A stretch of DNA of 64,000 nt from Albidovulum denitrificans (GTDB taxonomy: Bacteria > Pseudomonadota > Alphaproteobacteria > Rhodobacterales > Rhodobacteraceae), in NCBI RefSeq assembly GCF_002973535.1, contig NZ_PVEP01000003.1, positions 124,001-188,000 of the forward strand. The letters are read 5' to 3'. A model generated the notes under the pieces. It made no database searches. It saw only the letters and a program-made list of their open reading frames with translations, and was not told where the DNA came from. This document shows, piece after piece, positions 1 to 64,000 of this stretch; position 1 is the stretch's first letter; every line of letters starts with the position of its first letter. The position numbers and the translations under genes were made by a program.

Positions 1-699
1 GCCAATGCCAGCGGCTGGCCGAACCCGAACCAGCGGATGAGCATGCATGACCTCGGCATCCTCGCCGCGCGGCTGATCCGCGAGTTTCCCGAATATTACG
101 GCTATTTCGGCCTGACGGAATTTCCCTATGACAACCGCGCGCCCGACAACCGCTTCAACCGCAACCCGCTCCTGAAGCTCGGGATCGGGGCGGATGGCCT
201 CAAGACCGGGCATACCGAGGAATCGGGCTATGGTCTTGTCGGCTCGGCCATCCAGAACGGCCGCCGCATCGTCGTGGTCATCACCGGAATGGCCACCGAC
301 CGTGAGCGTTCGCAAGAGGCAGAGCGGATCCTGAACTGGGCCTTCCGCGAATTCGTGCAGAAGACCGTGGCGACCAAGGGGACGCGCATCACCGATGCCG
401 ATGTCTGGATGGGGTCGAAGACCAAGGTCGGCCTCGTGCTGGATCAGGACCTGTCGATGCTGCTGCCCTCGCTGGCGCAGGACAAGCTGAAGGCCGAGGT
501 CGCCTTTACCACCCCGATCGAGGCGCCGATTGCCGAAGGGCAGAAGCTGGCCGAGATGACGATCACGGTGCCGGGGATGGAACCGACGACGGTCCCGCTT
601 GTCGCCGATCAGCCGGTCGCCAAGGGCGGCTTCGCGAGCCGGATGAAGACCGCCTTCGGCGTGCTGACGCAGCGCGCGCTTGTCGCCATCGGCAGCTGA
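1..699 (+). CDS. D-alanyl-D-alanine carboxypeptidase (PBP5/6 type), 3' part only
   Basis: C-terminal 232 codons of a serine-type D,D-carboxypeptidase that trims the terminal D-Ala of peptidoglycan stem peptides. The reading frame is open from base 1 (ANASGWPNPNQRMSM), so the gene begins outside the window and the internal ATG at 37 is not the start. The third penicillin-binding motif KTG is visible in GLKTGHTEESGYG, and the segment around AFTTPIEAPIAEGQKLAEM matches the PBP5 C-terminal beta domain. The serine SxxK and SxN motifs must lie upstream. The protein should be periplasmic and anchored by its C-terminal amphipathic end. tmk begins 11 bp downstream, so the genes probably form one transcript. 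Confidence 0.93.
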   Translation, partial: ANASGWPNPNQRMSMHDLGILAARLIREFPEYYGYFGLTEFPYDNRAPDNRFNRNPLLKLGIGADGLKTGHTEESGYGLVGSAIQNGRRIVVVITGMATDRERSQEAERILNWAFREFVQKTVATKGTRITDADVWMGSKTKVGLVLDQDLSMLLPSLAQDKLKAEVAFTTPIEAPIAEGQKLAEMTITVPGMEPTTVPLVADQPVAKGGFASRMKTAFGVLTQRALVAIGS

Positions 700-709
700 C
701 CGGCGCGCG

Positions 710-1321
710 ATGTTCATCACCTTCGAGGGGATCGACGGGTCCGGCAAATCCACCCAGGCGCGGCTTCTGGCAGAAACGCTTCGCAAGGCGGGGCATGAGG
801 TGGTGCTGACCCGCGAACCCGGCGGCAGTCCGGGGGCGGAGGAAATCCGGCGGCTGGTCCTTGAGGGCGACCCCGACCGCTGGTCGGCGGAGACGGAGAT
901 CCTGCTGTTCACCGCCGCCCGGCGCGACCACCTTGAACGGGTGATCGACCCCGCCTTGGCGGCGGGCAGGATCGTCATTTCCGACCGTTTCGCGGATTCG
1001 ACGCGGATGTATCAGGGCCTGTCGCGTGGCGATCTGCGCGGGCTGGTTGACAAGCTTCACGCCCTGATGATCGGGCGCGAACCCGACCTGACTTTCATCA
1101 TCGACATGGACCCGGAGACGGGTCTGGCCCGCGCCAAGGGGCGCGGCGGCACCGAGGAGCGGTTCGAGGATTTCGGCGCCGATCTGCAACGGCGGATGCG
1201 GGCGGGGTTTCTTGACCTCGCGCGGGAATTCCCCGACCGCTGCCTGGTGATCGACGGCGCCCGCGCGCCGGAGGCCGTCGCGGATGAGGTCGCGGCCATC
1301 GCGACACGGGCGCTGGGATGA
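710..1321 (+). CDS. tmk: thymidylate kinase
   Basis: Phosphorylates dTMP to dTDP with ATP. The 203-residue protein has the family's usual length, a P-loop GIDGSGKST near the N-terminus, the DRFADSTRMYQG segment (the DR(Y/F) substrate motif) and the lid region around RGGTEERFED. I start at the ATG at 710, giving MFITFEGIDG; the longer frame from 680 overlaps the upstream gene and adds non-conserved residues. The stop overlaps the holB start in an ATGA, a tmk-holB coupling common in bacteria. Confidence 0.96.
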   Translation: MFITFEGIDGSGKSTQARLLAETLRKAGHEVVLTREPGGSPGAEEIRRLVLEGDPDRWSAETEILLFTAARRDHLERVIDPALAAGRIVISDRFADSTRMYQGLSRGDLRGLVDKLHALMIGREPDLTFIIDMDPETGLARAKGRGGTEERFEDFGADLQRRMRAGFLDLAREFPDRCLVIDGARAPEAVADEVAAIATRALG

Positions 1322-2448
1322 GCGAGGCCGCCATCCCCGAGCCCGACCGGATCGAGGGCGCCCCCCATCCCCGCGACACGCGGCACCTGATCGGTCAGGA
1401 CCATGCCGAGGCGGGGTTCCTTGACGCCTACGCCGCCGACCGGCTGCACCATGCATGGCTTCTGACCGGCCCGCTTGGCGTCGGCAAGGCGACGCTCGCC
1501 TGGCGGCTGGCGCGCTTCCTCCTTGCCACGCCCGCGGCGGAGGGGGGCGGGCTTTTCGGCGATGCCCCGCCCGCGCCCACGACGCTCGACATTCCCGACG
1601 ACCACCCTGTCGCGCGCCGCATCCATGCCGGTTCCGAGGGGCGACTTTACCTGCTGCGCCGGGCCTGGGACGAGGACAAGAAGCGTCTCAAGACCGTCAT
1701 CACCGTGGATGAGGTGCGCAAGCTGCGGAACTTCCTGCACCTTTCCTCGACCGATGGCGGGCGGCGGGTGGTGATCGTCGATCCGGCGGATGAGATGAAC
1801 ATCTCGGCCGCCAACGCGCTTCTGAAGATGCTTGAGGAACCGCCCCATGGCGTTGTCTTCCTGCTGATCAGCCACCGCCCCTCGGGCCTGCTGCCCACCA
1901 TCCGGTCGCGGTGCCGGGAACTACGGCTGACCACGCTGTCGCCCGACGACCTCAGCCGCGCCATCGCGGCGGCCGGGATCGACCATGGCGACGGCGCGGC
2001 GCTGGCCGCCCTTGCCGGCGGGTCGGTGGGTGAGGCGATCCGGCTTCTGAACCTTGACGGGATCGAGACCTATCGCGATCTTGTCACGCTTTTTGCCACC
2101 CTGCCGCGTCTCGACCGGGGCCGTGCGCTGAAGCTGGCCGATGCAATGGGGCAACGCGGGCAGGCGGAAAAGCTTGAACTGCTGCTGACGCTTTTCGACC
2201 TTTTCCTTTCCCGCCTCGCCCGCGCCGGGATGCTGGGCTTCGCGGGGGCCGAGGCCGCGCCGGGTGAGGCAGAGTTGTTCGCGCGCCTCGCCCCCTCGCC
2301 CGATGCCGCGCGGTCCTGGGCAGGGCTGCACCAAAGCCTCGGCGCGCGGGCGCGTCATGCCCGCGCGGTCAACCTCGACCCCGCGGCGCTGGTGCTGGAC
2401 ATGATCCTGAAGGTGGACGAGACCGCCCGCGCCACCGCCTTCGCCTGA
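1318..2448 (+). CDS. holB: DNA polymerase III subunit delta prime
   Basis: Clamp-loader subunit of 376 residues. A P-loop-like GPLGVGKATLAWRLARF lies near residue 45, followed by the AAA+ core with VIVDPADEMNISAANALLKMLEEPP, the conserved helix of the DnaX/HolB family, and a sensor segment (LLPTIRSRCRELRL, carrying the SRC motif). It starts inside the tmk stop (ATGA), so it is translationally coupled. Delta prime normally does not hydrolyse ATP; it provides the arginine finger of the SRC motif. It ends 4 bp before the convergent LysR gene. Confidence 0.95.
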   Translation: MSEAAIPEPDRIEGAPHPRDTRHLIGQDHAEAGFLDAYAADRLHHAWLLTGPLGVGKATLAWRLARFLLATPAAEGGGLFGDAPPAPTTLDIPDDHPVARRIHAGSEGRLYLLRRAWDEDKKRLKTVITVDEVRKLRNFLHLSSTDGGRRVVIVDPADEMNISAANALLKMLEEPPHGVVFLLISHRPSGLLPTIRSRCRELRLTTLSPDDLSRAIAAAGIDHGDGAALAALAGGSVGEAIRLLNLDGIETYRDLVTLFATLPRLDRGRALKLADAMGQRGQAEKLELLLTLFDLFLSRLARAGMLGFAGAEAAPGEAELFARLAPSPDAARSWAGLHQSLGARARHARAVNLDPAALVLDMILKVDETARATAFA

Positions 2449-2452
2449 AGGC

Positions 2453-3328
2453 TCAGCCGATCAGCACATCCCGCGCCGCCGCCCGGATCGTCCGCGTCAG
2501 GCGCGGCAGCGTTGCGCCGGGAAGGCGGCCGACCTGCCAGTAAAGCGCCACGTCCAGCGGCGCGTCTGGCAGAAGCGGCACAAGGCGGCCGCTCAGCAGG
2601 TCATCGGCCGCCAGCGCCTTAGGGATCATGCCCCAGCCCATCGACAATCGCGCCGCCGCGACAAACCCTTCGGCAGAGGCGATCATATGGCCCGCCAGCG
2701 GCACACCCTGCCCCATCGCGCGGCGCGCCCATTCGCCCTGCAACCCGTCCTTCGCGTTGAAGATCAGCGCCGGGGCGGCGGCAAGCGTCTGCGCCGTGAC
2801 GCCGCTGTCGAACCAGCGATCGCGAAACGCGGGCGTCGCGCAGGCGATATAGCGGAACCGGCCCAGCGGATGGCAGTCGCACCCCGCGATGGTGCCGCCA
2901 TGGGAGGTCACTGCGCCCTGCACCTCGCCCTTGCGGAGCCAGTCGGCGGAATGGTCCTGATCGTCGATGACGAGGTCGAAAAGCGTATCCTCGAACGCGG
3001 CCAGCGCGGGCAGGACCCAGACGGCGAGGCTGTCGGCGGTGACGGCGATGCGCAGCACCGGGCGGGCGGTGGGCGCCGCGCCCTCGCCTTCCAAAAGATC
3101 GCGTTCCATCAGCGCCACATCCTCGGCATGGCGCGCCAGGCGCGCGCCAAGCGGGGTGGCCGTGGCGGGCGGTCCACGCCGGACCAGGGGCGCCCCCAAC
3201 CTTTCCTCCAGCGCGCGGATGCGTTGCGACACGGCCGAAGGCGTGACGCCAAGCTGCGCCGCTGCGGCCTCGAAACTCCCGTGGCGGAGGACAAGGGACA
3301 GGGCGGCAAGCTGGGCATAATCGAACAT
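2453..3328 (-). CDS. LysR-family regulator, ArgP/LysG type
   Basis: 291-residue LysR-type transcriptional regulator. The N-terminal winged helix-turn-helix is clear (LSLVLRHGSFEAAAAQLGVTPSAV, then SQRIRALEERLG), followed by a ligand-binding domain with DLVIDDQDHSADWLRKGEVQG. The sequence type and the divergent LysE-family exporter 89 bp away match ArgP/LysG, which activates amino-acid export in response to lysine or arginine. Assignment to ArgP rests on sequence style and this arrangement; the ligand is inferred. Confidence 0.88.
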   Translation of the reverse strand: MFDYAQLAALSLVLRHGSFEAAAAQLGVTPSAVSQRIRALEERLGAPLVRRGPPATATPLGARLARHAEDVALMERDLLEGEGAAPTARPVLRIAVTADSLAVWVLPALAAFEDTLFDLVIDDQDHSADWLRKGEVQGAVTSHGGTIAGCDCHPLGRFRYIACATPAFRDRWFDSGVTAQTLAAAPALIFNAKDGLQGEWARRAMGQGVPLAGHMIASAEGFVAAARLSMGWGMIPKALAADDLLSGRLVPLLPDAPLDVALYWQVGRLPGATLPRLTRTIRAAARDVLIG

Positions 3329-3336
3329 CAGTTTTG

Positions 3337-3361
3337 CTTAATCAGCCTTAGCATTATTAAG
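3337..3361. promoter_or_regulatory. dyad CTTAAT-N13-ATTAAG between the ArgP-type regulator and lysE genes
   Basis: An AT-rich inverted repeat, with 6-bp perfect arms 13 bp apart, stands out in the GC-rich 89-bp gap between the divergent regulator and exporter. LysR-type proteins bind such dyads, so this is the likely regulator site. It lies only 9 bp upstream of the regulator start codon, compatible with autorepression. Confidence 0.45.
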
Positions 3362-3417
3362 TTGTGATAACGCAGCGGTGGCCCTAGTCAAGCCCCGCGA
3401 CCAAGGAGTTTCCCCCC

Positions 3418-4020
3418 GTGCTGCCCGTCCTTCTTTCCGGCCTCGGCCTGTCCCTAAGCCTGATCGCCGCCATCGGCGCGCAGAATGTCTTCGTGCTGCG
3501 GCAGGGACTACGACGCGAGCATGTGCTGCCGGTCGTCCTGTTCTGCGCGATCTCCGACGCGATCCTGATCGGCGCCGGGGTGGCAGGGATCGGCCTTGCC
3601 GCCGAAAAGATGCCCGCCCTTCTGCCCATCCTGCGCTGGGGCGGGGTGGTCTTTCTGGGCGTCTACGGCCTGCGCGCGGCCCATGCCGCCTGGAGGGGCA
3701 ACGAACATCTCGACGCGGCGGCGGCAAAGGCGGCGCCCTTGCGCGGCACGCTTCTGACGCTGGCGGCGATCACCTGGCTGAATCCGCATGTCTACCTTGA
3801 TACCGTGGTGCTTCTGGGCAGCATCTCGGCCCAGTATCCGGGGCGGGAGTGGGTCTTTGGCCTTGGCGCGGCGCTGGGGTCGTTCCTGTTCTTCCTGTCG
3901 CTTGGCTATGGCGCCCGGCTTCTGACGCCGGTCTTCGCGCGGCCCGGCGCGTGGCGGTTGCTGGACTTGATCGTGGCCGGGGTGATGTGGTCCATCGCGC
4001 TGTCGCTGGCGCGCGGATAG
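3418..4020 (+). CDS. LysE/ArgO-family amino-acid exporter
   Basis: 200-residue inner-membrane exporter with about six hydrophobic segments. The N-terminus MLPVLLSGLGLSLSLIAAIG followed by AQNVFVLRQGLRREH is the hallmark of the LysE/ArgO family, as are TWLNPHVYLD(T) in the middle and GARLLTPVFARP near the end. It uses a GTG start at 3418 preceded by AAGGAG. Substrates of characterised relatives are lysine, arginine and canavanine. Control by the divergent LysR gene is likely. Confidence 0.92.
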   Translation: MLPVLLSGLGLSLSLIAAIGAQNVFVLRQGLRREHVLPVVLFCAISDAILIGAGVAGIGLAAEKMPALLPILRWGGVVFLGVYGLRAAHAAWRGNEHLDAAAAKAAPLRGTLLTLAAITWLNPHVYLDTVVLLGSISAQYPGREWVFGLGAALGSFLFFLSLGYGARLLTPVFARPGAWRLLDLIVAGVMWSIALSLARG

Positions 4021-4059
4021 GCCTTGCGGCCCCGCGCCCGATGGGCTTCTGTCGGGGCC

Positions 4060-4965
4060 ATGGAAACCGCCGCACAGAACCGGCCCGTCGCGGGCGTCCT
4101 CTGGATGCTTGCCACCGGCCTCAGCTTCGTGGCCGTCACCGGAACCGTGCGCCATCTCGGGACCGCCCTGCCCTCGGTCGAGGCGGCATTCCTGCGGTTC
4201 GTGATCGGCCTCGTCTTCCTGTCCCCCGCGCTGATCGGGATCTTCCGCGCGGGGCTTCCGACCGGCGCGCCGCCGCTGATCCTCGGGCGCGGCGTGCTGC
4301 ACGTCGTGGCCGTGGCGCTTTGGTTCTATGCCATGGCCCGCATCCCGGTGGCCGAGGTGACGGCCATCGGCTATCTGAACCCGGTTGTCGTCACCATCGG
4401 AGCGGCGGTGTTTTTCGGCGAAAGGCTGGCGCTCAGGCGGATCATGGCGATCTGCGTGGCGCTGATCGGGGCGCTGGTGATCCTGCGGCCGGGCTTGCGG
4501 GAAATCTCGTCCGGCCAGATCGCGCAGCTTGGGGCGGCGACCTGTTTCGGCTTTTCCTACCTGATCGCCAAGCGGCTTTCGACGATGATGTCGGCCGGTG
4601 CGCTGGTCGCGCTTTTGTCGCTGACGGTGACGATCGGCCTTGCGCCCTTCGCGCTGATGGTCTGGGTGCCGCCGACTCTGGCGCAGATCGGCCAGCTTGG
4701 CATCGTCGCGGCCTTTGCGACGCTGGGGCATTACTGCATGGCCCGCGCCTTTGCCGCGGCGCCGCTGACAGTGACGCAGCCGGTGACGTTCCTGCAACTC
4801 GTCTGGGCGTCCCTTCTGGGCGCGCTTGCCTTCGACGAACGGGTCGATCCCTATATCCTGCTTGGCGGGGCCATGATCATCGCCGCGATCAGCTACATGA
4901 CCTGGCGCGAGGCGCAGATCCGGCGGCGCGGGATCACCCCGCCGCCACCCGCCACCAAGATCTGA
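4060..4965 (+). CDS. EamA/DMT-family permease
   Basis: 301-residue protein with about ten transmembrane segments in two EamA repeats (residues about 10-140 and 150-290), typified by ATGLSFVAVTGTVRHLG, FLRFVIGLVFLSPALIG and ATLGHYCMARAFAAAPLTV. Members of the drug/metabolite transporter superfamily export or import varied small molecules, and no substrate can be read from sequence. I prefer the ATG at 4060 to the upstream TTG at 4024, because METAAQNRPVAGVLWML is family-like. It lies 39 bp after lysE on the same strand and may be cotranscribed. Confidence 0.9.
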   Translation: METAAQNRPVAGVLWMLATGLSFVAVTGTVRHLGTALPSVEAAFLRFVIGLVFLSPALIGIFRAGLPTGAPPLILGRGVLHVVAVALWFYAMARIPVAEVTAIGYLNPVVVTIGAAVFFGERLALRRIMAICVALIGALVILRPGLREISSGQIAQLGAATCFGFSYLIAKRLSTMMSAGALVALLSLTVTIGLAPFALMVWVPPTLAQIGQLGIVAAFATLGHYCMARAFAAAPLTVTQPVTFLQLVWASLLGALAFDERVDPYILLGGAMIIAAISYMTWREAQIRRRGITPPPPATKI

Positions 4966-4967
4966 CC

Positions 4968-5999
4968 TCAACCGCGCGGGTCGAGAAGCCGCGCAATCAC
5001 CGTCCGGCGTGAGATCTGGCCCGCGACCTTGCCGTGATCCTGCACCACAAGGGCGCGGGTTTCATCCTTGAGCCGGGCCATCACATCCTTGATCGGGGTG
5101 TCGATGTCGGTCTCTCCGTCGGTGGGGATCGTGTTCGGTGTGGGTTCCAGCGCGTCGCGCGCGGTCAGGACCGACAGCGGGTTCATGTGGTTGACGAAAT
5201 CCGCAACGTAGTCCGAGGCCGGATGCGCGATGATCTCGCGCGCGGTGCCGCACTGAACGATCCGCCCGCCCTCCATCAGCGCGATCCGGTTGCCGATCTT
5301 GAACGCCTCGTCGAGGTCGTGGCTGACGAAGATGATGGTGCGCTTCAGCTTGCTCTGAAGCTCAAGCAACTCATCCTGGAGCCGGGTGCGGATCAGCGGG
5401 TCGAGGGCCGAGAAGGGTTCGTCCATCAAGAGGATCGGCGCCTCGGTCGCGAAGGCGCGGGCAAGGCCCACGCGCTGCTGCATGCCGCCCGACAGCTCGC
5501 CCACCTTGCGGTCGGCCCAGTCCGAGAGGCCGACAAGGGCAAGCTGTTCGTCGGTCTTGGCGCGCCGTTCGGCCGGGGATTGACCGGCAAGCTCAAGGCC
5601 AAGGCCCACATTCTCGCGCACCGTGCGCCAGGGCAGAAGGCCGAATTGCTGGAAGACCATGGCGACGCATTCGCGCCGGACCCGCAAGAGATCGCCGCGT
5701 GACGCGCCGCCAACCTCACAGGACCAGCCGTCGTCATGCACCGTCACGCGCCCCCGGCAGACCGGGTTCAGCCCGTTGACCGCGCGCAGAAGCGTCGACT
5801 TGCCCGAACCGGACAGGCCCATGAGGACGAGGATTTCCCCCGTCTCGACGCTGAGCGAACAGTCGTGGACACCCAAGACCTGCCCCGTGGCCTTCTGAAT
5901 CTCGGCCCGGCTCCGCCCCTCATCCATCATCGGCAGGGCGCGGTCGGGGTGATCGCCGAAGACGATGTTGACCTTGTCGAATTCCACCGCCACCGTCAT
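4968..5999 (-). CDS. choV: choline ABC transporter, ATP-binding protein
   Basis: 343-residue ATPase of the quaternary-amine (ProV/OpuA/ChoV) subfamily. Walker A GLSGSGKST is near residue 62, followed by Q-loop VFQQFGLLPW, signature LSGGMQQRVGLARAF, Walker B ILLMDEPFSALDP and the H-loop FVSHDLDEAFK. A CBS-like tail (about residues 270-343) carries PIKDVMARLKDETRALVVQDHGKVAG. Its start overlaps the choW stop (ATGA). The gene order choX-choW-choV next to betI/betA identifies choline rather than glycine betaine as the likely substrate, as in Sinorhizobium. Confidence 0.92.
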   Translation of the reverse strand: MTVAVEFDKVNIVFGDHPDRALPMMDEGRSRAEIQKATGQVLGVHDCSLSVETGEILVLMGLSGSGKSTLLRAVNGLNPVCRGRVTVHDDGWSCEVGGASRGDLLRVRRECVAMVFQQFGLLPWRTVRENVGLGLELAGQSPAERRAKTDEQLALVGLSDWADRKVGELSGGMQQRVGLARAFATEAPILLMDEPFSALDPLIRTRLQDELLELQSKLKRTIIFVSHDLDEAFKIGNRIALMEGGRIVQCGTAREIIAHPASDYVADFVNHMNPLSVLTARDALEPTPNTIPTDGETDIDTPIKDVMARLKDETRALVVQDHGKVAGQISRRTVIARLLDPRG

Positions 6000-6850
6000 T
6001 TGCTGGCTCCGATCCTGAGCATCCGGTCAAGAATGATTGCCACTACGACGATGACAAAGCCCGACTCGAACCCAAGCGCGGTGTTGACCGAGTTGAGCGC
6101 GCGCACCACCGGCACGCCAAGGCCTGCGGCGCCGACAAGGGCCGCGATGACGACCATCGACAGCGACAGCATGATGGTCTGGTTCAGCCCCGCCATGATC
6201 TGCGGAAGCGCATAGGGCAGTTCCACCTTCCACAGCGTCTGACGGCTGGTCCCGCCAAAGGCCTTCACCGCCTCCAGAAGCGATTCCGGCGTGGAAGAGA
6301 CGCCAAGATGGGTCAGCCGGATCGGCGCGGGCAGGACGAAGATCACCGTGGCGATCAGGCCCGGCACCATGCCGATGCCGAAAAAGACGATGGCCGGGAT
6401 CAGGTAGACGAAGGTCGGCAGGGTCTGCATCAGGTCAAGGATCGGCCGCATCCAGGCGTAAAGCCGGGGTCGGTGCGCGGCGGCGATGCCGATCGGTACC
6501 CCGATCGCCATGCAGACAACGCAGGAAGACAGGACCAGCGTCAGGCTTTCAGTCGTCTCCTTCCAGTAGCCCTGGTTAAGGATGAACAGAAAGCCCAGAA
6601 GGACCATCACGCAGGTCTTCCAGCTTTTCTGAAGGAACCATGTGATCGCGACGAAGATCGCGATGATGACCAGCGGATGCGGCGTCTGAAGCAGCCACAG
6701 GATGCTGTCGATCAGCCATTGCAAAAGCTGGGAGAGCGACTGGAAAAAGCCGCGCCCGTTCACCTTGAGCCATTCGAAGAGTATCTTGGCGGTCTTGCCG
6801 ACGGGTATCTTGGTGTCGGTCAGCCAGCCCATGGCATCGTTCAGCGCCAT
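5996..6850 (-). CDS. choW: choline ABC transporter, permease
   Basis: 284-residue inner-membrane permease of the ProW/OpuAB family, with about six transmembrane segments. The core includes VCMAIGVPIGIAAAHRPR, the long QTLPTFVYLIPAIVFFGIG segment typical of betaine/choline permeases, and the EAA-type loop EAVKAFGGTSRQTLWKVELP followed by ALPQIMAGLNQTIMLSLSMV. It is translationally coupled to choV and separated from choX by 100 bp that contain a stable stem-loop. Confidence 0.93.
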   Translation of the reverse strand: MALNDAMGWLTDTKIPVGKTAKILFEWLKVNGRGFFQSLSQLLQWLIDSILWLLQTPHPLVIIAIFVAITWFLQKSWKTCVMVLLGFLFILNQGYWKETTESLTLVLSSCVVCMAIGVPIGIAAAHRPRLYAWMRPILDLMQTLPTFVYLIPAIVFFGIGMVPGLIATVIFVLPAPIRLTHLGVSSTPESLLEAVKAFGGTSRQTLWKVELPYALPQIMAGLNQTIMLSLSMVVIAALVGAAGLGVPVVRALNSVNTALGFESGFVIVVVAIILDRMLRIGASK

Positions 6851-6904
6851 CGTCCCTCGTCCCCCGGAAAGTGGTTGCCGCCCCGGTCCCGTCTGCGCGG
6901 GATC

Positions 6905-6923
6905 AGGGGCCGTTCCGGCCCCT
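6905..6923. terminator. stem-loop between choX and choW
   Basis: Perfect 8-bp GC-rich stem AGGGGCCG-TTC-CGGCCCCT just 3' of choX, with no U-tract. In binding-protein operons such hairpins stabilise or partly terminate the message, so that the periplasmic protein is made in excess of the membrane parts; that role is inferred here. Confidence 0.5.
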
Positions 6924-6950
6924 CGCGCGAAGGGGCCGGCGCCGGTCAGG

Positions 6951-7886
6951 TCAGTTCAGCGCGGCCGTGACGGCCGCCATCGCGTCGCCGCCATCCTTGG
7001 TGGTCACGCCGTCAAGCCAGGGGCCAAGCACGTCGGGATTGGCGGCAAGCCAGGCCTTCGCAGCATCGCCCGGCGCCTCGCCGTCGTCGAGGATCTTGGC
7101 CATGATCTCATTCTCCATCGGCAGCGTGAATTCGAGGTTTTCAAGAAGCTTGCCGGTGTTCGGGCATTCCGCGACATAGCCCGCGCGCACCATGGTAAAG
7201 ACCTCGGCCCCGCCGAAGTTCGGGCCAAAGACATCATCGCCGCCCGACAGGTAGGTCATGTCGAAATTGGCGTTCATCGGGTGCGGTTCCCAGCCAAGGA
7301 AGACGATGGCCTTGCCCGCGTTGTCGGCATTGCCGACCTGCGCCAGCATCCCCTGTTCCGAACTTTCGATCAGCTCGAAGCCGCCCAGGCCGAACTGGTC
7401 GTTCTCGATCATGTCGAGGATCAGGCGGTTGCCGTCATTGCCCGGCTCGATGCCATAGATCTTGCCGTCCAGCGCGTCCTTATGCTCGGCGATATTCGAA
7501 AAATCGCTGATGCCTTCCTTGGCGCCTTCGGCATTGGTGGCCAGCGTATATTTCGCGCCGGTCAGGTTGCGTCGCACCGTCTCGACCGTGCCAGCGTCGC
7601 GATAGGGGGCGATGTCGGCCTCCATCGTCGGCATCCAGTTGCCAAGGAACACATCGACGTCGCCCTGGCCAAGGCCGGTCAGCGTGACCGGGATCGACAG
7701 CACCTTCACCTCGGTCTCATAGCCCAGCGCGTCGAGAACCGTGGTGGCGACGGCGGTGGTGGAGGTGATGTCGGTCCAGCCGACATCCGAAAAGATCACC
7801 TTGTCGCAGCCCGCCGCAAAGGCCGGGGCGGCGGCTAGGGCGGCACCGGCGACAAGCGTCGCGCCAAGCGTCGTTCTGAGGGTCAT
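6951..7886 (-). CDS. choX: choline ABC transporter, periplasmic binding protein
   Basis: 311-residue OpuAC/ChoX-type binding protein. The signal peptide (MTLRTTLGATLVAGAALAAA, then PAFAAG) is followed by the mature start CDKVIFSDVGWTDITSTTAV. The segments GQGDVDVFLGNWMPTME and VFLGWEPHPMNANFDMTYL contain aromatic residues of the kind that form cation-pi boxes for quaternary amines. It is the first gene of choXWV and faces betI across a 216-bp regulatory gap with two BetI-type operators. Confidence 0.93.
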   Translation of the reverse strand: MTLRTTLGATLVAGAALAAAPAFAAGCDKVIFSDVGWTDITSTTAVATTVLDALGYETEVKVLSIPVTLTGLGQGDVDVFLGNWMPTMEADIAPYRDAGTVETVRRNLTGAKYTLATNAEGAKEGISDFSNIAEHKDALDGKIYGIEPGNDGNRLILDMIENDQFGLGGFELIESSEQGMLAQVGNADNAGKAIVFLGWEPHPMNANFDMTYLSGGDDVFGPNFGGAEVFTMVRAGYVAECPNTGKLLENLEFTLPMENEIMAKILDDGEAPGDAAKAWLAANPDVLGPWLDGVTTKDGGDAMAAVTAALN

Positions 7887-7908
7887 GGTCGTACTCCCTG
7901 TTTTCTTG

Positions 7909-7922
7909 ATTGGTGAGTCAAT
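7909..7922. promoter_or_regulatory. BetI-type operator, choX side
   Basis: ATTGGTGAGTCAAT, embedded in the longer dyad TTGATTGGTGAGTCAATTAA (7906-7925). It lies 23 bp upstream of the choX start codon. It shares the half-site GAGTCAAT and the flanking TTGATTG with the second box at 8045 and resembles the TTGATTG...TCAAT operators known for BetI. Confidence 0.75.
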
Positions 7923-8044
7923 TAACGTCGTCTCTTCTCATCGGGCAAGAAGAATTGCAGGTCTCCCTGTCGGACTTGGGCAAAGACTATGACAGATGCG
8001 CGCGAAGGGGAACCGTCTGTTCCACCTCCCCGGAGCAGAGGTTG

Positions 8045-8058
8045 ATTGACGAGTCAAT
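8045..8058. promoter_or_regulatory. BetI-type operator, betI side
   Basis: Perfect inverted repeat ATTGAC-GA-GTCAAT within TTGATTGACGAGTCAATAA (8042-8060), 45 bp before the betI ATG. With the box at 7909 it brackets the divergent choX/betI promoter region, so one regulator could control both uptake and oxidation of choline. Confidence 0.8.
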
Positions 8059-8102
8059 AAAACGAATTTAACCATGACATATTGTCTGGGAAAGGTCGTC
8101 CG

Positions 8103-8678
8103 ATGCCGAAAGTGGGAATGGAACCCATCCGCCGGTCCGCTCTGGTCAAGGCGACGATCACCGAGATCGGGCGCCATGGCTCTCTCGACGTGACGGTCAG
8201 CCAGATCGCCAAGCGCGCGGGCATGTCCTCGGCGCTGGCGCATCACTATTTCGGCTCGAAGGAACAGATCTTCCTTGCCGCGATGCGCCATATCCTGACG
8301 ATTTACGCCGCCGAGGTGCGCGGTGCGCTTCTGACCGCGCGGGGGCCGAAGGACCGCTTGCGCGCCACGATCCTTGCCAGTTTCGGCAGCGGCAGCTTCC
8401 GGCGCGAGGTGGCCAGCGCCTGGCTGAACTTCTACGTCCTCGCCCAGACCCAGCCCCAGGCGCGGCGTCTTCTATCGGTCTATCAGGGGCGCCTGCGCTC
8501 TACCCTGCTTCACGATCTTCGCCCCCTTGTGGGCGACCGGGCCGAGACGATCGCCGACACGGTCGGCGCGCTGATCGACGGGGTCTATCTGCGCGAGGTG
8601 CTGAAGGGCGATTCCCCCACGGCCAGCAAGGCGGCGGCGATGGTCTGGGACTGCCTTGAGAGAGAAATCGGAGAATAG
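8103..8678 (+). CDS. betI: TetR-family repressor of choline genes
   Basis: 191-residue TetR regulator. The N-terminus MPKVGMEPIRRSALVKATI and the helix-turn-helix VSQIAKRAGMSSALAHHYFG are characteristic of BetI, the choline-responsive repressor of glycine-betaine synthesis. I start at the ATG at 8103; the upstream frame from a TTG at 8082 is not conserved. It is followed after 3 bp by betA, so repressor and enzyme share a transcript. Confidence 0.94.
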   Translation: MPKVGMEPIRRSALVKATITEIGRHGSLDVTVSQIAKRAGMSSALAHHYFGSKEQIFLAAMRHILTIYAAEVRGALLTARGPKDRLRATILASFGSGSFRREVASAWLNFYVLAQTQPQARRLLSVYQGRLRSTLLHDLRPLVGDRAETIADTVGALIDGVYLREVLKGDSPTASKAAAMVWDCLEREIGE

Positions 8679-8681
8679 AAG

Positions 8682-10331
8682 ATGAAGGCCGATTACGTCA
8701 TCGTCGGCGCCGGATCGGCCGGCTGCGCCATGGCTTACCGCCTGTCGGAGGCCGGGCGCAGCGTCATCGTGGTGGAATTCGGCGGCTCGGATGCCGGGCC
8801 GTTCATCCAGATGCCCGGCGCGCTGTCCTATCCGATGAACATGGGGGCCTATGACTGGGGCTATCGGTCGGAACCCGAGGCGAAGCTGGGCGGGCGCAGG
8901 CTTGCCACCCCGCGCGGCAAGGTGATCGGCGGATCGTCGTCCATCAACGGCATGGTCTTTGTGCGCGGCAATGCGATGGATTTCGACCACTGGGCCGACA
9001 GCGGCGCGGCGGGCTGGTCCTATGCCGATGTGCTGCCCTATTTTCAGCGGATGGAGACATGGCACGGCGGCGGCGACACCACGTTCCGCGGCACCTCCGG
9101 CCCGCTGCACATCACCCGCGGCCCGCGCCAGAACCCGCTGTTCCACGCCTTTGTCGAGGCCGGTCGGCAGGCGGGGTATGAGGTGACGGACGACTATAAC
9201 GGCCAGAAGCAGGAAGGGTTCGGCCCGATGGAGGCGACGATCTGGCGCGGGCGGCGCTGGTCGGCGGCCAATGCCTATCTGCGCCCGGCGCTGAAACGCC
9301 CCAACTGCACCCTGATCCGCGCCCTTGCCCGCAAGGTCGTCATCGAGAACGGCCGCGCCACCGGGGTGGAGGTGGAGCGTGACGGCAAGGTCGAGGTGAT
9401 CGCCGCAGGGGCCGAGGTGATCCTTGCCGCCTCTTCGATCAACACACCGAAGCTGCTGAAACTCTCCGGCATCGGCCCGGCGGAGGAGTTGCGCAGCCAT
9501 GGCATCGAGGTGGTCGCGGATCGCCCCGGCGTCGGCGCCAATCTTCAGGACCATCTGGAGATTTACATGCAATATGCCTCGCTCCAGCCGATCACGCTGT
9601 TCAAGTACTGGAACCTCTGGGGCAAGGCGCTGGTGGGGGCGCAATGGCTTTTGACCGGCAAGGGTCTTGGCGCTTCGAACCAGTTCGAAAGCGCGGCCTT
9701 CATCCGGTCGGACAAGGGCATTCCCTATCCCGACATCCAGTATCACTTCCTGCCCATCGCCGTGCGCTACGACGGCAAGGCGGCGGCCGAGGGGCATGGG
9801 TTTCAGGCCCATGTCGGCCCGATGCGGTCGAAATCGCGCGGCACCGTGACACTCGCCTCCGCCGATCCCAAGGCCGCGCCGCTGATCCGCTTCAATTACA
9901 TGAGCCATCCCGACGACTGGGCCGAGTTCCGCAAATGCGTCCGCCTGACGCGCGAGATCTTCGGGCAAGAGGCGTTCCGCCCCTTCGTGAAGCACGAGAT
10001 CCAGCCCGGCGCCGGGACCAACAGCGACGACGCGATCGACGGTTTCATCCGCGAACATGCCGAAAGCGCCTATCACCCCTGCGGCACCGCGCGGATCGGG
10101 GCGGCAGACGACCCCGGCGCCGTGGTCGATCCCGACTGCCGGGTGATCGGCGTCGACGGGCTGCGCGTCGCCGACAGTTCCATCTTTCCGCGCATCACCA
10201 ACGGCAACCTCAACGGCCCGTCGATCATGGTGGGGGAAAAGGCATCCGACCATATCCTTGGCAAGGGGATGCGTGCGCCCTCGAACGCCGAACCCTGGGT
10301 CAGCCCGCGCTGGCAGAGCGCACAGCGCTGA
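8682..10331 (+). CDS. betA: choline dehydrogenase
   Basis: 549-residue GMC-family flavoprotein that oxidises choline to betaine aldehyde. It begins with the FAD-binding fingerprint [22 protein letters not shown], has the GMC signature [20 protein letters not shown], the second signature [17 protein letters not shown] and the C-terminal active-site region [12 protein letters not shown] with [17 protein letters not shown]. Relatives are membrane-associated. betB, normally next to it, is absent, so the second oxidation step must be encoded elsewhere or done by BetA, which can be bifunctional. Confidence 0.94.
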
Positions 10332-10342
10332 CGGCGGTCTGA

Positions 10343-10372
10343 CGCGGGCAAGGGCGATTTCCATTGCCCGCG
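10343..10372. terminator. possible stem-loop after betA
   Basis: Nine-bp perfect arms CGCGGGCAA / TTGCCCGCG with a 12-nt loop in the 61-bp gap between betA and tatD. There is no U-tract, so termination efficiency is doubtful. Confidence 0.35.
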
Positions 10373-10392
10373 AAACGCGCTAAAGGCAGGCC

Positions 10393-11193
10393 ATGACCGA
10401 TGTTCCGCGCCTGACCGACAGCCATTGCCACCTCGATTTTCCCGACTTCGGCGGCGACACCGCCGGGCTGGTCGCGCGCGCCAATGCGGCGGGCGTTCAC
10501 CGCATGGTGACGATTTGCACCCGGCTCAGGAACGAACCCGCCGTCCGCGCCATCGCCGAGGCGCATGAGGGCGTGTTCTACGCCGCAGGCACCCATCCGA
10601 TGAGCGTGGCCGAAGAACCGATGGCCGCCGTGGACGATCTGATCGCGCTGGCGCGGCACCCGAAATTCGTCGGCATCGGCGAAACCGGGCTTGATTACCA
10701 CTACACCGCCGAAAGCGCCGAGGCGCAGCAGGTCTCGCTCCGCATCCATGTCGCGGCGGCGCGGGAAACCGGCCTGCCGCTCATCATCCATGCCCGCAGC
10801 GCGGATGAGGATATGGCCCGCATCCTCGGGCAGGAATACCGCAACGGCGCCTATAGCTGCGTCATGCACTGCTTTTCCTCCGGCCCCGACCTCGCGAAGA
10901 CGGCGCTGGAGCTTGGCTTTTACCTCTCCATGTCCGGCATCGCGACCTTCCCCAAAAGCCAGGAGGTGCGCGACATCTTCGCCGCCGCGCCGGTTGAGCG
11001 GGTGCTGGTGGAAACCGACTCCCCCTACCTCGCCCCGCCGCCCTTCCGGGGCAAGCGCAACGAACCGGCCTATGTCGCCCATACCGCCAGGGTCGGCGCC
11101 GGGGTTTACGGGTTGAGCGTTGAGGAGTTCGCGGCGCGGACCGAAGAGAATTTCGAACGCCTCTTCACCAAGGCGGCAAGGGGGACGGCCTGA
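10393..11193 (+). CDS. tatD: TatD-family metal-dependent hydrolase/DNase
   Basis: 266-residue TIM-barrel hydrolase. The metal-binding signature is visible in order: DSHCHLDF at the N-terminus, GIGETGLDYHYT, LPLIIHARSADED, VMHCFSSG, and LVETDSPYLAPPPFRGKRNEP near the C-terminus. Characterised TatD proteins have 3'-5' exonuclease activity. It is followed directly by an MBL-fold phosphodiesterase gene, a pairing common in alphaproteobacteria, where both usually sit after tmk-holB-metG; here they are displaced from holB by about 8 kb. Confidence 0.94.
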   Translation: MTDVPRLTDSHCHLDFPDFGGDTAGLVARANAAGVHRMVTICTRLRNEPAVRAIAEAHEGVFYAAGTHPMSVAEEPMAAVDDLIALARHPKFVGIGETGLDYHYTAESAEAQQVSLRIHVAAARETGLPLIIHARSADEDMARILGQEYRNGAYSCVMHCFSSGPDLAKTALELGFYLSMSGIATFPKSQEVRDIFAAAPVERVLVETDSPYLAPPPFRGKRNEPAYVAHTARVGAGVYGLSVEEFAARTEENFERLFTKAARGTA

Positions 11194-11194
11194 C

Positions 11195-11992
11195 ATGGTC
11201 ACGATGCGCTTCACCATCCTCGGTTGCGGGTCTTCCGGCGGGGTGCCGCGCATCGGCGATGTCTGGGGCGATTGCGACCCGGCGAACCCGAAGAACCGCC
11301 GCACCCGCTGTTCCATGCTGGTCGAACGGATCAGCCCGCATGGCACGACACGGGTGCTGATCGACACCGCCCCCGACATGCGCGAGCAGTTGCTGAAAAC
11401 CGGCATCGCGACGCTGGACGCCGTCGCCTACACCCATTCCCATGCCGATCATGTCAACGGCCTGGATGACATCCGCCAGATTGTCTTCAACACCCATAAA
11501 CGGGTGCCGGTCTGGGCCGACGGGGCGACGCAGGACGCGCTGATGGCGCGGTTTTCCTACGCCTTCGTGCAGCCGCAGGGGTCCTCTTACCCGCCGATCT
11601 GCGACCTGCACACGATCCGGGGGCCGTTCACCATCCACGGCGCGGGGGGCGACATCACGCTGACGCCCTTCCACGTCCAGCATGGCGATATCGAGGCGCT
11701 GGGCTTCCGCATCGGCGCGCTCGCCTACCTGCCCGACGTGCTGACCATCCCCGACGATGCCTGGCCGCATCTTGAGGGGCTCGACTGCTTCATCGTCGAT
11801 GCGCTGCGCCGCACGCCGCACCCGACGCACGCCCATCTCGACCTTGCGCTGGAATGGATCGCGCGGGTGGCGCCGAAACGGGCGGTGCTGACCAACATGC
11901 ACATCGACCTCGATCATGCGACGGTCGAGGCGGAAACCCCCGACCATGTCAGCGCCGCCTATGACGGGATGGTGCTGGACTTCCCGGCGTAG
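11195..11992 (+). CDS. MBL-fold phosphodiesterase, PhnP-like
   Basis: 265-residue metallo-beta-lactamase-fold protein. The metal motif YTHSHADHVNGLDDIRQIVF matches the HxHxDH signature; RFTILGCGSSGGVPRIGDVW with CDPANPKNRRTRCSM is typical of the PhnP (phosphoribosyl cyclic phosphate phosphodiesterase) group, and LTNMHIDLDHAT holds the last histidine ligand. I start at the ATG at 11195, one base after the tatD stop. There are no phn genes in the window, so the physiological substrate is unknown. Confidence 0.88.
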   Translation: MVTMRFTILGCGSSGGVPRIGDVWGDCDPANPKNRRTRCSMLVERISPHGTTRVLIDTAPDMREQLLKTGIATLDAVAYTHSHADHVNGLDDIRQIVFNTHKRVPVWADGATQDALMARFSYAFVQPQGSSYPPICDLHTIRGPFTIHGAGGDITLTPFHVQHGDIEALGFRIGALAYLPDVLTIPDDAWPHLEGLDCFIVDALRRTPHPTHAHLDLALEWIARVAPKRAVLTNMHIDLDHATVEAETPDHVSAAYDGMVLDFPA

Positions 11993-12001
11993 GGCGCCGC
12001 G

Positions 12002-12946
12002 ATGCCCGCCCTGCCGCTTGAGACGCTGTTCGAGGTGACCCTGCCGGTCTTCCTCGTCATCGGCTTTGGCTATGCGGCCGTGGCGCTGAAGCTGTTCCCC
12101 GATGCGGGCGTCGACGGGTTGATGAAGTTCACCCAGCAATTCGCGATCCCCTGCCTGTTGTTCCGCGCAATTTCCACGCTGGACCTTGGCCAGACGTTCC
12201 AGTGGCCGCTTTTGCTGTCCTTCTACAGCGGCGCGACGCTGGGCTTCCTCGCCGGGCTTTTCGGCGCGCGCTACCTCTTCGGGCGGCCCTGGACGGACAG
12301 CGTTGCCATCGGGTTTTGCTGCCTTTTCTCCAACTCTCTCCTCCTCGGCCTGCCGATCACGGAACGTGCCTATGGTGCGGGCGCCCTGGCGCCGAACTAT
12401 GCGATCATCGCCATGCACTCCCCCTTCTGCTACGCGCTCGGCATCACGGCGATGGAGATCGCGCGCCATACCGGCGGCGGGGTGGTCACGACGCTGCGCA
12501 ACATCTTCAACGCGATGTTCCGCAACGCGCTGGTGATCGGGATCGCGCTTGGCTTCGCCGTGAACCTTTCGGGGGTGGAGACCCCCGCCGTCGCGGCGCA
12601 GGCGCTTGACATGATGTCCCGCGCCGCCCTTCCCGCCGCGCTTTTCGGTCTTGGCGGTGTGCTGGTCCGCTACCGGCCCGAAGGGGACAAGCTGACCGTG
12701 CTTTACGTCTGCGCCATCGCGCTGATCCTGCATCCGGTGGTGACGTGGTTCATGGGCAGGGGCGTGGGTCTGCCGACCGGCCCCTTCCGCTCTGCCGTCT
12801 TGACCGGGGCGATGGCGCCGGGGGTCAATGCCTATGTCTTCGCCAACATGTACGGCGTGGGCAAACGCGTCGCCGCCTCGGCGGTACTTTACGCGACGGC
12901 GCTGTCGGTCCTGACCGTCTCGGTCTGGCTGACGCTTCTGGCGTAG
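12002..12946 (+). CDS. AEC-family (auxin efflux carrier) permease
   Basis: 314-residue membrane protein with about ten hydrophobic segments in two halves. The N-terminal LPVFLVIGFGYAAVALKLFP, the discontinuous helix region FTQQFAIPCLLFRAIS and the second-half SRAALPAALFGLGGVLVRY fit the bacterial AEC/malonate transporter family. The substrate is unknown. It sits 9 bp after the MBL gene, but a strong hairpin overlaps its stop codon, and the next genes are convergent. Confidence 0.9.
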   Translation: MPALPLETLFEVTLPVFLVIGFGYAAVALKLFPDAGVDGLMKFTQQFAIPCLLFRAISTLDLGQTFQWPLLLSFYSGATLGFLAGLFGARYLFGRPWTDSVAIGFCCLFSNSLLLGLPITERAYGAGALAPNYAIIAMHSPFCYALGITAMEIARHTGGGVVTTLRNIFNAMFRNALVIGIALGFAVNLSGVETPAVAAQALDMMSRAALPAALFGLGGVLVRYRPEGDKLTVLYVCAIALILHPVVTWFMGRGVGLPTGPFRSAVLTGAMAPGVNAYVFANMYGVGKRVAASAVLYATALSVLTVSVWLTLLA

Positions 12947-12974
12947 GGCGGCTGTAGCTACAGATGCCCTACGC
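12941..12974. terminator. hairpin between convergent genes
   Basis: Outer 9-bp arms GCGTAGGGC / GCCCTACGC enclose a perfect 12-bp palindrome CTGTAGCTACAG. It overlaps the stop codon of the AEC gene and lies 46 bp from the end of the convergent ABC permease gene, so it could stop transcription from both sides. Confidence 0.5.
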
Positions 12975-13019
12975 GGTCCCTACAGGGTAACGACGCGGCC
13001 CCGACGCGGCGTTCCGACG

Positions 13020-14204
13020 TCAGCTCGGGCTCATCCCGCGCAGGCGTTCGGAGCGGCGCCGCAGCAGTTCCAGCGTCACCAGCAGGACGACCGAGAAGGC
13101 CACAAGGACCGTCGCCACCGCCAGGATCGTCGGGCTGATCTGTTCGCGCAGGCCGATAAACATCTGCCAAGGCAGGGTTTTCTGTTGCGCGGAGCCGACG
13201 AACAGCACCACGACGACCTCATCGAACGAGGTGATGAAGGCAAAAAGCGCGCCAGAGATCACGCCCGGCAGGATCAGCGGCATCTGGACGCGGAAGAAGG
13301 TGGTGACCGGCCCCGCCCCCATATTCGCCGCAGCGCGGGTAAGGGATCGATCAAAGCCCACCAGCGTCGCCGTTACCGTAATGATAACAAAGGGAATTCC
13401 CAACGCCGCGTGGGCCAGGACAACGCCCCAGTAGGTGCCTTGAAGCCCCATCCGCGCATAGAAGAAATACATCCCCGCCGCCGAGATGATCAGCGGCACG
13501 ATCATGGGCGAGATCAGGATGGCCATGATGGCGCGGCGGAAGGGGACGTGGCTCTGGCTCAACCCGATCGCGGCCAGCGTGCCGAAGCTGACCGACAGAA
13601 GCGTCGCCACCGGCGCGATGCGCAGCGAGTTGTAGAAGGCGCCGGTCCAGTCAGTATTTGTAAAGAAATCCCGGTAATGCTTCAGCGAATAGCCTTCGGG
13701 GTCCAGCGCCAGCATCTTCGGCGTGAAGGTGAAGAAGTTCTCGGCATTGAAGCTAAGCGGGATGACGACAAGGATCGGTGCGATCAGGAAGAAGAAGATC
13801 ACACCGCAGATGAAGCGGAAGGTATTGGCCCACAGAACTTCGCGCGGGGTGGCGTAGACCGGCACGCTCGCCCGATAATCGCCCGAGGCCAGCCAATAGG
13901 CAATCCAGCTGAGGACAAGGCCAAGGATGGCCCCGAAGACCAGCCCCGCCACACCCGCGATCAGCGCCCCGGCGATGCCGGTGGCGACGGCGCCGATCAG
14001 CCGCCCCATCCGCCGCTGCGGCACGAAGGAGACCAGGACGAAGGCAAGAACCCCGGCAAAGACGGCGCCGCCGACGATGCCCAGAAGGGCGTTGCCCTTG
14101 GCGTTGCCGACAAGGTAGCCCAGAAGCGCGCCCGCCAGCGCGGTCAGGGGCAGGACAAAGCCGGTCAGGCTGGGCTTGCGAAGGGTCGGTGCGAGCGTTG
14201 CCAT
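13020..14204 (-). CDS. ABC transporter permease, PotC-like
   Basis: 394-residue permease of the polyamine/opine/putative quaternary-amine group. The first ~115 residues are hydrophobic with glycine-rich membrane helices and are not part of the usual 260-residue PotC core. The core follows, with LRIAPVATLLSVSFGTLAAI and the EAA loop RAAANMGAGPVTTFFRVQMP then LILPGVISGALFAFITSFDE. It starts 5 bp after the PotB-like permease gene. The four-gene importer is probably read with the demethylase upstream. Confidence 0.9.
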   Translation of the reverse strand: MATLAPTLRKPSLTGFVLPLTALAGALLGYLVGNAKGNALLGIVGGAVFAGVLAFVLVSFVPQRRMGRLIGAVATGIAGALIAGVAGLVFGAILGLVLSWIAYWLASGDYRASVPVYATPREVLWANTFRFICGVIFFFLIAPILVVIPLSFNAENFFTFTPKMLALDPEGYSLKHYRDFFTNTDWTGAFYNSLRIAPVATLLSVSFGTLAAIGLSQSHVPFRRAIMAILISPMIVPLIISAAGMYFFYARMGLQGTYWGVVLAHAALGIPFVIITVTATLVGFDRSLTRAAANMGAGPVTTFFRVQMPLILPGVISGALFAFITSFDEVVVVLFVGSAQQKTLPWQMFIGLREQISPTILAVATVLVAFSVVLLVTLELLRRRSERLRGMSPS

Positions 14205-14209
14205 GATCG

Positions 14210-15778
14210 TTATCCCAGCTTCACGTTATCAATGCCCACGATCTTGTCGTAGACGTAGTAGAGCAGCAGCACCGCCGCCAGAAGGATGGTCCCCAGCGCC
14301 GCCGCCAGACCCCAGTTGAGCGAGGTGGAGATGTGGTAGGCGATGTAGCGCGAGATGAAGACGCCCTCGGTCCCGCCGACCAGTTCGGGGGTGATGTAGT
14401 AGCCGATGGCGAGGATGAAGCAGAGGATCGACCCCGCGCCGATGCCCGGAATGGACTGCGGGAAATAGACCCGCCAGAAGGCCGTCCAGGGCGTCGCGCC
14501 CAGCGATTTCGCGGCGCGGACATAGGACGGCGGCACCGTCTTCATCACCGAGTAAAGCGGCAGGATCATGAAGGGCAGCAGGATGTGGGTCATGGCGATG
14601 ATCGTGCCGAACTGGTTGTTGATCATCACCAGCCGGTTGCCGTCGCTGACCAACCCCATCCAGACCAGAAGGTCGTTGATGACCCCTTGCTGTTGCAGCA
14701 GCACCTTCCAGGCCGAGGTCCGCACCAGAAGCGAGGTCCAGAACGGCAAGAGGACGAGGATCATCAGGACGTTGGCCGTCGAGGCGCGCAGGTTCGCCAG
14801 AAGCCAGGCGACCGGGTAGCCAAGGAGGATGCAGCAGGCCGTGATCGTCATCGACATCCAGAGCGTGCGCCAGAAAAGCTTGAGGTAGATGCGCTCTGAC
14901 GGCGGGCGGGCCTCGATCCCGTGGCTGGTCTGTTCGAAATCGGCCGCGTTCAGGAAGTAGCCCGCGGTATAGGGCGGGCTGTAGGCAGAGATGGTCTGCC
15001 ACAGGTCAAGCTTTGACCAGCCGTCGTTGATCTCAAGAAATGCCTGTTTGGCATCAATGGGTTGCAGCCCGGCGGCCAAGGCGGCGTTGACCAGTTCCGG
15101 TCCCGGCGCGGGCAGCGCCGCAACGGCGGCGGCATCGGGCTGGGCCAGCGTCAGGTCGTCGAGCAGGGCAGAGAAGACGACGGGCCAGAGCTTGGCCTTC
15201 GCCACCTCTTTCTTGCCCTCGGCGCGGACGCTTTTGGCAAAGGCCTCATAGGCCCGCGCGCTGCGTGGCAGGGCGGTTTCGGCCTCGGGCGACGCAAAGA
15301 TCCCCGCCCAGATCGCCGGGTCCTTCCAGCGCGGGTCGATGCCGGTAAAGGTCTTTTCGGCATCCTTGCCGATCTTGTCGGCGCCGCGCCCGGTCGAGCG
15401 GAAGACGGAAGAAATGCCGGGGCTTTCGTAGTTGAGGCGCGAGCCGAGCTTGGTGTGGTTCTTTTCCTCGGCGGCGATCTGGAAATCGAGGTTCAGCGCC
15501 TGAAAGACAGCTTCGCCGGGGATTTCCTCGCCATCGGGGTTCCAGTCCTTCAACGCGACGACGGTGCGCGGCAGCGTATCGCGGACGATCTGGTTTTCGA
15601 CCGAGCGGAACAGCATGTCCGCGATCGGCGCGATGAAGGTCACGAGGACGAAGATCAGAAGCGGCGCGATCAGCATCAGCGCGCGGATCTTCTGGCGCCT
15701 CAACGCGCGCGCCAGACTTTTCTTCAGCGGCGTGCCATCGGCAGCCAGCATCGGGCCGTCCTGGGTGATGTCGCTCAT
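14210..15778 (-). CDS. ABC transporter permease, PotB-like, with large insertion
   Basis: 522-residue permease, far longer than the usual ~290. A first transmembrane helix (about 33-55) is followed by ~250 mostly hydrophilic residues, then the normal core from about residue 305 (LFWRTLWMSMTITACCILLG) with the EAA loop RAAKSLGATPWTAFWRVYFP. The first helix orientation suggests the insertion is periplasmic, where it could contact the binding protein; that is inference. It pairs with the PotC-like permease 5 bp downstream. Confidence 0.9.
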   Translation of the reverse strand: MSDITQDGPMLAADGTPLKKSLARALRRQKIRALMLIAPLLIFVLVTFIAPIADMLFRSVENQIVRDTLPRTVVALKDWNPDGEEIPGEAVFQALNLDFQIAAEEKNHTKLGSRLNYESPGISSVFRSTGRGADKIGKDAEKTFTGIDPRWKDPAIWAGIFASPEAETALPRSARAYEAFAKSVRAEGKKEVAKAKLWPVVFSALLDDLTLAQPDAAAVAALPAPGPELVNAALAAGLQPIDAKQAFLEINDGWSKLDLWQTISAYSPPYTAGYFLNAADFEQTSHGIEARPPSERIYLKLFWRTLWMSMTITACCILLGYPVAWLLANLRASTANVLMILVLLPFWTSLLVRTSAWKVLLQQQGVINDLLVWMGLVSDGNRLVMINNQFGTIIAMTHILLPFMILPLYSVMKTVPPSYVRAAKSLGATPWTAFWRVYFPQSIPGIGAGSILCFILAIGYYITPELVGGTEGVFISRYIAYHISTSLNWGLAAALGTILLAAVLLLYYVYDKIVGIDNVKLG

Positions 15779-15828
15779 CGCTCCCCCGTCAGTCGTCAGG
15801 TCTTCAGAAATTGCAAAACGAATGGGGT

Positions 15829-15854
15829 GGAAGGGGCCGTCACCGGCCCCTTCC
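15829..15854. terminator. stem-loop between binding-protein and permease genes
   Basis: Perfect 11-bp stem GGAAGGGGCCG-TCAC-CGGCCCCTTCC just 3' of the polyamine-type binding-protein gene, without a U-tract. It occupies the same position as the hairpins downstream of choX and dctP and probably favours the binding-protein part of the message. Confidence 0.5.
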
Positions 15855-15865
15855 CCGTCAGCAGG

Positions 15866-16960
15866 TCACTGCGCCAGCCACGCCTGGAACTTCGCATCCA
15901 GGTCATCGCGATGGTCGGCCCACCAGGTGTAGTCGTAGCGGTGGACGTTGGTCGCGTTGGCCGGGTCGGTCGGCATGTGCGGCGCCATGTCGATGTCGGT
16001 GCCGTCCAGCTTGCCGACCAGCGGCGCCGAAGAGGCGCGGGCCGGGCCGTAGGAGATGTACTTCGCCTGATCGGCAAGGCGCTGGGTATCGGTCGCGAAC
16101 TTCAGGAAGTCCATGACGACGGCTTCCTTCTCGGCGTCGAGGCCGGTCGGGACGATCCAGCCGTCGATGTCATAGGACTGCATGTCCCAGAGCATCGCGA
16201 TCGGCTGGTTCTGCTCAACGATGGCGGAGAAGAGGCGACCGTTGAAGGTCGAGCCGAACACGACCTCACCATCGGCCAGCAGTTGCGGCGTTTCGGCGCC
16301 GGCGGTCCACCAGACGACCTGATCCTTGATGGTGTCGAGCTTTTTCAGCGCGCGATCGACGCCTTCATCGGTGCCAAGCACGTTGTAGATGTCTTCCTCG
16401 GCCACGCCGTCGCAGTAAAGCGCCCATTCCATGTTGTCGATCGGACGCTTCTGAAGCGACCGCTTGCCGGGGTACTTCTGAAGGTCGAAGATGTCGCAGA
16501 CCGAGGTCGGCGGCGTGTCGCCCACCAGATCGGTGCGATAGCCGAAGGTGGTGGAATAGACGATCTGCGGCACGAAGCAGTCGTTGATCAGCGTCGCACC
16601 GAAGTCATCGGTGGCCGAGGTGCCATCCGGCGCGGCGGCGAGTTCGGTATCGAAGTCGATCTCGCGGGCCAGACCCTCGTCGCAAAGACGGATGGAGTCG
16701 GACACGGTCACATCGACCAGGTCCCAGGTCACGTTGCCCGCTTCGTTCATGGCGCGCAGTTTCGCCACGGCCTCGGCCGAGCTTTCGTCCCAGGCAATGT
16801 GAACGTCCGGGTGCTCTGCCATGTAGGGCTCGGCATAGGCTTTCAGCTGCGAGTTCTGGTAGGCGCCGCCCCAGGACACGAAGGTCAGGTCGATCGCCGA
16901 CGCCGCACCGGCAGCGAGCGTGAGCGCGCTGGAGGCGAGGAGGATGGAGGTCAGTTTCAT
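15866..16960 (-). CDS. ABC transporter periplasmic binding protein, PotD/PotF-like
   Basis: 364-residue family-1 solute-binding protein. The signal peptide MKLTSILLASSALTLAAGAA precedes SAIDLTFVSWGGAYQNSQLK, the typical start of spermidine/putrescine-type binding proteins. The segments WDLVDVTVSDSIRLCDEGL and VVWWTAGAETPQLLADGEV fit the family. The neighbouring N-methylproline demethylase-like gene suggests a methylated amino acid or betaine as cargo rather than a polyamine, but nothing in the binding protein itself proves this. Confidence 0.88.
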   Translation of the reverse strand: MKLTSILLASSALTLAAGAASAIDLTFVSWGGAYQNSQLKAYAEPYMAEHPDVHIAWDESSAEAVAKLRAMNEAGNVTWDLVDVTVSDSIRLCDEGLAREIDFDTELAAAPDGTSATDDFGATLINDCFVPQIVYSTTFGYRTDLVGDTPPTSVCDIFDLQKYPGKRSLQKRPIDNMEWALYCDGVAEEDIYNVLGTDEGVDRALKKLDTIKDQVVWWTAGAETPQLLADGEVVFGSTFNGRLFSAIVEQNQPIAMLWDMQSYDIDGWIVPTGLDAEKEAVVMDFLKFATDTQRLADQAKYISYGPARASSAPLVGKLDGTDIDMAPHMPTDPANATNVHRYDYTWWADHRDDLDAKFQAWLAQ

Positions 16961-17038
16961 CGTTTGCTCCCTATTGTCTTCCCGTGATGTGATGTTTCGA
17001 CCCGTGTCCCCGGGACAGGCACAGGTCGGTCCGTGCGC

Positions 17039-18160
17039 TCAGGCGTCAAGCGCCCGGCAATCGCTCGGCAGCCAGCCGATTTCGATCTGCTCGCCCGGCT
17101 GCATACGCTTCTGGTCGGGCGCGTTGCGCGTCTTGACCACGAAGTCGTCATTCCCCGCGACGCGCAGACGCGTGCGGTAGATATCGCCCATATAGATGAA
17201 TTCCAGCACCTCGGCCTTGAGCGTATGCGCCCCCGGCTGCAAGCGGGCCTTGTTGGTTTCCACCCGCTCGGGCCGGATCGAAACGCGGGTGCGCTCACCG
17301 GCCTTTGAGACGTTGACGGGCTTGCAGTCGATCAACTCGCCATCGTCAAGCTTGACCACCGCGATGTCGCCCTTGATCTCCTGCACCACGCCTTCAAGGG
17401 TGTTGTTTTCCCCGATGAACTGGGCAACGAAGCTGTTTTCCGGCTCTTCGTAAAGGACCGCAGGCGGGGCAAGCTGCTGAATCCGGCCGTCGTCGAAGAC
17501 CGCGACGTTGTCGGACATGGTCAGCGCTTCGGTCTGGTCGTGGGTGACATAGACCGTGGTGATGCCAAGCTCATGGGCAAGGCGCGTGATCTCGAACTGC
17601 ATATGCTCGCGAAGTTGCTTGTCGAGCGCGCCGAGCGGTTCGTCCATCAAGACCAGCTCAGGCTCGAACACCAGCGCGCGGGCCAGCGCGATCCGCTGCT
17701 GCTGGCCGCCGGAAAGCTGGGCCGGGCGGCGGCCGCCGAAGGCGCCCATCTGCACCATGTCCAGCGCGCGCTTGACCTTCTGTTCCCGCTCGCTCTTGCC
17801 CAACTTGCGCACCTCAAGCGGGAAGGCGAGGTTTTCCGCCACCGTCATATGGGGGAAAAGCGCGTAGTTCTGGAACACCATCCCGATGCCGCGCTTGTGC
17901 GGCGGGATGTTGTTGATCTCCCGCCCGGCCAGACGGATTTCTCCGTGGGTGGCCGTCTCGAACCCCGCCAGCATCATCAGGCAGGTCGTCTTGCCGGACC
18001 CCGACGGCCCGAGCATCGTCAGGAATTCCCCCTTGGCGATCGAAAGATTGAGATCTTTCACGACAAGGGTTTCACCGTCATAGCTTTTCTGAACGTGATC
18101 AAATTCGACGAATGCGGCGTCTCCGCCGGTCGTTGCATCGGTCAAACTCGGGCTCCCCAT
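17039..18160 (-). CDS. ABC transporter ATP-binding protein, PotA-like
   Basis: 373-residue ATPase of the PotA/PotG/FbpC type. Walker A GPSGSGKTT, Q-loop VFQNYALFPHM, signature LSGGQQQRIALARAL, Walker B LVLMDEPLGALD and H-loop VTHDQTEAL are all present, followed by a TOBE regulatory domain (about 285-373, IRPERVETNKARLQPG onward). It is the first gene of the importer; a 337-bp gap separates it from the demethylase gene upstream on the same strand. Confidence 0.92.
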   Translation of the reverse strand: MGSPSLTDATTGGDAAFVEFDHVQKSYDGETLVVKDLNLSIAKGEFLTMLGPSGSGKTTCLMMLAGFETATHGEIRLAGREINNIPPHKRGIGMVFQNYALFPHMTVAENLAFPLEVRKLGKSEREQKVKRALDMVQMGAFGGRRPAQLSGGQQQRIALARALVFEPELVLMDEPLGALDKQLREHMQFEITRLAHELGITTVYVTHDQTEALTMSDNVAVFDDGRIQQLAPPAVLYEEPENSFVAQFIGENNTLEGVVQEIKGDIAVVKLDDGELIDCKPVNVSKAGERTRVSIRPERVETNKARLQPGAHTLKAEVLEFIYMGDIYRTRLRVAGNDDFVVKTRNAPDQKRMQPGEQIEIGWLPSDCRALDA

Positions 18161-18497
18161 TGTGTTTTTTTGAGTCTTTTTAATCCCGTGTGACGACTAA
18201 AACGAAATCGAACCCGCTTTTCAACCCGTTCTTTTGTGCCGTCAGCGGGGCGGAAGATCGCCGGAAATCGTCTCGTCGTCATTCTGTTTGCGACGTCTTA
18301 ACATGCGGGGGCGACACCTGCGAAATGAAATCTGCGGTGCTAGCGCGAACGGTCCTGCGACCTTTGTGCCGCCCTGCCCGAAATGGCATCCGGCTGCCCG
18401 GATCGCAGTCACCGCGCGAACGGATCGGGGCGACCCCGGTCTTGGGGCCGCCCCGAAATATCGTTCGCACACACCCGGAAAGTAGGCCTGGGTGGCG
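18161..18497. other. intergenic region with a possible stem-loop
   Basis: 337 bp between the demethylase gene and the ABC operon, both on the minus strand. The only structure I see is a nested GC hairpin at 18426-18455 (outer arms CGGGGCG / CGCCCCG, inner CCCC / GGGG), about 45 bp after the demethylase stop, and T-rich runs near 18167-18180 just upstream of the ATPase gene. I find no convincing ORF or RNA gene here; it probably carries the ABC operon promoter. Confidence 0.5.
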
Positions 18498-20537
18498 TCA
18501 GATATCCTTCACCAGACGCAGTGCGTCATAGATGGCGGCATGGGTGTTGCGCGCCGAAACCGCGTCGCCGATACGGTAGAGCTGAAAGCCGCCCCCCTGC
18601 CCGCCGCCCACCGTCTGGGGCCGCCCCTCGATCAGCGCGTCATAGTCCACCTCTCCGTGGTTCGAAGACAGCGGCTTCAGCGCGAAATAGAGATCGTCCA
18701 GCGGCAGCGTGCCATGGTTGATGACGATCTGATCGTAGTGCCTTTCCTTCGCAAGCGGCATGTAGTCCGACCCGATCGTCGCCTTCAGTTGATTGCCGTC
18801 CCGCGCCACCGAGGTGAGGCGATAGGTCACGGTAAAGGTCACGTCCTTGTCCTGCATCGACCGCATGTAGGGAACAAGGTTCATCGCCATCACGTCCGGC
18901 GCGAAGCTGCGGTCGGGGGTCATGATTTCCACCTTCGCGCCTGCCTTTGCTGCGATCTCGCCCGCCTGAAGGCCAGAATGGTCGCCCGCGTCGTCGTAGA
19001 TCAGGACATTCGCGCCCGGCTTCACATCGCCCGAGATCAGGTCCCAGGAGGACACGACAAGGTCGTTGCCCGCCTCAAGCACATCGGTATGCGGCAGGCC
19101 GCCGGTGGCGACGATCACCACATCGGGGTTCAGCGCGGTCACGTCATCGGCCTCGGCCCAGGTGTCGAAGCGGAATTCGACATCGCGGGCAGCGCATTGG
19201 GACATGCGCCAGTCGATGATGCCGATCATTTCCTTGCGGCGCGGGCTTTGCGCGGTCAGGCGGACCTGCCCGCCGGGTTGCGAGGCGGCTTCGAACACCG
19301 TCACGGCGTGGCCGCGTTCGGCGGCGACGCGGGCGGCCTCAAGCCCCGCGGGGCCGGCGCCGACGATCACCACCTTCTTGCGCGTTCCGGCAGGCGCGAT
19401 GTCATGCGGCATGGTCAGTTCACGCCCGGTGGCGGCGTTGTGCATGCAAAGCGCATCACCGGCCTGGTAGATACGGTCAAGGCAATAGGTCGCGCCGACA
19501 CAGGGGCGGATATCATCCTCGCGCCCTTCGATGATCTTCCGCACGACATGCGGGTCGGCCATATGCGCCCGCGTCATGCCGACCATGTCCAGCTTGCCGC
19601 TGGCGACCGCGTGGCGGGCGGTGGCGACATCGGGGATGCGCGCGGCGTGGAAGGTCGGCATCCCGACCTCGGCCCGGATGCGGCCCGCGAAATCCAGATG
19701 CGGGGCGGATTTCATGCCCTGCACCGGGATCACATCGGTCATCGCCGGATCGGTGTGGATCTGGCCGCGAATGATGTTGAGGAAATCGACATTGCCGCCG
19801 TCACGCAGCAGCTTGCCGATCGCCACGCCGTCATCCTCGGTGATGCCGCCTTTCGCGGTCTCATCCGCCGTGTAACGCACGCCGATCAGGAACTTGTCGC
19901 CGGTGCGCTTTCGGATCGCGGCCGTCACCTCAAGCGCGAAGCGCGCCCGGTTTTCAAGGCTGCCGCCATAGGGCGCGTCCAGTTCGTTCGTCAGGGGTGA
20001 CATGAACTGATCCATCAGGTGGCCGTAGCATTCAAGCTCCACCCCATCGAGACCGGCGGCGGCCATCCGTTCGGCCGCATCCGCATAGTCGCGGATGATG
20101 CGGGCGATGTCCCAATCCTCCATCTTCTTCGGGAAGGCGCGATGGGCCGGTTCGCGCTGATGCGAGGTGGTCAGCGCGGGCAGCCAGTCGCCCTTGTTCC
20201 AGTGGGTCCGGCGGCCAAGGTGGGTCAACTGGATCATCACCGCGCAGCCATGGTCATGGCATTCGTCGGTCAGCTTCTTCATCCAGCCCACAACCTCATC
20301 CTTGTAGGCGAGGATGTTGTTGAAGACCGGCGGGCTGTCCTTCGACACCGCGGCAGAGCCTGCCGTCATGGTCATGGCGATCCCGGCCTTGGCGCGTTCG
20401 ACGTGATAGGCGCGGTAGCGGTCCTTGGGCATGCCCGCCTCGGGATAGGCGGGTTCATGGCTGGTCGTCATGATGCGGTTCTTCAGGGTCAGGTGCTTCA
20501 GCTGGTAGGGCTGAAGAAGCGGATCGTTCGAGGCCAT
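18498..20537 (-). CDS. N-methylproline demethylase-like flavin oxidoreductase
   Basis: 679-residue protein of the trimethylamine/dimethylamine dehydrogenase family. An N-terminal old-yellow-enzyme TIM barrel (about 1-360: LTLKNRIMTTSHEPAYPEAG, GLDGVELECYGHLMDQFMSP, and the 4Fe-4S-like cysteine region CVGATYCLDRIYQAGDALC) is followed by an FAD/NAD(P) domain beginning KKVVIVGAGPAGLEAARVAA. Relatives are StcD/HpbA (N-methylproline) and DgcA (dimethylglycine). It is divergent from a TetR regulator and upstream of a betaine/polyamine-type importer, so it likely demethylates an imported N-methyl amino acid. The exact substrate is uncertain. Confidence 0.87.
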   Translation of the reverse strand: MASNDPLLQPYQLKHLTLKNRIMTTSHEPAYPEAGMPKDRYRAYHVERAKAGIAMTMTAGSAAVSKDSPPVFNNILAYKDEVVGWMKKLTDECHDHGCAVMIQLTHLGRRTHWNKGDWLPALTTSHQREPAHRAFPKKMEDWDIARIIRDYADAAERMAAAGLDGVELECYGHLMDQFMSPLTNELDAPYGGSLENRARFALEVTAAIRKRTGDKFLIGVRYTADETAKGGITEDDGVAIGKLLRDGGNVDFLNIIRGQIHTDPAMTDVIPVQGMKSAPHLDFAGRIRAEVGMPTFHAARIPDVATARHAVASGKLDMVGMTRAHMADPHVVRKIIEGREDDIRPCVGATYCLDRIYQAGDALCMHNAATGRELTMPHDIAPAGTRKKVVIVGAGPAGLEAARVAAERGHAVTVFEAASQPGGQVRLTAQSPRRKEMIGIIDWRMSQCAARDVEFRFDTWAEADDVTALNPDVVIVATGGLPHTDVLEAGNDLVVSSWDLISGDVKPGANVLIYDDAGDHSGLQAGEIAAKAGAKVEIMTPDRSFAPDVMAMNLVPYMRSMQDKDVTFTVTYRLTSVARDGNQLKATIGSDYMPLAKERHYDQIVINHGTLPLDDLYFALKPLSSNHGEVDYDALIEGRPQTVGGGQGGGFQLYRIGDAVSARNTHAAIYDALRLVKDI

Positions 20538-20617
20538 GCCATTCTCCCTTGGTCCTGCCCGGAGGTCTCCGGGCGCTGGAATCGCTCATATGCGCAGTTT
20601 CGCAGGCATGATATGCT

Positions 20618-20649
20618 AAAATCGACAGGTGTGTCGATTTTATTCGACA
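20618..20649. promoter_or_regulatory. palindromic operator for the divergent TetR regulator
   Basis: Perfect 10-bp arms AAAATCGACA and TGTCGATTTT separated by GGTG (20618-20641), overlapped by a second dyad TGTCGA-N6-TCGACA (20632-20649). It lies 31 bp upstream of the TetR ATG and 81 bp upstream of the demethylase ATG, so one regulator could control both genes. Confidence 0.75.
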
Positions 20650-20679
20650 CGAGGTACACAAAGCGGTCTAAGAGGGGAT

Positions 20680-21306
20680 ATGGAGAGCGAAGAACCCCTT
20701 GGGCGCGGCTGGCGCGGGACAGAGGACGGCTGGATCGCCGCCGCCTATGACATGCTGATCGAAGGCGGGGTGGAGGCGGTGAAGATCCTGCCGCTTGCCA
20801 AGCGGTTGCGGCTGTCACGGACCAGCTTCTACTGGCATTTCCAGGACCGTGAGGCGCTGCTGGCCGCCCTTGTGAAGCGCTGGCAGGACAAGAACACCGG
20901 CAACCTGATCCGCCAGACAGAGCGCCCCGCGCCGTCCATCGCGGCCGCACTTCTGAATCTGTTCGACTGCTGGATTTCGGCCGATCTGTTCGATTCGCGG
21001 CTTGAGGCGGCGATGCGCGACTGGGCGCGGACCGATGCCGCGCTGGGAGAGGCGTTCACGGATGCCGATGCGCGCCGGACCGCCGCGATCCGGGCGATGT
21101 TCGAACGTCACGGCTTTGGCGCCGATGAGGCCGACATCCGCGCCAGCGCGATCTACCTGACGCAGGTGGGCTATATCGCGCTGGGGACGGCCGAAAGCCT
21201 TGAACGGCGGCTGGAACGTATCCCGACCTATATCGAGACCTTTACCGGCCAGCGCGCGACCGAAGACGAACTGGCCGTCTTCGCAGCCCGCCACCTGAAG
21301 GGCTGA
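20680..21306 (+). CDS. TetR/AcrR-family regulator
   Basis: 208-residue regulator with an N-terminal helix-turn-helix (ILPLAKRLRLSRTSFYWHFQ, preceded by WIAAAYDMLIEGGVEAV) and an all-helical ligand domain. I use the ATG at 20680, preceded by AGAGGGG; the frame from 20629 runs through the operator and is unlikely. Its divergent position and the strong palindrome in the gap suggest it represses itself and the demethylase gene until the substrate is present. Confidence 0.9.
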   Translation: MESEEPLGRGWRGTEDGWIAAAYDMLIEGGVEAVKILPLAKRLRLSRTSFYWHFQDREALLAALVKRWQDKNTGNLIRQTERPAPSIAAALLNLFDCWISADLFDSRLEAAMRDWARTDAALGEAFTDADARRTAAIRAMFERHGFGADEADIRASAIYLTQVGYIALGTAESLERRLERIPTYIETFTGQRATEDELAVFAARHLKG

Positions 21307-21309
21307 CGC

Positions 21310-22335
21310 CTATCCCCGGATCGCGTCGATCATGCGCTGGACGTTGTCCGGGTCGGCATCGGGCGTGATGCCGTGGCCTAGGTTGAAGATATGCGGCCCG
21401 CCGGAAAAGGCGCGCACCACGCGCTTCGTCTCGGCCACCAGATCCTCGCCCCCCGTCACCAGAAGCCGCTGGTCGAGGTTGCCCTGCACGCAGCCGTCCT
21501 TCTGGACATGCGCCGCCGCCCAGTCTGCGGAGACAGAGGAATCGAGCGCGACGCAATCGGCGCCGGTGGCGCGCGCAAACCCCTCGTAGCGCGGCCCGGC
21601 CTCACGCGGGAAGGCGATGACCGGCAGGCCGGGGTGGCGCGCCTTCAGCGCGGCGATGATCCGCTTGGCCGGGGCAAGGGCGAAATCGTCGAAATCCTGC
21701 CCTTTCAGCGATCCGGCCCAGCTGTCGAACAGCTTGATGACCTCGGCCCCCGCCTCGACCTGCGCGGAGAGGTAGGCGATGGTCCCTTCGGTCAGGATGT
21801 CGATCAGGCCCTGAAACGTCGCGCGGTCAGAGGCCTTCAGCGCATGGGCCGGTCCCTGATCGGGCGTGCCGCGACCGGCGACCATATAGGTGGCCACGGT
21901 CCAGGGCGCGCCCGCGAAACCGATCAGCGTGGTGTCCTTCGGCAGGTCCCGCGCAAGGATGCGCACCGTCTCATAGATCGGGGAAAGCGTGTCGTGGATC
22001 GCCTCGACAGGTTTCAGCTTCGCAAGCTCACCCGGCGTGGTGATCGTGGACAGTCGCGGCCCTTCGCCGGTCTCGAACCACAGATCGGCGCCAAGCGCCT
22101 GCGGCAGAAGGAGAATGTCGGCAAACAGGATCGCCGCGTCGAAGCCGTAGCGCCGGATCGGCTGCAACGTGACCTCGGCCGCAAGGTCGGGCGCGTAGCA
22201 GAGCGACAGGAAATCCCCCGCCTCGGCCCGCGTGGCGCGGTATTCCGGCAGGTAGCGGCCCGCCTGGCGCATCATCCAGACCGGCGGAACGGGTAGGGTT
22301 TCGCCCGCTAGCGCGCGCAGGATCGTCTTGGTCAT
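21310..22335 (-). CDS. hemE: uroporphyrinogen decarboxylase
   Basis: 341-residue enzyme of tetrapyrrole synthesis that decarboxylates uroporphyrinogen III to coproporphyrinogen III. The N-terminal signature [17 protein letters not shown] and the second signature [13 protein letters not shown] are present, with active-site Asp in [14 protein letters not shown]. The start is set at 22335 because GGAGG lies 5 bp upstream; the ATG 12 bp earlier would bury that site. Divergent from hemC with a 106-bp gap, a typical Rhodobacterales arrangement. Confidence 0.97.
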
Positions 22336-22441
22336 CGGGGCCTCCATCCGCCCCTTTCACCCCGCCCTGCGACCAGATGTCAAGCAGCCGTCCGCTGCAC
22401 GGGGCATTGCGCGGGCAATCTGTCGCGGCTATGGCGTGGGT

Positions 22442-23392
22442 ATGACCCGTTTCACGCCCCAGACGCCCCTGAAGATCGGCACGCGCGGTTCCCCCCTTGC
22501 GCTGGCCCAGGCCCATGAGACCCGCGACCGCCTGCGCGCCGCGCATGGCCTTGATGAAAGCGCGGTGGAGATCGTCATCATCAAGACGACCGGAGACGAC
22601 CGCGCGCTGATCGCGGCCGACCGGCCGCTGAAAGAGATCGGCGGCAAGGGGCTTTTCACAAAGGAAATCGAAGAGGCGTTGCTGTCGGGGGCCATCGACA
22701 TCGCCGTCCATTCGATGAAGGACATGCCGGTCGAACAGCCCGCGGGGCTGATCCTGGACTGCTACCTGCCGCGTGAAGACGTGCGTGACGCCTTCGTGTC
22801 GCCCGGTATCGCGCGGCTGACCGATCTTCCCGAGGGGGCGGTGGTCGGATCGTCCTCGCTCCGCCGCCGCGCGCAGTTGGCCCATCGTCGGCCTGACCTG
22901 AAACTGGTGGAGTTTCGGGGCAACGTGCAGACCCGGCTGAAGAAGCTTCAGGACGGGGTGGCGCAGGCGACGTTTCTGGCCATGGCCGGGCTGAACCGGC
23001 TGGGCATGGCCCATGTCGCGCAAGGCCCGATCGAGGTGGAAGAGATGCTGCCCGCCGTCGCGCAGGGCGCTATCGGGATCGAATGCCGCATGGCGGATGA
23101 CACGGTCCGCGCAATGCTGGCCGCGTTGCATGACGGCCCGACGGGGGAGAGGCTTGCCGCCGAACGCGCGTTCCTCGCCACGCTTGACGGGTCCTGCGAG
23201 ACGCCCATCGCCGGGCTGGCGCTGCATGACGGCGCGGGGCTGTGGCTGCGGGGAGAGATTCTGCGCCCGGACGGCTCTGAAGTGATCGGGGGTGAACGGC
23301 GGGTGGCCGTGGCCGATGCCGCCGAGGCGGGCGCGGACCTTGCGCGTGAGCTGCTTTCGCAGGCGCCCGCGAATTTCTTCGACTGGCGCTAA
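22442..23392 (+). CDS. hemC: hydroxymethylbilane synthase (porphobilinogen deaminase)
   Basis: 316-residue enzyme that polymerises four porphobilinogens. It begins PLKIGTRGSPLALAQAHETR, has the SLRRRAQLAHRRPDL dipyrromethane-loop arginines and the cofactor cysteine in LDGSCETPIAG. The start is the ATG at 22442; the frame open from 22328 is upstream noise. Its TAA overlaps the TAG of the convergent FAD oxidase gene by two bases, so no terminator space exists between them. Confidence 0.97.
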   Translation: MTRFTPQTPLKIGTRGSPLALAQAHETRDRLRAAHGLDESAVEIVIIKTTGDDRALIAADRPLKEIGGKGLFTKEIEEALLSGAIDIAVHSMKDMPVEQPAGLILDCYLPREDVRDAFVSPGIARLTDLPEGAVVGSSSLRRRAQLAHRRPDLKLVEFRGNVQTRLKKLQDGVAQATFLAMAGLNRLGMAHVAQGPIEVEEMLPAVAQGAIGIECRMADDTVRAMLAALHDGPTGERLAAERAFLATLDGSCETPIAGLALHDGAGLWLRGEILRPDGSEVIGGERRVAVADAAEAGADLARELLSQAPANFFDWR

Positions 23393-24807
23393 CCGGCGGG
23401 CGGCAGGACCTTTCCGGGGTTCAGCGTGTTCTTCGGGTCCAGCGCGGCCTTGATCGCCCGCATCACATCCAGCGCCACCGGGTCCTTGCGTCGCGCCATC
23501 GTCGCGCGTTTCGACAGGCCGATGCCGTGTTCGGCCGAAAAGCTGCCGCCAAGATCGGCCACGATGTCCTCAACCGCCTCGACCACCGCGTCGTGAAGTG
23601 CCGGATCATCGCGGGTGGGCAGCGCGGTGTAATGCAGGTTGCCATCCCCCAGATGCGCCACGACAAGGTTGCCCGCGCCGGGATCGAGCTTTTGCAGTTC
23701 CGGCTCGATCCGTTCCAGGAAGGCCGTCACGCGATCCAGCGGCAGCGCGATGTCGGTGTCGATGGTGGTTCCCGCCGCATAGGTGATCTCAGAAGCGGCC
23801 TCGCGCCGCTCCCAGATCGCGCGGCGCTGTTCGCCGGATGTGGCGATCACGGCGTCGTCGATGGTCCCGTCTTCCAGCATCGGTTCCAGCGCTTCGGTCA
23901 GAAGCTCGGTCAGGGGCAGGCTGCCATCGGCGTTCGCGACCGTGTCGCGCGGCGCCGTCGCGCCCAGTTCGATCAGGATCGAGACCGGGTGAATATCGGG
24001 CAGGTTCAGCCCAAGGTCGGGCCGCGCGGCGCGGAGTTGCCTCTGATAGGTGTCGGGCATGTATTCGAAGGCCTCGACCATGCCGCCGCTGGCCTCCTGC
24101 ACCCGGTTCAGCAGCATCAGCGCATCGTCCAGCGACTTCATCCCCAGAACCGCCGTCGCGCGCGCCTTCGCGGCGGGGACAAGCTTCAGCGTCGCGGCGG
24201 TGATGACGGCCAGCGTCCCCTCGGCGCCGATCAGAAGATCGCGCAGGTCATAGCCGGAATTATCCTTGTGCAGCGCCCCCATCAGGTTCAGCACCCGCCC
24301 GTCGGCCAGAACCGCCTCGACCCCAAGGCAGAGCGCGCGGGTATTGCCATAGCGCAGGACGTTCGATCCCCCGGCATTGGTCGACAGCACCCCCCCGATA
24401 GTGGCCGACCCGCGCGCGCCGAACCAGAGCGGGAAGTCAAGCCCGTGTTCCGCCGCGCGGTCATGCAGGGTGGAGAGGATCACCCCCGCCTCGGCCACCG
24501 CCACACGCGCGGCGGGGCGCAGGTCACGGATGCGGTTCATCCGCTCCAGCGACAGCATCACCGCGCCCTCGGCATGGGTGGCGCCGGTCAGGCCGGTACG
24601 ACCGCCCGCGGGCACGATGGCGATGCCGGACGCATTGGCATGGCTGAGGACGGCCGACACCTCCTGCGTCGTGGCGGGGCGCAGGACGGCAAGCGGCTGG
24701 CACGGGTAATATCCGGTCGCGTCGACGCCGTAGCGGGCGGCATCCGCGCCGGTCAGAACATGCGCCTTGCCCAGAATGGCCGTGAACGCCGCGATCGTAT
24801 CCGTCAT
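23389..24807 (-). CDS. FAD-linked oxidase, D-lactate dehydrogenase/GlcD family
   Basis: 472-residue flavoprotein. The PCMH-type FAD domain (RYGVDATGYYPCQPLAVLRP, IAIVPAGGRTGLTGATHAEG) is followed by the C-terminal cap (VVAHLGDGNLHY, GGSFSAEHGIGLSKRATMAR and NTLNPGKVLPP). Members oxidise D-lactate, glycolate or other D-2-hydroxy acids; no partner GlcE/GlcF genes lie nearby, so the acceptor and substrate stay open. I start at the ATG at 24807, preceded by GGGAGGGA, rather than 24843. Confidence 0.9.
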   Translation of the reverse strand: MTDTIAAFTAILGKAHVLTGADAARYGVDATGYYPCQPLAVLRPATTQEVSAVLSHANASGIAIVPAGGRTGLTGATHAEGAVMLSLERMNRIRDLRPAARVAVAEAGVILSTLHDRAAEHGLDFPLWFGARGSATIGGVLSTNAGGSNVLRYGNTRALCLGVEAVLADGRVLNLMGALHKDNSGYDLRDLLIGAEGTLAVITAATLKLVPAAKARATAVLGMKSLDDALMLLNRVQEASGGMVEAFEYMPDTYQRQLRAARPDLGLNLPDIHPVSILIELGATAPRDTVANADGSLPLTELLTEALEPMLEDGTIDDAVIATSGEQRRAIWERREAASEITYAAGTTIDTDIALPLDRVTAFLERIEPELQKLDPGAGNLVVAHLGDGNLHYTALPTRDDPALHDAVVEAVEDIVADLGGSFSAEHGIGLSKRATMARRKDPVALDVMRAIKAALDPKNTLNPGKVLPPAG

Positions 24808-24864
24808 CTCATCCCTCCCGTATGACGTGCGGAGCATAGCCAACGCGGCGGCCGGGGCAATCCG

Positions 24865-25590
24865 TCAGCTGCGGGCGGCGCGGGCGATGTCGTCGGCGCT
24901 CAGCCGGTAGCGGGCGGCGAAGCGGTGCCGCGCCGCGATCAGGCGCGGATCGTCGGGCCGCATCCCCAGCGTGCGGATGAACGCGATCCGTTGTTGCGAT
25001 TTCAGCGCCTCTCGATCAATGGCGGTTCCCATGATGCGGTCGATGACCTCTCCGCCCGCCGTGACGTGGAACCATTTCGAGAAATCGCGGAAATGGTGCT
25101 GGTTGTGCAGCGTGGCGACATGCCGTTCCAGGGCCGTTTTTCGAACCGGCAGATGCGCGGTGGAATGGAACCACTCATAGGCGAGGAAAGTCAGCCCGCC
25201 GCCGACCGCGACGATGGCCGCCGTACCGGGAATGGCCCAGCTTGCGCCGAAAAGGGTCAGCATCGCCCAGATGAGCGTGGTATTCATGAGCAGAACCGGC
25301 AGGACGACGAAGCCCGGCACGAAGAAGAGATCGGTGTTCGTCGGGAAATCGTGGTGGCCGTAATGGGCGCGGTAGAGCAGGTCGAACTGCCACTGACGTC
25401 GCGGCGGCGGCAGGTGGAAGATGAAGCGGTGCAGGTTGTATTCGTTCAGCATCTGCGCCGGAACGCCCAGAAGCGCCAGCGCCCAAAGCCAGCCCCGCCC
25501 GTCCAGCGCGACGACAAGCGCGCCCGCGACGACCACCAGCGCGATGCCGACGATCGGACCGTGACGAAACATCAGCCGAAGCCTTTCCAT
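24865..25590 (-). CDS. fatty acid hydroxylase/sterol desaturase-family protein
   Basis: 241-residue integral membrane di-iron protein. Histidine clusters HRFIFH, HYGHH, EWFHSTAH and HNQHH match the eight-histidine metal site of the sterol desaturase/fatty acid hydroxylase superfamily, set between four or so hydrophobic segments (IVGIALVVVAGALVVAL, VLPVLLMNTTLIWAMLTLF). The substrate, probably a lipid or carotenoid, cannot be told from sequence. It stands alone between the FAD oxidase and the arylesterase genes, all on the minus strand. Confidence 0.87.
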   Translation of the reverse strand: MERLRLMFRHGPIVGIALVVVAGALVVALDGRGWLWALALLGVPAQMLNEYNLHRFIFHLPPPRRQWQFDLLYRAHYGHHDFPTNTDLFFVPGFVVLPVLLMNTTLIWAMLTLFGASWAIPGTAAIVAVGGGLTFLAYEWFHSTAHLPVRKTALERHVATLHNQHHFRDFSKWFHVTAGGEVIDRIMGTAIDREALKSQQRIAFIRTLGMRPDDPRLIAARHRFAARYRLSADDIARAARS

Positions 25591-25664
25591 CAGGCCCTCC
25601 CCCGGCCTGTTGCCCTGGCCCGATGCTCTGCCCGCCCGTGCGCCCGGTCAACGCCGACGTGGCG

Positions 25665-26297
25665 TTATTTCACCCGGCCCAGCAGTTGCACGACCTCTGG
25701 CCCCAGCACATCGACGATCAGCCCGACGCCCTTCGCGTTGGGGTGAATGCCGTCGGGCTGCATCAGATCTTTCAGCGCCGCCTGACGGTCGGGCTGGTCG
25801 AGGATCGGTTGCAGAAGCGGCTCGCCAAGGATGGCGCCATGCGCGCTGGCAAGATCGGCATAGATCGCGTCGAAGGCGGCCTTGTACTCTGGCCCGTAAT
25901 TGCCCGGCGCGACCATCGGGACCAGCAGCACCGGCAGTTTGGCGCCCTCGGCCCTGGTCAGGATCGCGTCCAGATTGGCGCGCGCCTCTTCCGGCGGCAG
26001 GCCGCGCAAAAGGTCGTTGCCGCCCAGCGTGACGATCATCGCCTTCGCACCCGGCGTCAGCGCCCAGTCGACCCGCGCCAGCGCCGCCGCCGTGGTATCG
26101 CCGGAGACACCGGCATTGACGAGGGTCGCCGCCGCGCCATGATCGTCCAGCCAGCGTTGCAACTGCGGGACGAGACCCTCACCCGGCGACAGGCCGTAAC
26201 CCGCCGTCAGGCTGTCGCCCAGCGCGACGACCTCTGGTCCGGCGGCCAGCGCGGGCGGTGCCGCGACAAAAAGGACCGCAAGCGCAAGGTTGCGCAT
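25665..26297 (-). CDS. tesA: SGNH-type arylesterase/lysophospholipase
   Basis: 210-residue secreted esterase of the TesA family. The signal peptide MRNLALAVLFVAAPPALAAG leads directly into block I VVALGDSLTAGYGLSPGEG (nucleophile Ser); block III TLGGNDLLRG and block V DGIHPNAKG hold the rest of the catalytic residues. I start at 26297 so that the signal peptide is N-terminal. It is divergent from the ybbA/ybbP pair, the same trio found in many proteobacteria. Confidence 0.93.
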   Translation of the reverse strand: MRNLALAVLFVAAPPALAAGPEVVALGDSLTAGYGLSPGEGLVPQLQRWLDDHGAAATLVNAGVSGDTTAAALARVDWALTPGAKAMIVTLGGNDLLRGLPPEEARANLDAILTRAEGAKLPVLLVPMVAPGNYGPEYKAAFDAIYADLASAHGAILGEPLLQPILDQPDRQAALKDLMQPDGIHPNAKGVGLIVDVLGPEVVQLLGRVK

Positions 26298-26358
26298 CGG
26301 CCGCCCGGCCCCATATCCAAGGGAATTGCAGACTGACATAAAGTGACGGAGCCCGCGC

Positions 26359-27069
26359 ATGACCGACCCGATCCTCGACCTGCGCGCGGTGGGGCTGACG
26401 CTTGCCGGAAACGCCGGCCCGGTCGAGATTCTGAAGGGCATCACGCTCTCCGTCGGCAAGGGCGAAAGCGTCGGGCTGATCGGTCCGTCGGGGTCTGGCA
26501 AGTCGTCGCTCCTGATGTTGCTCGGCGGGCTTGAGCGCGCCAGCACGGGCAGCGTCCGCGCGCTGGGTCAGGATCTGACGGCGATGGACGAAGACGCGCT
26601 GGCACGGTTCCGCAGACAGAATATGGGCATCGTCTTTCAGTCCTTCCACCTGATTCCGACGATGACCGCGCTTGAAAATGTCGCGGTGCCGCTGGAACTG
26701 GCCGGGGTGCGGGATGCGTTCGCGCGCGCGGAGGAGGAGTTGCGCGCCATTGGCCTCGGCGGGCGGCTCGATCACTATCCGGCGCAGATGTCGGGGGGCG
26801 AACAGCAGCGCGTGGCGCTGGCGCGCGCCGCCGTGCCGCGCCCGGCGATCCTTCTGGCGGATGAGCCGACCGGCAATCTGGACGGGGCGACCGGCGAGAC
26901 GATCATGGAGCTTCTCTTTGACCTGCGCGACCGGCATGGCGCGACGCTGGTCCTTGTGACCCATGCGCCCGAGCTTGCCGCGCGCTGCGACCGGATCGTG
27001 CGGCTTCAGGACGGCACCATCGCGGGCGAGGATCGCAGGGCCACGACCCTTGCCGGGGTCGGGGAATGA
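26359..27069 (+). CDS. ybbA: ABC transporter ATP-binding protein, YbbA/LolD-like
   Basis: 236-residue ATPase of the LolD/MacB subfamily. Walker A GPSGSGKSS, Q-loop VFQSFHLIPTMTALENV, signature MSGGEQQRVALARA, Walker B ILLADEPTGNLDG and H-loop VTHAPELA are intact. It overlaps the following large permease gene (ATGA). The pair probably acts as a mechanotransmitter or extracts a lipoprotein or lipid from the inner membrane; the divergent tesA supports the YbbA/YbbP identification. Confidence 0.92.
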   Translation: MTDPILDLRAVGLTLAGNAGPVEILKGITLSVGKGESVGLIGPSGSGKSSLLMLLGGLERASTGSVRALGQDLTAMDEDALARFRRQNMGIVFQSFHLIPTMTALENVAVPLELAGVRDAFARAEEELRAIGLGGRLDHYPAQMSGGEQQRVALARAAVPRPAILLADEPTGNLDGATGETIMELLFDLRDRHGATLVLVTHAPELAARCDRIVRLQDGTIAGEDRRATTLAGVGE

Positions 27070-29594
27070 GGCTTCCGGTCGCTGTCCGGCTTGCGCGGCG
27101 CGAGTTGCGCGGGGGTGTGCGGGGCTTTGCCGTCTTCCTCGCCTGCCTCGCGCTTGGCGTCGCCGCGATTGCCGCCGTCGGCACCGTGCGCGGCGGGATC
27201 GAGCGGGCGCTTGCGGATCAGGGCGCCGTCCTGCTGGGCGGGGATGCGCAGATGTCCTTCACCTACCGCTATGCGTCGGATGAAGAACGCGCCTTCATGG
27301 ACCGGACCGCGACGCGCGTGTCCGGGATCGTGGATTTCCGGTCCATGGTCGTGCGGGGTGAGGGCGAAGCGGCCGAACGCGCGCTGACGCAGGTCAAGGC
27401 GGTCGATGATGCCTATCCGCTGACCGGGGCGCTGCAACTGGCCCCTGCGATGACCCCGGCCGAGGCCTTCGCGGCGCAGGGCGGGCTGCCCGGCGCGGTG
27501 ATGGACCCGGTTCTGGCCGACCGGCTGGGCCTGAAACCCGGAGACAGGTTCAAGCTGGGCCGCAACGCCTTTCACCTGACGGCGGTGATCGAACGCGAAC
27601 CCGACAGCGCGACGGGCGGGTTCAGCTTTGGCCCCCGCACCATCGTCAAGGCCGCCGACCTTGCCGGGTCCGGGCTTCTTGAACCGGGAAGCCTGTTCGA
27701 CACCCGCTATCGCCTCCTCCTCCCCCCCGGCACCGATCTTGCGGCGTTCGAGGCCCGCGCGGCCGCGGCCTTTCCCGACAGCGGCATGCGCTGGCAGGAC
27801 GCCCGCAACGGCGCACCGGGGACGGAGCGGTTCATCGACCGGATGAGCTCCTTTCTCGTCCTCGTCGGACTGGCGGGGTTGGCGGTGGGTGGTGTCGGCA
27901 TCGCCTCGGCCGTGCGGTCCTATCTGGATGGCAAGATCGAGACCATCGCCGCGCTGAAGGCGCTTGGGGCCGAAGGGCGGACGATCTTTGCCACCTACCT
28001 GATCCAGATCGCGGCGCTGACGGCGCTTGGGGTGGGGCTTGGCCTTGTCCTTGGCGCGGGGCTGCCGATCCTTGCCGGGCCTGCCATCGCGGCGGAACTG
28101 CCGATCCCGGTGTCCATCGGCATCGACGGGGCGGCGCTGGCCGAGGCGGCGCTTTACGGCGTGCTGACCGCGCTTGTCTTCGCGCTTTGGCCCTTGGCCC
28201 GGACGCGCGCGGTTCGCGCCGCGGCGCTGTTCCGCGACCTTGGGCCAGAGCGGCGGCGCTGGCCGGGATGGCCGCTGGCGCTGACGATGGCGGGGCTTCT
28301 GGGCGCGCTGATCCTGTCGGCGGTGACGCTGTCGGCCTCGCGCCCGCTGGCGCTTGGGACGCTGGCGGGGATTTTGGCGGCGCTGCTTCTTCTGACCCTC
28401 GCCGCGCTCCTCCTGCGCCGCCTCGCCCGCCGCATGGGGCGCAATGCGCGTGGCCGCCCGGCGCTGCGCCTTGCGCTTGCCGCCATCGGTGGCCCGAGAG
28501 AGGAGGCGACGGCGGTCGTCCTGTCGCTTGGCCTTGGCCTGTCGGTTCTGGCCGCCGTCGGGCAGATCGACTGGAACCTCCGCAGCGCCATCGCGCGCGA
28601 CCTGCCCGATGTTGCGCCCTCCTACTTCTTCGTCGACATTCAGCCCGGCCAGATCGACGGCTTCCGCGACAAGCTTGCCGCCAATCCGGGCGTTACCAAG
28701 GAAGAAGACGCGCCGATGCTGCGCGGGGTGCTGACGAAGATCAACGGGGTGGATGCAGAGAAGGTCGCCGGCAATCACTGGGTCCTGCGCGGCGACCGTG
28801 GCCTGACCTATTCCGCCGAGCCGCCGCCAAACACCCGCATCACCGCCGGAACCTGGTGGCCGAAGGAGTATGGCGGCGCGCCGCAGGTCAGCTTCGCGCG
28901 GGAAGAGGCAGAGGAACTGGGCCTGAAGCTGGGCGACAGGATCACCGTCAACGTCCTTGGCCGCGATGTGGAGGCCACGATCACCTCGTTCCGCGAGGTG
29001 GATTTTTCCACCGCCGGGATCGGCTTTGTCATGGTGATGAACCCTGCCGCGCTGTCCGGCGCGCCGCACAGTTTCATCGCCACCGTCTATGCCGACCGCA
29101 GGGCAGAGGCGCCGGTCCTGCGCGAACTGGCCTCGGCCTATCCCAACATCACCGCGATCCGCATCCGCGACGTCGTGGACCGCGTCAGCGAGGCGCTTGG
29201 CGCCATCGCACGGGCCACCTCGGTCGCCGCCGGGGTGACGCTTCTGACCGGGCTTGTGGTACTGATCGGGGCGGCGGCGTCGGGAGAGCGGTCACGGGTC
29301 TATGAGGCGGCGGTGATGAAGACGCTGGGCGCGACGCGCGCCACGATACTGAAAAGCTTTGCGCTGCGGTCTGCCCTGATGGGCGCGGCGGCGGGGGTGG
29401 TCGCGGTCCTGTTCGGCGGCCTTGCCGGTTGGGCCATCATGTATTTCGTGATGGATGCCACCTTCCGGTTCGAACCCGTCTCGGCCATCGCCATCGTTGC
29501 GGGCGGGGCCATCGTCACGCTACTGGCGGGGCTGCTGTTCGCCCTGCGCCCGCTGGCCGCGCGGCCCGCGACGGTGTTGCGTGGGCGCGATTAG
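27066..29594 (+). CDS. ybbP: FtsX-like ABC permease, YbbP-like
   Basis: 842-residue protein with two FtsX-type modules. An N-terminal helix (GFAVFLACLALGVAAIAAVG) and a large periplasmic domain (about 45-250) precede three helices with VGLAGLAVGGVGIASAVRSY. A second block of central helices, a second periplasmic domain (about 510-700), and the C-terminal helices VAAGVTLLTGLVVLIGAAAS and beyond complete the family layout of about 800 residues. It is translationally coupled to the ATPase gene. Confidence 0.92.
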   Translation: MRLPVAVRLARRELRGGVRGFAVFLACLALGVAAIAAVGTVRGGIERALADQGAVLLGGDAQMSFTYRYASDEERAFMDRTATRVSGIVDFRSMVVRGEGEAAERALTQVKAVDDAYPLTGALQLAPAMTPAEAFAAQGGLPGAVMDPVLADRLGLKPGDRFKLGRNAFHLTAVIEREPDSATGGFSFGPRTIVKAADLAGSGLLEPGSLFDTRYRLLLPPGTDLAAFEARAAAAFPDSGMRWQDARNGAPGTERFIDRMSSFLVLVGLAGLAVGGVGIASAVRSYLDGKIETIAALKALGAEGRTIFATYLIQIAALTALGVGLGLVLGAGLPILAGPAIAAELPIPVSIGIDGAALAEAALYGVLTALVFALWPLARTRAVRAAALFRDLGPERRRWPGWPLALTMAGLLGALILSAVTLSASRPLALGTLAGILAALLLLTLAALLLRRLARRMGRNARGRPALRLALAAIGGPREEATAVVLSLGLGLSVLAAVGQIDWNLRSAIARDLPDVAPSYFFVDIQPGQIDGFRDKLAANPGVTKEEDAPMLRGVLTKINGVDAEKVAGNHWVLRGDRGLTYSAEPPPNTRITAGTWWPKEYGGAPQVSFAREEAEELGLKLGDRITVNVLGRDVEATITSFREVDFSTAGIGFVMVMNPAALSGAPHSFIATVYADRRAEAPVLRELASAYPNITAIRIRDVVDRVSEALGAIARATSVAAGVTLLTGLVVLIGAAASGERSRVYEAAVMKTLGATRATILKSFALRSALMGAAAGVVAVLFGGLAGWAIMYFVMDATFRFEPVSAIAIVAGGAIVTLLAGLLFALRPLAARPATVLRGRD

Positions 29595-29742
29595 ACGCGC
29601 ATTCTGGTCACACTTGGCCAGATTGTGCGCATTTCCACATGATTCCGCCCCTGAAACGCCAGAATTGTTGCCAGAATCGCATCAAATGGCACCCGAGCGT
29701 GCCGGATGCGTTCTTCCGAGTTGAAATTGAGGAGCCGTGACA

Positions 29743-30339
29743 ATGCTGACCCGCCGCCAGTTCGCCCAAGGTACGGCCGCCGCCGCGCTGACCCTTACCG
29801 CCGCGCCGGCCCTTGCCGTGATCGGGAATGACATCAACCTGCCGCCCGCGCCGCTGCCCGGTGTCTCCATCGCGCCCGAATTCTACCCCGCCGTCTTCCG
29901 CGTGAAGCGGGAGTTCGAGCCGGGTTCGATCATCGTCATCTCCTCGCAGCATTTCCTGTATTACATCGTCCGCAAAGGTGTCGCGATCCGCTACGGCGTT
30001 GCCGTGGGCAAGGCGGAGCTGGTGTTCCGCGGCGCCTGTTCGGTCGGCAAGAAGGTGGAATGGCCAAGCTGGAAGCCCACGCCCGAGATGATCGCGCGCA
30101 ATCCGCGCGCCTACAAGAAATACGAGGATGGCATGGAGGGCGGGCCGCGAAACCCGCTCGGTGCGCGGGCGATCTACCTTTACCAGAACGGGCGCGACAC
30201 GGCGATCCGCATCCATGGCACGACCGAGCCGAACTCCATCGGCCATTCGGTGTCGAACGGCTGCATCCGCATGGTCAACGACCATGTGATCGACCTTTAC
30301 AACCGGGTCGCCATCGGCGCGCCGGTAACGGTCTACTAA
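29743..30339 (+). CDS. L,D-transpeptidase (YkuD domain)
   Basis: 198-residue exported enzyme that forms 3-3 crosslinks or attaches proteins to peptidoglycan. The N-terminus MLTRRQFAQGTAAAALTLTA is a signal with a twin-arginine-like RRQF. The catalytic block reads IRIHGTTEPNSIGHSVS then NGCIRMVN, containing the HGT...S.GC.R motif with the nucleophilic Cys. I choose the ATG at 29743, preceded by GAGGAG, over the GTG 6 bp earlier. Its TAA stop lies inside the end of repeat copy 1. Confidence 0.93.
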   Translation: MLTRRQFAQGTAAAALTLTAAPALAVIGNDINLPPAPLPGVSIAPEFYPAVFRVKREFEPGSIIVISSQHFLYYIVRKGVAIRYGVAVGKAELVFRGACSVGKKVEWPSWKPTPEMIARNPRAYKKYEDGMEGGPRNPLGARAIYLYQNGRDTAIRIHGTTEPNSIGHSVSNGCIRMVNDHVIDLYNRVAIGAPVTVY

Positions 30340-30425
30340 AGCGTTTCGGGTTTGCTTTGAGAACGTAAGTGCCAGAATTCGAACGAAATAAGTTCGAATT
30401 CTGAGTCAGTGCAAACCCGAAATGC
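30336..30425 (-). repeat. 90-bp palindromic repeat, copy 1 (inverted)
   Basis: Begins CTAAAGCGTTTCGGGTTT and ends AAACCCGAAATGC. The outer arms can pair over about 13 bp; an inner pair CAGAATTCGAAC / GTTCGAATTCTG flanks a 7-nt loop GAAATAA. Read on the minus strand it aligns along its length with copies 2 and 3. The left CTAAAG supplies the TAA of the L,D-transpeptidase gene. Confidence 0.85.
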
Positions 30426-30470
30426 CATCGCCCCCTTCCGGCCCGCGGCCCGAGCGGTTAGAGAGGGCGC

Positions 30471-31529
30471 ATGGCCCTGACCCTGACCTCTGTGACCGAT
30501 CCGCTGACGCTTGGCTTCGACGCGGTGATCGACGTGCGTTCCCCTGCGGAATTCGCCGAGGATCACCTGCCGGGTGCGATCAACCTGCCCGTCCTCGACG
30601 ATGCAGAGCGGGCGAGGGTCGGCACGATCTACAAGCAGGAGTCCCCCTTCCTTGCCCGCAAGATCGGCGCCGCGCTGGTGGCGCGGAACGCCGCGCGGCA
30701 TCTGGAGGACACGCTGGCCGGGATGCCCGGCGGATGGCGGCCGCTGGTCTATTGCTGGCGTGGCGGGCAGCGGTCCGGGTCCTTCGCCACGATCCTGTCC
30801 CAAGTCGGCTGGCGGGTGGAGCTTGTGCAGGGCGGCTACAAATCCTGGCGCAAGCTGGTGGTCGGGGCGCTTGAGACACCGCCCGCCGCGCCCGTCGTCG
30901 TGCTGGACGGCAATACCGGATCGGCGAAGACAGAGCTTCTGTACCACCTCGCCGCCCTCGGCATGCAGATCCTTGACCTTGAGGGGCTGGCGAACCATCG
31001 CGGATCGCTGTTCGGGCATATGCCGGGCGGGCAGCCATCGCAAAAGGCATTCGAGGGGCGTGTGGCGACCGCCTTGACGCAGCTTGACCCCAAAGCGCCG
31101 GTGGTGGTCGAGGCCGAAAGCTCCCGCATCGGGGATCTGTCGGTGCCGAAGGGGCTTTGGGCCGCGATGACCGCCGCGCCCCGCATCCATATCCGCGCAC
31201 CGCTTGACGCCCGCGCCGCCTATCTGGCGCACACCTATGCCGATGTCAGCGCCGATACCGGACGCCTGACCGGCATCATCGACCGGCTGCGGCCTTCACA
31301 CGCGGGCGAGGTGATCGAAAGCTGGCTCAGGCTCGCCTCGGACGGGCAGACCCAGGTTCTTGCAGCCGACCTGATGCGCCGCCATTACGATCCGCGCTAC
31401 GAAAAGCACCGCGCCCGCTATGCCCGCCCGGAGGATCCCGAGGTCGCCGCGCCGGACCTGTCACCAAAGGCGCTACCCGATCTGGCGGGCCGCATCGCGG
31501 CGGCGATCACCGGGCTGCCCGCGCTTTAG
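30471..31529 (+). CDS. mnmH: tRNA 2-selenouridine synthase
   Basis: 352-residue MnmH/SelU (YbbB), which replaces sulfur by selenium at the wobble 2-thiouridine of certain tRNAs using selenophosphate. An N-terminal rhodanese domain carries the catalytic Cys95 in YCWRGGQRSGS; a P-loop domain follows with GNTGSAKT at 147-154, where GSGKT is more usual. It lies next to selD, which makes selenophosphate, in convergent orientation. The gene is bracketed by inverted copies of the 90-bp repeat. Confidence 0.95.
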   Translation: MALTLTSVTDPLTLGFDAVIDVRSPAEFAEDHLPGAINLPVLDDAERARVGTIYKQESPFLARKIGAALVARNAARHLEDTLAGMPGGWRPLVYCWRGGQRSGSFATILSQVGWRVELVQGGYKSWRKLVVGALETPPAAPVVVLDGNTGSAKTELLYHLAALGMQILDLEGLANHRGSLFGHMPGGQPSQKAFEGRVATALTQLDPKAPVVVEAESSRIGDLSVPKGLWAAMTAAPRIHIRAPLDARAAYLAHTYADVSADTGRLTGIIDRLRPSHAGEVIESWLRLASDGQTQVLAADLMRRHYDPRYEKHRARYARPEDPEVAAPDLSPKALPDLAGRIAAAITGLPAL

Positions 31530-31618
31530 CATTTCGGGTTTGCACAGACTCAGAATTTGAACTTATTTCGTTCGAATTCTGATGCTTAATTTCTCAACGA
31601 AAACCCGAAACGCTTTAG
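31528..31618 (+). repeat. 91-bp palindromic repeat, copy 2
   Basis: AGCATTTCGGGTTT ... AAACCCGAAACGCTTTAG, with inner arms CAGAATTTGAAC / GTTCGAATTCTG around TTATTTC. It fills the whole gap between the convergent mnmH and selD genes: the mnmH TAG overlaps its first bases and the selD TAA lies inside its CTTTAG end. It may act as a bidirectional terminator. Confidence 0.88.
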
Positions 31619-33792
31619 TTGTCCACCGTCAGGAACGGCTTTCCATCCTCGACCGCGCCGATGATCGTCGCGCCCTCTCCCGCGTCGCGCAGCCGGGCCA
31701 CGATGTCGCGCGCGTGGGAGGCAGGCACAGCGGCCAGCAGTCCCCCCGCCGTCTGCGGATCGAACAGCAGGTCCGCCCGCGCGCTTTCGGTCCAGAACAT
31801 CCGCGACGTCACGGCCTTGTTCGACGGTAGCAGGGTAGAACCATGGCCCGAGGCCGACAGCGCCTCGGCCCCGTGCAGCAGGGGCACATAGGTCATGTCG
31901 ATCCGCGCGGCGGTGCCGGAGGCGTCCATCATCTCCATCAGATGCCCGGCAAGGCCAAAGCCGGTGACATCGGTCATCGCATGGGCATGGGCCGCCAGAA
32001 GCCGCGCCGCCGCCCCCTGCGGCCGCGCCATCGAGGCCAGGCAACGCGCCACCACGTTGCCATCCGCCGCACCCTGCATCTCGGCCGCGAGGACCACGCC
32101 GGTGCCGACGGGCTTGGTCAGGACCAGCCAGTCGCCCGGCTTCGCCCCGGCGATGGAAATCGGGCCGTTGATCGACAGGCCGGTGACGGTGAAGCCCACC
32201 GTCATCTCCGCCCCCATGGTCGTGTGGCCGCCGACGATCTCCGCGCCTTCGGCGGCAAAGACCTCGGCCGCCGCCGCCATCACCTCGCGCAGCGTCTCAC
32301 GCTGAAGCGCGGGGGCCATGCGCGGCAGGATCAGTTGCGACAGCGCCACCTGCGGCCGCGCGCCCATCGACCAGACATCGCCCATGGCGTGAATGGCGGC
32401 GATGCGCGACAAAAGCCACGCATCCTCGGTAAAGGCGCGCAGGTGGTCGGTGGTCAGCACCTGCTGCGCCTTGCCGCAGACCAGCACCGCCGCATCGTCC
32501 CCCGGCCCCATCAGCACATCGGCCCGCCCCACGCGCGGCAGATCGACAAGGACCGATGCCAGATCGCCGAAGCCCACCTTGGCGCCGCAACCGGCGCAAA
32601 GCGGCTTGTCGCCCATCACCTCGCGCACGCCTTCCGCCACCGTCGCGGGCAGGGGTGGGACGGCCATCTTCGGCAGGTCGTGGAACTTCTCCATGAACTT
32701 GCGGTCGATCCGGTCCTTCCAGCGCCAAAGCGCGGGCCGGTCGAGCCTGAGGCCCCACTTGTCCGCGACCGCCCCCTTGCCGCCGGTCGAGATCAGCTTC
32801 AGGTAGTCCTTCTGCGGGCGGTAGCGCCGGAGCGTCCCGCTACCGCTGAGCGCGGCCCTGAGGTTGTCGTAAAGCACCGGCGCCTGCCGCACCGCATAGA
32901 CCCCGGCCTTGGGGCGTGGCGCCCAGGTCATCGCGGCGATGTCGCCACAGGCAAAGACCGCCGGATCGGTTTCGGATTGAAGCGTCTCGGTCACCGCGAC
33001 AAAGCCTGCGTCAAGCGCAAGGCCCGTCGTCCCCAGCCAGGGCGCGGGGCGCGTGGCCGCCGTGCCAAGGACAAAGCCCGCAGGTACATGGCGCCCGTCG
33101 CTGAGGTAAACGCCGGTTTCGTCCACGCCCATCGCGGGCAGCCCGGCCAGCAGATCGACCCCCGCCCGCTCCAGATGCGCAAAAAGCGCCCGCTGCGCGC
33201 CCTTGCCCAGCGCGGCAAGCGGGGCCGTTCCCTCGACCACCGTCACCTTCGCGCCGTCGCCCAGCCGGTGCGCGGCGGCCAGCGCCAGTTCCACGCCCGC
33301 CACGCCGCCACCGATCACCGCCACCACCGGCGCGCGCTTGCCCGCCCGCACGTCGCGGACGAACCGTTCCCAGCGGTCGGCGAAGGCATCGAGCGGCTTG
33401 GCCGGCACCGCATGATCGGCGAACCCCGGCAGGTCCGGCATCTCCGCCGTGATACCGATGTCGATCGAGGCGATGTCATAACCCACATCCGCGCGGCCCG
33501 GCACGATCACCCGCCGCGCCTGACGGTCGATGCCCGCCGCGCGGCCAAGGATCACCCGCGCACCCGCGAAACGGGCCAGCTTCACCAGGTCGATCTGCAA
33601 CGCCTCACGCGGGTAATGGCCCGCGATATGGCCCGGCAACATCCCCGAATAGGCCGCCGTCGGCGTCGGGTTGATGACCGTCAGCCGGACACCCGGCAGC
33701 GGTTTCATCCCCCACATGCGCAGCACCAGCGCATGGGTATGCCCGCCCCCGATCATCACAAGATCGCGCGTCAGTGGGATCTGCGGCTGCAT
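31615..33792 (-). CDS. selD: selenide, water dikinase fused to an NADH dehydrogenase-like domain
   Basis: 725-residue two-domain protein. Residues about 1-370 form a pyridine nucleotide-disulfide oxidoreductase like type II NADH dehydrogenase (LVMIGGGHTHALVL, VVAVIGGGVAGVELALAAAH, FACGDIAAM). From about 378 follows SelD: GCGAK at 401-405 keeps the catalytic Cys402 and Lys405 of the GCGCK motif, with DDAAVL and MTDVTGFGLAGHLMEMM. Cys is used, not selenocysteine. Such fusions are known in Rhodobacterales; the flavin domain may deliver reduced selenium. I start at 33792; upstream extension is unsupported. Confidence 0.94.
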   Translation of the reverse strand: MQPQIPLTRDLVMIGGGHTHALVLRMWGMKPLPGVRLTVINPTPTAAYSGMLPGHIAGHYPREALQIDLVKLARFAGARVILGRAAGIDRQARRVIVPGRADVGYDIASIDIGITAEMPDLPGFADHAVPAKPLDAFADRWERFVRDVRAGKRAPVVAVIGGGVAGVELALAAAHRLGDGAKVTVVEGTAPLAALGKGAQRALFAHLERAGVDLLAGLPAMGVDETGVYLSDGRHVPAGFVLGTAATRPAPWLGTTGLALDAGFVAVTETLQSETDPAVFACGDIAAMTWAPRPKAGVYAVRQAPVLYDNLRAALSGSGTLRRYRPQKDYLKLISTGGKGAVADKWGLRLDRPALWRWKDRIDRKFMEKFHDLPKMAVPPLPATVAEGVREVMGDKPLCAGCGAKVGFGDLASVLVDLPRVGRADVLMGPGDDAAVLVCGKAQQVLTTDHLRAFTEDAWLLSRIAAIHAMGDVWSMGARPQVALSQLILPRMAPALQRETLREVMAAAAEVFAAEGAEIVGGHTTMGAEMTVGFTVTGLSINGPISIAGAKPGDWLVLTKPVGTGVVLAAEMQGAADGNVVARCLASMARPQGAAARLLAAHAHAMTDVTGFGLAGHLMEMMDASGTAARIDMTYVPLLHGAEALSASGHGSTLLPSNKAVTSRMFWTESARADLLFDPQTAGGLLAAVPASHARDIVARLRDAGEGATIIGAVEDGKPFLTVDN

Positions 33793-33909
33793 GACGGCCC
33801 CTCCTTCTGGCCCCTTCGTAGCCGCTCCTCCCGGATTTGGCGATGGGTGGACTTGGCCGGGGGCCATTTGCGCGGTAAGGACGGGCAGCGGGGCAACGGA
33901 AACGGACAG

Positions 33910-34920
33910 ATGCGGGTCTATATCAGCGGCGCGGCCGGGTTCATCGGCTACCACCTCGCCCGGCTCCTGCTGGACGAAGGGATCACCGTCCGGGGCATGG
34001 ACGGGATGACGGATTATTACGACGTCAGCCTGAAGCGCGGGCGCCTCGCGGGTCTGATGCAGCACCCCGGTTTCAGCTTTGCCGAATTCATGCTGGAAGA
34101 TGCCGCGCGGCTGTCGCAGGACATCGCCGAATTCCGCCCCGACGCCATCGTCCATCTCGCCGCGCAGGCGGGCGTGCGCTACAGCCTCGAAGCGCCGCGC
34201 AGCTATCTCTCGTCCAATATCGAAGGGACGTTCAACATCATCGAGGCGGCGCGGGACGCCAGGGTCGGCCATCTCCTCCTCGCCTCGACCTCCTCGGTCT
34301 TCGGCGCGAATACCGACATGCCCTACCGGGAGCCGGACAAGGCCGATACCCAGGTCTCGCTCTACGCCGCGACCAAGAAGGCCACCGAAAGCCTCAGCCA
34401 CGCCTGGGCGCATCTTTACGCCCTGCCGACGACCTGCTTTCGCTTCTTCACCGTCTACGGCCCCTGGGGTCGGCCGGACATGGCGCCCTTCAAGTTCACC
34501 CGCGCGATCCTCGCCGGGGAGACGATCGACGTCTACGGCCACGGCAACATGTTCCGCGACTTTACCTATGTCACCGACCTTACCCGCGCGATCCGCCTGC
34601 TGATCGACGCCATCCCGGAACGCCCCGCCAGCCCCGATGAGATCGCCAAGGGCGACAGCCTGTCCCCCGTCGCGCCCTGGCGCGTGGTCAATATCGGCAA
34701 TGGCGAGAAAGTCGCGCTTGAGGATTTCATCGCCGCCATCGAGGCCGCAACCGGCAAGGCCGCGCAGAAACACTATATGGAGATGCAGAAGGGCGACGTC
34801 CCGGCGACCTGGGCCGATAACAGCCTTCTGCGCCGCCTGACCGGCTACCGGCCTGAAACGAACATCCGCGACGGGATGGCGGAATTCGTCAAATGGTACC
34901 GCGACCACTACCGGCTTTAG
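33910..34920 (+). CDS. NAD-dependent nucleotide-sugar epimerase (UDP-glucuronate 4-epimerase-like)
   Basis: 336-residue extended SDR. The Rossmann motif GAAGFIGYHLARLLL is at the N-terminus, followed by VHLAAQAGVRYSLEAPRSYL, the Ser/Tyr/Lys catalytic set (ASTSSVFG, YAATKKATE) and FFTVYGPWGRPDMAPFKF with GNMFRDFTYV. This pattern is typical of UDP-glucuronate or UDP-galacturonate epimerases, which feed capsule and lipopolysaccharide synthesis. The start is the ATG at 33910; the much longer frame upstream is antisense to selD. No other polysaccharide gene lies nearby. Confidence 0.92.
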   Translation: MRVYISGAAGFIGYHLARLLLDEGITVRGMDGMTDYYDVSLKRGRLAGLMQHPGFSFAEFMLEDAARLSQDIAEFRPDAIVHLAAQAGVRYSLEAPRSYLSSNIEGTFNIIEAARDARVGHLLLASTSSVFGANTDMPYREPDKADTQVSLYAATKKATESLSHAWAHLYALPTTCFRFFTVYGPWGRPDMAPFKFTRAILAGETIDVYGHGNMFRDFTYVTDLTRAIRLLIDAIPERPASPDEIAKGDSLSPVAPWRVVNIGNGEKVALEDFIAAIEAATGKAAQKHYMEMQKGDVPATWADNSLLRRLTGYRPETNIRDGMAEFVKWYRDHYRL

Positions 34921-34975
34921 GCGGGATTTTCGCGCTTGACGGGGCCGGGGGGCTGGCATACCTAGCTGCCCCAGT

Positions 34976-35052
34976 GGCCAGGTAGCTCAGCTGGTTAGAG
35001 CACGCGACTCATAATCGCGGGGTCGGCGGTTCAAGTCCGCCCCTGGCCACCA
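34976..35052 (+). tRNA. tRNA with CAU anticodon (elongator Met, or Ile2)
   Basis: 77-nt cloverleaf: acceptor GGCCAGG / CCTGGCC, D-arm AGCTCAGCTGGTTAGAGCA, anticodon CAT at 35010-35012 within CTCATAA, T-arm GGCGGTTCAAGTCCGCC, encoded CCA. The arm sequences fit both elongator tRNA-Met and the lysidine-modified tRNA-Ile2, which share a CAU anticodon. The absence of three GC pairs in the anticodon stem next to the loop argues against initiator tRNA. I cannot settle Met versus Ile2 by eye. Confidence 0.9.
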
Positions 35053-35156
35053 AATCCCCCTTAAAACCTTAAAATCCCGCTGAAACCCGGTTTTTGGCGC
35101 GCTATCCGCGCAGCCCACTTCTCCGTTGCCAAATACTCCCGCCGGAGGCGGCCCGA

Positions 35157-35183
35157 GGTCCTGTGGCGTTTCGCCACAGGACC
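35157..35183. terminator. perfect 12-bp hairpin after the tRNA
   Basis: GGTCCTGTGGCG-TTT-CGCCACAGGACC, a fully paired 27-bp stem-loop between the tRNA and the convergent dctM gene. No U-tract follows on either strand. It may stop read-through in both directions. Confidence 0.45.
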
Positions 35184-35197
35184 GAGACAGGAAGCGC

Positions 35198-35214
35198 GGC
35201 GCCTGAAAGGCGCC
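35198..35214 (-). terminator. hairpin just after dctM
   Basis: GGCGCCT-GAA-AGGCGCC begins 2 bp past the dctM stop codon on the minus strand. With the larger hairpin at 35157 it forms a tandem stem-loop pair at the end of the TRAP operon. Confidence 0.45.
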
Positions 35215-35215
35215 T

Positions 35216-36664
35216 CTATTTGACGATGGTTTCGGGACCCATCACCTGCGTTGGCAGCCAGGTCGACAGGAACGGGACATAGGTCACGATGATGAGGAAG
35301 ACGAAGAGGACGCCAAGGAACGGCAGCGCCGCCCTGACCACCCGCATCATCGACATGCCCGCGACGCCCGAGGTCACGAAAAGGTTCAACCCCACCGGCG
35401 GCGTGATCATCCCGATTTCCATGTTCACCACCATGATGATGCCCAGATGGATCGGATCGACGCCCAGTTCGATCGCGATCGGGAAGACCAAGGGCGCCAC
35501 GATCAGGATCAGGCCCGAGGGTTCCATGAACTGCCCGCCGATCAGCAGGATGACGTTCACGATGACTAGGAACACGATCTTGCCGAACCCCGCGTCCAGC
35601 ATCGCGCCCGCGATCTGCTGCGGGATCTGTTCATCCGTCAGCACATGCTTCAGGATCAGCGCGTTGGCGATGATGAACATCAGCGTGATGGTCAGCTTGC
35701 CCGCCTCGAACAGCGTCGCGCGCGTGTCGCGGTGGAAGAAGGCCGTGACCAGCGCGACGGGCTTCTCGATCAGGCTCCGCGGGCGGCCTTCGCGCGCCAG
35801 CGGCCCCATGTCGCGATAGATGAAGTTCGCCGCGATGAAGGCCCAGATGGAGGCGACGGCGGCGGCCTCGGTCGGCGTGAAGACGCCCTTTTCCCAGTAG
35901 ATGCCGAAGGCCGACCCGCGCGTGCCGTCCAGAAGCGTCACGTCATGCGTTCCGATCCAGGGAAAGCCGTAAAGCCCGCCCACGATGATGACCATCAGGA
36001 AGAGGCCCCAGAAGGCGTCAAGAAAGCTTGCCCCGATCTCGCGCCAGCCCAGCCATTCGCCCTTGGGCAGGTTCTTCCAGATTGCCCAGATCAGGATCGT
36101 CGCCATCAGCATGACGCCCGCCAGAAGCCCCGGAAACACCCCCGCCAGGAACATCCGCCCGACCGAGACATCGGTGGCCGAGGCATAGACAACCATCACG
36201 ATGGACGGCGGGATCAGGATGCCCAGCGTGCCTGCGTTGCAGATCACCCCGGCGGCGAAATCCTTGGTGTAGCCCACCTGCCGCATCGCCGCGATGACGA
36301 TGGAGCCGATGGCGACCACCGTCGCGGGCGATGAGCCGGAGAGCGCGGCGAAAAGCATGCAGGCGAAGACGCCCGCGATGGCCAGCCCGCCGGGCAGGTG
36401 GCCGACGCAGGCGATGGCGAAGCGGATGATCCGCCGGGCCACCCCGCCCGTCGACATGAAGCTGGAGGCGAGGATGAAGAAGGGGATCGCCAGCAGCGTC
36501 GCGTGCCCCTCCATCGCCTGATAAAGCGTCTGCGCGATCGAGGCGAGCGAGGTGTCGGAATACCACAGCAGGAACAGCGTGGAGGACAGGCCAAGCGAGA
36601 TCGCGATCGGCACCCCGATCAGCATCAGCCCGATGACCATCAGGAACAGAAGAACGACTTCCAT
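35216..36664 (-). CDS. dctM: TRAP transporter large permease
   Basis: 482-residue DctM-family permease with a dozen or so transmembrane helices (MVIGLMLIGVPIAISLGLSS, ACMLFAALSGSSPATVVAIG, MEPSGLILIVAPLVFPIAIE, GMITPPVGLNLFVTSG). It imports a carboxylate with a sodium gradient and a periplasmic partner. It is about 50 residues longer than typical; the extra length is in a central loop around GTHDVTLLDGTRG and RPRSLIEKPVAL. It follows dctQ after 4 bp and ends at a pair of hairpins. Confidence 0.94.
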   Translation of the reverse strand: MEVVLLFLMVIGLMLIGVPIAISLGLSSTLFLLWYSDTSLASIAQTLYQAMEGHATLLAIPFFILASSFMSTGGVARRIIRFAIACVGHLPGGLAIAGVFACMLFAALSGSSPATVVAIGSIVIAAMRQVGYTKDFAAGVICNAGTLGILIPPSIVMVVYASATDVSVGRMFLAGVFPGLLAGVMLMATILIWAIWKNLPKGEWLGWREIGASFLDAFWGLFLMVIIVGGLYGFPWIGTHDVTLLDGTRGSAFGIYWEKGVFTPTEAAAVASIWAFIAANFIYRDMGPLAREGRPRSLIEKPVALVTAFFHRDTRATLFEAGKLTITLMFIIANALILKHVLTDEQIPQQIAGAMLDAGFGKIVFLVIVNVILLIGGQFMEPSGLILIVAPLVFPIAIELGVDPIHLGIIMVVNMEIGMITPPVGLNLFVTSGVAGMSMMRVVRAALPFLGVLFVFLIIVTYVPFLSTWLPTQVMGPETIVK

Positions 36665-36668
36665 GGGT

Positions 36669-37346
36669 TCAGTCCCCCTGATTCATATGGCGGACGTCCT
36701 CGATGGCGTCCTCGGCCTCGTGGCTGACGATCAGGCCATCCCGCGTGCCGGTAACGATGCCCCAGGTCGCCTGAATCAGCCGGAACATCAGCAGCGCGAC
36801 GCCGAAGGGCAGCATCGCGTAGGGGATGAAACGGGGCAGCTTCTCGTAATGCTCCCCCTGATTGAAAATCGGCTCGATAAAGCGCAGCCAGTCCGGCATC
36901 GGGATCTGCTCGGTCTCGTACCAGGCCTGATCGCGGGTCTTGATGAAGCCATCGGGGAACCAGCGCCCGCCGGTCTGTTCGAAGCCCGCGAAGGGCGCCC
37001 AGTAGTCCCAGGCCCCTTTCAGCAGCAGGAAGGCGTAGATCAGGCAGCAAGCCGCCGCGATCAGCGCCAGAATGCGCCGCCCGCGTTGCGGAAGGATGTT
37101 GATGACGGCATCGACACCCAGATGCGCGGTGACCTTCACCGCATAGGACATGCCAAACAATACCAGCCAGGCGAACAGCGCCAGCGTCAGTTCCAGCCCC
37201 CAGATAAGCGAGGCGTTGAAGACATAGCGCATCACGACATTGACGAAGGTGATGATCGTCATCGCGCCGAGCAGGATCGCGATGGCGGTCTCTTCGAGTT
37301 CATTGACGATCTGGCCCAAGGCCGATCGCGGCTCATATCCGCTCAT
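36669..37346 (-). CDS. dctQ: TRAP transporter small permease
   Basis: 225-residue DctQ-family protein with four transmembrane helices (AILLGAMTIITFVNVVMRYV, LELTLALFAWLVLFGMSYAV, ILALIAAACCLIYAFLLLKG, and FIPYAMLPFGVALLMFRLIQ). It is longer than the usual ~170 residues because of a hydrophilic insertion between helices three and four (GFEQTGGRWFPDGFIKTRD). It pairs with DctM in the membrane, and the gene lies between dctP and dctM. Confidence 0.92.
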   Translation of the reverse strand: MSGYEPRSALGQIVNELEETAIAILLGAMTIITFVNVVMRYVFNASLIWGLELTLALFAWLVLFGMSYAVKVTAHLGVDAVINILPQRGRRILALIAAACCLIYAFLLLKGAWDYWAPFAGFEQTGGRWFPDGFIKTRDQAWYETEQIPMPDWLRFIEPIFNQGEHYEKLPRFIPYAMLPFGVALLMFRLIQATWGIVTGTRDGLIVSHEAEDAIEDVRHMNQGD

Positions 37347-37366
37347 GTCCCCTCCCCCCGGAACGA

Positions 37367-37388
37367 CCGGGGGCGTTTCCGCCCCCGG
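37367..37388. terminator. stem-loop between dctP and dctQ
   Basis: Perfect 9-bp GC stem CCGGGGGCG-TTTC-CGCCCCCGG directly 3' of dctP, without a U-tract. It is placed like the hairpins after choX and after the polyamine-type binding-protein gene. Confidence 0.5.
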
Positions 37389-37412
37389 CCGGTGTTCAGC
37401 CGAATGCCGGTC

Positions 37413-38417
37413 TTACTTGTTGAACGACTGCGCCGCGTCGATGTTTTCCTGGCCGATGCCCTCGGCAAACTTGTCCCAGACCGGCTTCATCGCGTCGACC
37501 CATTGCGCGCGCTGCTCATCCGTCAGTTCACGGATCACGCCGCCCGCGTCGAGGATCGACTGCCGCGCCGCCTGGTCGACCTCATTCACGGCCGCGTTCC
37601 GTTCCACCGTGACCTCGTTCAGGATCGTCAGCACCTGATCCTTCACCGCCGGGTCGAGGCTGTCGAGCCAGTCGGTCGAGGACACGACGAGATAGTCGAG
37701 AACGCCGTGGTTGGTTTCGGTCGTGCCGTCCTGCACCTCATAGAACTTCTGGCCGTAGATGTTGGACCAGGTGTTTTCCTGCCCGTCCACAACGCCCTGT
37801 TGCAGCGCGCCATAGACCTCGGAGAAGGCCATCGGCTGCGGCGAGGCGCCCAGCGCCTCCATCTGCGCGACGATCACGTCCGAGGGCTGGACGCGGATCT
37901 TCAGGCCCTTCATGTCGCCCGGCGCCAGAAGCGGCTTGTTGGCCGACATCTGCTTCAGACCGTTATGCCAGAATTCCAGACCCTGAAGACCGCGACGGGC
38001 CATCGAATCCTTCATCTTCGTGCCGGTTTCAGAGTTCTGGAACCCGTCCACCGCTGCGATGTCCTTGAACATGAAGGGCAGATCGAAAATCTGGAACTGC
38101 TTGGTGAAGCTTTCGAACTTCGACAGCGACGGGGCGGCGAATTGCACGTCGCCCTGCAACATCGCCTCAAGCACCTGATCGTCGTCGTAAAGGGTGGAGT
38201 TCGGGAAAACCTCCATGCAGGCGGTGCCGTCCATCTCGGCATTCACACGCTTGGCGAAAAGGCTGGCCGCGATGCCCTTGGGGTGCTTGTCGGCGTTGGT
38301 GACATGGGCGAATTTCATCACGATCTCACCGTCGTCGCAGCCTTCGGTATTGGCGGCGGCGGCGCTGGCCGACAGCGCAAGGGCGATCGCGGTCATGGAT
38401 GTCAGAATGGCTTTCAT
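37413..38417 (-). CDS. dctP: TRAP transporter periplasmic binding protein
   Basis: 334-residue DctP-family binding protein. The signal peptide MKAILTSMTAIALALSASAA is followed by the mature start NTEGCDDGEIVMKFAHVTNA. The segments FPNSTLYDDDQVLEAMLQGD, GLKIRVQPSDVIVAQMEALG and VDGQENTWSNI are typical, the first arginine there being the conserved carboxylate ligand. Start at 38417 is supported by GGGAGGAG upstream. Together with dctB/dctD next door, a C4-dicarboxylate is the likeliest substrate. Confidence 0.93.
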   Translation of the reverse strand: MKAILTSMTAIALALSASAAAANTEGCDDGEIVMKFAHVTNADKHPKGIAASLFAKRVNAEMDGTACMEVFPNSTLYDDDQVLEAMLQGDVQFAAPSLSKFESFTKQFQIFDLPFMFKDIAAVDGFQNSETGTKMKDSMARRGLQGLEFWHNGLKQMSANKPLLAPGDMKGLKIRVQPSDVIVAQMEALGASPQPMAFSEVYGALQQGVVDGQENTWSNIYGQKFYEVQDGTTETNHGVLDYLVVSSTDWLDSLDPAVKDQVLTILNEVTVERNAAVNEVDQAARQSILDAGGVIRELTDEQRAQWVDAMKPVWDKFAEGIGQENIDAAQSFNK

Positions 38418-38603
38418 CGGAACTCCTCCCATTGGTCCGAAACAGTGATGGCATGACAAAAGCGCCATCGCGGCGGGGCGGCAACGATTAGTTCGCGGGG
38501 CGTCGGCGCCCTGTTTTTTCATTTTGTTTCAATAGCATGATGGGAAACCGGCCCTCACGCCGAAACCGGCAGGCTGGGTTGTCACACAGCCGTTACCGCC
38601 AAC

Positions 38604-38621
38604 TGTGCGGAAAACCGCACA
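38604..38621. promoter_or_regulatory. DctD-type binding site
   Basis: Perfect palindrome TGTGCGG-AAAA-CCGCACA immediately after the dctD stop and about 190 bp upstream of the dctP start. The sequence closely resembles rhizobial DctD upstream activator sites as I remember them (TGTGCGG...CCGCACA). I see no -24/-12 (TGGCAC-N5-TTGC) promoter between it and dctP. Confidence 0.65.
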
Positions 38622-39854
38622 CTATTCCCGGTAATCCTCGGCCCGAATCCCGTGGCGGGCGAGCTTGTCGTAGAAGGTCTTGCGCGGCAGTTTCAGCGCC
38701 GCCGCCGCCTCGGTCGCGTTGCCGTTTCGGCGGGTCAGTTCCTCGATCAGAAGCGTGCGTTCAACCCGCGCCATCTGCGCCGAAAGGCCGGGGGCGCCGG
38801 TGTCTTCCTGCGCCTCATGCAGGCCCATGGCAAAGCGCATCGCCGCATTCATCAGCCCGCGCGCGTTGCCGGGCCAGTCCTGCGCCATCAGCCCGGCGAT
38901 GACGTCGGGCGTGATTTCGGGCATCGGCAGGTCGGATTGTTCGCAGGCGATGGCGACGTAATGGCGGAAGAGGACGGGAATATCCTCGGTCCGTTCCTTC
39001 AGGGGCGGTATGCGGACGCGCATCACGTCGAGCTTGTAGAAAAGATCGGGGTTGAACCGCCCCTCTGCCGCGTCGCGGGCAAGGTCGCGATAGGTCCCGG
39101 CGATGACGCGGGTGCCGGAATGGCTGTCGATCAGGTCGAGAAGCGCGAACTGGGCGGCCATGGGCAGTGCCGCCACCTCATCAAGAAAGATCGTCCCGCC
39201 GCCGGATTTCTCGAACAGCATGGCCAGCCCGTCGGGTGTGGCCGAGGCCGCCGAAAGCTTTTGAAACGGGCGCATCGCGGCGGCGGAGAGAAGGTGGATC
39301 ACCTCGGCCATCTTCGCGGTCCCCGCGCCCGGCGGGCCGGAGATCAGCACCTCGGCCGAGGTGCGCGCCGCCATCCGCGCGGCCTCACGCATCTGTTCGG
39401 AGGCGGCGGAGGAACCGACCAGCATCCGCGCCGCCGCATCGCCGCGCCGGATTTCGCGCTTCAGCGCGCGGTTTTCAAGGATCAGCGCCCGCGTCCTGAG
39501 CGCCTTGGTCACCACCGCGATCAGTTCGGACGGGTTGCAGGGCTTTTCGAGGAAATCGAAGGCGCCGCCGGTCATGCCGCGCACCGCCGTCGGCACGTCG
39601 CCCTCGCCCGTCAGAAGGATCACCGGCAGATCGGGATCGACCTTGCGCGCCAGATCAAGAAGCGCGAAGCCGTCCTTGCCGGGCATCCGAATATCCGACA
39701 GCACTACGCCTTCGAATTCGGCGGCGATATGGTCCTTGGCCTCGATATAGCTCCCCGCCAGAAGCGGCCGCATCCCGGCCAGTTCAAGCGACTGGCCCAG
39801 CGCCTCGCGCACGGCGCGGTCGTCATCGACCAGAAGCACGCGGTCAATGCTCAT
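38622..39854 (-). CDS. dctD: DctD-like response regulator lacking GAFTGA
   Basis: 410-residue NtrC-family regulator. The receiver domain (phosphoacceptor Asp54 in VVLSDIRMPGKDG) is followed by an AAA+ domain and a C-terminal Fis-type helix (RNGNATEAAAALKLPRKTFY). The AAA+ domain is degenerate: Walker A reads GPPGAGTAK, without the GK(S/T) lysine position, and the stretch between FQKLSAAS and GGGTIFLDEV is about 20 residues short, removing the GAFTGA sigma-54 contact loop. Walker B (FLDEV) and the RTEDIP region remain. It overlaps dctB (ATGA). It probably works with sigma-70, as NtrC of Rhodobacter capsulatus does. Confidence 0.92.
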   Translation of the reverse strand: MSIDRVLLVDDDRAVREALGQSLELAGMRPLLAGSYIEAKDHIAAEFEGVVLSDIRMPGKDGFALLDLARKVDPDLPVILLTGEGDVPTAVRGMTGGAFDFLEKPCNPSELIAVVTKALRTRALILENRALKREIRRGDAAARMLVGSSAASEQMREAARMAARTSAEVLISGPPGAGTAKMAEVIHLLSAAAMRPFQKLSAASATPDGLAMLFEKSGGGTIFLDEVAALPMAAQFALLDLIDSHSGTRVIAGTYRDLARDAAEGRFNPDLFYKLDVMRVRIPPLKERTEDIPVLFRHYVAIACEQSDLPMPEITPDVIAGLMAQDWPGNARGLMNAAMRFAMGLHEAQEDTGAPGLSAQMARVERTLLIEELTRRNGNATEAAAALKLPRKTFYDKLARHGIRAEDYRE

Positions 39855-41584
39855 GCCGCCTTCCTTCCCGGTTTCGCGGCGTCTAGAAGGATCACGAACT
39901 CCGCCCCGCCGCCGGGCCGGTTCAGCCCGGTGATGTCGCCGCCAAAGCCCTTGACGATGCCGTAGGAGATCGACAGGCCAAGCCCCATCCCCTCGCCCGC
40001 GCCGACCTCCTTGGTGGAATAGAACGGGTCGAAGATCCGGTCGGGTTCGGCGATGCCCGGCCCGGTATCCTGTACGGCGATCCGCACCCTGCCGCCTTCG
40101 GGGCGCGCGGTGACGGTCACCACGCCACCGCCCTGCATCGCGTCGGCGGCGTTCGATATCAGGTTGACCAGCACCTGCTGCAACCGCACCTCGCCGCCGC
40201 GGACCCAAAGCGGATGGGCGGGCGGGGTCCAGTCCGCCGTCACCCCGGCCGCGGCCAGCCGCGCCTCGGTCAGTTCCAGCGCGGCGGCGATGACCTGACC
40301 CAGATCGACGTCGTTCACCGCCTCCGTCTCTTGCCGGGCGAAGGCGCGCAGGTTCTTGATGATGCGCCCCATGCGGCGGGCAAGGTCGGAGATGCGGCCA
40401 AGGTTGTCGGCGGCCTTGTCGCCCATGCCGCGTTCAAGGAACAGCGCGGCGTTTTCGGCATAGGAGCGGATCGCCATCAGCGGCTGGTTCAACTCGTGGC
40501 TGATGCCCGCCGACATCTGGCCCAGCGCCGAAAGCTTGCCCGCCTGCACCAGTTCGGCCTGCGCGCGGCGCAGCTGTTCGTTGGCGTCCGACAGCGCGCG
40601 TGTCCGCTCATCCACCCGGCCTTCCAGGCGGGCGTTCGCCTCGGCCTCGACCGCCAGCCGGTCGGCCAGCGCGCGGCGCCGCTCCATCAGCGCGAAGACG
40701 ACCGCGCCCAGCCCGACAGAGGCCAGCGCGACCATCGCGGCCACCAGCCCCGCCTGCCGTTCGGCGGGCGCGATGTCGACCAGCGCCTCGCCCGTCATCT
40801 CGACCACCGGCAAGGGCCGGGTCAGGTGCATGGTGCGTTCGGGCAGGTGCGGACCGCCCGAAAGCGTCCAGATGTCATAGCCGCCAAAGCTTGTCGCGCG
40901 TTCGCGCAGCCGCACCTCACCGGCCATCGCGGCCAGTTCCGGTGTCGGCTGGTCGGCGCCGAAGCGGGCCAGGATCAGCTCATCCCGGTTCGACACGAAG
41001 GCGACGCCGCTTTGGTCGGTGAAGAAGACGATCATCGGATCGCCGCGCCACGTCACCTCGACCGTCTCGGTCGCGATCCGCGCGACCAGCGCACCGGCGA
41101 CCGGGCCATCGGGGGCAAAGATCGGCGCGGCGTAGACGAACAGGCGGTGGCCTGTCTCAGGCTCGATCTCGCGCGCGAAGCCCAGCGCGCCCTGCATCGC
41201 GCGCAGGAAATGCGGCTGGCCTGAGCGGTCCTGCCCGACATCACCGCCGGACGAGGCGATGACCCGCCCCGTCGCGGAGAGCAGCAGCAATTCGTTCGAC
41301 CCGGTGACATCAGCCGTCCGCCGCAACAGCGCCGTCGCCTGCGCCGGGTCGGCGTCGGGGTGATAGGCCAGCGCGGTCACCTCGGGGTGGTCGGACATCA
41401 GCACCGCCATCTCGCGAAAGCGCTGAAGCTGCCCGGTCAGGCGATCGCCCGACAGCGCAAGGTCCGCCTGCCCGCGTTCGGCCAGCCGCGACAGCCCATC
41501 GCGCAGCGCAAGCCACCAGGCCGCGCCGGTCAGCAGGCAGGTCACCATCACGAAGGCGGCAAGAACGGTGGCGCGCCGGCCCAT
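39851..41584 (-). CDS. dctB: C4-dicarboxylate sensor histidine kinase
   Basis: 577-residue membrane kinase. Two transmembrane helices (about 9-26, and around 272-292 with LVAAMVALASVGLGAVVFAL) enclose a double-PAS periplasmic sensor as in rhizobial DctB. The cytoplasmic part carries the H-box GISHELNQPLMAIRSYAENA, N-box NLISNAADAM, G1 DTGPGIAEPD and G2 GEGMGLGLSISYGI. Its stop overlaps the dctD start, so the pair is coupled; both lie directly upstream of dctPQM on the same strand. Confidence 0.94.
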   Translation of the reverse strand: MGRRATVLAAFVMVTCLLTGAAWWLALRDGLSRLAERGQADLALSGDRLTGQLQRFREMAVLMSDHPEVTALAYHPDADPAQATALLRRTADVTGSNELLLLSATGRVIASSGGDVGQDRSGQPHFLRAMQGALGFAREIEPETGHRLFVYAAPIFAPDGPVAGALVARIATETVEVTWRGDPMIVFFTDQSGVAFVSNRDELILARFGADQPTPELAAMAGEVRLRERATSFGGYDIWTLSGGPHLPERTMHLTRPLPVVEMTGEALVDIAPAERQAGLVAAMVALASVGLGAVVFALMERRRALADRLAVEAEANARLEGRVDERTRALSDANEQLRRAQAELVQAGKLSALGQMSAGISHELNQPLMAIRSYAENAALFLERGMGDKAADNLGRISDLARRMGRIIKNLRAFARQETEAVNDVDLGQVIAAALELTEARLAAAGVTADWTPPAHPLWVRGGEVRLQQVLVNLISNAADAMQGGGVVTVTARPEGGRVRIAVQDTGPGIAEPDRIFDPFYSTKEVGAGEGMGLGLSISYGIVKGFGGDITGLNRPGGGAEFVILLDAAKPGRKAA

Positions 41585-41723
41585 GGCATCTCTCCTCCTC
41601 GGCCCCGGACCTTACCCGGCGGGCCGTGGCGAAGGCCAGCGCGTTTTCGCGGCCCCGTCCGGCGATGGGAAATTGACCCCGGCGACGGTCCGGTATCTTC
41701 TGGCCGGGCAGAAGGGGGACGCC

Positions 41724-42062
41724 ATGATCGACCGTTTCCAGGAACACGCCGCCAATGAACGCACCTTCCTGTCCTGGGTGCGCACCGCCGTGGCAGTCGC
41801 CGGGTTCGGCCTGCTGATCGAAAAGCTGCCGTCGGGGCCAGGCGGCGGCGCCACCGGCACCGCCCTGATCGGGCTTAGCGCGGCGCTGGTCCTGATGTCG
41901 ACGCTGCGTTTCCTCATCATCCGGCGGGAGATTCGCAAGGCGCGGCAGGACAGCCGCGCCTTCGGCTTTATCGAGGTTCTTTTCGCCTCGATGCTCGCCC
42001 TGCTGCTGGCGACGCTTTTCGTCTATCTCTTCGGTCTGTCGCAGGGCGCGGGCGGGGCGTGA
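41724..42062 (+). CDS. DUF202/YidH-family membrane protein
   Basis: 112-residue protein with three transmembrane helices. The N-terminal ANERTFLSWVRTAVAVAGFG is the DUF202 hallmark, followed by GTALIGLSAALVLMSTLRFL and VLFASMLALLLATLFVYLFG. The function of the family is unknown. I start at the ATG at 41724, preceded by GAAGGGGG; the longer frame from 41568 overlaps the dctB start region. It is divergent from dctB and ends 13 bp before repeat copy 3. Confidence 0.88.
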   Translation: MIDRFQEHAANERTFLSWVRTAVAVAGFGLLIEKLPSGPGGGATGTALIGLSAALVLMSTLRFLIIRREIRKARQDSRAFGFIEVLFASMLALLLATLFVYLFGLSQGAGGA

Positions 42063-42075
42063 CCCGCCCCCTTAT

Positions 42076-42166
42076 AGCATTTCGGGTTTACACTGAATCA
42101 GAATTTGAACTTATTTCGTTCGAATTCTGATACTTACTTTCTCAACGTAAACCCGAAACGCTTTAG
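42076..42166 (+). repeat. 91-bp palindromic repeat, copy 3
   Basis: AGCATTTCGGGTTT ... AAACCCGAAACGCTTTAG, inner arms CAGAATTTGAAC / GTTCGAATTCTG around TTATTTC. It nearly matches copy 2 base for base. It sits between the convergent DUF202 and aldolase/dehydrogenase genes, and the TAA stop of the latter lies inside its CTTTAG end. Confidence 0.88.
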
Positions 42167-44205
42167 CGCAGCGCCGCTTCGATATTGCCGCCATCGACGG
42201 TCAGGACATGCGCCGTGGTGCGTTCGGACTGCGCCAGCATGACAAAGCCTTCGGCGACATGGTGCGCCTCAACCTCACGGTGCAGCAGGTTGCCGCCCAT
42301 ATAGCTTGCCTCGTCGATCTGGCGGGCCGAGGCGCGGGCGGCGATCATCTCGGGCGTCAGAAGGCCCGACCGGATGCGGTCGGCGTTGATGCCGTTGACG
42401 CGGATGCCCTCGGCACCCAGTTCCAGCGCAAGCTGGCGGAGCAGGAAGAAGGTCGTCGCCTTGGGCAGGCCATAGGCGGCAAAGCCCTTGCCGGGGTTGA
42501 CCGCCTGTTTCGACACGTTGAACAGGATCTGCCCGCCCCGGCCCTGCGCCCGGAACACCGCCGTCGCGGCCTGCGCGAAGGCGAGGTGGGCGAAGAAGTT
42601 CAGCTCGAACGACGCGCGCAGGGTATCGTCGGGAAGGGTCGCCACCTCCCCCACCATCGCGGCCCCGGCGTTGGAGACAAGGATGTCGAGCCCGCCGAAG
42701 CGGGCCACGCAGGCCGCGACCGCCCCTTCGGCCGCGCCGGTTTCCGTGATGTCGCAGGCCAGCGCGCCATGATCGCCGCCGAGCGCCTGCAACGCGGTTT
42801 CAAGCGCGCCCGCGTCGCGGTCCACCAGGAAAACCGTCGCGCCCTGCGCCTTGAACGCCCGCGCCGTGGCCAACCCGATGGCGCCCGCGCCGCCGGTGAC
42901 AAGGACGACGCGGCCCTGAAAGACCGGCGCCTTGCCCTTGCCCAGCTTCGCCTGTTCCAGCGACCAGTATTCCATGTCGAACAGGTCCGCCTCGGCAATC
43001 GGGCGGAAGCCGCCCGCCGCCTCGCCGTCGCGCATCACGCGCTGCGACTGTTCGCCGATATCGGCCGCGATCCGCGCCGCCTTGGCATCCGCGCCGATGC
43101 CGACAAGACCGGCCCCGACGATCCAGGCGAGGTTGGGAAGCGGGGAGAGCATCGTCTTGCTGCCGCCAAAGCGCGGGGCCTGACGGCCGAAATAGGCGGT
43201 GTAACCGGCGACGAAGCGGTCGACCGCCGCCGCAATCGCCCCGGCCCCGCCCGCGACGGTCGCACCGTCAAGGACCAGCGGATGGCCCTTGGTGCGGATC
43301 ACATGGTCAGGCGTCGCGACGCCGCGGGTCGCCAGGTCCGCAAGGTCGGGACGCGCAAGGAAGGCATCGACCACCCCGTTGCTGCGCAGGTCGAAGACCG
43401 GCATCGGCGCGCCGTCGGGCAGATGCGCGCCGATGGCGCCGCGCAGGGCCGAAAGCGTCCGGGCCAGATCGGGCTGCGGCAGCGCCGCGACCGGGTGCAG
43501 CGGTTCGGGGCGGCGGTCGGCCAGCCAGGCCTCAACCATGTTCGTATGCGCGACGATCCGGTCATAGGAGGATTTCGCATCCGGTCCCCAGGCAAAATGG
43601 CCGTGATTGACCAGAAGCAGTCCCTCGGCATCGGGATGCCCTTCGAACGTCTCGGCGGCGAGCTTCGCCAGCGCGAAACCGGGCATGACATAGGGGACCA
43701 GCGCCATCCGGCCGCCAAAGATCTCCCGCGTGGCCGCTTCGACCTCGGGCAGGTTGGCGAGCGCGAGCATCGCCGTGGCGTGGGTGTGATCGACGTATTT
43801 ATGCGGCAGATAGGCGTGCAGCAGCGTTTCCACCGAGGGGTTGGGCGCCGTGCTGTCAAGAAGGTTCGACCGCTGGACGTTCACCATCTCCTCATCCGAC
43901 AGCGCCGGAAGGTCCCTGAGCCGCATCAGCGGCGCCATGCGTACCGCCGGAAGGCCCGCCGCTGCGATGGTGCCAAGGTCCCAGCCAGAGCCCTTGATGT
44001 GGATGACATCGACCTCATCGCCAAAGACGTCGCGGGCGCGGAGCTTCACCGAGGTATTGCCGCCGCCATGCATCACCAGATCCGGGTCCTGGCCGATGAT
44101 CCGCGAGGTATAGACACGCAGCGCCAGTTCGCGGGCCATCGGGTCCGCACCGGCGGCCTCCTGCATCGCGCGGGCCTCGGCATCTTGCCAACGGTTGATG
44201 ATCAT
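42163..44205 (-). CDS. class II aldolase/short-chain dehydrogenase fusion
   Basis: 680-residue bifunctional protein of the RhaD type. The N-terminal class II aldolase domain (about 1-400) has the phosphate/metal motifs VMHGGGNTSVK and DHTHATAMLALAN plus LLLVNHGHFAWG. The C-terminal SDR (about 425-680) has VLVTGGAGAIGLATARAF, SNAGAAMVGEV and the YGLPK active site. Fusions of this kind cleave a deoxy-ketose 1-phosphate to DHAP and an aldehyde, then oxidise or reduce the aldehyde. Next to mtnA/mtnK the likely substrate is 5-methylthioribulose 1-phosphate or 5-deoxyribulose 1-phosphate, but rhamnulose 1-phosphate is not excluded. Confidence 0.9.
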   Translation of the reverse strand: MIINRWQDAEARAMQEAAGADPMARELALRVYTSRIIGQDPDLVMHGGGNTSVKLRARDVFGDEVDVIHIKGSGWDLGTIAAAGLPAVRMAPLMRLRDLPALSDEEMVNVQRSNLLDSTAPNPSVETLLHAYLPHKYVDHTHATAMLALANLPEVEAATREIFGGRMALVPYVMPGFALAKLAAETFEGHPDAEGLLLVNHGHFAWGPDAKSSYDRIVAHTNMVEAWLADRRPEPLHPVAALPQPDLARTLSALRGAIGAHLPDGAPMPVFDLRSNGVVDAFLARPDLADLATRGVATPDHVIRTKGHPLVLDGATVAGGAGAIAAAVDRFVAGYTAYFGRQAPRFGGSKTMLSPLPNLAWIVGAGLVGIGADAKAARIAADIGEQSQRVMRDGEAAGGFRPIAEADLFDMEYWSLEQAKLGKGKAPVFQGRVVLVTGGAGAIGLATARAFKAQGATVFLVDRDAGALETALQALGGDHGALACDITETGAAEGAVAACVARFGGLDILVSNAGAAMVGEVATLPDDTLRASFELNFFAHLAFAQAATAVFRAQGRGGQILFNVSKQAVNPGKGFAAYGLPKATTFFLLRQLALELGAEGIRVNGINADRIRSGLLTPEMIAARASARQIDEASYMGGNLLHREVEAHHVAEGFVMLAQSERTTAHVLTVDGGNIEAALR

Positions 44206-44270
44206 CTGAAAAACTCCTGCTAGGCTCGCGATCTGTCCGGGGCGGCGGTGCCGCTTGATCTTTCGCGGGC

Positions 44271-44299
44271 TTTATACAAAAGTCAAATGATGTTGTCAT
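44271..44299 (-). promoter_or_regulatory. promoter of the aldolase gene with overlapping operator motif
   Basis: On the minus strand: ATGACA, 17 bp, TATAAA, with CATTTGAC in the spacer. TGAC occurs twice, 13 bp apart, as at the transketolase promoter at 55064. The site also lies just upstream of the divergent SorC/DeoR-type regulator gene, so it may serve both directions. Confidence 0.5.
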
Positions 44300-44320
44300 A
44301 AATAAAAACAAGGGGGTCGG

Positions 44321-45289
44321 GTGGCCGGAGCGAAGCGCAGGACGACGGGCCAGATCAGCGGCGAGAACGTGGTGATCGAGGTCGCCTGGATGTATTATCA
44401 GGAAGGGCTGAACCAGAAGGAGATCGCCGACCGGCTCGGGATTTCGCGGGCGACGGTGGTGAACTACCTTCAGGAGGCACGCGAGCAGGGACTGGTGCGG
44501 ATCTCCCTCAGGGCCGAGGCGTTCACCCGCCACCGCGCCGCCGTGGGTCTTTGCGACCGCTTCGGGCTGCGCGCCGCCTATGTCGTGCCGGATGAGGGCG
44601 CGGATGTGGAAACGACGTTTCACCGGGTCGTGCAGGGTGCCGCCGATTGGTTGCCCGATCTGCTGGAACCGGGCGACCGGCTGGGCCTTGCCTGGGGGCG
44701 GACGATCTATGACCTCGCCCAGGCGACGGAGCGGCGGCGGATCGAGGGGCTTTCGGTCGTGCAGCTTGTGGGGTCCATGTCCACGCCCTACGGTTTCACG
44801 GCCGAGGCCTGTTCCACCCGTCTTGCCCAGCGGCTTGGGGCGCTTTGCTACAACCTGCACGCCCCGGCGGTGCTGTCGAGCGGCGAACTGGCGGCGGCGC
44901 TGCGGTCAGAGCCGATCATCCGCGACCAGCTGGCCCGGCTTGAGACCTGCAACAAGTTCCTGTTCTCGGTCGGCACCTGCCTGTCCGACAGTCATGTCGT
45001 CGGCTCGGGCGTCGCGACGCAGGCAGAGCTTGACTGGTATGTCGCGCATGGGGCCGAAGGGGTTCTGTGCGGGCGTTTCATCGACGGCGCGGGCAAGGGG
45101 ATCGACGGGCCGCTGGAACCGCGCATGATCGGCATCCCGCTGGAAAAACTCGTCGGGCTTCAGATGGGCATCCTCGTGACCCCCGGCCTCGACAAGGTCG
45201 AAGCCTCGCGCGCGGCGATGCGGGGGGGCTATGTCTCCCACCTTGTGACCAGCCTTGGCGTGGCCGAGGCGCTGCTGGCGGGGGAATAG
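44321..45289 (+). CDS. SorC/DeoR-type sugar-binding transcriptional regulator
   Basis: 322-residue regulator. An N-terminal helix-turn-helix (WMYYQEGLNQKEIADRLGIS then RATVVNYLQEAREQGLV) precedes a sugar-phosphate-binding domain (GDRLGLAWGRTIYDLAQA, VVQLVGSMSTPYGFTAE). SorC proteins typically sense phosphorylated sugars. It uses a GTG start at 44321 with AAGGGGG upstream. Its position between the aldolase and mtnAK genes makes it the likely regulator of the whole 42-55 kb set, where three promoters share TTTGACA half-sites. Confidence 0.9.
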   Translation: MAGAKRRTTGQISGENVVIEVAWMYYQEGLNQKEIADRLGISRATVVNYLQEAREQGLVRISLRAEAFTRHRAAVGLCDRFGLRAAYVVPDEGADVETTFHRVVQGAADWLPDLLEPGDRLGLAWGRTIYDLAQATERRRIEGLSVVQLVGSMSTPYGFTAEACSTRLAQRLGALCYNLHAPAVLSSGELAAALRSEPIIRDQLARLETCNKFLFSVGTCLSDSHVVGSGVATQAELDWYVAHGAEGVLCGRFIDGAGKGIDGPLEPRMIGIPLEKLVGLQMGILVTPGLDKVEASRAAMRGGYVSHLVTSLGVAEALLAGE

Positions 45290-45312
45290 GGCGCCCCCCG
45301 CCGCCGCCCGGC

Positions 45313-46407
45313 CTAACCTTTCGCCAGATCGGGGAACATCGCCGCCATCGCCGCCGCGTCGGCCTTGCAGACCCCGCGTTCGGTGATGAGGCCGGTCACA
45401 AGTTCGGCCGGGGTCACGTCGAAGGCGGGGTTGCGCGCGGGTGTGCCGTCGGGCGAGATCTGGACCGAGACGATGTTGCCCCCGGCATCGCGGCCCTGAA
45501 CATGGGTCACCTCCTCGCCGCCGCGCTCCTCGATCGGGATTTCCCTGATCCCGTCCGACACGGTCCAGTCGATCGTGGGCGAGGGCAGCGCGACGTAGAA
45601 GGGCACGCCATTGGCCTTCGCCGCCAGCGCCTTCAGATAGGTGCCGATCTTGTTGCAGACATCACCGCGCGCGGTGGTGCGGTCGGTGCCGACGATGACC
45701 AGATCGACCTCGCCATGCTGCATCATGTGGCCACCGGCGTTGTCCACGATCAGGTCATGGCTGACGCCGTGGCTGTTCAGTTCCCAGCTTGTCAGTTGCG
45801 CGCCCTGATTGCGGGGGCGGGTTTCGTCGACGAAGACATGGACGTCGATCCCGTCCTCGACCGCGTGGTAGATCGGTGAGGTGGCGGTCCCCCAGTCGAC
45901 GGTCGCGGGCCAGCCCGCGTTGCAATGGGTCAAGACATTGACACGGCCACCGCCCTTCTTCTTCGCGATCTCGCGGATGATCTCCAGCCCGTGCAACCCG
46001 ATCTGGCGGTTGATCTCCACATCCTCGTCGCAAATCTCGGCGGCGCGGCGATAGGCGGCCTCGGCGCGGGCCTCGGGCGGAAGCGGTTGCAGGACGCGCG
46101 TCATCTCATCGAGCGCCCATTTCAGGTTGATCGCGGTCGGCCGGGTTTCATGCAGCACCTCCCACGTCTCGCGAAGCGAGGCGTCCGACGGATCGGCGGC
46201 CATCTGCACCGCGACGCCATAGGCCGCCGTCGCCCCGATCAGCGGTGCGCCACGCACCCACATGTCGCGGATCGCGTCGGCGAAATCCTGACGGGTGGCC
46301 AGGGGCACGATCCGAAGCTCGTGCGGCAGCCAGCGCTGGTCGATGATGCGCACCTCTCCCGAAGGTTCGCGCCAGATGGAGCGGTAGGGCTTGCCGTCGA
46401 TCTTCAT
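45313..46407 (-). CDS. mtnA: S-methyl-5-thioribose-1-phosphate isomerase
   Basis: 364-residue aldose-ketose isomerase that turns methylthioribose 1-phosphate into methylthioribulose 1-phosphate; homologues also accept 5-deoxyribose 1-phosphate. [18 protein letters not shown], the catalytic cysteine in [18 protein letters not shown] and the catalytic aspartate in [19 protein letters not shown] are present. CNAGW replaces the more usual CNTGA, so it belongs to a divergent branch. The start at 46407 overlaps the mtnK stop (ATGA), coupling the two steps. Confidence 0.93.
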
Positions 46408-47669
46408 AGGATGGCCTCCTGATTGATATGGCGGGCGAGGTTCAGCACCTCCTCCATGCCGGTGATGGTGCCGCGCCGCACGGCCAGCGCCCGGCCAAGG
46501 CGCAGGCCCCGCGCCTCGCACTTTGCGCGCAACGCCTCATCCGCGATCTGGTCGTATTCGGCGATATGCGCAAGGCTGAGCGTGCGGCGGTGCATCTCGA
46601 TCCCGCAAAAGCCCAGCGTGTCGCGCCAGATCGCGGCAAGCCGGTCGATCCGCGCCTGTTCGGCGCCGATGCCGTGGCCCTGATCCTCGAAAAGGGTGCG
46701 TTCGTAAAGGATGCCGTTCCTCTCCTCGCGCCAGAGGCGGGTGAACTCGGCGGCGAACTCTGCCCAAAGCTCCTCCACCACGGACAATATCCACTCCTGA
46801 TACCCGGCGCGGCTGCCTTCGGTTTCGGCATGGCCGGGCTGGGCGAAATAGGCCATCAGGAAATTCGCGATCAGCATGCCGACGTCGAAACCCATCGGCC
46901 CATAGGTCGCGAATTCCGGGTCGATGACGCGGGTCTCCGTGTCCGACACCATGACCGAGCCGGTGTGCAGGTCGCCATGCAGCATCGTTTCCGCATTGGT
47001 GGCGAAGGCGGCCTTGAGGTGCTGCGCCGCGATCTTGAGGTCGATATCGGCGCGCAGTTCCGCCACGACCGGGTCCAACTGCGGGGTGTGGCGGTTCATC
47101 TCGGCCGCGAAATAGGGATCGGAGAAAACGAGGTTCTCGGTAATGTCGCAAAGTTCCACATTGCCCGCGAAAAGTGCCAGATCGGCCTTGCGGTCGGCGG
47201 TCTTCATCGACAGGTCGGAGCCCCGGAACAGCGTGCGCGCGCAGAACCGGCCCAATACGCCGCCAAGGTCGGGATGGCGTTTGCCCGCCATCAGCGAATG
47301 GCGCAGGATCACATGGGGGCTGAGGAACTCCATCACCACCAGCGCCTGTTCCTCATCGAAATGAAAGACCTCGGGGACCGAGCCGGGGTCGCGCGCCGCC
47401 TGCCGGATCAGCGCGTTATATTCGAAATAGGCGCGTTTCAGGGGCAGCGGCCAGCTTTCGCCGACAAGGCGCACATAGGGCAGCGCCTGCTTGGCGATCA
47501 CGCTGCCGTCCGGGCCGTCGATGATGAAGACGAGGTTGAGGTTGCCGTCGCCCACCTCGCGCACGGTCCAGGCGGACGGGTCGCCCGCACGGGAACGGAC
47601 CGCCTCGATCCCGCCCAGCCGGGCGGCGAGGGTTTGCGGCGTCAAAGGCGCATAGTCACGGGTTGCCAA
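46404..47669 (-). CDS. mtnK: S-methyl-5-thioribose kinase
   Basis: 421-residue kinase of the choline/aminoglycoside kinase fold that phosphorylates 5-methylthioribose at C1. The catalytic loop [15 protein letters not shown], the metal site [17 protein letters not shown] and [17 protein letters not shown] match MtnK. I choose a TTG start at 47669 because GGAGGAG lies 5 bp upstream; the first ATG (47759) lies inside the divergent operator. MtnK implies that free methylthioribose (or 5-deoxyribose), rather than methylthioadenosine plus phosphate, enters the pathway. Confidence 0.92.
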
Positions 47670-47748
47670 AGGTCTCCTCCCCCTTGTCGAAACTGGCCCC
47701 GGCCGCTGTCCGCGACGGGCTGCCGGATGCAGATTCCCCGGTTTCAGG

Positions 47749-47776
47749 TCAATTGTCAAATTGTATTGACATTTGA
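47749..47776. promoter_or_regulatory. operator between mtnK and the sugar ABC operon
   Basis: Near-perfect dyad: arms TCAATTGTCAA and TTGACATTTGA (one mismatch) separated by 6 bp. On the plus strand TTGTCA-N17-AAGATT gives a promoter reading into the ABC genes, and TTGACA elements also face mtnK. It shares the TTTGACA half-site with the aldolase and transketolase promoters. Confidence 0.6.
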
Positions 47777-47820
47777 AGATTTACCGGACAGCCTCCAGCC
47801 CAGTGGAGGAGAAAACGGCT

Positions 47821-49341
47821 TTGAACGACCCGGCGATCCGATTGGCTGGCCTGCGCAAGGCGTTTGGGCGCAACCAGGTTCTGCGTGGTATCGACCTGAC
47901 CATCCCGGCGGGGCGGGTGACCGTGCTGATGGGGGCGAACGGGGCCGGGAAATCGACGCTGGTGAAGATCCTCTGCGGCGTTCACGGCGCCGATGCGGGG
48001 ACGGTGACGCTGGACGGCAGGCCCTTCGCGCCCGCCTCGCCTTCGGCCGCGCTGCGGGCGGGTGTCGTGACCGTGCATCAGAACATCAATGACGGTGTTG
48101 TCCCCGATCTCGACGTCGCGTCGAACCTGCTTCTCGACACGCTCGCCGACGGGTCCGGAACCTTTCTCAACCGCCGCAGGATGCGCGAGCGGGCGCGCGA
48201 GATCGCCGCAGCGGTCGGGCTTGAGATCGACGTCACGCGGCAGGTGGCCGACCTGTCGCTGGCTGACCGCCAACTGGTCGCCATCGCCCGCGCCATGGCC
48301 CACGACCCGCGCCTGATGATTCTGGATGAACCGACATCGTCGCTTTCGGCGGTCGAGGCGGAGCGGCTGTTCGACCTGATCGAAAGCCTGCGCGACCGGG
48401 GTGTCGCGATCCTTTATATCTCGCACCGGATGTCGGATATCCGCCGCCTTGCCGACCGGATCGTGTCGATGCGCGACGGCCAGATCGCGGGCGTGTTCGA
48501 GGAGGCGCCTCTCGACTATTCCGGGTCGGTCCGGGCGATGCTGGGCCATGAGATGACCGAGGCCGACATCACCATCCCCGCGCCGGGCCGCACGGTCCTT
48601 GAGGTCAGCGACCTTGTCCTGCGGCCGGGCGCGGCCCCCTTCAGCTTGGTCGCGCGGGAAAATGAGGTGATCGCGATCACAGGGCTGGTCGGGTCGGGCA
48701 AGTCCGACCTTGCGGGCGCGCTTTTCGGGCTTGCGCCGCCGCTGTCGGGCCAGATGGTTCTGGACGGCCGCCCCCATCGCCCCACAGACGCGCGCGCCGC
48801 GATTGCGGCCGGGGTCTACATGTGTCCGAAGGACCGGCTGATCACGGCGGTGGTGGCCGATTTCGACATCACCCGCAACATCACCATCCCCTTCCTGCCG
48901 CGCCACAGCCGCGCCAGCTTTCTGTCGCGCGGGTCCGAAAGGCGCACCGCCGAACGGATGATCGGCGAGATGGGGGTGATCTGCCAAACCCCGATGGACG
49001 GCATCCTGACCCTGTCGGGCGGCAATCAGCAGAAGGTCATGGTCGCGCGGTGGATGGCCGAAGCGTCGCGCCTTCTGATCCTCGACGAGCCGTTTCAGGG
49101 TGTCGACATTCAGGCCCGCCGCGACATCGGCCACAAGATCCGCGCCACCGCCGGAACCCGCGCCACCATCGTCTTCGTGGCCGAACTGGATGAGGCGCTT
49201 GAGATCGCCGACCGGATCCTCGTGATGAGCGAGCATTCCATCGTCGGTGAACACAGGAACGAGAATATCGACGTGTCCGCGATCATGGCCGAAGTGGTCG
49301 AGGCCGCGCCGGCACGCGCAGCAGGACTTCAGCATGGATAA
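47821..49341 (+). CDS. sugar ABC transporter ATPase, RbsA/MglA type
   Basis: 506-residue protein with two ATPase domains. The first has Walker A GANGAGKST, signature LSLADRQLVAIARAM and Walker B LMILDEPTSSLS; the second has the degenerate GLVGSGKSD, signature LSGGNQQKVMVARWM and LLILDEPFQGVD. This layout defines the ribose/galactose class. I place the start at the TTG at 47821, with GGAGGAG 9 bp upstream; a TTG at 47773 would begin in the operator. It overlaps the permease gene by 8 bp. Confidence 0.92.
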   Translation: MNDPAIRLAGLRKAFGRNQVLRGIDLTIPAGRVTVLMGANGAGKSTLVKILCGVHGADAGTVTLDGRPFAPASPSAALRAGVVTVHQNINDGVVPDLDVASNLLLDTLADGSGTFLNRRRMRERAREIAAAVGLEIDVTRQVADLSLADRQLVAIARAMAHDPRLMILDEPTSSLSAVEAERLFDLIESLRDRGVAILYISHRMSDIRRLADRIVSMRDGQIAGVFEEAPLDYSGSVRAMLGHEMTEADITIPAPGRTVLEVSDLVLRPGAAPFSLVARENEVIAITGLVGSGKSDLAGALFGLAPPLSGQMVLDGRPHRPTDARAAIAAGVYMCPKDRLITAVVADFDITRNITIPFLPRHSRASFLSRGSERRTAERMIGEMGVICQTPMDGILTLSGGNQQKVMVARWMAEASRLLILDEPFQGVDIQARRDIGHKIRATAGTRATIVFVAELDEALEIADRILVMSEHSIVGEHRNENIDVSAIMAEVVEAAPARAAGLQHG

Positions 49342-50350
49342 CCGCACAAGCCTTGTCGACCTCGCCATCCGCTACGGTTTCCTTGTCCTGATGGCGGCGC
49401 TGATCGTCTTTTTCGGGATCATGGCCGAAGGGTTCCTGACACCATTTTCGGCGGTCTTCATCCTGCAATCGGTGGCGATCACCGGCATCCTCGCGCTTGG
49501 CGTGACGGCGACTCTGGTGGTGGGCGGCTTCGACCTGTCCATCGGGGCGGTCGCGACCTCGGCCCTGATGCTGTCCTCCTATGTCATGGTCGTATGGGAG
49601 ATGAGCGCGCTTTCGGCGGTGCTGATCTGCCTTGCGATGGGGGCCTTCGTGGGCCTTATCAACGGGCTTCTGGTGGTGAAGATGCGGGTGCCGGATCTGC
49701 TTGCCACGCTGGGCATGATGTTCCTTCTGGTCGGCGCGCAGCGCATCCCGACAGAGGGGCGCTCCATCTCCACCGGGATGAGCCTGCCGGACGGGTCGGT
49801 CGCGAATGGCAAGTTCTCCGAGGCGTTCCTGGCGCTTGGCCGCCACCGCATCGACTTCATCGCGCCGAACCTGGTGCCGCTTTCGGTGATCTTCCTGATC
49901 GCCATCGCTATCGGTGTCTGGGTGTTTCTGGAAACCACGCGGCACGGGCGGCTGATGTATGCCATCGGGTCGAACCAGCAGGCCGCCAGCCTCGCCGGGG
50001 CCAATGTCAACCGCTACAAGATCGTGGCCTACATGATCTCGGGCGTTCTCGCCTCGGTCGGGGGCATCCTTCTGGCGGCGCGTCTGGGGCGGGGCGATGT
50101 CGCCTCGGGCAACAACCTTCTGCTCGATTCCGTCGCCGCCGCGCTCATCGGCTTTGCGGTGCTGGGCGCGTCAAAGCCCAACGCCTTCGGCACGGCGATC
50201 GGCGCGCTTTTCGTCGGCATCCTGCTTCAGGGCCTGACGATGATGAACGCGCCTTACTACACGCAGGATTTCGTCAAGGGGGCGGTGCTTGTCATCGCGC
50301 TCGTCTTCACTTTCGCGCTGTCCGGCAGAGGAGGCCGGGCGCGCGGCTGA
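49334..50350 (+). CDS. sugar ABC transporter permease, RbsC type
   Basis: 338-residue permease with eight to ten transmembrane helices (FLVLMAALIVFFGIMAEGFL, GILALGVTATLVVGGFDLSI, GAFVGLINGLLVVKMRVPDL, AALIGFAVLGASKPNAFGTA). GFDLSIGAV is the conserved signature of RbsC-like permeases (usually GGIDLSVG). The ATG at 49334 lies within the ATPase 3' end, so translation is coupled. The cargo is probably a pentose derivative, from the neighbouring genes. Confidence 0.92.
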   Translation: MDNRTSLVDLAIRYGFLVLMAALIVFFGIMAEGFLTPFSAVFILQSVAITGILALGVTATLVVGGFDLSIGAVATSALMLSSYVMVVWEMSALSAVLICLAMGAFVGLINGLLVVKMRVPDLLATLGMMFLLVGAQRIPTEGRSISTGMSLPDGSVANGKFSEAFLALGRHRIDFIAPNLVPLSVIFLIAIAIGVWVFLETTRHGRLMYAIGSNQQAASLAGANVNRYKIVAYMISGVLASVGGILLAARLGRGDVASGNNLLLDSVAAALIGFAVLGASKPNAFGTAIGALFVGILLQGLTMMNAPYYTQDFVKGAVLVIALVFTFALSGRGGRARG

Positions 50351-50386
50351 ATGCCAACCGGAACTGAAAAACAGGAGAGGAAGATC

Positions 50387-51424
50387 ATGATTTCCAGACG
50401 CCTATTCACGGGGCTGATCGGCTCTGTCGCGATGATGCCGGGCCTTGCCTTTGGCGCCGACATGCCCGCGCCCTTCGACAATCCCGGCGCGGTCAAGATC
50501 GCGCTGGTGCGCTATCTTTCGACCGGCGACTTCTTCCAGGCCTATCTGTCGGGCGTGGAAAAGCAGGCCGCTGCCATCGGCGTGGACCTGCGTGTGCTTG
50601 ACAGCCGTCAGGACGCGGCGCTGCAATCGGACATGGTCGACCAGGCCATCGCGCTTGGCGTTGACGGCATCATCATCCAGCACGGCCTGACCGAGTCGAT
50701 GAAGGACGCCGCCCAGCGCGCGGTCGATGCCGGGATCAAGGTCGTGGCCTTCGACGTGAACGTCGACAATGCCGCGATCCCGCAGGTCGAACAGTCGGAC
50801 CGCGATCTGGCCCGTCTGGCGCTGGAACAGGCGCTGAAGGACAATGGCACCAGCTTTACCGCCGGGTATGTCTATGTGCCGGGGATCGCGCCGCTCGACC
50901 GTCGGGATGAGACCTGGCAGAAGGTGAAGGCCGACAATCCCGGCATCAATCAGGTGGCCGAGTTCGGCACACTCGACAACCCGATCGCGAATTCGGTCGC
51001 GAACCAGGCGCGCTCGGCCCTGTCGGCCAATCCCGACATTACGGTGATGTTCGCGCCCTATGACGAATTCGCCAAGGGCGTGAAGATCGCCGTGGACGAG
51101 GCGGAGATGTCCGGCAAGGTCTCCATCTACTCCGCCGATGTCTCCACCTCCGACATCGCCGCGATGCGCGAGGACGGGTCGGCCTGGAAGGCCACCGCCG
51201 CCACCAACCCGGCAGTGGTAGGCGAGGTTTCGGTGCGTACCCTGGCGATGCTGCTGGCGGGTGAGGACCCCGGCCACAACGTCATCGTGCCGCCGACGCT
51301 TATCACCCAGCAGATGCTGAACGATCTCGATATCACGAATATGGAGGACCTGAGCGCCAAGGTCCCGGCCTTCGCCCATGCCGATGTCTCGGTTCCCGGC
51401 TGGATGCCGCTGCCGCAACGCTGA
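50387..51424 (+). CDS. sugar ABC transporter periplasmic binding protein
   Basis: 345-residue RbsB-like binding protein. The signal peptide MISRRLFTGLIGSVAMMPGL precedes AFGADMPAPFDNPGAVKIAL. The core reads VDQAIALGVDGIIIQHGLTE, GIKVVAFDVNVDN and NPDITVMFAPYDEFAKGVKI, the periplasmic-binding-protein-like fold of ribose and autoinducer-2 binders. The ATG at 50387 has AGGAGAGG upstream. Ligand unknown; 5-methylthioribose or 5-deoxyribose is my inference from mtnK/mtnA. Confidence 0.91.
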   Translation: MISRRLFTGLIGSVAMMPGLAFGADMPAPFDNPGAVKIALVRYLSTGDFFQAYLSGVEKQAAAIGVDLRVLDSRQDAALQSDMVDQAIALGVDGIIIQHGLTESMKDAAQRAVDAGIKVVAFDVNVDNAAIPQVEQSDRDLARLALEQALKDNGTSFTAGYVYVPGIAPLDRRDETWQKVKADNPGINQVAEFGTLDNPIANSVANQARSALSANPDITVMFAPYDEFAKGVKIAVDEAEMSGKVSIYSADVSTSDIAAMREDGSAWKATAATNPAVVGEVSVRTLAMLLAGEDPGHNVIVPPTLITQQMLNDLDITNMEDLSAKVPAFAHADVSVPGWMPLPQR

Positions 51425-51504
51425 CGCGGCGGGACAATTGCATTAGGCTGGCCGGGGCGCGCGGGAGTATACGCGCGCCCCGGCTTTCTTGAGGGAGGTG
51501 GAGA

Positions 51505-51948
51505 ATGCTCAAGGGGATCGACCCGCGCATGACGGCGGATCTTCTGGACCTGCTGATGCGGTTGGGACATGGCGACGAACTGGTGCTTGTCGATTGCAAT
51601 TACCCCGCCCATGCGACCGCCTCCGAAACCGTCAGCGGGCAGCTTGTCGAACTGCCGGGTTTCAACGCCCCGGCGGCTATCGCGCTGATCTGCGGGCTGA
51701 TGCCTCTGGACCATTTCGTGCCGCAAGGCGCGTTCTGGATGGAAGAGGACGGCAAGGGCGCTGCCCCGGCCGAGGTGCATCGCGACGCGCTGGCGGTGCT
51801 GGGGGCGGAAATGCCCGAGGGCGGCGCGGTCGGTTCGCTGGAACGGCAGGCCTTCTATGCCCGCGCGCGGACCGGCTTTGGTGTGGTGCGCTGCACCGAA
51901 ACGCGGGCCTTCGGCTGTTTCATCCTGCGCAAGGGCGTGATCTTCTGA
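51505..51948 (+). CDS. RbsD/FucU-family sugar mutarotase
   Basis: 147-residue protein of the RbsD/FucU fold, which equilibrates anomers of ribose or fucose before kinases act. LMRLGHGDELVLVDCNYPAH carries the active-site His-Asp pair, and the C-terminal RCTETRAFGCFILRKGVIF matches the conserved tail containing Tyr/Phe and Asn-like ligands. It ends the ABC operon, 80 bp after the binding-protein gene. A mutarotase fits with MtnK, which needs one anomer of the imported sugar. Confidence 0.9.
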   Translation: MLKGIDPRMTADLLDLLMRLGHGDELVLVDCNYPAHATASETVSGQLVELPGFNAPAAIALICGLMPLDHFVPQGAFWMEEDGKGAAPAEVHRDALAVLGAEMPEGGAVGSLERQAFYARARTGFGVVRCTETRAFGCFILRKGVIF

Positions 51949-51957
51949 CCGGGCGCG

Positions 51958-53079
51958 CTATCCATCCACCCGGTCCAGCGCGGCGCGCATCGCGGCGATC
52001 CCCTCGCCGATCCGCTCCCCCAGACGCAAAAGCGATCCGCCCAGCAGATAGACCACGTCGGTGCCATACATCGCCGCCATGTCGCCCGCGCGCTCGACGC
52101 TCATCCCGCCACCGGGGCTTGGCAGCATCGCGCGACCCGGTCCGTTCGGATCGCGGCAGGCGGTTGCGATCTGCGCGCAGTCGCCTGCCGTAAAGCCGAA
52201 ACGCCCGCCGACATTGGGAAAGACCGAGATATCGGCCCCGGCCAGCCGTTGCAGCGTGCCGAACATCACCCCGTGATCAAAGCCCGTCTCGGGCGACAGG
52301 ACGTAGGGGCCAAGGAAAGAGGGATGCGTCATCACCGGCATGTTCAGCGCGCCGTCCCGCGCGATCCGGGCCACGACGCCGAACCCCAAAAGCCCCGGCA
52401 TCACCAGAAGCCCATCGGCGCCCGCGTCCTTTGCGAAGCGGATATTCGCCTCGATCTGATCCGGCGCACCGGCGAGCGAGGGAAAGTAAAGCGCCCTGCC
52501 CCCGGTCTCTGCATTGGCCCGCGCGACGGCGGCAACGGTCTTTTCCACCCGCTCGCGGAAGGGCGCCATGGGCTGATCCATGATGCCGTGATCTTCCTTG
52601 ACCACGTCCGCCCCGGCCTTCGCGCAAAGATAGCCGAGACGCGCCAGGGCATCCGCGTTCAGCCCCTGCGGCTTCAGCACCGGGGCGATCATGCCGCCAT
52701 GTGTGCGCCCGCAGAGCGCGCGGATGCCGTCGATGCCGAAGCGCGGACCGGGGTGGCGGCGGGTCATCTCTGCCCCCGGATCGACGGCGATCACCCGCAG
52801 CCCGCGCTGGATCGAGGAGTTACCGAAGATCACGTTGAAGAATTGCGCAAGCTCCCGCCCCGCGCTGTCGGGGGAATAGCTGATCGTGGCGCGGAACCGG
52901 CCCTCGGCCTCTGCCCCGATTTCCTCGATCCGGCCAAGGATTTCGGTCTCGATATAGCCTGCGGGGACGACGTCGCGCGGAATCTCCACCGTCTGCTCCA
53001 GCGCGATCGCCCCGGCCCGCGCCTTCGCCTCGGTCAGGTCCGGCGCGAAGATCCGGTAGGTGACGGAAAAGCGCATCAA
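51958..53079 (-). CDS. RuBisCO-like protein (form IV)
   Basis: 373-residue protein with the RuBisCO large-subunit N-terminal domain (FSVTYRIFAPDLTEAKARAG) and TIM barrel. Lys136 in IAPVLKPQGL matches the catalytic KPK lysine; KEDH at 161-164 matches the carbamylated-lysine KDDE, with the Glu ligand replaced by His164. The loop-6 lysine is missing, so it cannot fix CO2. Relatives isomerise methylthioribulose 1-phosphate or act in apionate degradation. Its start overlaps the transketolase C-subunit stop (ATGA), linking the two functions. Confidence 0.92.
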   Translation of the reverse strand: MMRFSVTYRIFAPDLTEAKARAGAIALEQTVEIPRDVVPAGYIETEILGRIEEIGAEAEGRFRATISYSPDSAGRELAQFFNVIFGNSSIQRGLRVIAVDPGAEMTRRHPGPRFGIDGIRALCGRTHGGMIAPVLKPQGLNADALARLGYLCAKAGADVVKEDHGIMDQPMAPFRERVEKTVAAVARANAETGGRALYFPSLAGAPDQIEANIRFAKDAGADGLLVMPGLLGFGVVARIARDGALNMPVMTHPSFLGPYVLSPETGFDHGVMFGTLQRLAGADISVFPNVGGRFGFTAGDCAQIATACRDPNGPGRAMLPSPGGGMSVERAGDMAAMYGTDVVYLLGGSLLRLGERIGEGIAAMRAALDRVDG

Positions 53080-54080
53080 AGCGCCTCCGCCTTCACGGCG
53101 GAATGGACATCCTCGACGCGGACCTCGCCCAGCGCGGCCTCGTCGATGCCGGTTTCCTGCCCGGTCAGCCGTTCGATCGCGCGCACCAGCGCCAGCGCGT
53201 CAAGCCCGTAGTGGCGCATCAGGTAGGGGCGTGATCCGCCATGCGCGTAGGTATCCTGAAGGCCAAGCCGGATCAGCCGTTTCGCCATGCCCGCCTCGGC
53301 CATCGCCTCGGCAACCATGGTGCCGATGCCCCCCGCGACAAGGTGGTTTTCCAGCGTGACGACCCCGTGACGGACCGAGGCCGCGTGGTCAAGGATCTGC
53401 GCCGCGTCGAAAGGCTTCAGCGTGCCAAGATGCAGATGGCGCACCGATACCCCGGCGGCATCAAGCGCGCCGCGCGCGCGGATCGCCTCTTCTGTCGTGA
53501 TCCCTGCGGTGACGACCAGAACGTCGCCGCCTTCGGACAGGACCCGCATCTGGCCAACCCGGAAGGGGGTGTCGAAGAGCCTCGGGATCGCGCCGCGCAG
53601 CACCCGGCAATAAACCGGCCCGTCGATACTGTCGGCGGCCTCGACGATGCCCTCGACCTCGGTCGCGTCGCCGGTTTCCAGAACCGTCATGTTGGGGATC
53701 GTCCGCATGACCGCGACATCCTCGATCGCCTGATGGGTCATGCCGCCGGGCGTCGTGATACCCGGCAAGAAGCCCATCAGCCGGACCTTGCGCCGTGGAT
53801 AGGCGACAGAGGCCATGAGCTGATCGTAGGGCCTGCGGTACAGGAAGACGCCGAAGGTATGAAGGAAGGGGCGGAACCCGGCAAGGCCGAGACCACCGGC
53901 GAAGGACAGCATGTTCTGTTCGGCCATCCCCATCGACAGGAACTGTTCGGGGTGGCGGTCGCGAAAGCCGTCGATTTCGCAGCTCGACGTCAGGTCGGCG
54001 GACAGGCAGAGGACGTCGGGGTGGCGCAGGGCATAGTCCTCGAAAGCGCGCGCATAGGGGCGGTTGACCATTTCGACCAT
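53076..54080 (-). CDS. transketolase, C-terminal subunit
   Basis: 334-residue half of a split transketolase: pyrimidine-binding domain (FLSMGMAEQNMLSFAGGLGL holds the catalytic Glu of MAEQN) plus C-terminal domain (VVTAGITTEEAIRARGALDA, VVTLENHLVAGGIGTMVAEA). With the neighbouring N-terminal subunit it forms a thiamine diphosphate enzyme that moves two-carbon units between sugar phosphates. The start at 54080 has GAGAG upstream. It overlaps the RuBisCO-like gene by ATGA. Confidence 0.91.
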   Translation of the reverse strand: MVEMVNRPYARAFEDYALRHPDVLCLSADLTSSCEIDGFRDRHPEQFLSMGMAEQNMLSFAGGLGLAGFRPFLHTFGVFLYRRPYDQLMASVAYPRRKVRLMGFLPGITTPGGMTHQAIEDVAVMRTIPNMTVLETGDATEVEGIVEAADSIDGPVYCRVLRGAIPRLFDTPFRVGQMRVLSEGGDVLVVTAGITTEEAIRARGALDAAGVSVRHLHLGTLKPFDAAQILDHAASVRHGVVTLENHLVAGGIGTMVAEAMAEAGMAKRLIRLGLQDTYAHGGSRPYLMRHYGLDALALVRAIERLTGQETGIDEAALGEVRVEDVHSAVKAEAL

Positions 54081-54091
54081 CGTCTCTCTCC

Positions 54092-55018
54092 TCAATGGCT
54101 GTAGGCGATCGGGTCGATGCCCAGTTCTGCGGCAATCTCGCGGTTCATCGCGGCGCGTTCCTCCTCGGTCTTGAAGCGGACGTAATGCAGGCGCGGGAAG
54201 CGCTGACGCAGAAAGCCCATGCCCTGCGTCGGCGAGGTATGGGCAAGGATGACAAGGGGCCTGCCCTCATGCGGTTCGGCCTTTGCCTGGCGCATGGCGG
54301 GCAGGTCGTGGCCGTCGATCTCGCAGACCACGGCGCCGAAATCGCGTAGCTTGGTGGCGATGTCGCCAACCTCCATCACGCTGTCCATCGCGCCGTCGCA
54401 TTGCTGTGCGTTCACGTCCATGATCGCCCAGAGGTTGTCGATGCCGTGGAACGCGGCGGCCTGCACCGCCTCCCATGTCTGGCCCTCCTGCACCTCGCCG
54501 TCGGACATGAAGACGCAGACCTCGCCCGTCTCGCCGCGCCGCTTGCGGCCCCAGGCCAGCCCCGCCCCGGTCGACAGCCCGATGCCAAGGGTGCCGTTAT
54601 GCACCTCCATCCCCGGCGAATGCTCCGCCCCGATCATCTCGACCGAGGAGCCGTCCTTGTTGAACATCTCAAGCCCTTCGGGCGCCATCCGCCCGGTCTC
54701 GATCAGCGTCGCATAGGCGACGAGGGCGTAATGTGCGGGGGCGATGAAAAGGCGATCGAAATGGGGTTCGAACGGGCCGTTATAGCCCGCGCCGGTGACA
54801 TAGTGGGGATTGTCGGCCGAGGGGACGCCGCGGAACGGCTCCGGGATCATCGGCAGGACCGGCTGCCCGAGGTTGAGCGCCTCGTTATACAGAAAGGCCA
54901 GTTGCTCGGCCGCCGAACAGGCCTGGCTGAGATAGCCGCCATTGTTGCGCATCGTATGTTCGAAGACGCGGCGGCGAATACCCAGCGCGACCTCTTCCGT
55001 CGTCTTTTCGTTTTGCAA
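54092..55018 (-). CDS. transketolase, N-terminal subunit
   Basis: 308-residue thiamine-diphosphate-binding half. The cofactor motif reads MSDGEVQEGQTWEAVQAAAF ending in MDVNAQQ, so the usual GDG is SDG. Substrate-site histidines appear in IGAEHSPGMEVHNGTLGIGL. The gene is first in the minus-strand trio TK-N, TK-C, RuBisCO-like, with a promoter carrying the shared TTTGACA motif. Split transketolases are often dedicated to a special sugar pathway rather than central metabolism. Confidence 0.91.
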   Translation of the reverse strand: MQNEKTTEEVALGIRRRVFEHTMRNNGGYLSQACSAAEQLAFLYNEALNLGQPVLPMIPEPFRGVPSADNPHYVTGAGYNGPFEPHFDRLFIAPAHYALVAYATLIETGRMAPEGLEMFNKDGSSVEMIGAEHSPGMEVHNGTLGIGLSTGAGLAWGRKRRGETGEVCVFMSDGEVQEGQTWEAVQAAAFHGIDNLWAIMDVNAQQCDGAMDSVMEVGDIATKLRDFGAVVCEIDGHDLPAMRQAKAEPHEGRPLVILAHTSPTQGMGFLRQRFPRLHYVRFKTEEERAAMNREIAAELGIDPIAYSH

Positions 55019-55063
55019 CTTCGGACCTCATTTCCGGGGGGAGACAGGGGGACGAATGGTTGT

Positions 55064-55097
55064 TTTATACATTTGACATGTATGTTTGACAATTGAC
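55064..55097 (-). promoter_or_regulatory. promoter of the transketolase/RuBisCO-like operon with operator motif
   Basis: On the minus strand TTGTCA, 17 bp, TATAAA (-35 at 55087-55092, -10 at 55064-55069). On the plus strand TTTGACA occurs at 55072 and 55085, 13 bp apart, with a further TTGAC at 55093. The layout matches the aldolase promoter at 44271. Confidence 0.6.
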
Positions 55098-55190
55098 TTT
55101 TTGCGTGGAGATAGCGGCACGGACCATCCGCGCGCCCATGCGCAAGACGAAAGACCCCGCAGGGGGCGCACAAGGGTCGGTCATGGAAAT

Positions 55191-55267
55191 TGGCGATCCC
55201 GCGAGGACTCGAACCCCGAACCTGCTGATTAGAAGTCAGCTGCTCTATCCAGTTGAGCTACGGGACC
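55191..55267 (-). tRNA. tRNA-Arg (UCU)
   Basis: 77-nt cloverleaf on the minus strand: acceptor GGTCCCG / CGGGATC with one G-U pair, D-arm AGCTCAACTGGATAGAGCA, anticodon TCT (55231-55233) in CTTCTAA, T-arm CGGGGTTCGAGTCCTCG, encoded CCA. It lies between the transketolase operon promoter and a GNAT gene; no integration remnants are seen at its 3' end. Confidence 0.95.
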
Positions 55268-55297
55268 GCTCTTTTCGCTTTATCGGCGCGGGGGGTG

Positions 55298-55759
55298 TCA
55301 GGCAAGGCTCCGCGTCATGTAGACGCTCATCGGGTCGTCGCGGTAGTCGGCGAAGGGCGGGCACGGGACGAAGCCTGCCGTCTGGTAAAGCCGCCTTGCG
55401 GGGGCGAAGCCTTGCTGCGATCCGGTTTCAAGGCTGAGCCGGGTGATACCTTCGGCCTTTGCCGCCGAAACGAGGTGATCCAGCATCCGCCGCGCAAGGC
55501 CCCGCCCGCGCAGTTCGGACAGGACATGCATCGACTTGATCTCCCCCTCCGCGGGGCCGATCCGCTTGACCGCGCCCATGCCGACGGGGCGGCCATCCTC
55601 GCGCATGACGTAAAAGAAAATGCCCGGCGCCGCGAGGTCGGCGGCGTCGAGCATGTGGATGCTTTCAGGTGGCGTGTCGGCGTGCATCGCCTCGGCATGG
55701 CGGGCCATCAGGTCTGACAGCACCGCCTGAACCGGGCTTTCCGCCGCGATGGTGATCAC
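55298..55759 (-). CDS. GNAT-family N-acetyltransferase
   Basis: 153-residue acetyl-CoA-dependent acetyltransferase. The core GEIKSMHVLSELRGRGLARR contains the acetyl-CoA pyrophosphate loop (R/Q-x-x-G-x-G/A), followed by RMLDHLVSAAKAEGITRLSL and the C-terminal RLYQTAGFVPCPPFADY. The layout resembles the YsnE group, but the substrate is unknown. The gene overlaps the upstream secreted-protein gene by ATGA. Confidence 0.9.
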   Translation of the reverse strand: MITIAAESPVQAVLSDLMARHAEAMHADTPPESIHMLDAADLAAPGIFFYVMREDGRPVGMGAVKRIGPAEGEIKSMHVLSELRGRGLARRMLDHLVSAAKAEGITRLSLETGSQQGFAPARRLYQTAGFVPCPPFADYRDDPMSVYMTRSLA

Positions 55760-57213
55760 TGCGCCCCGCCACCGCCCATCGCGGACAGATCGACGCCATT
55801 GACAAGGATCTGGCCGGTGGCGGACGCCTCGATCGTCCAGCTATAGCTGTCCTCGCCCTCCGGCTTGGCCAGGCCCCGCGCCATCATGATACCGGGGATC
55901 GCCTGCTGGCTGACCTCCGGCGGGGCCGATTGCAGCGCCTGCATCACGGCGTCAAGACCATTGGCGCGGATCACCGCATTGCCGACCGGCATCGGGGTCA
56001 TCGGGCCGACGGACATCTTGCCGTCCACCGTCAGGCCATACATGTCCGACGATGCGCCGGTTTCTGCCAGCGCGATATCGACCGTCCCGGCCGGCATCAG
56101 GGCCATCATCATCCGCTGGTTCATGTCGGCCGAGGGCTTGCCATCAGGCCCCATCTCGGCCAGCAGAATCTGCGCCGGGGCGGCCAGGTCGAAGCTGTCG
56201 ACGGTGAAGTCCAGCGTCACCGTCTTGGGCAGGAGCGGCGGTACCCAGTCGGGCATAAGCTCTTCGGGCAGTTGCAGCCCGCTGAGCTTGATCCGCTCGC
56301 GCACTTTGCCGTCGGCAACGGCGCCGTTCACATCCACCACGATCTCCGCCGCCGTGGCCTTCACCTCACCCATCGGGGTGATGACGGCGAGGTTGTTCAT
56401 GGTCCCGCTGGCCCTGACATTGTCGAAGAACGGCAGCGCCGCGCCGACCTTGCCTTTCATCTCGTCGAAATTCGCCTTGATGGCATCCTCGCCCGGATGC
56501 GCGACGAACCAGGCCCAAAGCTCCAGAAGCGCGGCGGTCCGCACAGCCGTGGTGTTGCCTTCGGCGGTGTAGCTGTCGGCGGTGATGGTCACATCCATCG
56601 GCGCGGGCATTTGCGGGGTCGGCGGCAGGGTGAAGGTCTCGGTCATCCCGGTCACGACATAGGACATGGTACCGTCGATACCGCCGGTCGCGCCCGCAAC
56701 CGCGCTCGTCGCGATCTCGATCGAATCGACCGTATAGGCAACGTTCATCGTCGGCTGACCGGGCTGGGTCACGGCCTCGGTCAGGTTGACGCCGGTGGCC
56801 TTGCCTGCGCTGGTCTCGAACGCCTTGAGGCTTTCGTCGAAGACGCCGCTCCAGTTGTAATCTTCCGCCGCGATCCGCAGCTCGAGCATGCCGGGAACCA
56901 GCATGTTGAAATCGACCGGGCCGTTTTGGCTGACCTGCCATTTGCCGTCGCCGAGTTCGGCGACCTGAAGCTCAATCGGCGATACCGTCGCGCCCTTGCC
57001 GCCATTCGGCGCCTTGGCGATCTGGTTGGCGGGGTCAAGGCTGACGGTATAGGCCTCACCGTTCGGGGTGACGGTGACGACGCCCTCGGTCTGGCCAAGA
57101 TAGGCTTCGAAAACGCTTTTGAGGTGGTCGGCGCCGTCCTGCGTCGCGGGCGCGGCCCAGGCGGGCGCGGCGGCAAGCGCCAGACCGGCGGCGAAAATAT
57201 ACTTGTCAAACAT
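55756..57213 (-). CDS. exported protein, possibly DUF2125
   Basis: 485-residue protein with a clear signal peptide (MFDKYIFAAGLALAAAPAWA) and a long beta-rich mature part made of repeating segments such as VDFNMLVPGMLELRIAAEDY and VTLDFTVDSFDLAAPAQILL. It resembles alphaproteobacterial periplasmic proteins of the DUF2125 kind, though I am not certain of the family. No catalytic motif is seen. It is coupled to the GNAT gene downstream. Confidence 0.8.
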   Translation of the reverse strand: MFDKYIFAAGLALAAAPAWAAPATQDGADHLKSVFEAYLGQTEGVVTVTPNGEAYTVSLDPANQIAKAPNGGKGATVSPIELQVAELGDGKWQVSQNGPVDFNMLVPGMLELRIAAEDYNWSGVFDESLKAFETSAGKATGVNLTEAVTQPGQPTMNVAYTVDSIEIATSAVAGATGGIDGTMSYVVTGMTETFTLPPTPQMPAPMDVTITADSYTAEGNTTAVRTAALLELWAWFVAHPGEDAIKANFDEMKGKVGAALPFFDNVRASGTMNNLAVITPMGEVKATAAEIVVDVNGAVADGKVRERIKLSGLQLPEELMPDWVPPLLPKTVTLDFTVDSFDLAAPAQILLAEMGPDGKPSADMNQRMMMALMPAGTVDIALAETGASSDMYGLTVDGKMSVGPMTPMPVGNAVIRANGLDAVMQALQSAPPEVSQQAIPGIMMARGLAKPEGEDSYSWTIEASATGQILVNGVDLSAMGGGGAQ

Positions 57214-57261
57214 GGTAAAGTCCTGAAGTCGTGGAAGGAAAGGAAAGGGCTTGCGCCCCGG

Positions 57262-57573
57262 TCAGTGCGTCCAGGGCGCGCGGCGGTCGGTGGCGAAATT
57301 CTCGCCATAGCCGCGGGCGCGGACGTTCGGTTTGCGGCTATGGGGTTCGACCAGGGTGTAGTCGATCCCCTTCTCGCGCGCATATTCCTCGGCCGCCTCA
57401 CGGCTTTCGAAGCGCAGCCGCACCTGGCTTTGCGTGTCACCGGAACTGGTCCAGCCCATCAGCGGGTCGATCGCCCGCGCCGAGGCCGGCGCGAAGTCGA
57501 GAACCCATTGCCGGGTCTTCGCGGTGCCGGATTGCATTGCCGTCTTGGCGGGCTGATAGATGCGCGCGCGCAT
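57262..57573 (-). CDS. complex I accessory protein, NDUFS4-like
   Basis: 103-residue ETC complex I subunit-family protein. [40 protein letters not shown] and the C-terminal [18 protein letters not shown] match the NDUFS4 (18 kDa/AQDQ) signature found in alphaproteobacteria and mitochondria. It stabilises NADH dehydrogenase I around its N-module. The start at 57573 has GGAG upstream; the frame running to 57783 has no family match. It lies away from the nuo operon, as usual. Confidence 0.9.
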
Positions 57574-57905
57574 GGGAAATCTCCAATAAATCCGCCCGTT
57601 CTTATCGGGGAGAACGCCCTCGCGCGCAAGGGCTTTGGCCGCGACCTGATGTCCCTTGGCGCTGGTCTGACTGCCGGCCCGCTCGGGAGCGTGGGTGGGG
57701 TGGTGGTGGCTGGGTGGGTGCCATGGCCGGCAGTCAGGCGCGGTGCGCCCCTTATGTGTATCCGGGGATTCACCGTATTTCAACCAAAAGTTGTATTTCG
57801 ATTGCGCCTCTTTTTGCAGGCCACCGCCGGGGCGCGCGGCACATCCGCACGGGCGGGGTTGAACAAGAACAAAAACAGATCAAATCTGGCGGTGAAGGAG
57901 TCGCC
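57574..57905. other. intergenic region upstream of uvrB
   Basis: 332 bp between the divergent NDUFS4-like and uvrB genes. It contains the 13-bp inverted repeat around a G-rich loop described separately, T-rich stretches near 57775-57815, and a good ribosome-binding site (GAAGGAG) before the uvrB ATG. I see no ORF with family features. Confidence 0.6.
57667..57737. repeat. 13-bp inverted repeat with G-rich loop
   Basis: Arms CTGACTGCCGGCC (57667-57679) and GGCCGGCAGTCAG (57725-57737) are perfect. The 45-bp loop has runs GGG, GGG, GGGG, GGG, GGG on the plus strand separated by short spacers, enough for a G-quadruplex. It lies about 170 bp upstream of the uvrB start. Confidence 0.7.
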
Positions 57906-60083
57906 ATGCCCCATAACAACACCAACGCCCCTACCCCGCGCCCCGAGGTCCTGACCCGGCCCAAGCTGGAAGGCGGGCGGCGCTTTGTGATGAAGACCGA
58001 TTTCGCCCCCGCGGGCGACCAGCCGACGGCGATTGCCGAACTTTCGGGCGGTGTGGCGGATGGCGAGCGTGACCAGGTCCTTCTGGGCGCGACCGGCACC
58101 GGCAAGACCTTCACCATGGCCAAGGTGATCGAGGAAACGCAGCGCCCCGCCATCATACTGGCACCCAACAAGACGCTCGCCGCCCAGCTTTACGGGGAGT
58201 TCAAGGGCTTCTTCCCCGACAACTCGGTCGAGTATTTCGTCAGCTATTACGACTATTACCAGCCCGAGGCCTATGTGGCCCGGACCGACACCTATATCGA
58301 GAAGGAAAGCCAGATCAACGAGCAGATCGACCGGATGCGCCATTCGGCCACCCGCGCGCTTCTGGAACGCGATGACGTGATCATCGTGGCCTCCGTCTCC
58401 TGCATCTATGGCATCGGCTCGGTCGAGACCTATTCGGCGATGACGCAGGACATGGCGGTCGGCTCTCTCTATGACCAGCGTAAGTTCATTGCCGACCTTG
58501 TCGCCCAACAATACCGCCGAGCCGACGCTGCCTTTCAACGGGGCGCGTTCCGGGTGAAGGGCGATACCGTCGACCTTTGGCCCGCGCACCTTGAAGACCG
58601 CGCCTGGAAGTTCAGCTTTTTTGGCGAAGAGCTGGAGACGATCACCGAGTTCGATCCGCTCACCGGCCATAAGACCGATACATTCGAAAAGATCAGGATT
58701 TACGCGAATTCCCACTACGTCACCCCGCGCCCGACGATGCAGCAGGCCATTGTCGGCATCAGGAAAGAGTTGGCGACGCGGCTGAAGCAGTTGCAGGAGG
58801 AAGGCAAACTGCTGGAAGCGCAGCGGCTGGAACAGCGCACGAATTTCGATCTTGAGATGCTTGAGGCGACCGGCGTCTGCAACGGGATCGAGAACTATTC
58901 GCGCTACCTGACCGGCCGCGCCCCCGGCGAACCGCCCCCCACGCTGTTCGAATTCATCCCCGACCACGCCATCGTCTTCGCCGATGAATCCCACGTCTCT
59001 GTCCCCCAGATCGGCGGCATGTATCGCGGCGACTACCGGCGCAAGTTCACGCTGGCCGAACACGGGTTCCGCCTGCCCTCCTGCATGGACAACCGGCCCT
59101 TGAAGTTCGAGGAATGGGACGCGATGCGGCCGCAGTCGGTTTTCGTCTCCGCCACCCCGGCCGCGTGGGAGCTTGAGCAAACAGGCGGCGTTTTCACCGA
59201 ACAGGTCATCCGGCCCACCGGCCTTCTTGACCCGCAGGTCGAAATCAGGCCCGTGGAGATGCAGGTGGATGACCTGTTGGATGAGGTCCGCACGGTCGCC
59301 GCGAAGGGCTTTCGCACGCTGGTGACGACGCTGACCAAGCGCATGGCCGAGGACCTGACCGAATACATGCACGAACAGGGCATCCGCGTGCGCTACATGC
59401 ATTCCGACATCGACACGATCGAGCGGATCGAGATCCTGCGCGACCTGCGCCTGGGCGCCTTCGACGTGCTGGTCGGCATCAACCTTCTGCGTGAGGGGCT
59501 GGATATTCCCGAATGCGGGCTGGTGGCAATTCTGGATGCCGACAAGGAAGGGTTCCTGCGGTCCGAAACCTCGCTGATCCAGACCATCGGGCGGGCGGCG
59601 CGGAACGCGGAAGGCCGCGTCATCATGTATGCCGACCGGATCACCGGCAGCATGGAACGCGCGCTGGCCGAAACCGAGCGGCGGCGGGAAAAGCAGATCG
59701 CCTATAACCTTGAACACGGCATCACGCCCGCGACGGTGAAGAAGAACGTCGAGGACATTCTGGCCGGGCTTTACAAGGGCGACGTCGACATGAACCGGGT
59801 GACCGCGAAGGTCGACAAACCCATGCACGGCGCCAACCTTGAGGCGCATCTGGACGCGCTACGGGTGCAGATGCGGAAAGCGGCGGAGAACCTGGAGTTC
59901 GAGGAGGCCGCGCGGCTGAGGGATGAGGTCAAGCGGCTTGAGGCGGTCGATCTGGTGCTGTCTGACGATCCGCTCGCGCGGCAGTCGGCGGTGGAGGAGG
60001 CGGTTGAGGCTGCCGGCGCGTCGCGCGGACGGTCAACGGCGGGGCGGCCGGGGCAGAGGGGCGGGAAGAGGCGGAGGGGGTAG
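57906..60083 (+). CDS. uvrB: excinuclease ABC subunit B
   Basis: 725-residue DNA-damage recognition helicase of nucleotide excision repair. Walker [12 protein letters not shown] is near residue 60, the beta-hairpin region [11 protein letters not shown] follows, then [10 protein letters not shown] (motif II), the helicase motif [19 protein letters not shown] and a C-terminal UvrC-binding UVR domain ([20 protein letters not shown]). I start at the ATG at 57906 with GAAGGAG before it. The last ~35 residues are an arginine/glycine-rich tail. Confidence 0.97.
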
Positions 60084-60087
60084 CTAG

Positions 60088-60828
60088 ATGACTTATTTAC
60101 CGACATTCGATGACGTTATGGAAATTCACGAGGTTCTTGTTGAGATGTTCGTAAACGACGATGATCCTGTAAGCCCTGCCGGTGCGCGCGATGTGAACCT
60201 AGTCCATTCTGCGTGTTTGAGACCGCATACCGGGATCGGAGAATCCGACAAGTACCCTGACGAATACGCGAAGCTCGCAGCCCTGTTTCACTCTTTGGTG
60301 CAAAATCATGGTTTTCACAATGGCAATAAAAGAACCGCGCTTGTTACACTGCTGGCATCCCTCTATCAGAATGGAAGAATATTGGATTACAAGGTTACAG
60401 ACGACGAACTTTATGAGCTAACTCGAAGTGTTGCGGATGGCCTATTCTTGAATAGGACTGACAGAGTGTCCGCAGACGAAATAGTAGACCTTATCGCACA
60501 TTGGTTACGAAAAAATTCTGTTGCTCGAAACATCTCTCCTTCAGATATGAAAACGGCAGACTTCTTAGAGCGGTGCGCGTCTCTTGGTTGCAATGTTCGC
60601 GATTACGACGGAGGTAAATTAATTTCATTTGATGGTAATAGCATAAGAATTGGCGCCGATACACGACAATTCTCCGGTAAAATCGCGAAAAGATACCTTG
60701 GAACGCTAGGATTGACCTACGAAAAAACAGGGCAAACTTTTGCTGAATTTCAAAATGTCGATGAAGAGGCGGAGCGGGAACAAATCTATCGCTATATGAG
60801 TGTCTTGAGAAGACTGGCAAAAATCTAA
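60088..60828 (+). CDS. Doc/Fic-family protein, AT-rich orphan
   Basis: 246-residue protein. The Fic/Doc motif HGFHNGNKR lies at 74-82, close to the H-F-N/D-x-N-K-R pattern of Doc, which phosphorylates EF-Tu in the phd/doc toxin system. The ~110 C-terminal residues after the Doc fold are of no family I recognise. Codon use is strikingly AT-rich (AAT, AGA, ATA, TTA) against its GC-rich neighbours, a sign of recent transfer. It starts 4 bp after the uvrB stop, and no Phd-like antitoxin gene is next to it. Confidence 0.85.
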   Translation: MTYLPTFDDVMEIHEVLVEMFVNDDDPVSPAGARDVNLVHSACLRPHTGIGESDKYPDEYAKLAALFHSLVQNHGFHNGNKRTALVTLLASLYQNGRILDYKVTDDELYELTRSVADGLFLNRTDRVSADEIVDLIAHWLRKNSVARNISPSDMKTADFLERCASLGCNVRDYDGGKLISFDGNSIRIGADTRQFSGKIAKRYLGTLGLTYEKTGQTFAEFQNVDEEAEREQIYRYMSVLRRLAKI

Positions 60829-60834
60829 AATAGA

Positions 60835-60862
60835 CGTAGGGTGGGAATATCAGCCCACCATC
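60835..60862 (+). repeat. REP-like hairpin, copy 1
   Basis: CGTAGGGTGGG-AATAT-CAGCCCACCATC, with a GGTGGG / CCCACC stem, 7 bp after the Doc gene stop. Same family as the copy at 60871. Confidence 0.7.
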
Positions 60863-60870
60863 AAGCAATC

Positions 60871-60897
60871 CGTAGGGTGGGCTTTCAGCCCACCATC
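60871..60897 (+). repeat. REP-like hairpin, copy 2
   Basis: CGTAGGGTGGGCTTTCAGCC then CACCATC: perfect 8-bp stem GGTGGGCT / AGCCCACC with a TTC loop. Direct repeat of the first copy, 36 bp start to start. Confidence 0.75.
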
Positions 60898-60938
60898 GCG
60901 CCCCCGGCACGCTCCAAATCCGTAACACCCGCCACATT

Positions 60939-60962
60939 GGCGGGGTGAACCCCGCCCTACGG
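60939..60962 (-). repeat. REP-like hairpin, copy 3 (inverted)
   Basis: GGCGGGGT-GA-ACCCCGCC followed by CTACGG: read on the minus strand it starts CCGTAGGGCGGG, the same head as copies 1 and 2, in opposite orientation. Confidence 0.6.
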
Positions 60963-61031
60963 CTCTGACGGCGCAACCCGCTTTCTTCAACAGAAAGCGA
61001 CCCCCGAAATCCGTATCGGATTTCGTCCCGC

Positions 61032-61958
61032 TCAGGCCTTTGGTGTCAGGTGGCGGTCGAGGTCGGCGGCCATTTCTCCGGCGACGTCTTGCAGCAGGGC
61101 GATAAAACGGCGGACCTGTGCGATGCGGGTGCTGCGTGGCGGATACCACAGCGCCACCCGGTAGGGTACGGATACCGACAGTCGGCGGAGCGCCACCGCC
61201 CCTCCGGCATGGCTCGCCGCCGTCAGCGGGTTGATGACCGAGATCCCTACCCCGGCCTCCACCATGGCGCAGACGCCGGTCGCCGTGGTCGTCTCGGCGG
61301 CATAGTCGCGCGCCACGCCCGCCTCATGGAACACCGCGTCAAGCTTGTGGCGATAGGGGTCGTTCTGGCTGAAATAGACGAAGGGCTGACCGGCGAAATC
61401 GGCCGGCGCCAGCACGGTGCGCGCGGCCAGCGGATGGGCCTGTGGCAGGACACAGACCATGTCGCCGACAAAGATCGCCTCACCCGTACCGCTTTCCCGT
61501 TCCGACAGGCTTTCGGCGAGGCAAAGATCGAAGACCTGCGTCGTCATCTCCTGGCGCAGCGAGGGTTCTTCGTGCGAGTGGATCGAGAAGTGGACGTCGC
61601 GGCGTGTCTTCATCATCCGCTGGATGACGCGGGGCAGGATGGATTCGGCGTAGGCGGGTATGCTGGCGATTCGAAAGTTCGCGGCATTGTGCGACCGGAT
61701 GACCGAGGCGGCGCGACTGATCTCCTCCAGCCCGACGAAGGAGCGCAGCACCACCTCATGCAGCAAAACCGCCTGCTGCGTGGGGGTCAGCCGCTTGCCG
61801 AAGCGCAAGAACAGGTCGAAGCCAAGCCGCGCCTCCATCGCGCGGATCTCGCGCGAGAGGGTGGGCTGGGAACTGCCCAGCCTGGCGGCGGCGGCCGTGA
61901 TGCTCTTGTTCAACATCACGGCGTTGAAAACGTCGATCTGGCGCTGGTTCAGTTTCAT
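61032..61958 (-). CDS. LysR-family regulator divergent from lysA
   Basis: 308-residue LysR-type regulator with helix-turn-helix FNAVMLNKSITAAAARLGSS then QPTLSREIRAMEARLG and a substrate domain (FRIASIPAYAESILPRVIQR, CAMVEAGVGISVINPLTA). I start at 61958 (MKLNQRQIDVF), with GGAGG upstream. Its divergent arrangement with lysA mirrors lysR/lysA of Escherichia coli, so it may activate lysA; it may instead serve the peptide-type transporter downstream. Confidence 0.9.
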   Translation of the reverse strand: MKLNQRQIDVFNAVMLNKSITAAAARLGSSQPTLSREIRAMEARLGFDLFLRFGKRLTPTQQAVLLHEVVLRSFVGLEEISRAASVIRSHNAANFRIASIPAYAESILPRVIQRMMKTRRDVHFSIHSHEEPSLRQEMTTQVFDLCLAESLSERESGTGEAIFVGDMVCVLPQAHPLAARTVLAPADFAGQPFVYFSQNDPYRHKLDAVFHEAGVARDYAAETTTATGVCAMVEAGVGISVINPLTAASHAGGAVALRRLSVSVPYRVALWYPPRSTRIAQVRRFIALLQDVAGEMAADLDRHLTPKA

Positions 61959-61999
61959 GCCACCTCCGCTGCGCAATGCATATCAGAAATGAATGAAAG

Positions 62000-62015
62000 A
62001 ATACTACGGAGTATT
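62000..62015. promoter_or_regulatory. dyad in the LysR/lysA gap
   Basis: AATACT-ACGG-AGTATT, perfect 6-bp arms in a markedly AT-rich 108-bp gap. ATGCAT also occurs on both sides (61977-61982 and 62020-62025). Probable LysR-type binding site. Confidence 0.45.
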
Positions 62016-62066
62016 TCAGATGCATGTGAAGCTCTGGAAAGGTGAAGAAAGTTCATTTTTAGTGAA

Positions 62067-63398
62067 ATGGCCCCCATGCTTGCTGAACTTGCCGCAGCCC
62101 CCGCTTTTGACGACGTTCCGGGACAGGACCCGCTGCATCGTCGGGGCGGCGATCTGTGGATGGACGGGGTGGCCCTCGCGGGGATCGCGGCGGCGGTCGG
62201 GACGCCGTTCTACGCCTATTCGGCGGGTGCGCTCAGGGCGGGCTACGGGGCGCTCGCCGGGGCCGTCGCGCCGCAGGGGGTTGAGGTCTGTTTCGCCGTC
62301 AAGGCCAACGGCAATATCCACGTTCTGACGGAATTCGCCCGGCTCGGCTGCGGCATGGACATCGTCTCGGGCGGAGAGATGACGCGCGCGCTGGCAGCCG
62401 GGGTTCCGGCGGAGAGGATCATCTTCTCCGGCGTCGGCAAGACCGGGGCGGAACTGCGCGCGGCGCTGCGGGCGGGGCTGCGCCAGATCAACGTCGAAAG
62501 CCCGGCAGAGCTTGAGGCGGTGGCAGAGGCGGCGCGCGATCTGGGGGTGCGGGCGCCGGTGGCGCTGCGGGTCAATCCCGATGTCGATGCCCTGACCCAT
62601 GCCAAGATCACCACGGCGCGCAAGGACAGCAAGTTCGGCATTCCCATCGCCGATATCCCGGCGCTTTACACCGCGGCGGCCGCCCGGCCGGAACTGGAAC
62701 TCGCCGGGCTGGCGCTTCATATCGGCTCGCAGATCCTTGACCTTGAGCCGTTCCGCCGGGCCTGGTCGGCGATGGCCGATCTGATCCGCGCCCTGCGGGC
62801 CGCCGGGCAGCGGGTAGAGCGGCTGGACCTTGGCGGCGGCCTTGGGATCGGCGGCGAGGAGCAGCCCGCCCCCTGCCTTGCCGATTACGCGCGGGTCATC
62901 GCGGACACCGTGGGCGGCATGGACCTTGCGCTGACGATCGAGCCGGGCCGCTGGCTTTGCGCCCGCGCGGGCGTGATGGTGGCGGGCGTCACCTATACCA
63001 AACCCGGCGACGGGGCCGGTTTCGCCATCGTCGACGCGGCGATGAACGATCTGATGCGCCCGGCGCTTTACGATGCGCGCCACGGCGTCGAAACGGTGGC
63101 CGCGCCGCGCGCGCCGACCGATGCGGGGCGATGCCGGCTGGTCGGGCCGATCTGCGAAAGCTCGGACGATTTCGGGGCTTATGAGGGGCTTGGCCCGCTT
63201 CGGGCGGGCGATCTTCTGGCCTTCCGCGACACCGGGGCCTATGGCGCCGCGATGTCCTCTACCTACAATTCGCGCGACCTGATTCCCGAGGTTCTGGTGG
63301 ATGGCGACCGCTTCCGCGTGATCCGCCGCCGGGTCGGGATCGACGCGGCGCTGCGCCTGGAAACGCCCGGTCCCTGGCAGCGGGAGGAACAGGACTGA
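62067..63398 (+). CDS. lysA: diaminopimelate decarboxylase
   Basis: 443-residue PLP enzyme, last step of lysine synthesis. The PLP lysine lies in EVCFAVKANGNIHVL; IHIGSQ-type ALHIGSQILDLE, the glycine-rich LDLGGGLGIGGEEQP and the active-site cysteine in GPICESSDDFG are all present. Alternative ATGs at 62067 and 62076 are both close to the start; I take the first. A second lysA elsewhere is possible, because this copy sits beside a transporter and regulator rather than in a biosynthetic operon. Confidence 0.93.
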   Translation: MAPMLAELAAAPAFDDVPGQDPLHRRGGDLWMDGVALAGIAAAVGTPFYAYSAGALRAGYGALAGAVAPQGVEVCFAVKANGNIHVLTEFARLGCGMDIVSGGEMTRALAAGVPAERIIFSGVGKTGAELRAALRAGLRQINVESPAELEAVAEAARDLGVRAPVALRVNPDVDALTHAKITTARKDSKFGIPIADIPALYTAAAARPELELAGLALHIGSQILDLEPFRRAWSAMADLIRALRAAGQRVERLDLGGGLGIGGEEQPAPCLADYARVIADTVGGMDLALTIEPGRWLCARAGVMVAGVTYTKPGDGAGFAIVDAAMNDLMRPALYDARHGVETVAAPRAPTDAGRCRLVGPICESSDDFGAYEGLGPLRAGDLLAFRDTGAYGAAMSSTYNSRDLIPEVLVDGDRFRVIRRRVGIDAALRLETPGPWQREEQD

Positions 63399-63514
63399 CA
63401 TCGCAGGCGGCCCGCCGGGACAGGGGCCGCCCAAGGACAAGGCTCACCCGACAACAGCGGCCGCCGGGTGGCGCCCCACGCAACAGCGGCCGGACCGACA
63501 GAACGAGGTGTCAC

Positions 63515-64000
63515 ATGACGACGAGAACGAAACTGCTCCTGGCCAGCGGATTGGCCAGCCTGATGCTGATGTCACCGGCTTTCGCCGAGAACATGCTGCG
63601 CGTGTCCTATTCCGAGGACCCGAAGACCGCCGATGTGCAGATGACGACGGATGCCTACACGCTTCCGCTGAACATCTTCGACCGGCTCGTCGAATCGGAG
63701 ACGACCGGGCCGGGCCAGTCGGCGCTGGTGCCGGGGCTGGCGGAAAGCTGGGAGGTGTCCGAAGACGGCCTGACCTATACCTTCCACCTGCGCGCGGGCG
63801 TCAAGTTCCATGACGGCGCCGACCTGACCGCCGACGACGTGGTCTATACGTTCGACCGGATGCTGAACCCGGCGACCAAGGCGCTGAACACCGACATCCT
63901 GACCTTCATCGCCGGGGCAGAAGAGCGTCTGGATGGCGCCGCCGACAGCGTGTCCGGCCTGAAGGCGCTGGACGATCTCACCGTGCAGATCACGCTGACG
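63515..64000 (+). CDS. family-5 ABC binding protein, 5' part
   Basis: First 162 codons of a peptide/nickel/opine-type binding protein; the frame is open at the window end. The signal peptide MTTRTKLLLASGLASLMLMS then PAFAE is followed by LRVSYSEDPKTADVQMTTDA, LAESWEVSEDGLTYTFHLRA and GVKFHDGADLTADDVVYTFD, the family-5 signature region. GAGGTG precedes the ATG at 63515. It likely opens a dipeptide-type transporter operon downstream of lysA. Confidence 0.93.
   Translation, partial: MTTRTKLLLASGLASLMLMSPAFAENMLRVSYSEDPKTADVQMTTDAYTLPLNIFDRLVESETTGPGQSALVPGLAESWEVSEDGLTYTFHLRAGVKFHDGADLTADDVVYTFDRMLNPATKALNTDILTFIAGAEERLDGAADSVSGLKALDDLTVQITLT

Follow-up and report, generated by a model that had tools for sequence, protein, structure and literature searches.

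The genes at positions 42163..55018 of the window (the whole 64,000-nucleotide stretch of Albidovulum denitrificans DNA analysed) probably form a regulated system for the import and catabolism of 5-methylthioribose (MTR), possibly also of 5-deoxyribose, with an aldolase outlet and a second outlet through a RuBisCO-like protein (RLP) and a split transketolase. A sequence-only reading of the window had proposed such a two-outlet scheme, and genomic comparisons lend it support. Every gene named in that reading was found by open reading frame, Pfam and NCBIfam evidence, and the set is conserved across genomes. The features of the locus are as follows.

42163..44205 (-): class II aldolase fused to a short-chain dehydrogenase (SDR), 680 aa; Pfam Aldolase_II and adh_short
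44281..44298 (+): operator-like palindrome in the gap that separates the aldolase fusion from the regulator gene; differs from TGTCAA-N6-TTGACA at 2 positions
44321..45289 (+): SorC/DeoR-type transcriptional regulator; Pfam Sugar-bind 170.8 bits, under the NCBIfam DeoR cut-off
45313..46407 (-): MtnA, 5-methylthioribose-1-phosphate isomerase; TIGR00512 426 bits, cut-off 279
46404..47759 (-): MtnK, 5-methylthioribose kinase; TIGR01767 487 bits, cut-off 275
47754..47771 (+): operator-like palindrome between mtnK and importer; exact match to TGTCAA-N6-TTGACA
47773..49341 (+): ATPase of the sugar ABC importer; matches ABC_tran in two stretches
49325..50350 (+): ribose-type permease of the importer; Pfam BPD_transp_2, nearest NCBIfam model the ribose permease, whose cut-off it does not reach
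50387..51424 (+): periplasmic binding protein of the importer; best match 4ry8, by title a 5-methylthioribose-binding protein
51505..51948 (+): RbsD/FucU-family mutarotase; Pfam PF05025 over cut-off, NCBIfam fucose mutarotase under cut-off
51958..53079 (-): RLP; Pfam RuBisCO_large 60.2, cut-off 30.1
53076..54095 (-): split transketolase C-terminal subunit (TKC); Pfam Transket_pyr and Transketolase_C over cut-offs
54092..55018 (-): N-terminal subunit of the split transketolase (TKN); 51.8 bits with Pfam Transketolase_N against a cut-off of 22
55061..55091 (+): overlapping pair of operator-like palindromes ahead of TKN; 3 and 2 mismatches

Conservation and predicted regulation of the locus

In the window, 4-base overlaps join RLP to TKC, TKC to TKN and mtnA to mtnK. 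The true start of mtnK is probably the TTG at 47669, which has GGAG ahead of it, and the ATG at 53076 is a possible alternative start for the RLP. The co-occurrence of RLP and transketolase homologues with mtnK and mtnA, on which the sequence-only reading had staked its pathway, is borne out by a survey of gene neighbourhoods. Among 80 named loci (the best 80 of 275 relatives, many cut by contig ends), TKN lies near the RLP gene in 75, mtnA in 66 and mtnK in 65, counts that are not independent events because these loci overlap the family genomes (L054 is G191, L055 is G111 and L105 is G215). TKN and TKC adjoin the RLP gene in 16 of 17 family relatives, MtnA is fused to TKN in one genome, and another carries the gene run mtnK-mtnA-TKN-TKC-RLP. 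Hoeflea olei (L103) is an example of a species that carries the complete cluster. The linkage of the RLP and split transketolase to mtnK and mtnA is real.

Eight of the 80 loci (L036, L037, L087, L095, L098, L102, L109 and L114), several of them cut by contig ends, have TKN with none or only part of the mtnK, mtnA and SBP matches; at L087 and L102 mtnA is present at a greater distance. The transketolase genes of L114, L153 and L167 have other sugar kinases, aldolases or importers as neighbours, and L167 has no RLP match within the 19.9 kb fetched. These three loci would suit an RLP and transketolase acting on an unrelated sugar acid or ketose (apionate-like), near mtnK and mtnA through shared regulation only, but the MtnA-TKN fusion, the five-gene run, the frequency of mtnA and mtnK among the named loci and the distance of the OiaX-type RLPs (see below) make such an arrangement very unlikely. 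In the open-licence PMC literature, no paper among the matches listed connects a transketolase with an RLP in the breakdown of MTR or 5-deoxyribose, which is weak evidence of absence.

Palindromes resembling TGTCAA-N6-TTGACA occur at all three promoter regions of the locus, and are presumably read by the SorC/DeoR-type regulator. Matches at 10 or more of 12 positions were found in 48 of 60 mtnK-importer regions of relatives, as against 0.3 in shuffles, and in 22 of 40 regions between aldolase fusion and regulator, as against 0.1 (mononucleotide shuffles in 40-base blocks); the palindrome looked for is the window's exact copy, which lies outside the 60 regions counted. Upstream of TKN, the same threshold was reached in 13 of the 33 loci whose TKN gene has a promoter to itself and in 1 of the 34 in which TKN follows the SBP gene.

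The absence of mtnB, mtnC, mtnD and mtnP, also claimed earlier, held: none of these models turned up when the ten locus proteins were compared with NCBIfam (for the aldolase fusion, among the best 25 of 219 matches). The acireductone dioxygenase MtnD (PF03079), an enzyme of universal methionine salvage, was over cut-off in none of 20 genomes, among them that of the window. PF01048, the family holding MtnP and MtnN, has three matches elsewhere in the window's genome. Between positions 41000 and 56000, Rfam at gathering thresholds gave one tRNA and no other RNA element, and one scan of viral contigs found no relative.

Probable sugar import and the proposed aldolase outlet

The binding protein is closest to 4ry8 by sequence (217 bits, the next best scoring 129) and by fold (38% identity), and the title of this solved chain is 5-methylthioribose transporter binding protein. 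We infer that MTR is the importer's ligand. Once taken up by the ABC importer, MTR would be phosphorylated by MtnK to MTR-1-phosphate, which MtnA would convert to 5-methylthioribulose 1-phosphate (MTRu-1P), both reactions being assigned from family and precedent. The sequence-only reading had named MTR and 5-deoxyribose together as substrates; the MTR part stood, and 5-deoxyribose is the less well supported import substrate, because the binding-protein match and the S-oxide-reductase-like neighbours favour MTR. The latter are BisC-like genes, found immediately next to TKN or RLP at 4 of the 107 loci, and their proteins score under the BisC family cut-off. An RbsD/FucU gene lies near the RLP gene in only 18 of the 80 named loci.

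The locus holds together the genes of the DHAP shunt, a route of 5-deoxyribose disposal (mtnK or mtnP, mtnA and a class II aldolase). According to the available portions of PMC6079011, PMC8102628 and PMC10986504, MtnK, MtnA, a class II aldolase and a sugar transporter are common to both, and one published cluster also has a fucose-mutarotase homologue, as the window has RbsD/FucU. The window differs in that its aldolase is fused to an SDR and that the RLP/transketolase outlet is extra. This fusion protein scores 857.5 bits against a cut-off of 639 with NF006192 and falls under the cut-off of the RhaD fusion model TIGR02632. A close full-length homologue is present in 13 of 20 RLP genomes and absent from 7, and the counts near the RLP gene in the 80-locus survey are too low because the aldolase gene is close to where the fetched flank ends. 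Judging from family and precedent, the aldolase domain would split MTRu-1P into DHAP and methylthioacetaldehyde, and the fused SDR domain would then oxidise or reduce the latter.

The RuBisCO-like protein and its partner

The window RLP, whose predicted structure has a pLDDT of 94.3, has R. palustris 3qfw as its nearest solved structure; 3qfw is presumably RLP1, since RLP2 is 2qyg by title. R. palustris RLP1 converts MTRu-1P to 1-methylthio-xylulose/ribulose 5-phosphate (available portions of PMC5893883), and by analogy the window RLP would be an MTRu-1P 1,3-isomerase, shifting the carbonyl to give the same products as the first step of the second outlet. It is related to RLPs whose genes adjoin that of a cupin, as they do in the MTA-isoprenoid shunt. 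In a tree of the window RLP, 11 of the 17 family loci, 24 of the 80 named loci, 18 class-survey RLPs (L117-L132, L134 and L135, the partial L133 being excluded) and two PDB chains, its clade is separate from the cupin-linked RLPs, 3qfw among the latter; sister relations are unsure, the program having warned of long branches that come together between outgroup and cupin group.

Two other RLP identities were rejected. For the MtnW enolase of the B. subtilis type, the RLP scores 166 versus 409 with PRK09549 and 121 versus 513.6 with TIGR03332, and the tree is also against it. OiaX, the RLP of the apionate pathway, belongs to the same superfamily, but the window RLP reaches 77 bits against a cut-off of 700 and is distant in the tree; the two OiaX-type RLPs of the class survey (one of which, L135, itself scores 453 bits, below that cut-off) sit on a distant branch and lie beside OiaK-type kinases, none of which was found among the window locus genes by Pfam or NCBIfam matches. 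Counting against the proposed system, the same-genus genome G010 has no RLP match.

One striking feature of the comparison is that cupin and transketolase exclude one another. A cupin profile, built from RLP-adjacent Cupin_2 proteins and including its own six positive controls, gave no match in any of 34 TKN-bearing genome records (33 distinct), the window's genome among them, so that the cupin methylsulfurylase of the MTA-isoprenoid shunt was not found there. Genomes with this RLP lack the cupin in 19 of 20 and 15 of 15 cases in two sets. The sole tested genome with this RLP but without TKN, G227, has the cupin, and its RLP is nested within the transketolase clade of the tree; it is a 340-contig draft, and some gene absences may be gaps because several draft genomes are incomplete (G118 84%, G225 89%). 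The exclusion includes one apparent natural swap of RLP partners, and the split transketolase appears to occupy the place of the cupin of the known shunt. That shunt, on which work by Erb and by Warlick in 2012 reportedly bears, resembles the window in having MtnA followed by a related RLP. As described for R. rubrum and R. palustris (RLP1 with the cupin methylsulfurylase; PMC5893883, in part), it differs from the window, which has a split transketolase for the cupin, as well as a dedicated importer and MtnK.

Because the pair sits in the cupin's place, it might, like the cupin route, feed isoprenoid synthesis with DXP (1-deoxyxylulose 5-phosphate) or a different precursor. We regard this as highly improbable: in 20 of 20 genomes a separate DXS is over cut-off (by itself this would leave room for a second source), the pair goes together with an importer, and we know of no transketolase chemistry that yields DXP from a methylthio compound without a reductant. 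The same 20 genomes exclude the identification of the split transketolase itself as DXS.

The split transketolase and the proposed pathway

Together TKN and TKC hold the N-terminal, pyrimidine-binding and C-terminal domains of a transketolase. Their nearest solved relatives are 6yak for TKN and 6yaj for TKC, from the split transketolase of Carboxydothermus hydrogenoformans, which has the same two-subunit build; the window enzyme differs at four active-site positions (TKN Tyr29 and Ile129, TKC Leu110 and Gly117), which also set it apart from ordinary transketolase and are near-invariant in this transketolase clade. Residues matching yeast His30, His103 and Asp477, which we take to be the donor-site residues of transketolase in numbering and role, are absent from the window enzyme, with Tyr29, Ile129 and Gly117 in their places, and the catalytic Glu59 is retained. 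Such a changed active site could mean another substrate.

The four positions count against a transketolase that uses a 5-substituted sugar as acceptor, or an ordinary one that recycles the triose of the aldolase outlet, with the RLP as a separate branch. A cyanobacterial transketolase does add a C2 unit to 5-deoxyribose (PMC8102628, in part), but the RLP gene overlaps and adjoins the transketolase genes as described above, and the cupin exclusion points to the RLP product; we therefore hold this to be quite unlikely. Somewhat less improbable, though still unlikely, is a system mainly for 5-deoxyribose, in which the RLP would make DXP directly from 5-deoxyribulose 1-phosphate and the transketolase would reverse the carbon-carbon step of DXP synthase, giving glyceraldehyde 3-phosphate (GAP) and hydroxyethyl-thiamine diphosphate. 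In its favour, TKC reaches 150 bits with the DXS model (below cut-off), the Ile at the position of yeast His103 suits a donor that lacks a C1 hydroxyl, and the MtnK-like DrdK accepts 5-deoxyribose and MTR about equally (PMC6079011, in part). Against this stand the nearness of the binding protein to an MTR-binding protein, the S-oxide-reductase-like neighbours and the exclusion with a cupin whose known role is methanethiol removal.

For MTR, our proposal for the transketolase is that it would cut between C2 and C3 of the RLP product, giving GAP and a methylthio-C2 unit on thiamine diphosphate. This unit would most likely lose methanethiol, and the remaining acetyl group would be released as acetate or acetyl phosphate; transfer to an aldose acceptor is the alternative fate. 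Phosphoketolase expels water from a thiamine-bound intermediate and offers an analogy for the expulsion of methanethiol, as does sulfoacetaldehyde acetyltransferase. By its description in the available portions of PMC9594981, the sulfo-TK pathway enzyme SqwGH is likewise a transketolase recruited to the breakdown of a sulfur-bearing sugar, but its sulfonate is at the end far from the transferred ketol, whereas the sulfur would here be on the transferred C2 unit. We tentatively suggest that TKN and TKC could be a thiamine-dependent lyase new to the family, converting 1-methylthio-xylulose 5-phosphate to GAP, methanethiol and an acetyl unit. In this still speculative extension, these RLPs may head a full route for the carbon and sulfur of MTR, fed by the importer in many Paracoccaceae and Hyphomicrobiales and, in some relatives, by nucleosides (through a deaminase and a phosphorylase); S-oxide reductases would enable a few carriers to use the sulfoxide.

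In many alphaproteobacteria, a related RLP is wired to a different enzyme class. If the proposed pathway is true, it would be an additional outlet for MTR, which would serve as an imported source of carbon and sulfur, and it could release methanethiol and would add a new reaction to those of thiamine enzymes. The question of further RLP roles is thereby reduced to a few assays.

Conservation and linkage of the cluster

All eleven genes that the sequence-only reading had placed in the cluster (window at G000:C3:124001-188000 of a 4.1 Mb genome) are present with open frames, and 4-base overlaps join mtnA to mtnK, the RuBisCO-like protein (RLP; window 51958-53079, minus strand) to the C-terminal transketolase subunit (TKC), and TKC to the N-terminal subunit (TKN). 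The same reading had found no mtnD, and acireductone dioxygenase indeed scores above cut-off in 0 of 20 genomes. MtnK and MtnA exceed their respective model cut-offs by a wide margin. A tRNA gene (window 55194-55267, minus strand) adjoins the TKN end of the cluster, and frames next to the cluster, at 37413-41584, by eye resemble a sensor kinase paired with a response regulator and a binding protein of the TRAP type.

The co-occurrence of RLP and transketolase with mtnK/mtnA, which had been proposed as a check, is borne out among the best 80 of 275 relatives, where the RLP has TKC nearby in 76, TKN in 75, MtnA in 66, MtnK in 65, the importer's binding protein (SBP) in 65, a SorC regulator in 61, the aldolase-SDR fusion in 45 and RbsD in 18; among those with full 10-kb flanks, TKN is found in 56/59, MtnA in 54/59 and MtnK in 53/59. 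Five of these 80 loci have no TKN near the RLP: L065 and L069, which are truncated by contig ends, and L083, L088 and L091, which are not; TKN occurs elsewhere in the genome sequence in all four checked (L069, L083, L088, L091). RLP was found in 18 of 248 genomes of the family, the window's included; 16 of the other 17 have TKN and TKC directly beside it, 15 have MtnA nearby and 14 have MtnK. The system is patchy, as the family survey gave no RLP match in the same-genus genome G010. Across the phylum, TKN occurs in 6 of 398 sampled genomes, all six from the window's class. In G447, from another family, MtnA and TKN are fused in a single frame of 656 residues (L157:7149-9119; MtnA TIGR00512 at 3-333, TKN at 436-629), followed by TKC and then RLP, and in G915, from a further family, mtnK-mtnA-TKN-TKC-RLP form a one-strand run alongside the importer, aldolase fusion and regulator.

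An exact copy of the palindrome TGTCAA-N6-TTGACA separates mtnK from the importer, and less perfect copies stand in the other two promoter regions. Window-wide there are 13 matches with at most 3 mismatches against a shuffle mean of 7.8 (7 of 100 shuffles reach 13), which is barely above chance, so the count alone says little. Placement is more informative: at least 10 of 12 positions match in 48/60 mtnK-importer, 22/40 aldolase-regulator and 14/76 TKN-upstream regions, with shuffle expectations of 0.3, 0.1 and 0.47, respectively. Upstream of TKN, matches at this level occur in 13/33 regions where TKN has its own promoter, in 1/34 behind the SBP gene and in 0/8 behind RbsD.

Transketolase and cupin as probable alternative RLP partners

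The RLP scores far under the cut-offs of the MtnW (enolase-type) and OiaX (apionate-pathway) models, and the first structural match of its predicted structure (pLDDT 94.3) is 3qfw, an R. palustris RLP. Both RLP kinds, cupin-linked and window kind, retain the KPxG and K[E/D]DH lysines and have His at the position of Glu in MtnW. In a 56-row tree, for which the program warned of long branches, the cupin-linked RLPs, four RLPs without a cupin in view and 3qfw form one clade (99/96), separate from a clade of 36 rows of the window kind (99/99), in which the RLPs nearest to the window's are those of Defluviimonas and Allgaiera (Paracoccaceae); the remote transketolase-linked RLPs L117 and L118 pair weakly (88/71).

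The class survey gave RLP matches in 20 of 385 genomes: the window, two with the transketolase beside the RLP, ten with a cupin beside it, four with neither within the short locus, and three remote RLPs, two of which adjoin OiaK-type kinases. The cupins were picked out by eye, three sampled ones (G227's included) being verified as Cupin_2, and on the R. palustris precedent they would be methylsulfurylases. TKN is limited to three of the 385 genomes (window, G447 and G588) and is thus absent from all ten in which a cupin adjoins the RLP. A profile built from the ten RLP-adjacent cupins, which six cupin genomes match by construction, had no match in 19 of 20 genomes bearing the window-kind RLP, nor in 15 of 15 genomes from the 80-locus survey, all with TKN. 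In total, none of 34 TKN-bearing records (33 distinct genomes, as G215 and L105 are the same) has the cupin. The exception, G227, has a cupin and no TKN, with its RLP deep inside the transketolase clade, an apparent swap of partner; binning or assembly could however be at fault, because this is a 340-contig draft with cupin and RLP on separate contigs. In G227 (L156:8893-9540 and L033), the Cupin_2 protein is close to the methylsulfurylase-like cupins. From this exclusion, the best evidence at hand, we infer that the RLP product is the substrate of the transketolase.

Substrate entry and proposed transketolase chemistry

The best solved relative of the SBP is 4ry8 by sequence (217 bits; second 5ulb, 129 bits) and by predicted structure (pLDDT 84.9; E 1.3e-32, 38% identity). 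The record's title, in shortened form, reads '5-methylthioribose transporter solute binding protein TLET_1677', and we take its crystal to contain 5-methylthioribose (MTR). 5-Deoxyribose is also a possible substrate, since the MtnK-like DrdK accepts it as well as MTR (PMC6079011). In L024:7742-9240 the importer ATPase match is split in two, perhaps by a frameshift or an assembly error in this draft genome.

Some relatives without a nearby MtnK instead have an amidohydrolase-family deaminase (below the cut-off of every model), a purine nucleoside phosphorylase and MtnA. This trio occurs in L087/L159 and L102, and also in L032; in L032 it is followed consecutively on one strand by a BisC-like gene, TKN, TKC and RLP. 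Starting from an adenosine with a 5' substituent, the deaminase and phosphorylase would yield the substrate of MtnA.

Loci with a possible nucleoside entry route (genes for a purine nucleoside phosphorylase and a deaminase-like amidohydrolase by the RLP)
L032:2000-5159, with MtnA
L159:5850-9037, with MtnA
L083:7594-9762

The nearest solved relatives of TKN and TKC are the C. hydrogenoformans subunits. His30, His103, His469 and Asp477 of yeast transketolase, whose numbering and roles we assume, align with Tyr29 and Ile129 (TKN) and Leu110 and Gly117 (TKC). Ile129 is conserved in 87/87 rows, Tyr29 in 85/87 (one X, one gap), and Leu110 and Gly117 in 85/85, while the transketolase rows retain Glu59 (catalytic), His96, His278 and His121. 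To judge by these residues, the loss of the C1-hydroxyl contact would suit a donor whose C1 carries CH3S or H. Cleavage of the RLP product by the transketolase would yield glyceraldehyde 3-phosphate, and by analogy we infer that methanethiol would be expelled and an acetyl unit left. That the split transketolase might be the cell's DXP synthase was ruled out, since a separate DXP synthase scores above cut-off in 20/20 genomes.

Full-length aldolase-SDR homologues of at least 46% identity are found in 13 of 20 genomes with the RLP; in G107 the match covers the aldolase half (51%), G152 and G158 have only homologues of 34-36%, and none at threshold was found in G215, G228, G002 and G447. The proposed RLP/transketolase outlet can therefore exist without the aldolase outlet.

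Sulfur-related neighbours and the proposed shunt

Of 107 loci, four (L032, L098, L114 and L153) have a gene for a BisC-like S/N-oxide reductase directly next to TKN or the RLP, and in L167, where no RLP match lies within the stretch covered, one gene separates such a reductase gene from the split transketolase. Two of the proteins were scanned and fall below the cut-off (846-848 bits against 1018). These neighbours hint at a sulfur compound as substrate, perhaps MTR sulfoxide.

BisC-like genes
L032:5207-7435
L098:4472-6751
L114:11131-13434
L153:10649-12967
L167:6301-8556

Other sugar genes lie by the split transketolase at L114:460-7040, L153:13114-17403 and L167:193-5336 (kinases, an AraD/FucA-like aldolase or epimerase, a SorC regulator and an importer), and the MTR reading does not explain them.

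The system is real and conserved, and apparently co-regulated. In R. palustris, as described in PMC5893883, RLP1 converts 5-methylthioribulose 1-phosphate to 1-methylthio-xylulose and -ribulose 5-phosphate (3:1), and a cupin then releases methanethiol. Whereas that shunt pairs an RLP with a cupin, the window system pairs a related RLP with a split transketolase. Judged from sequence, it is a variant of the RLP-based methylthioribose shunt, with a predicted enzymology whose new element is a transketolase at the cupin's place.
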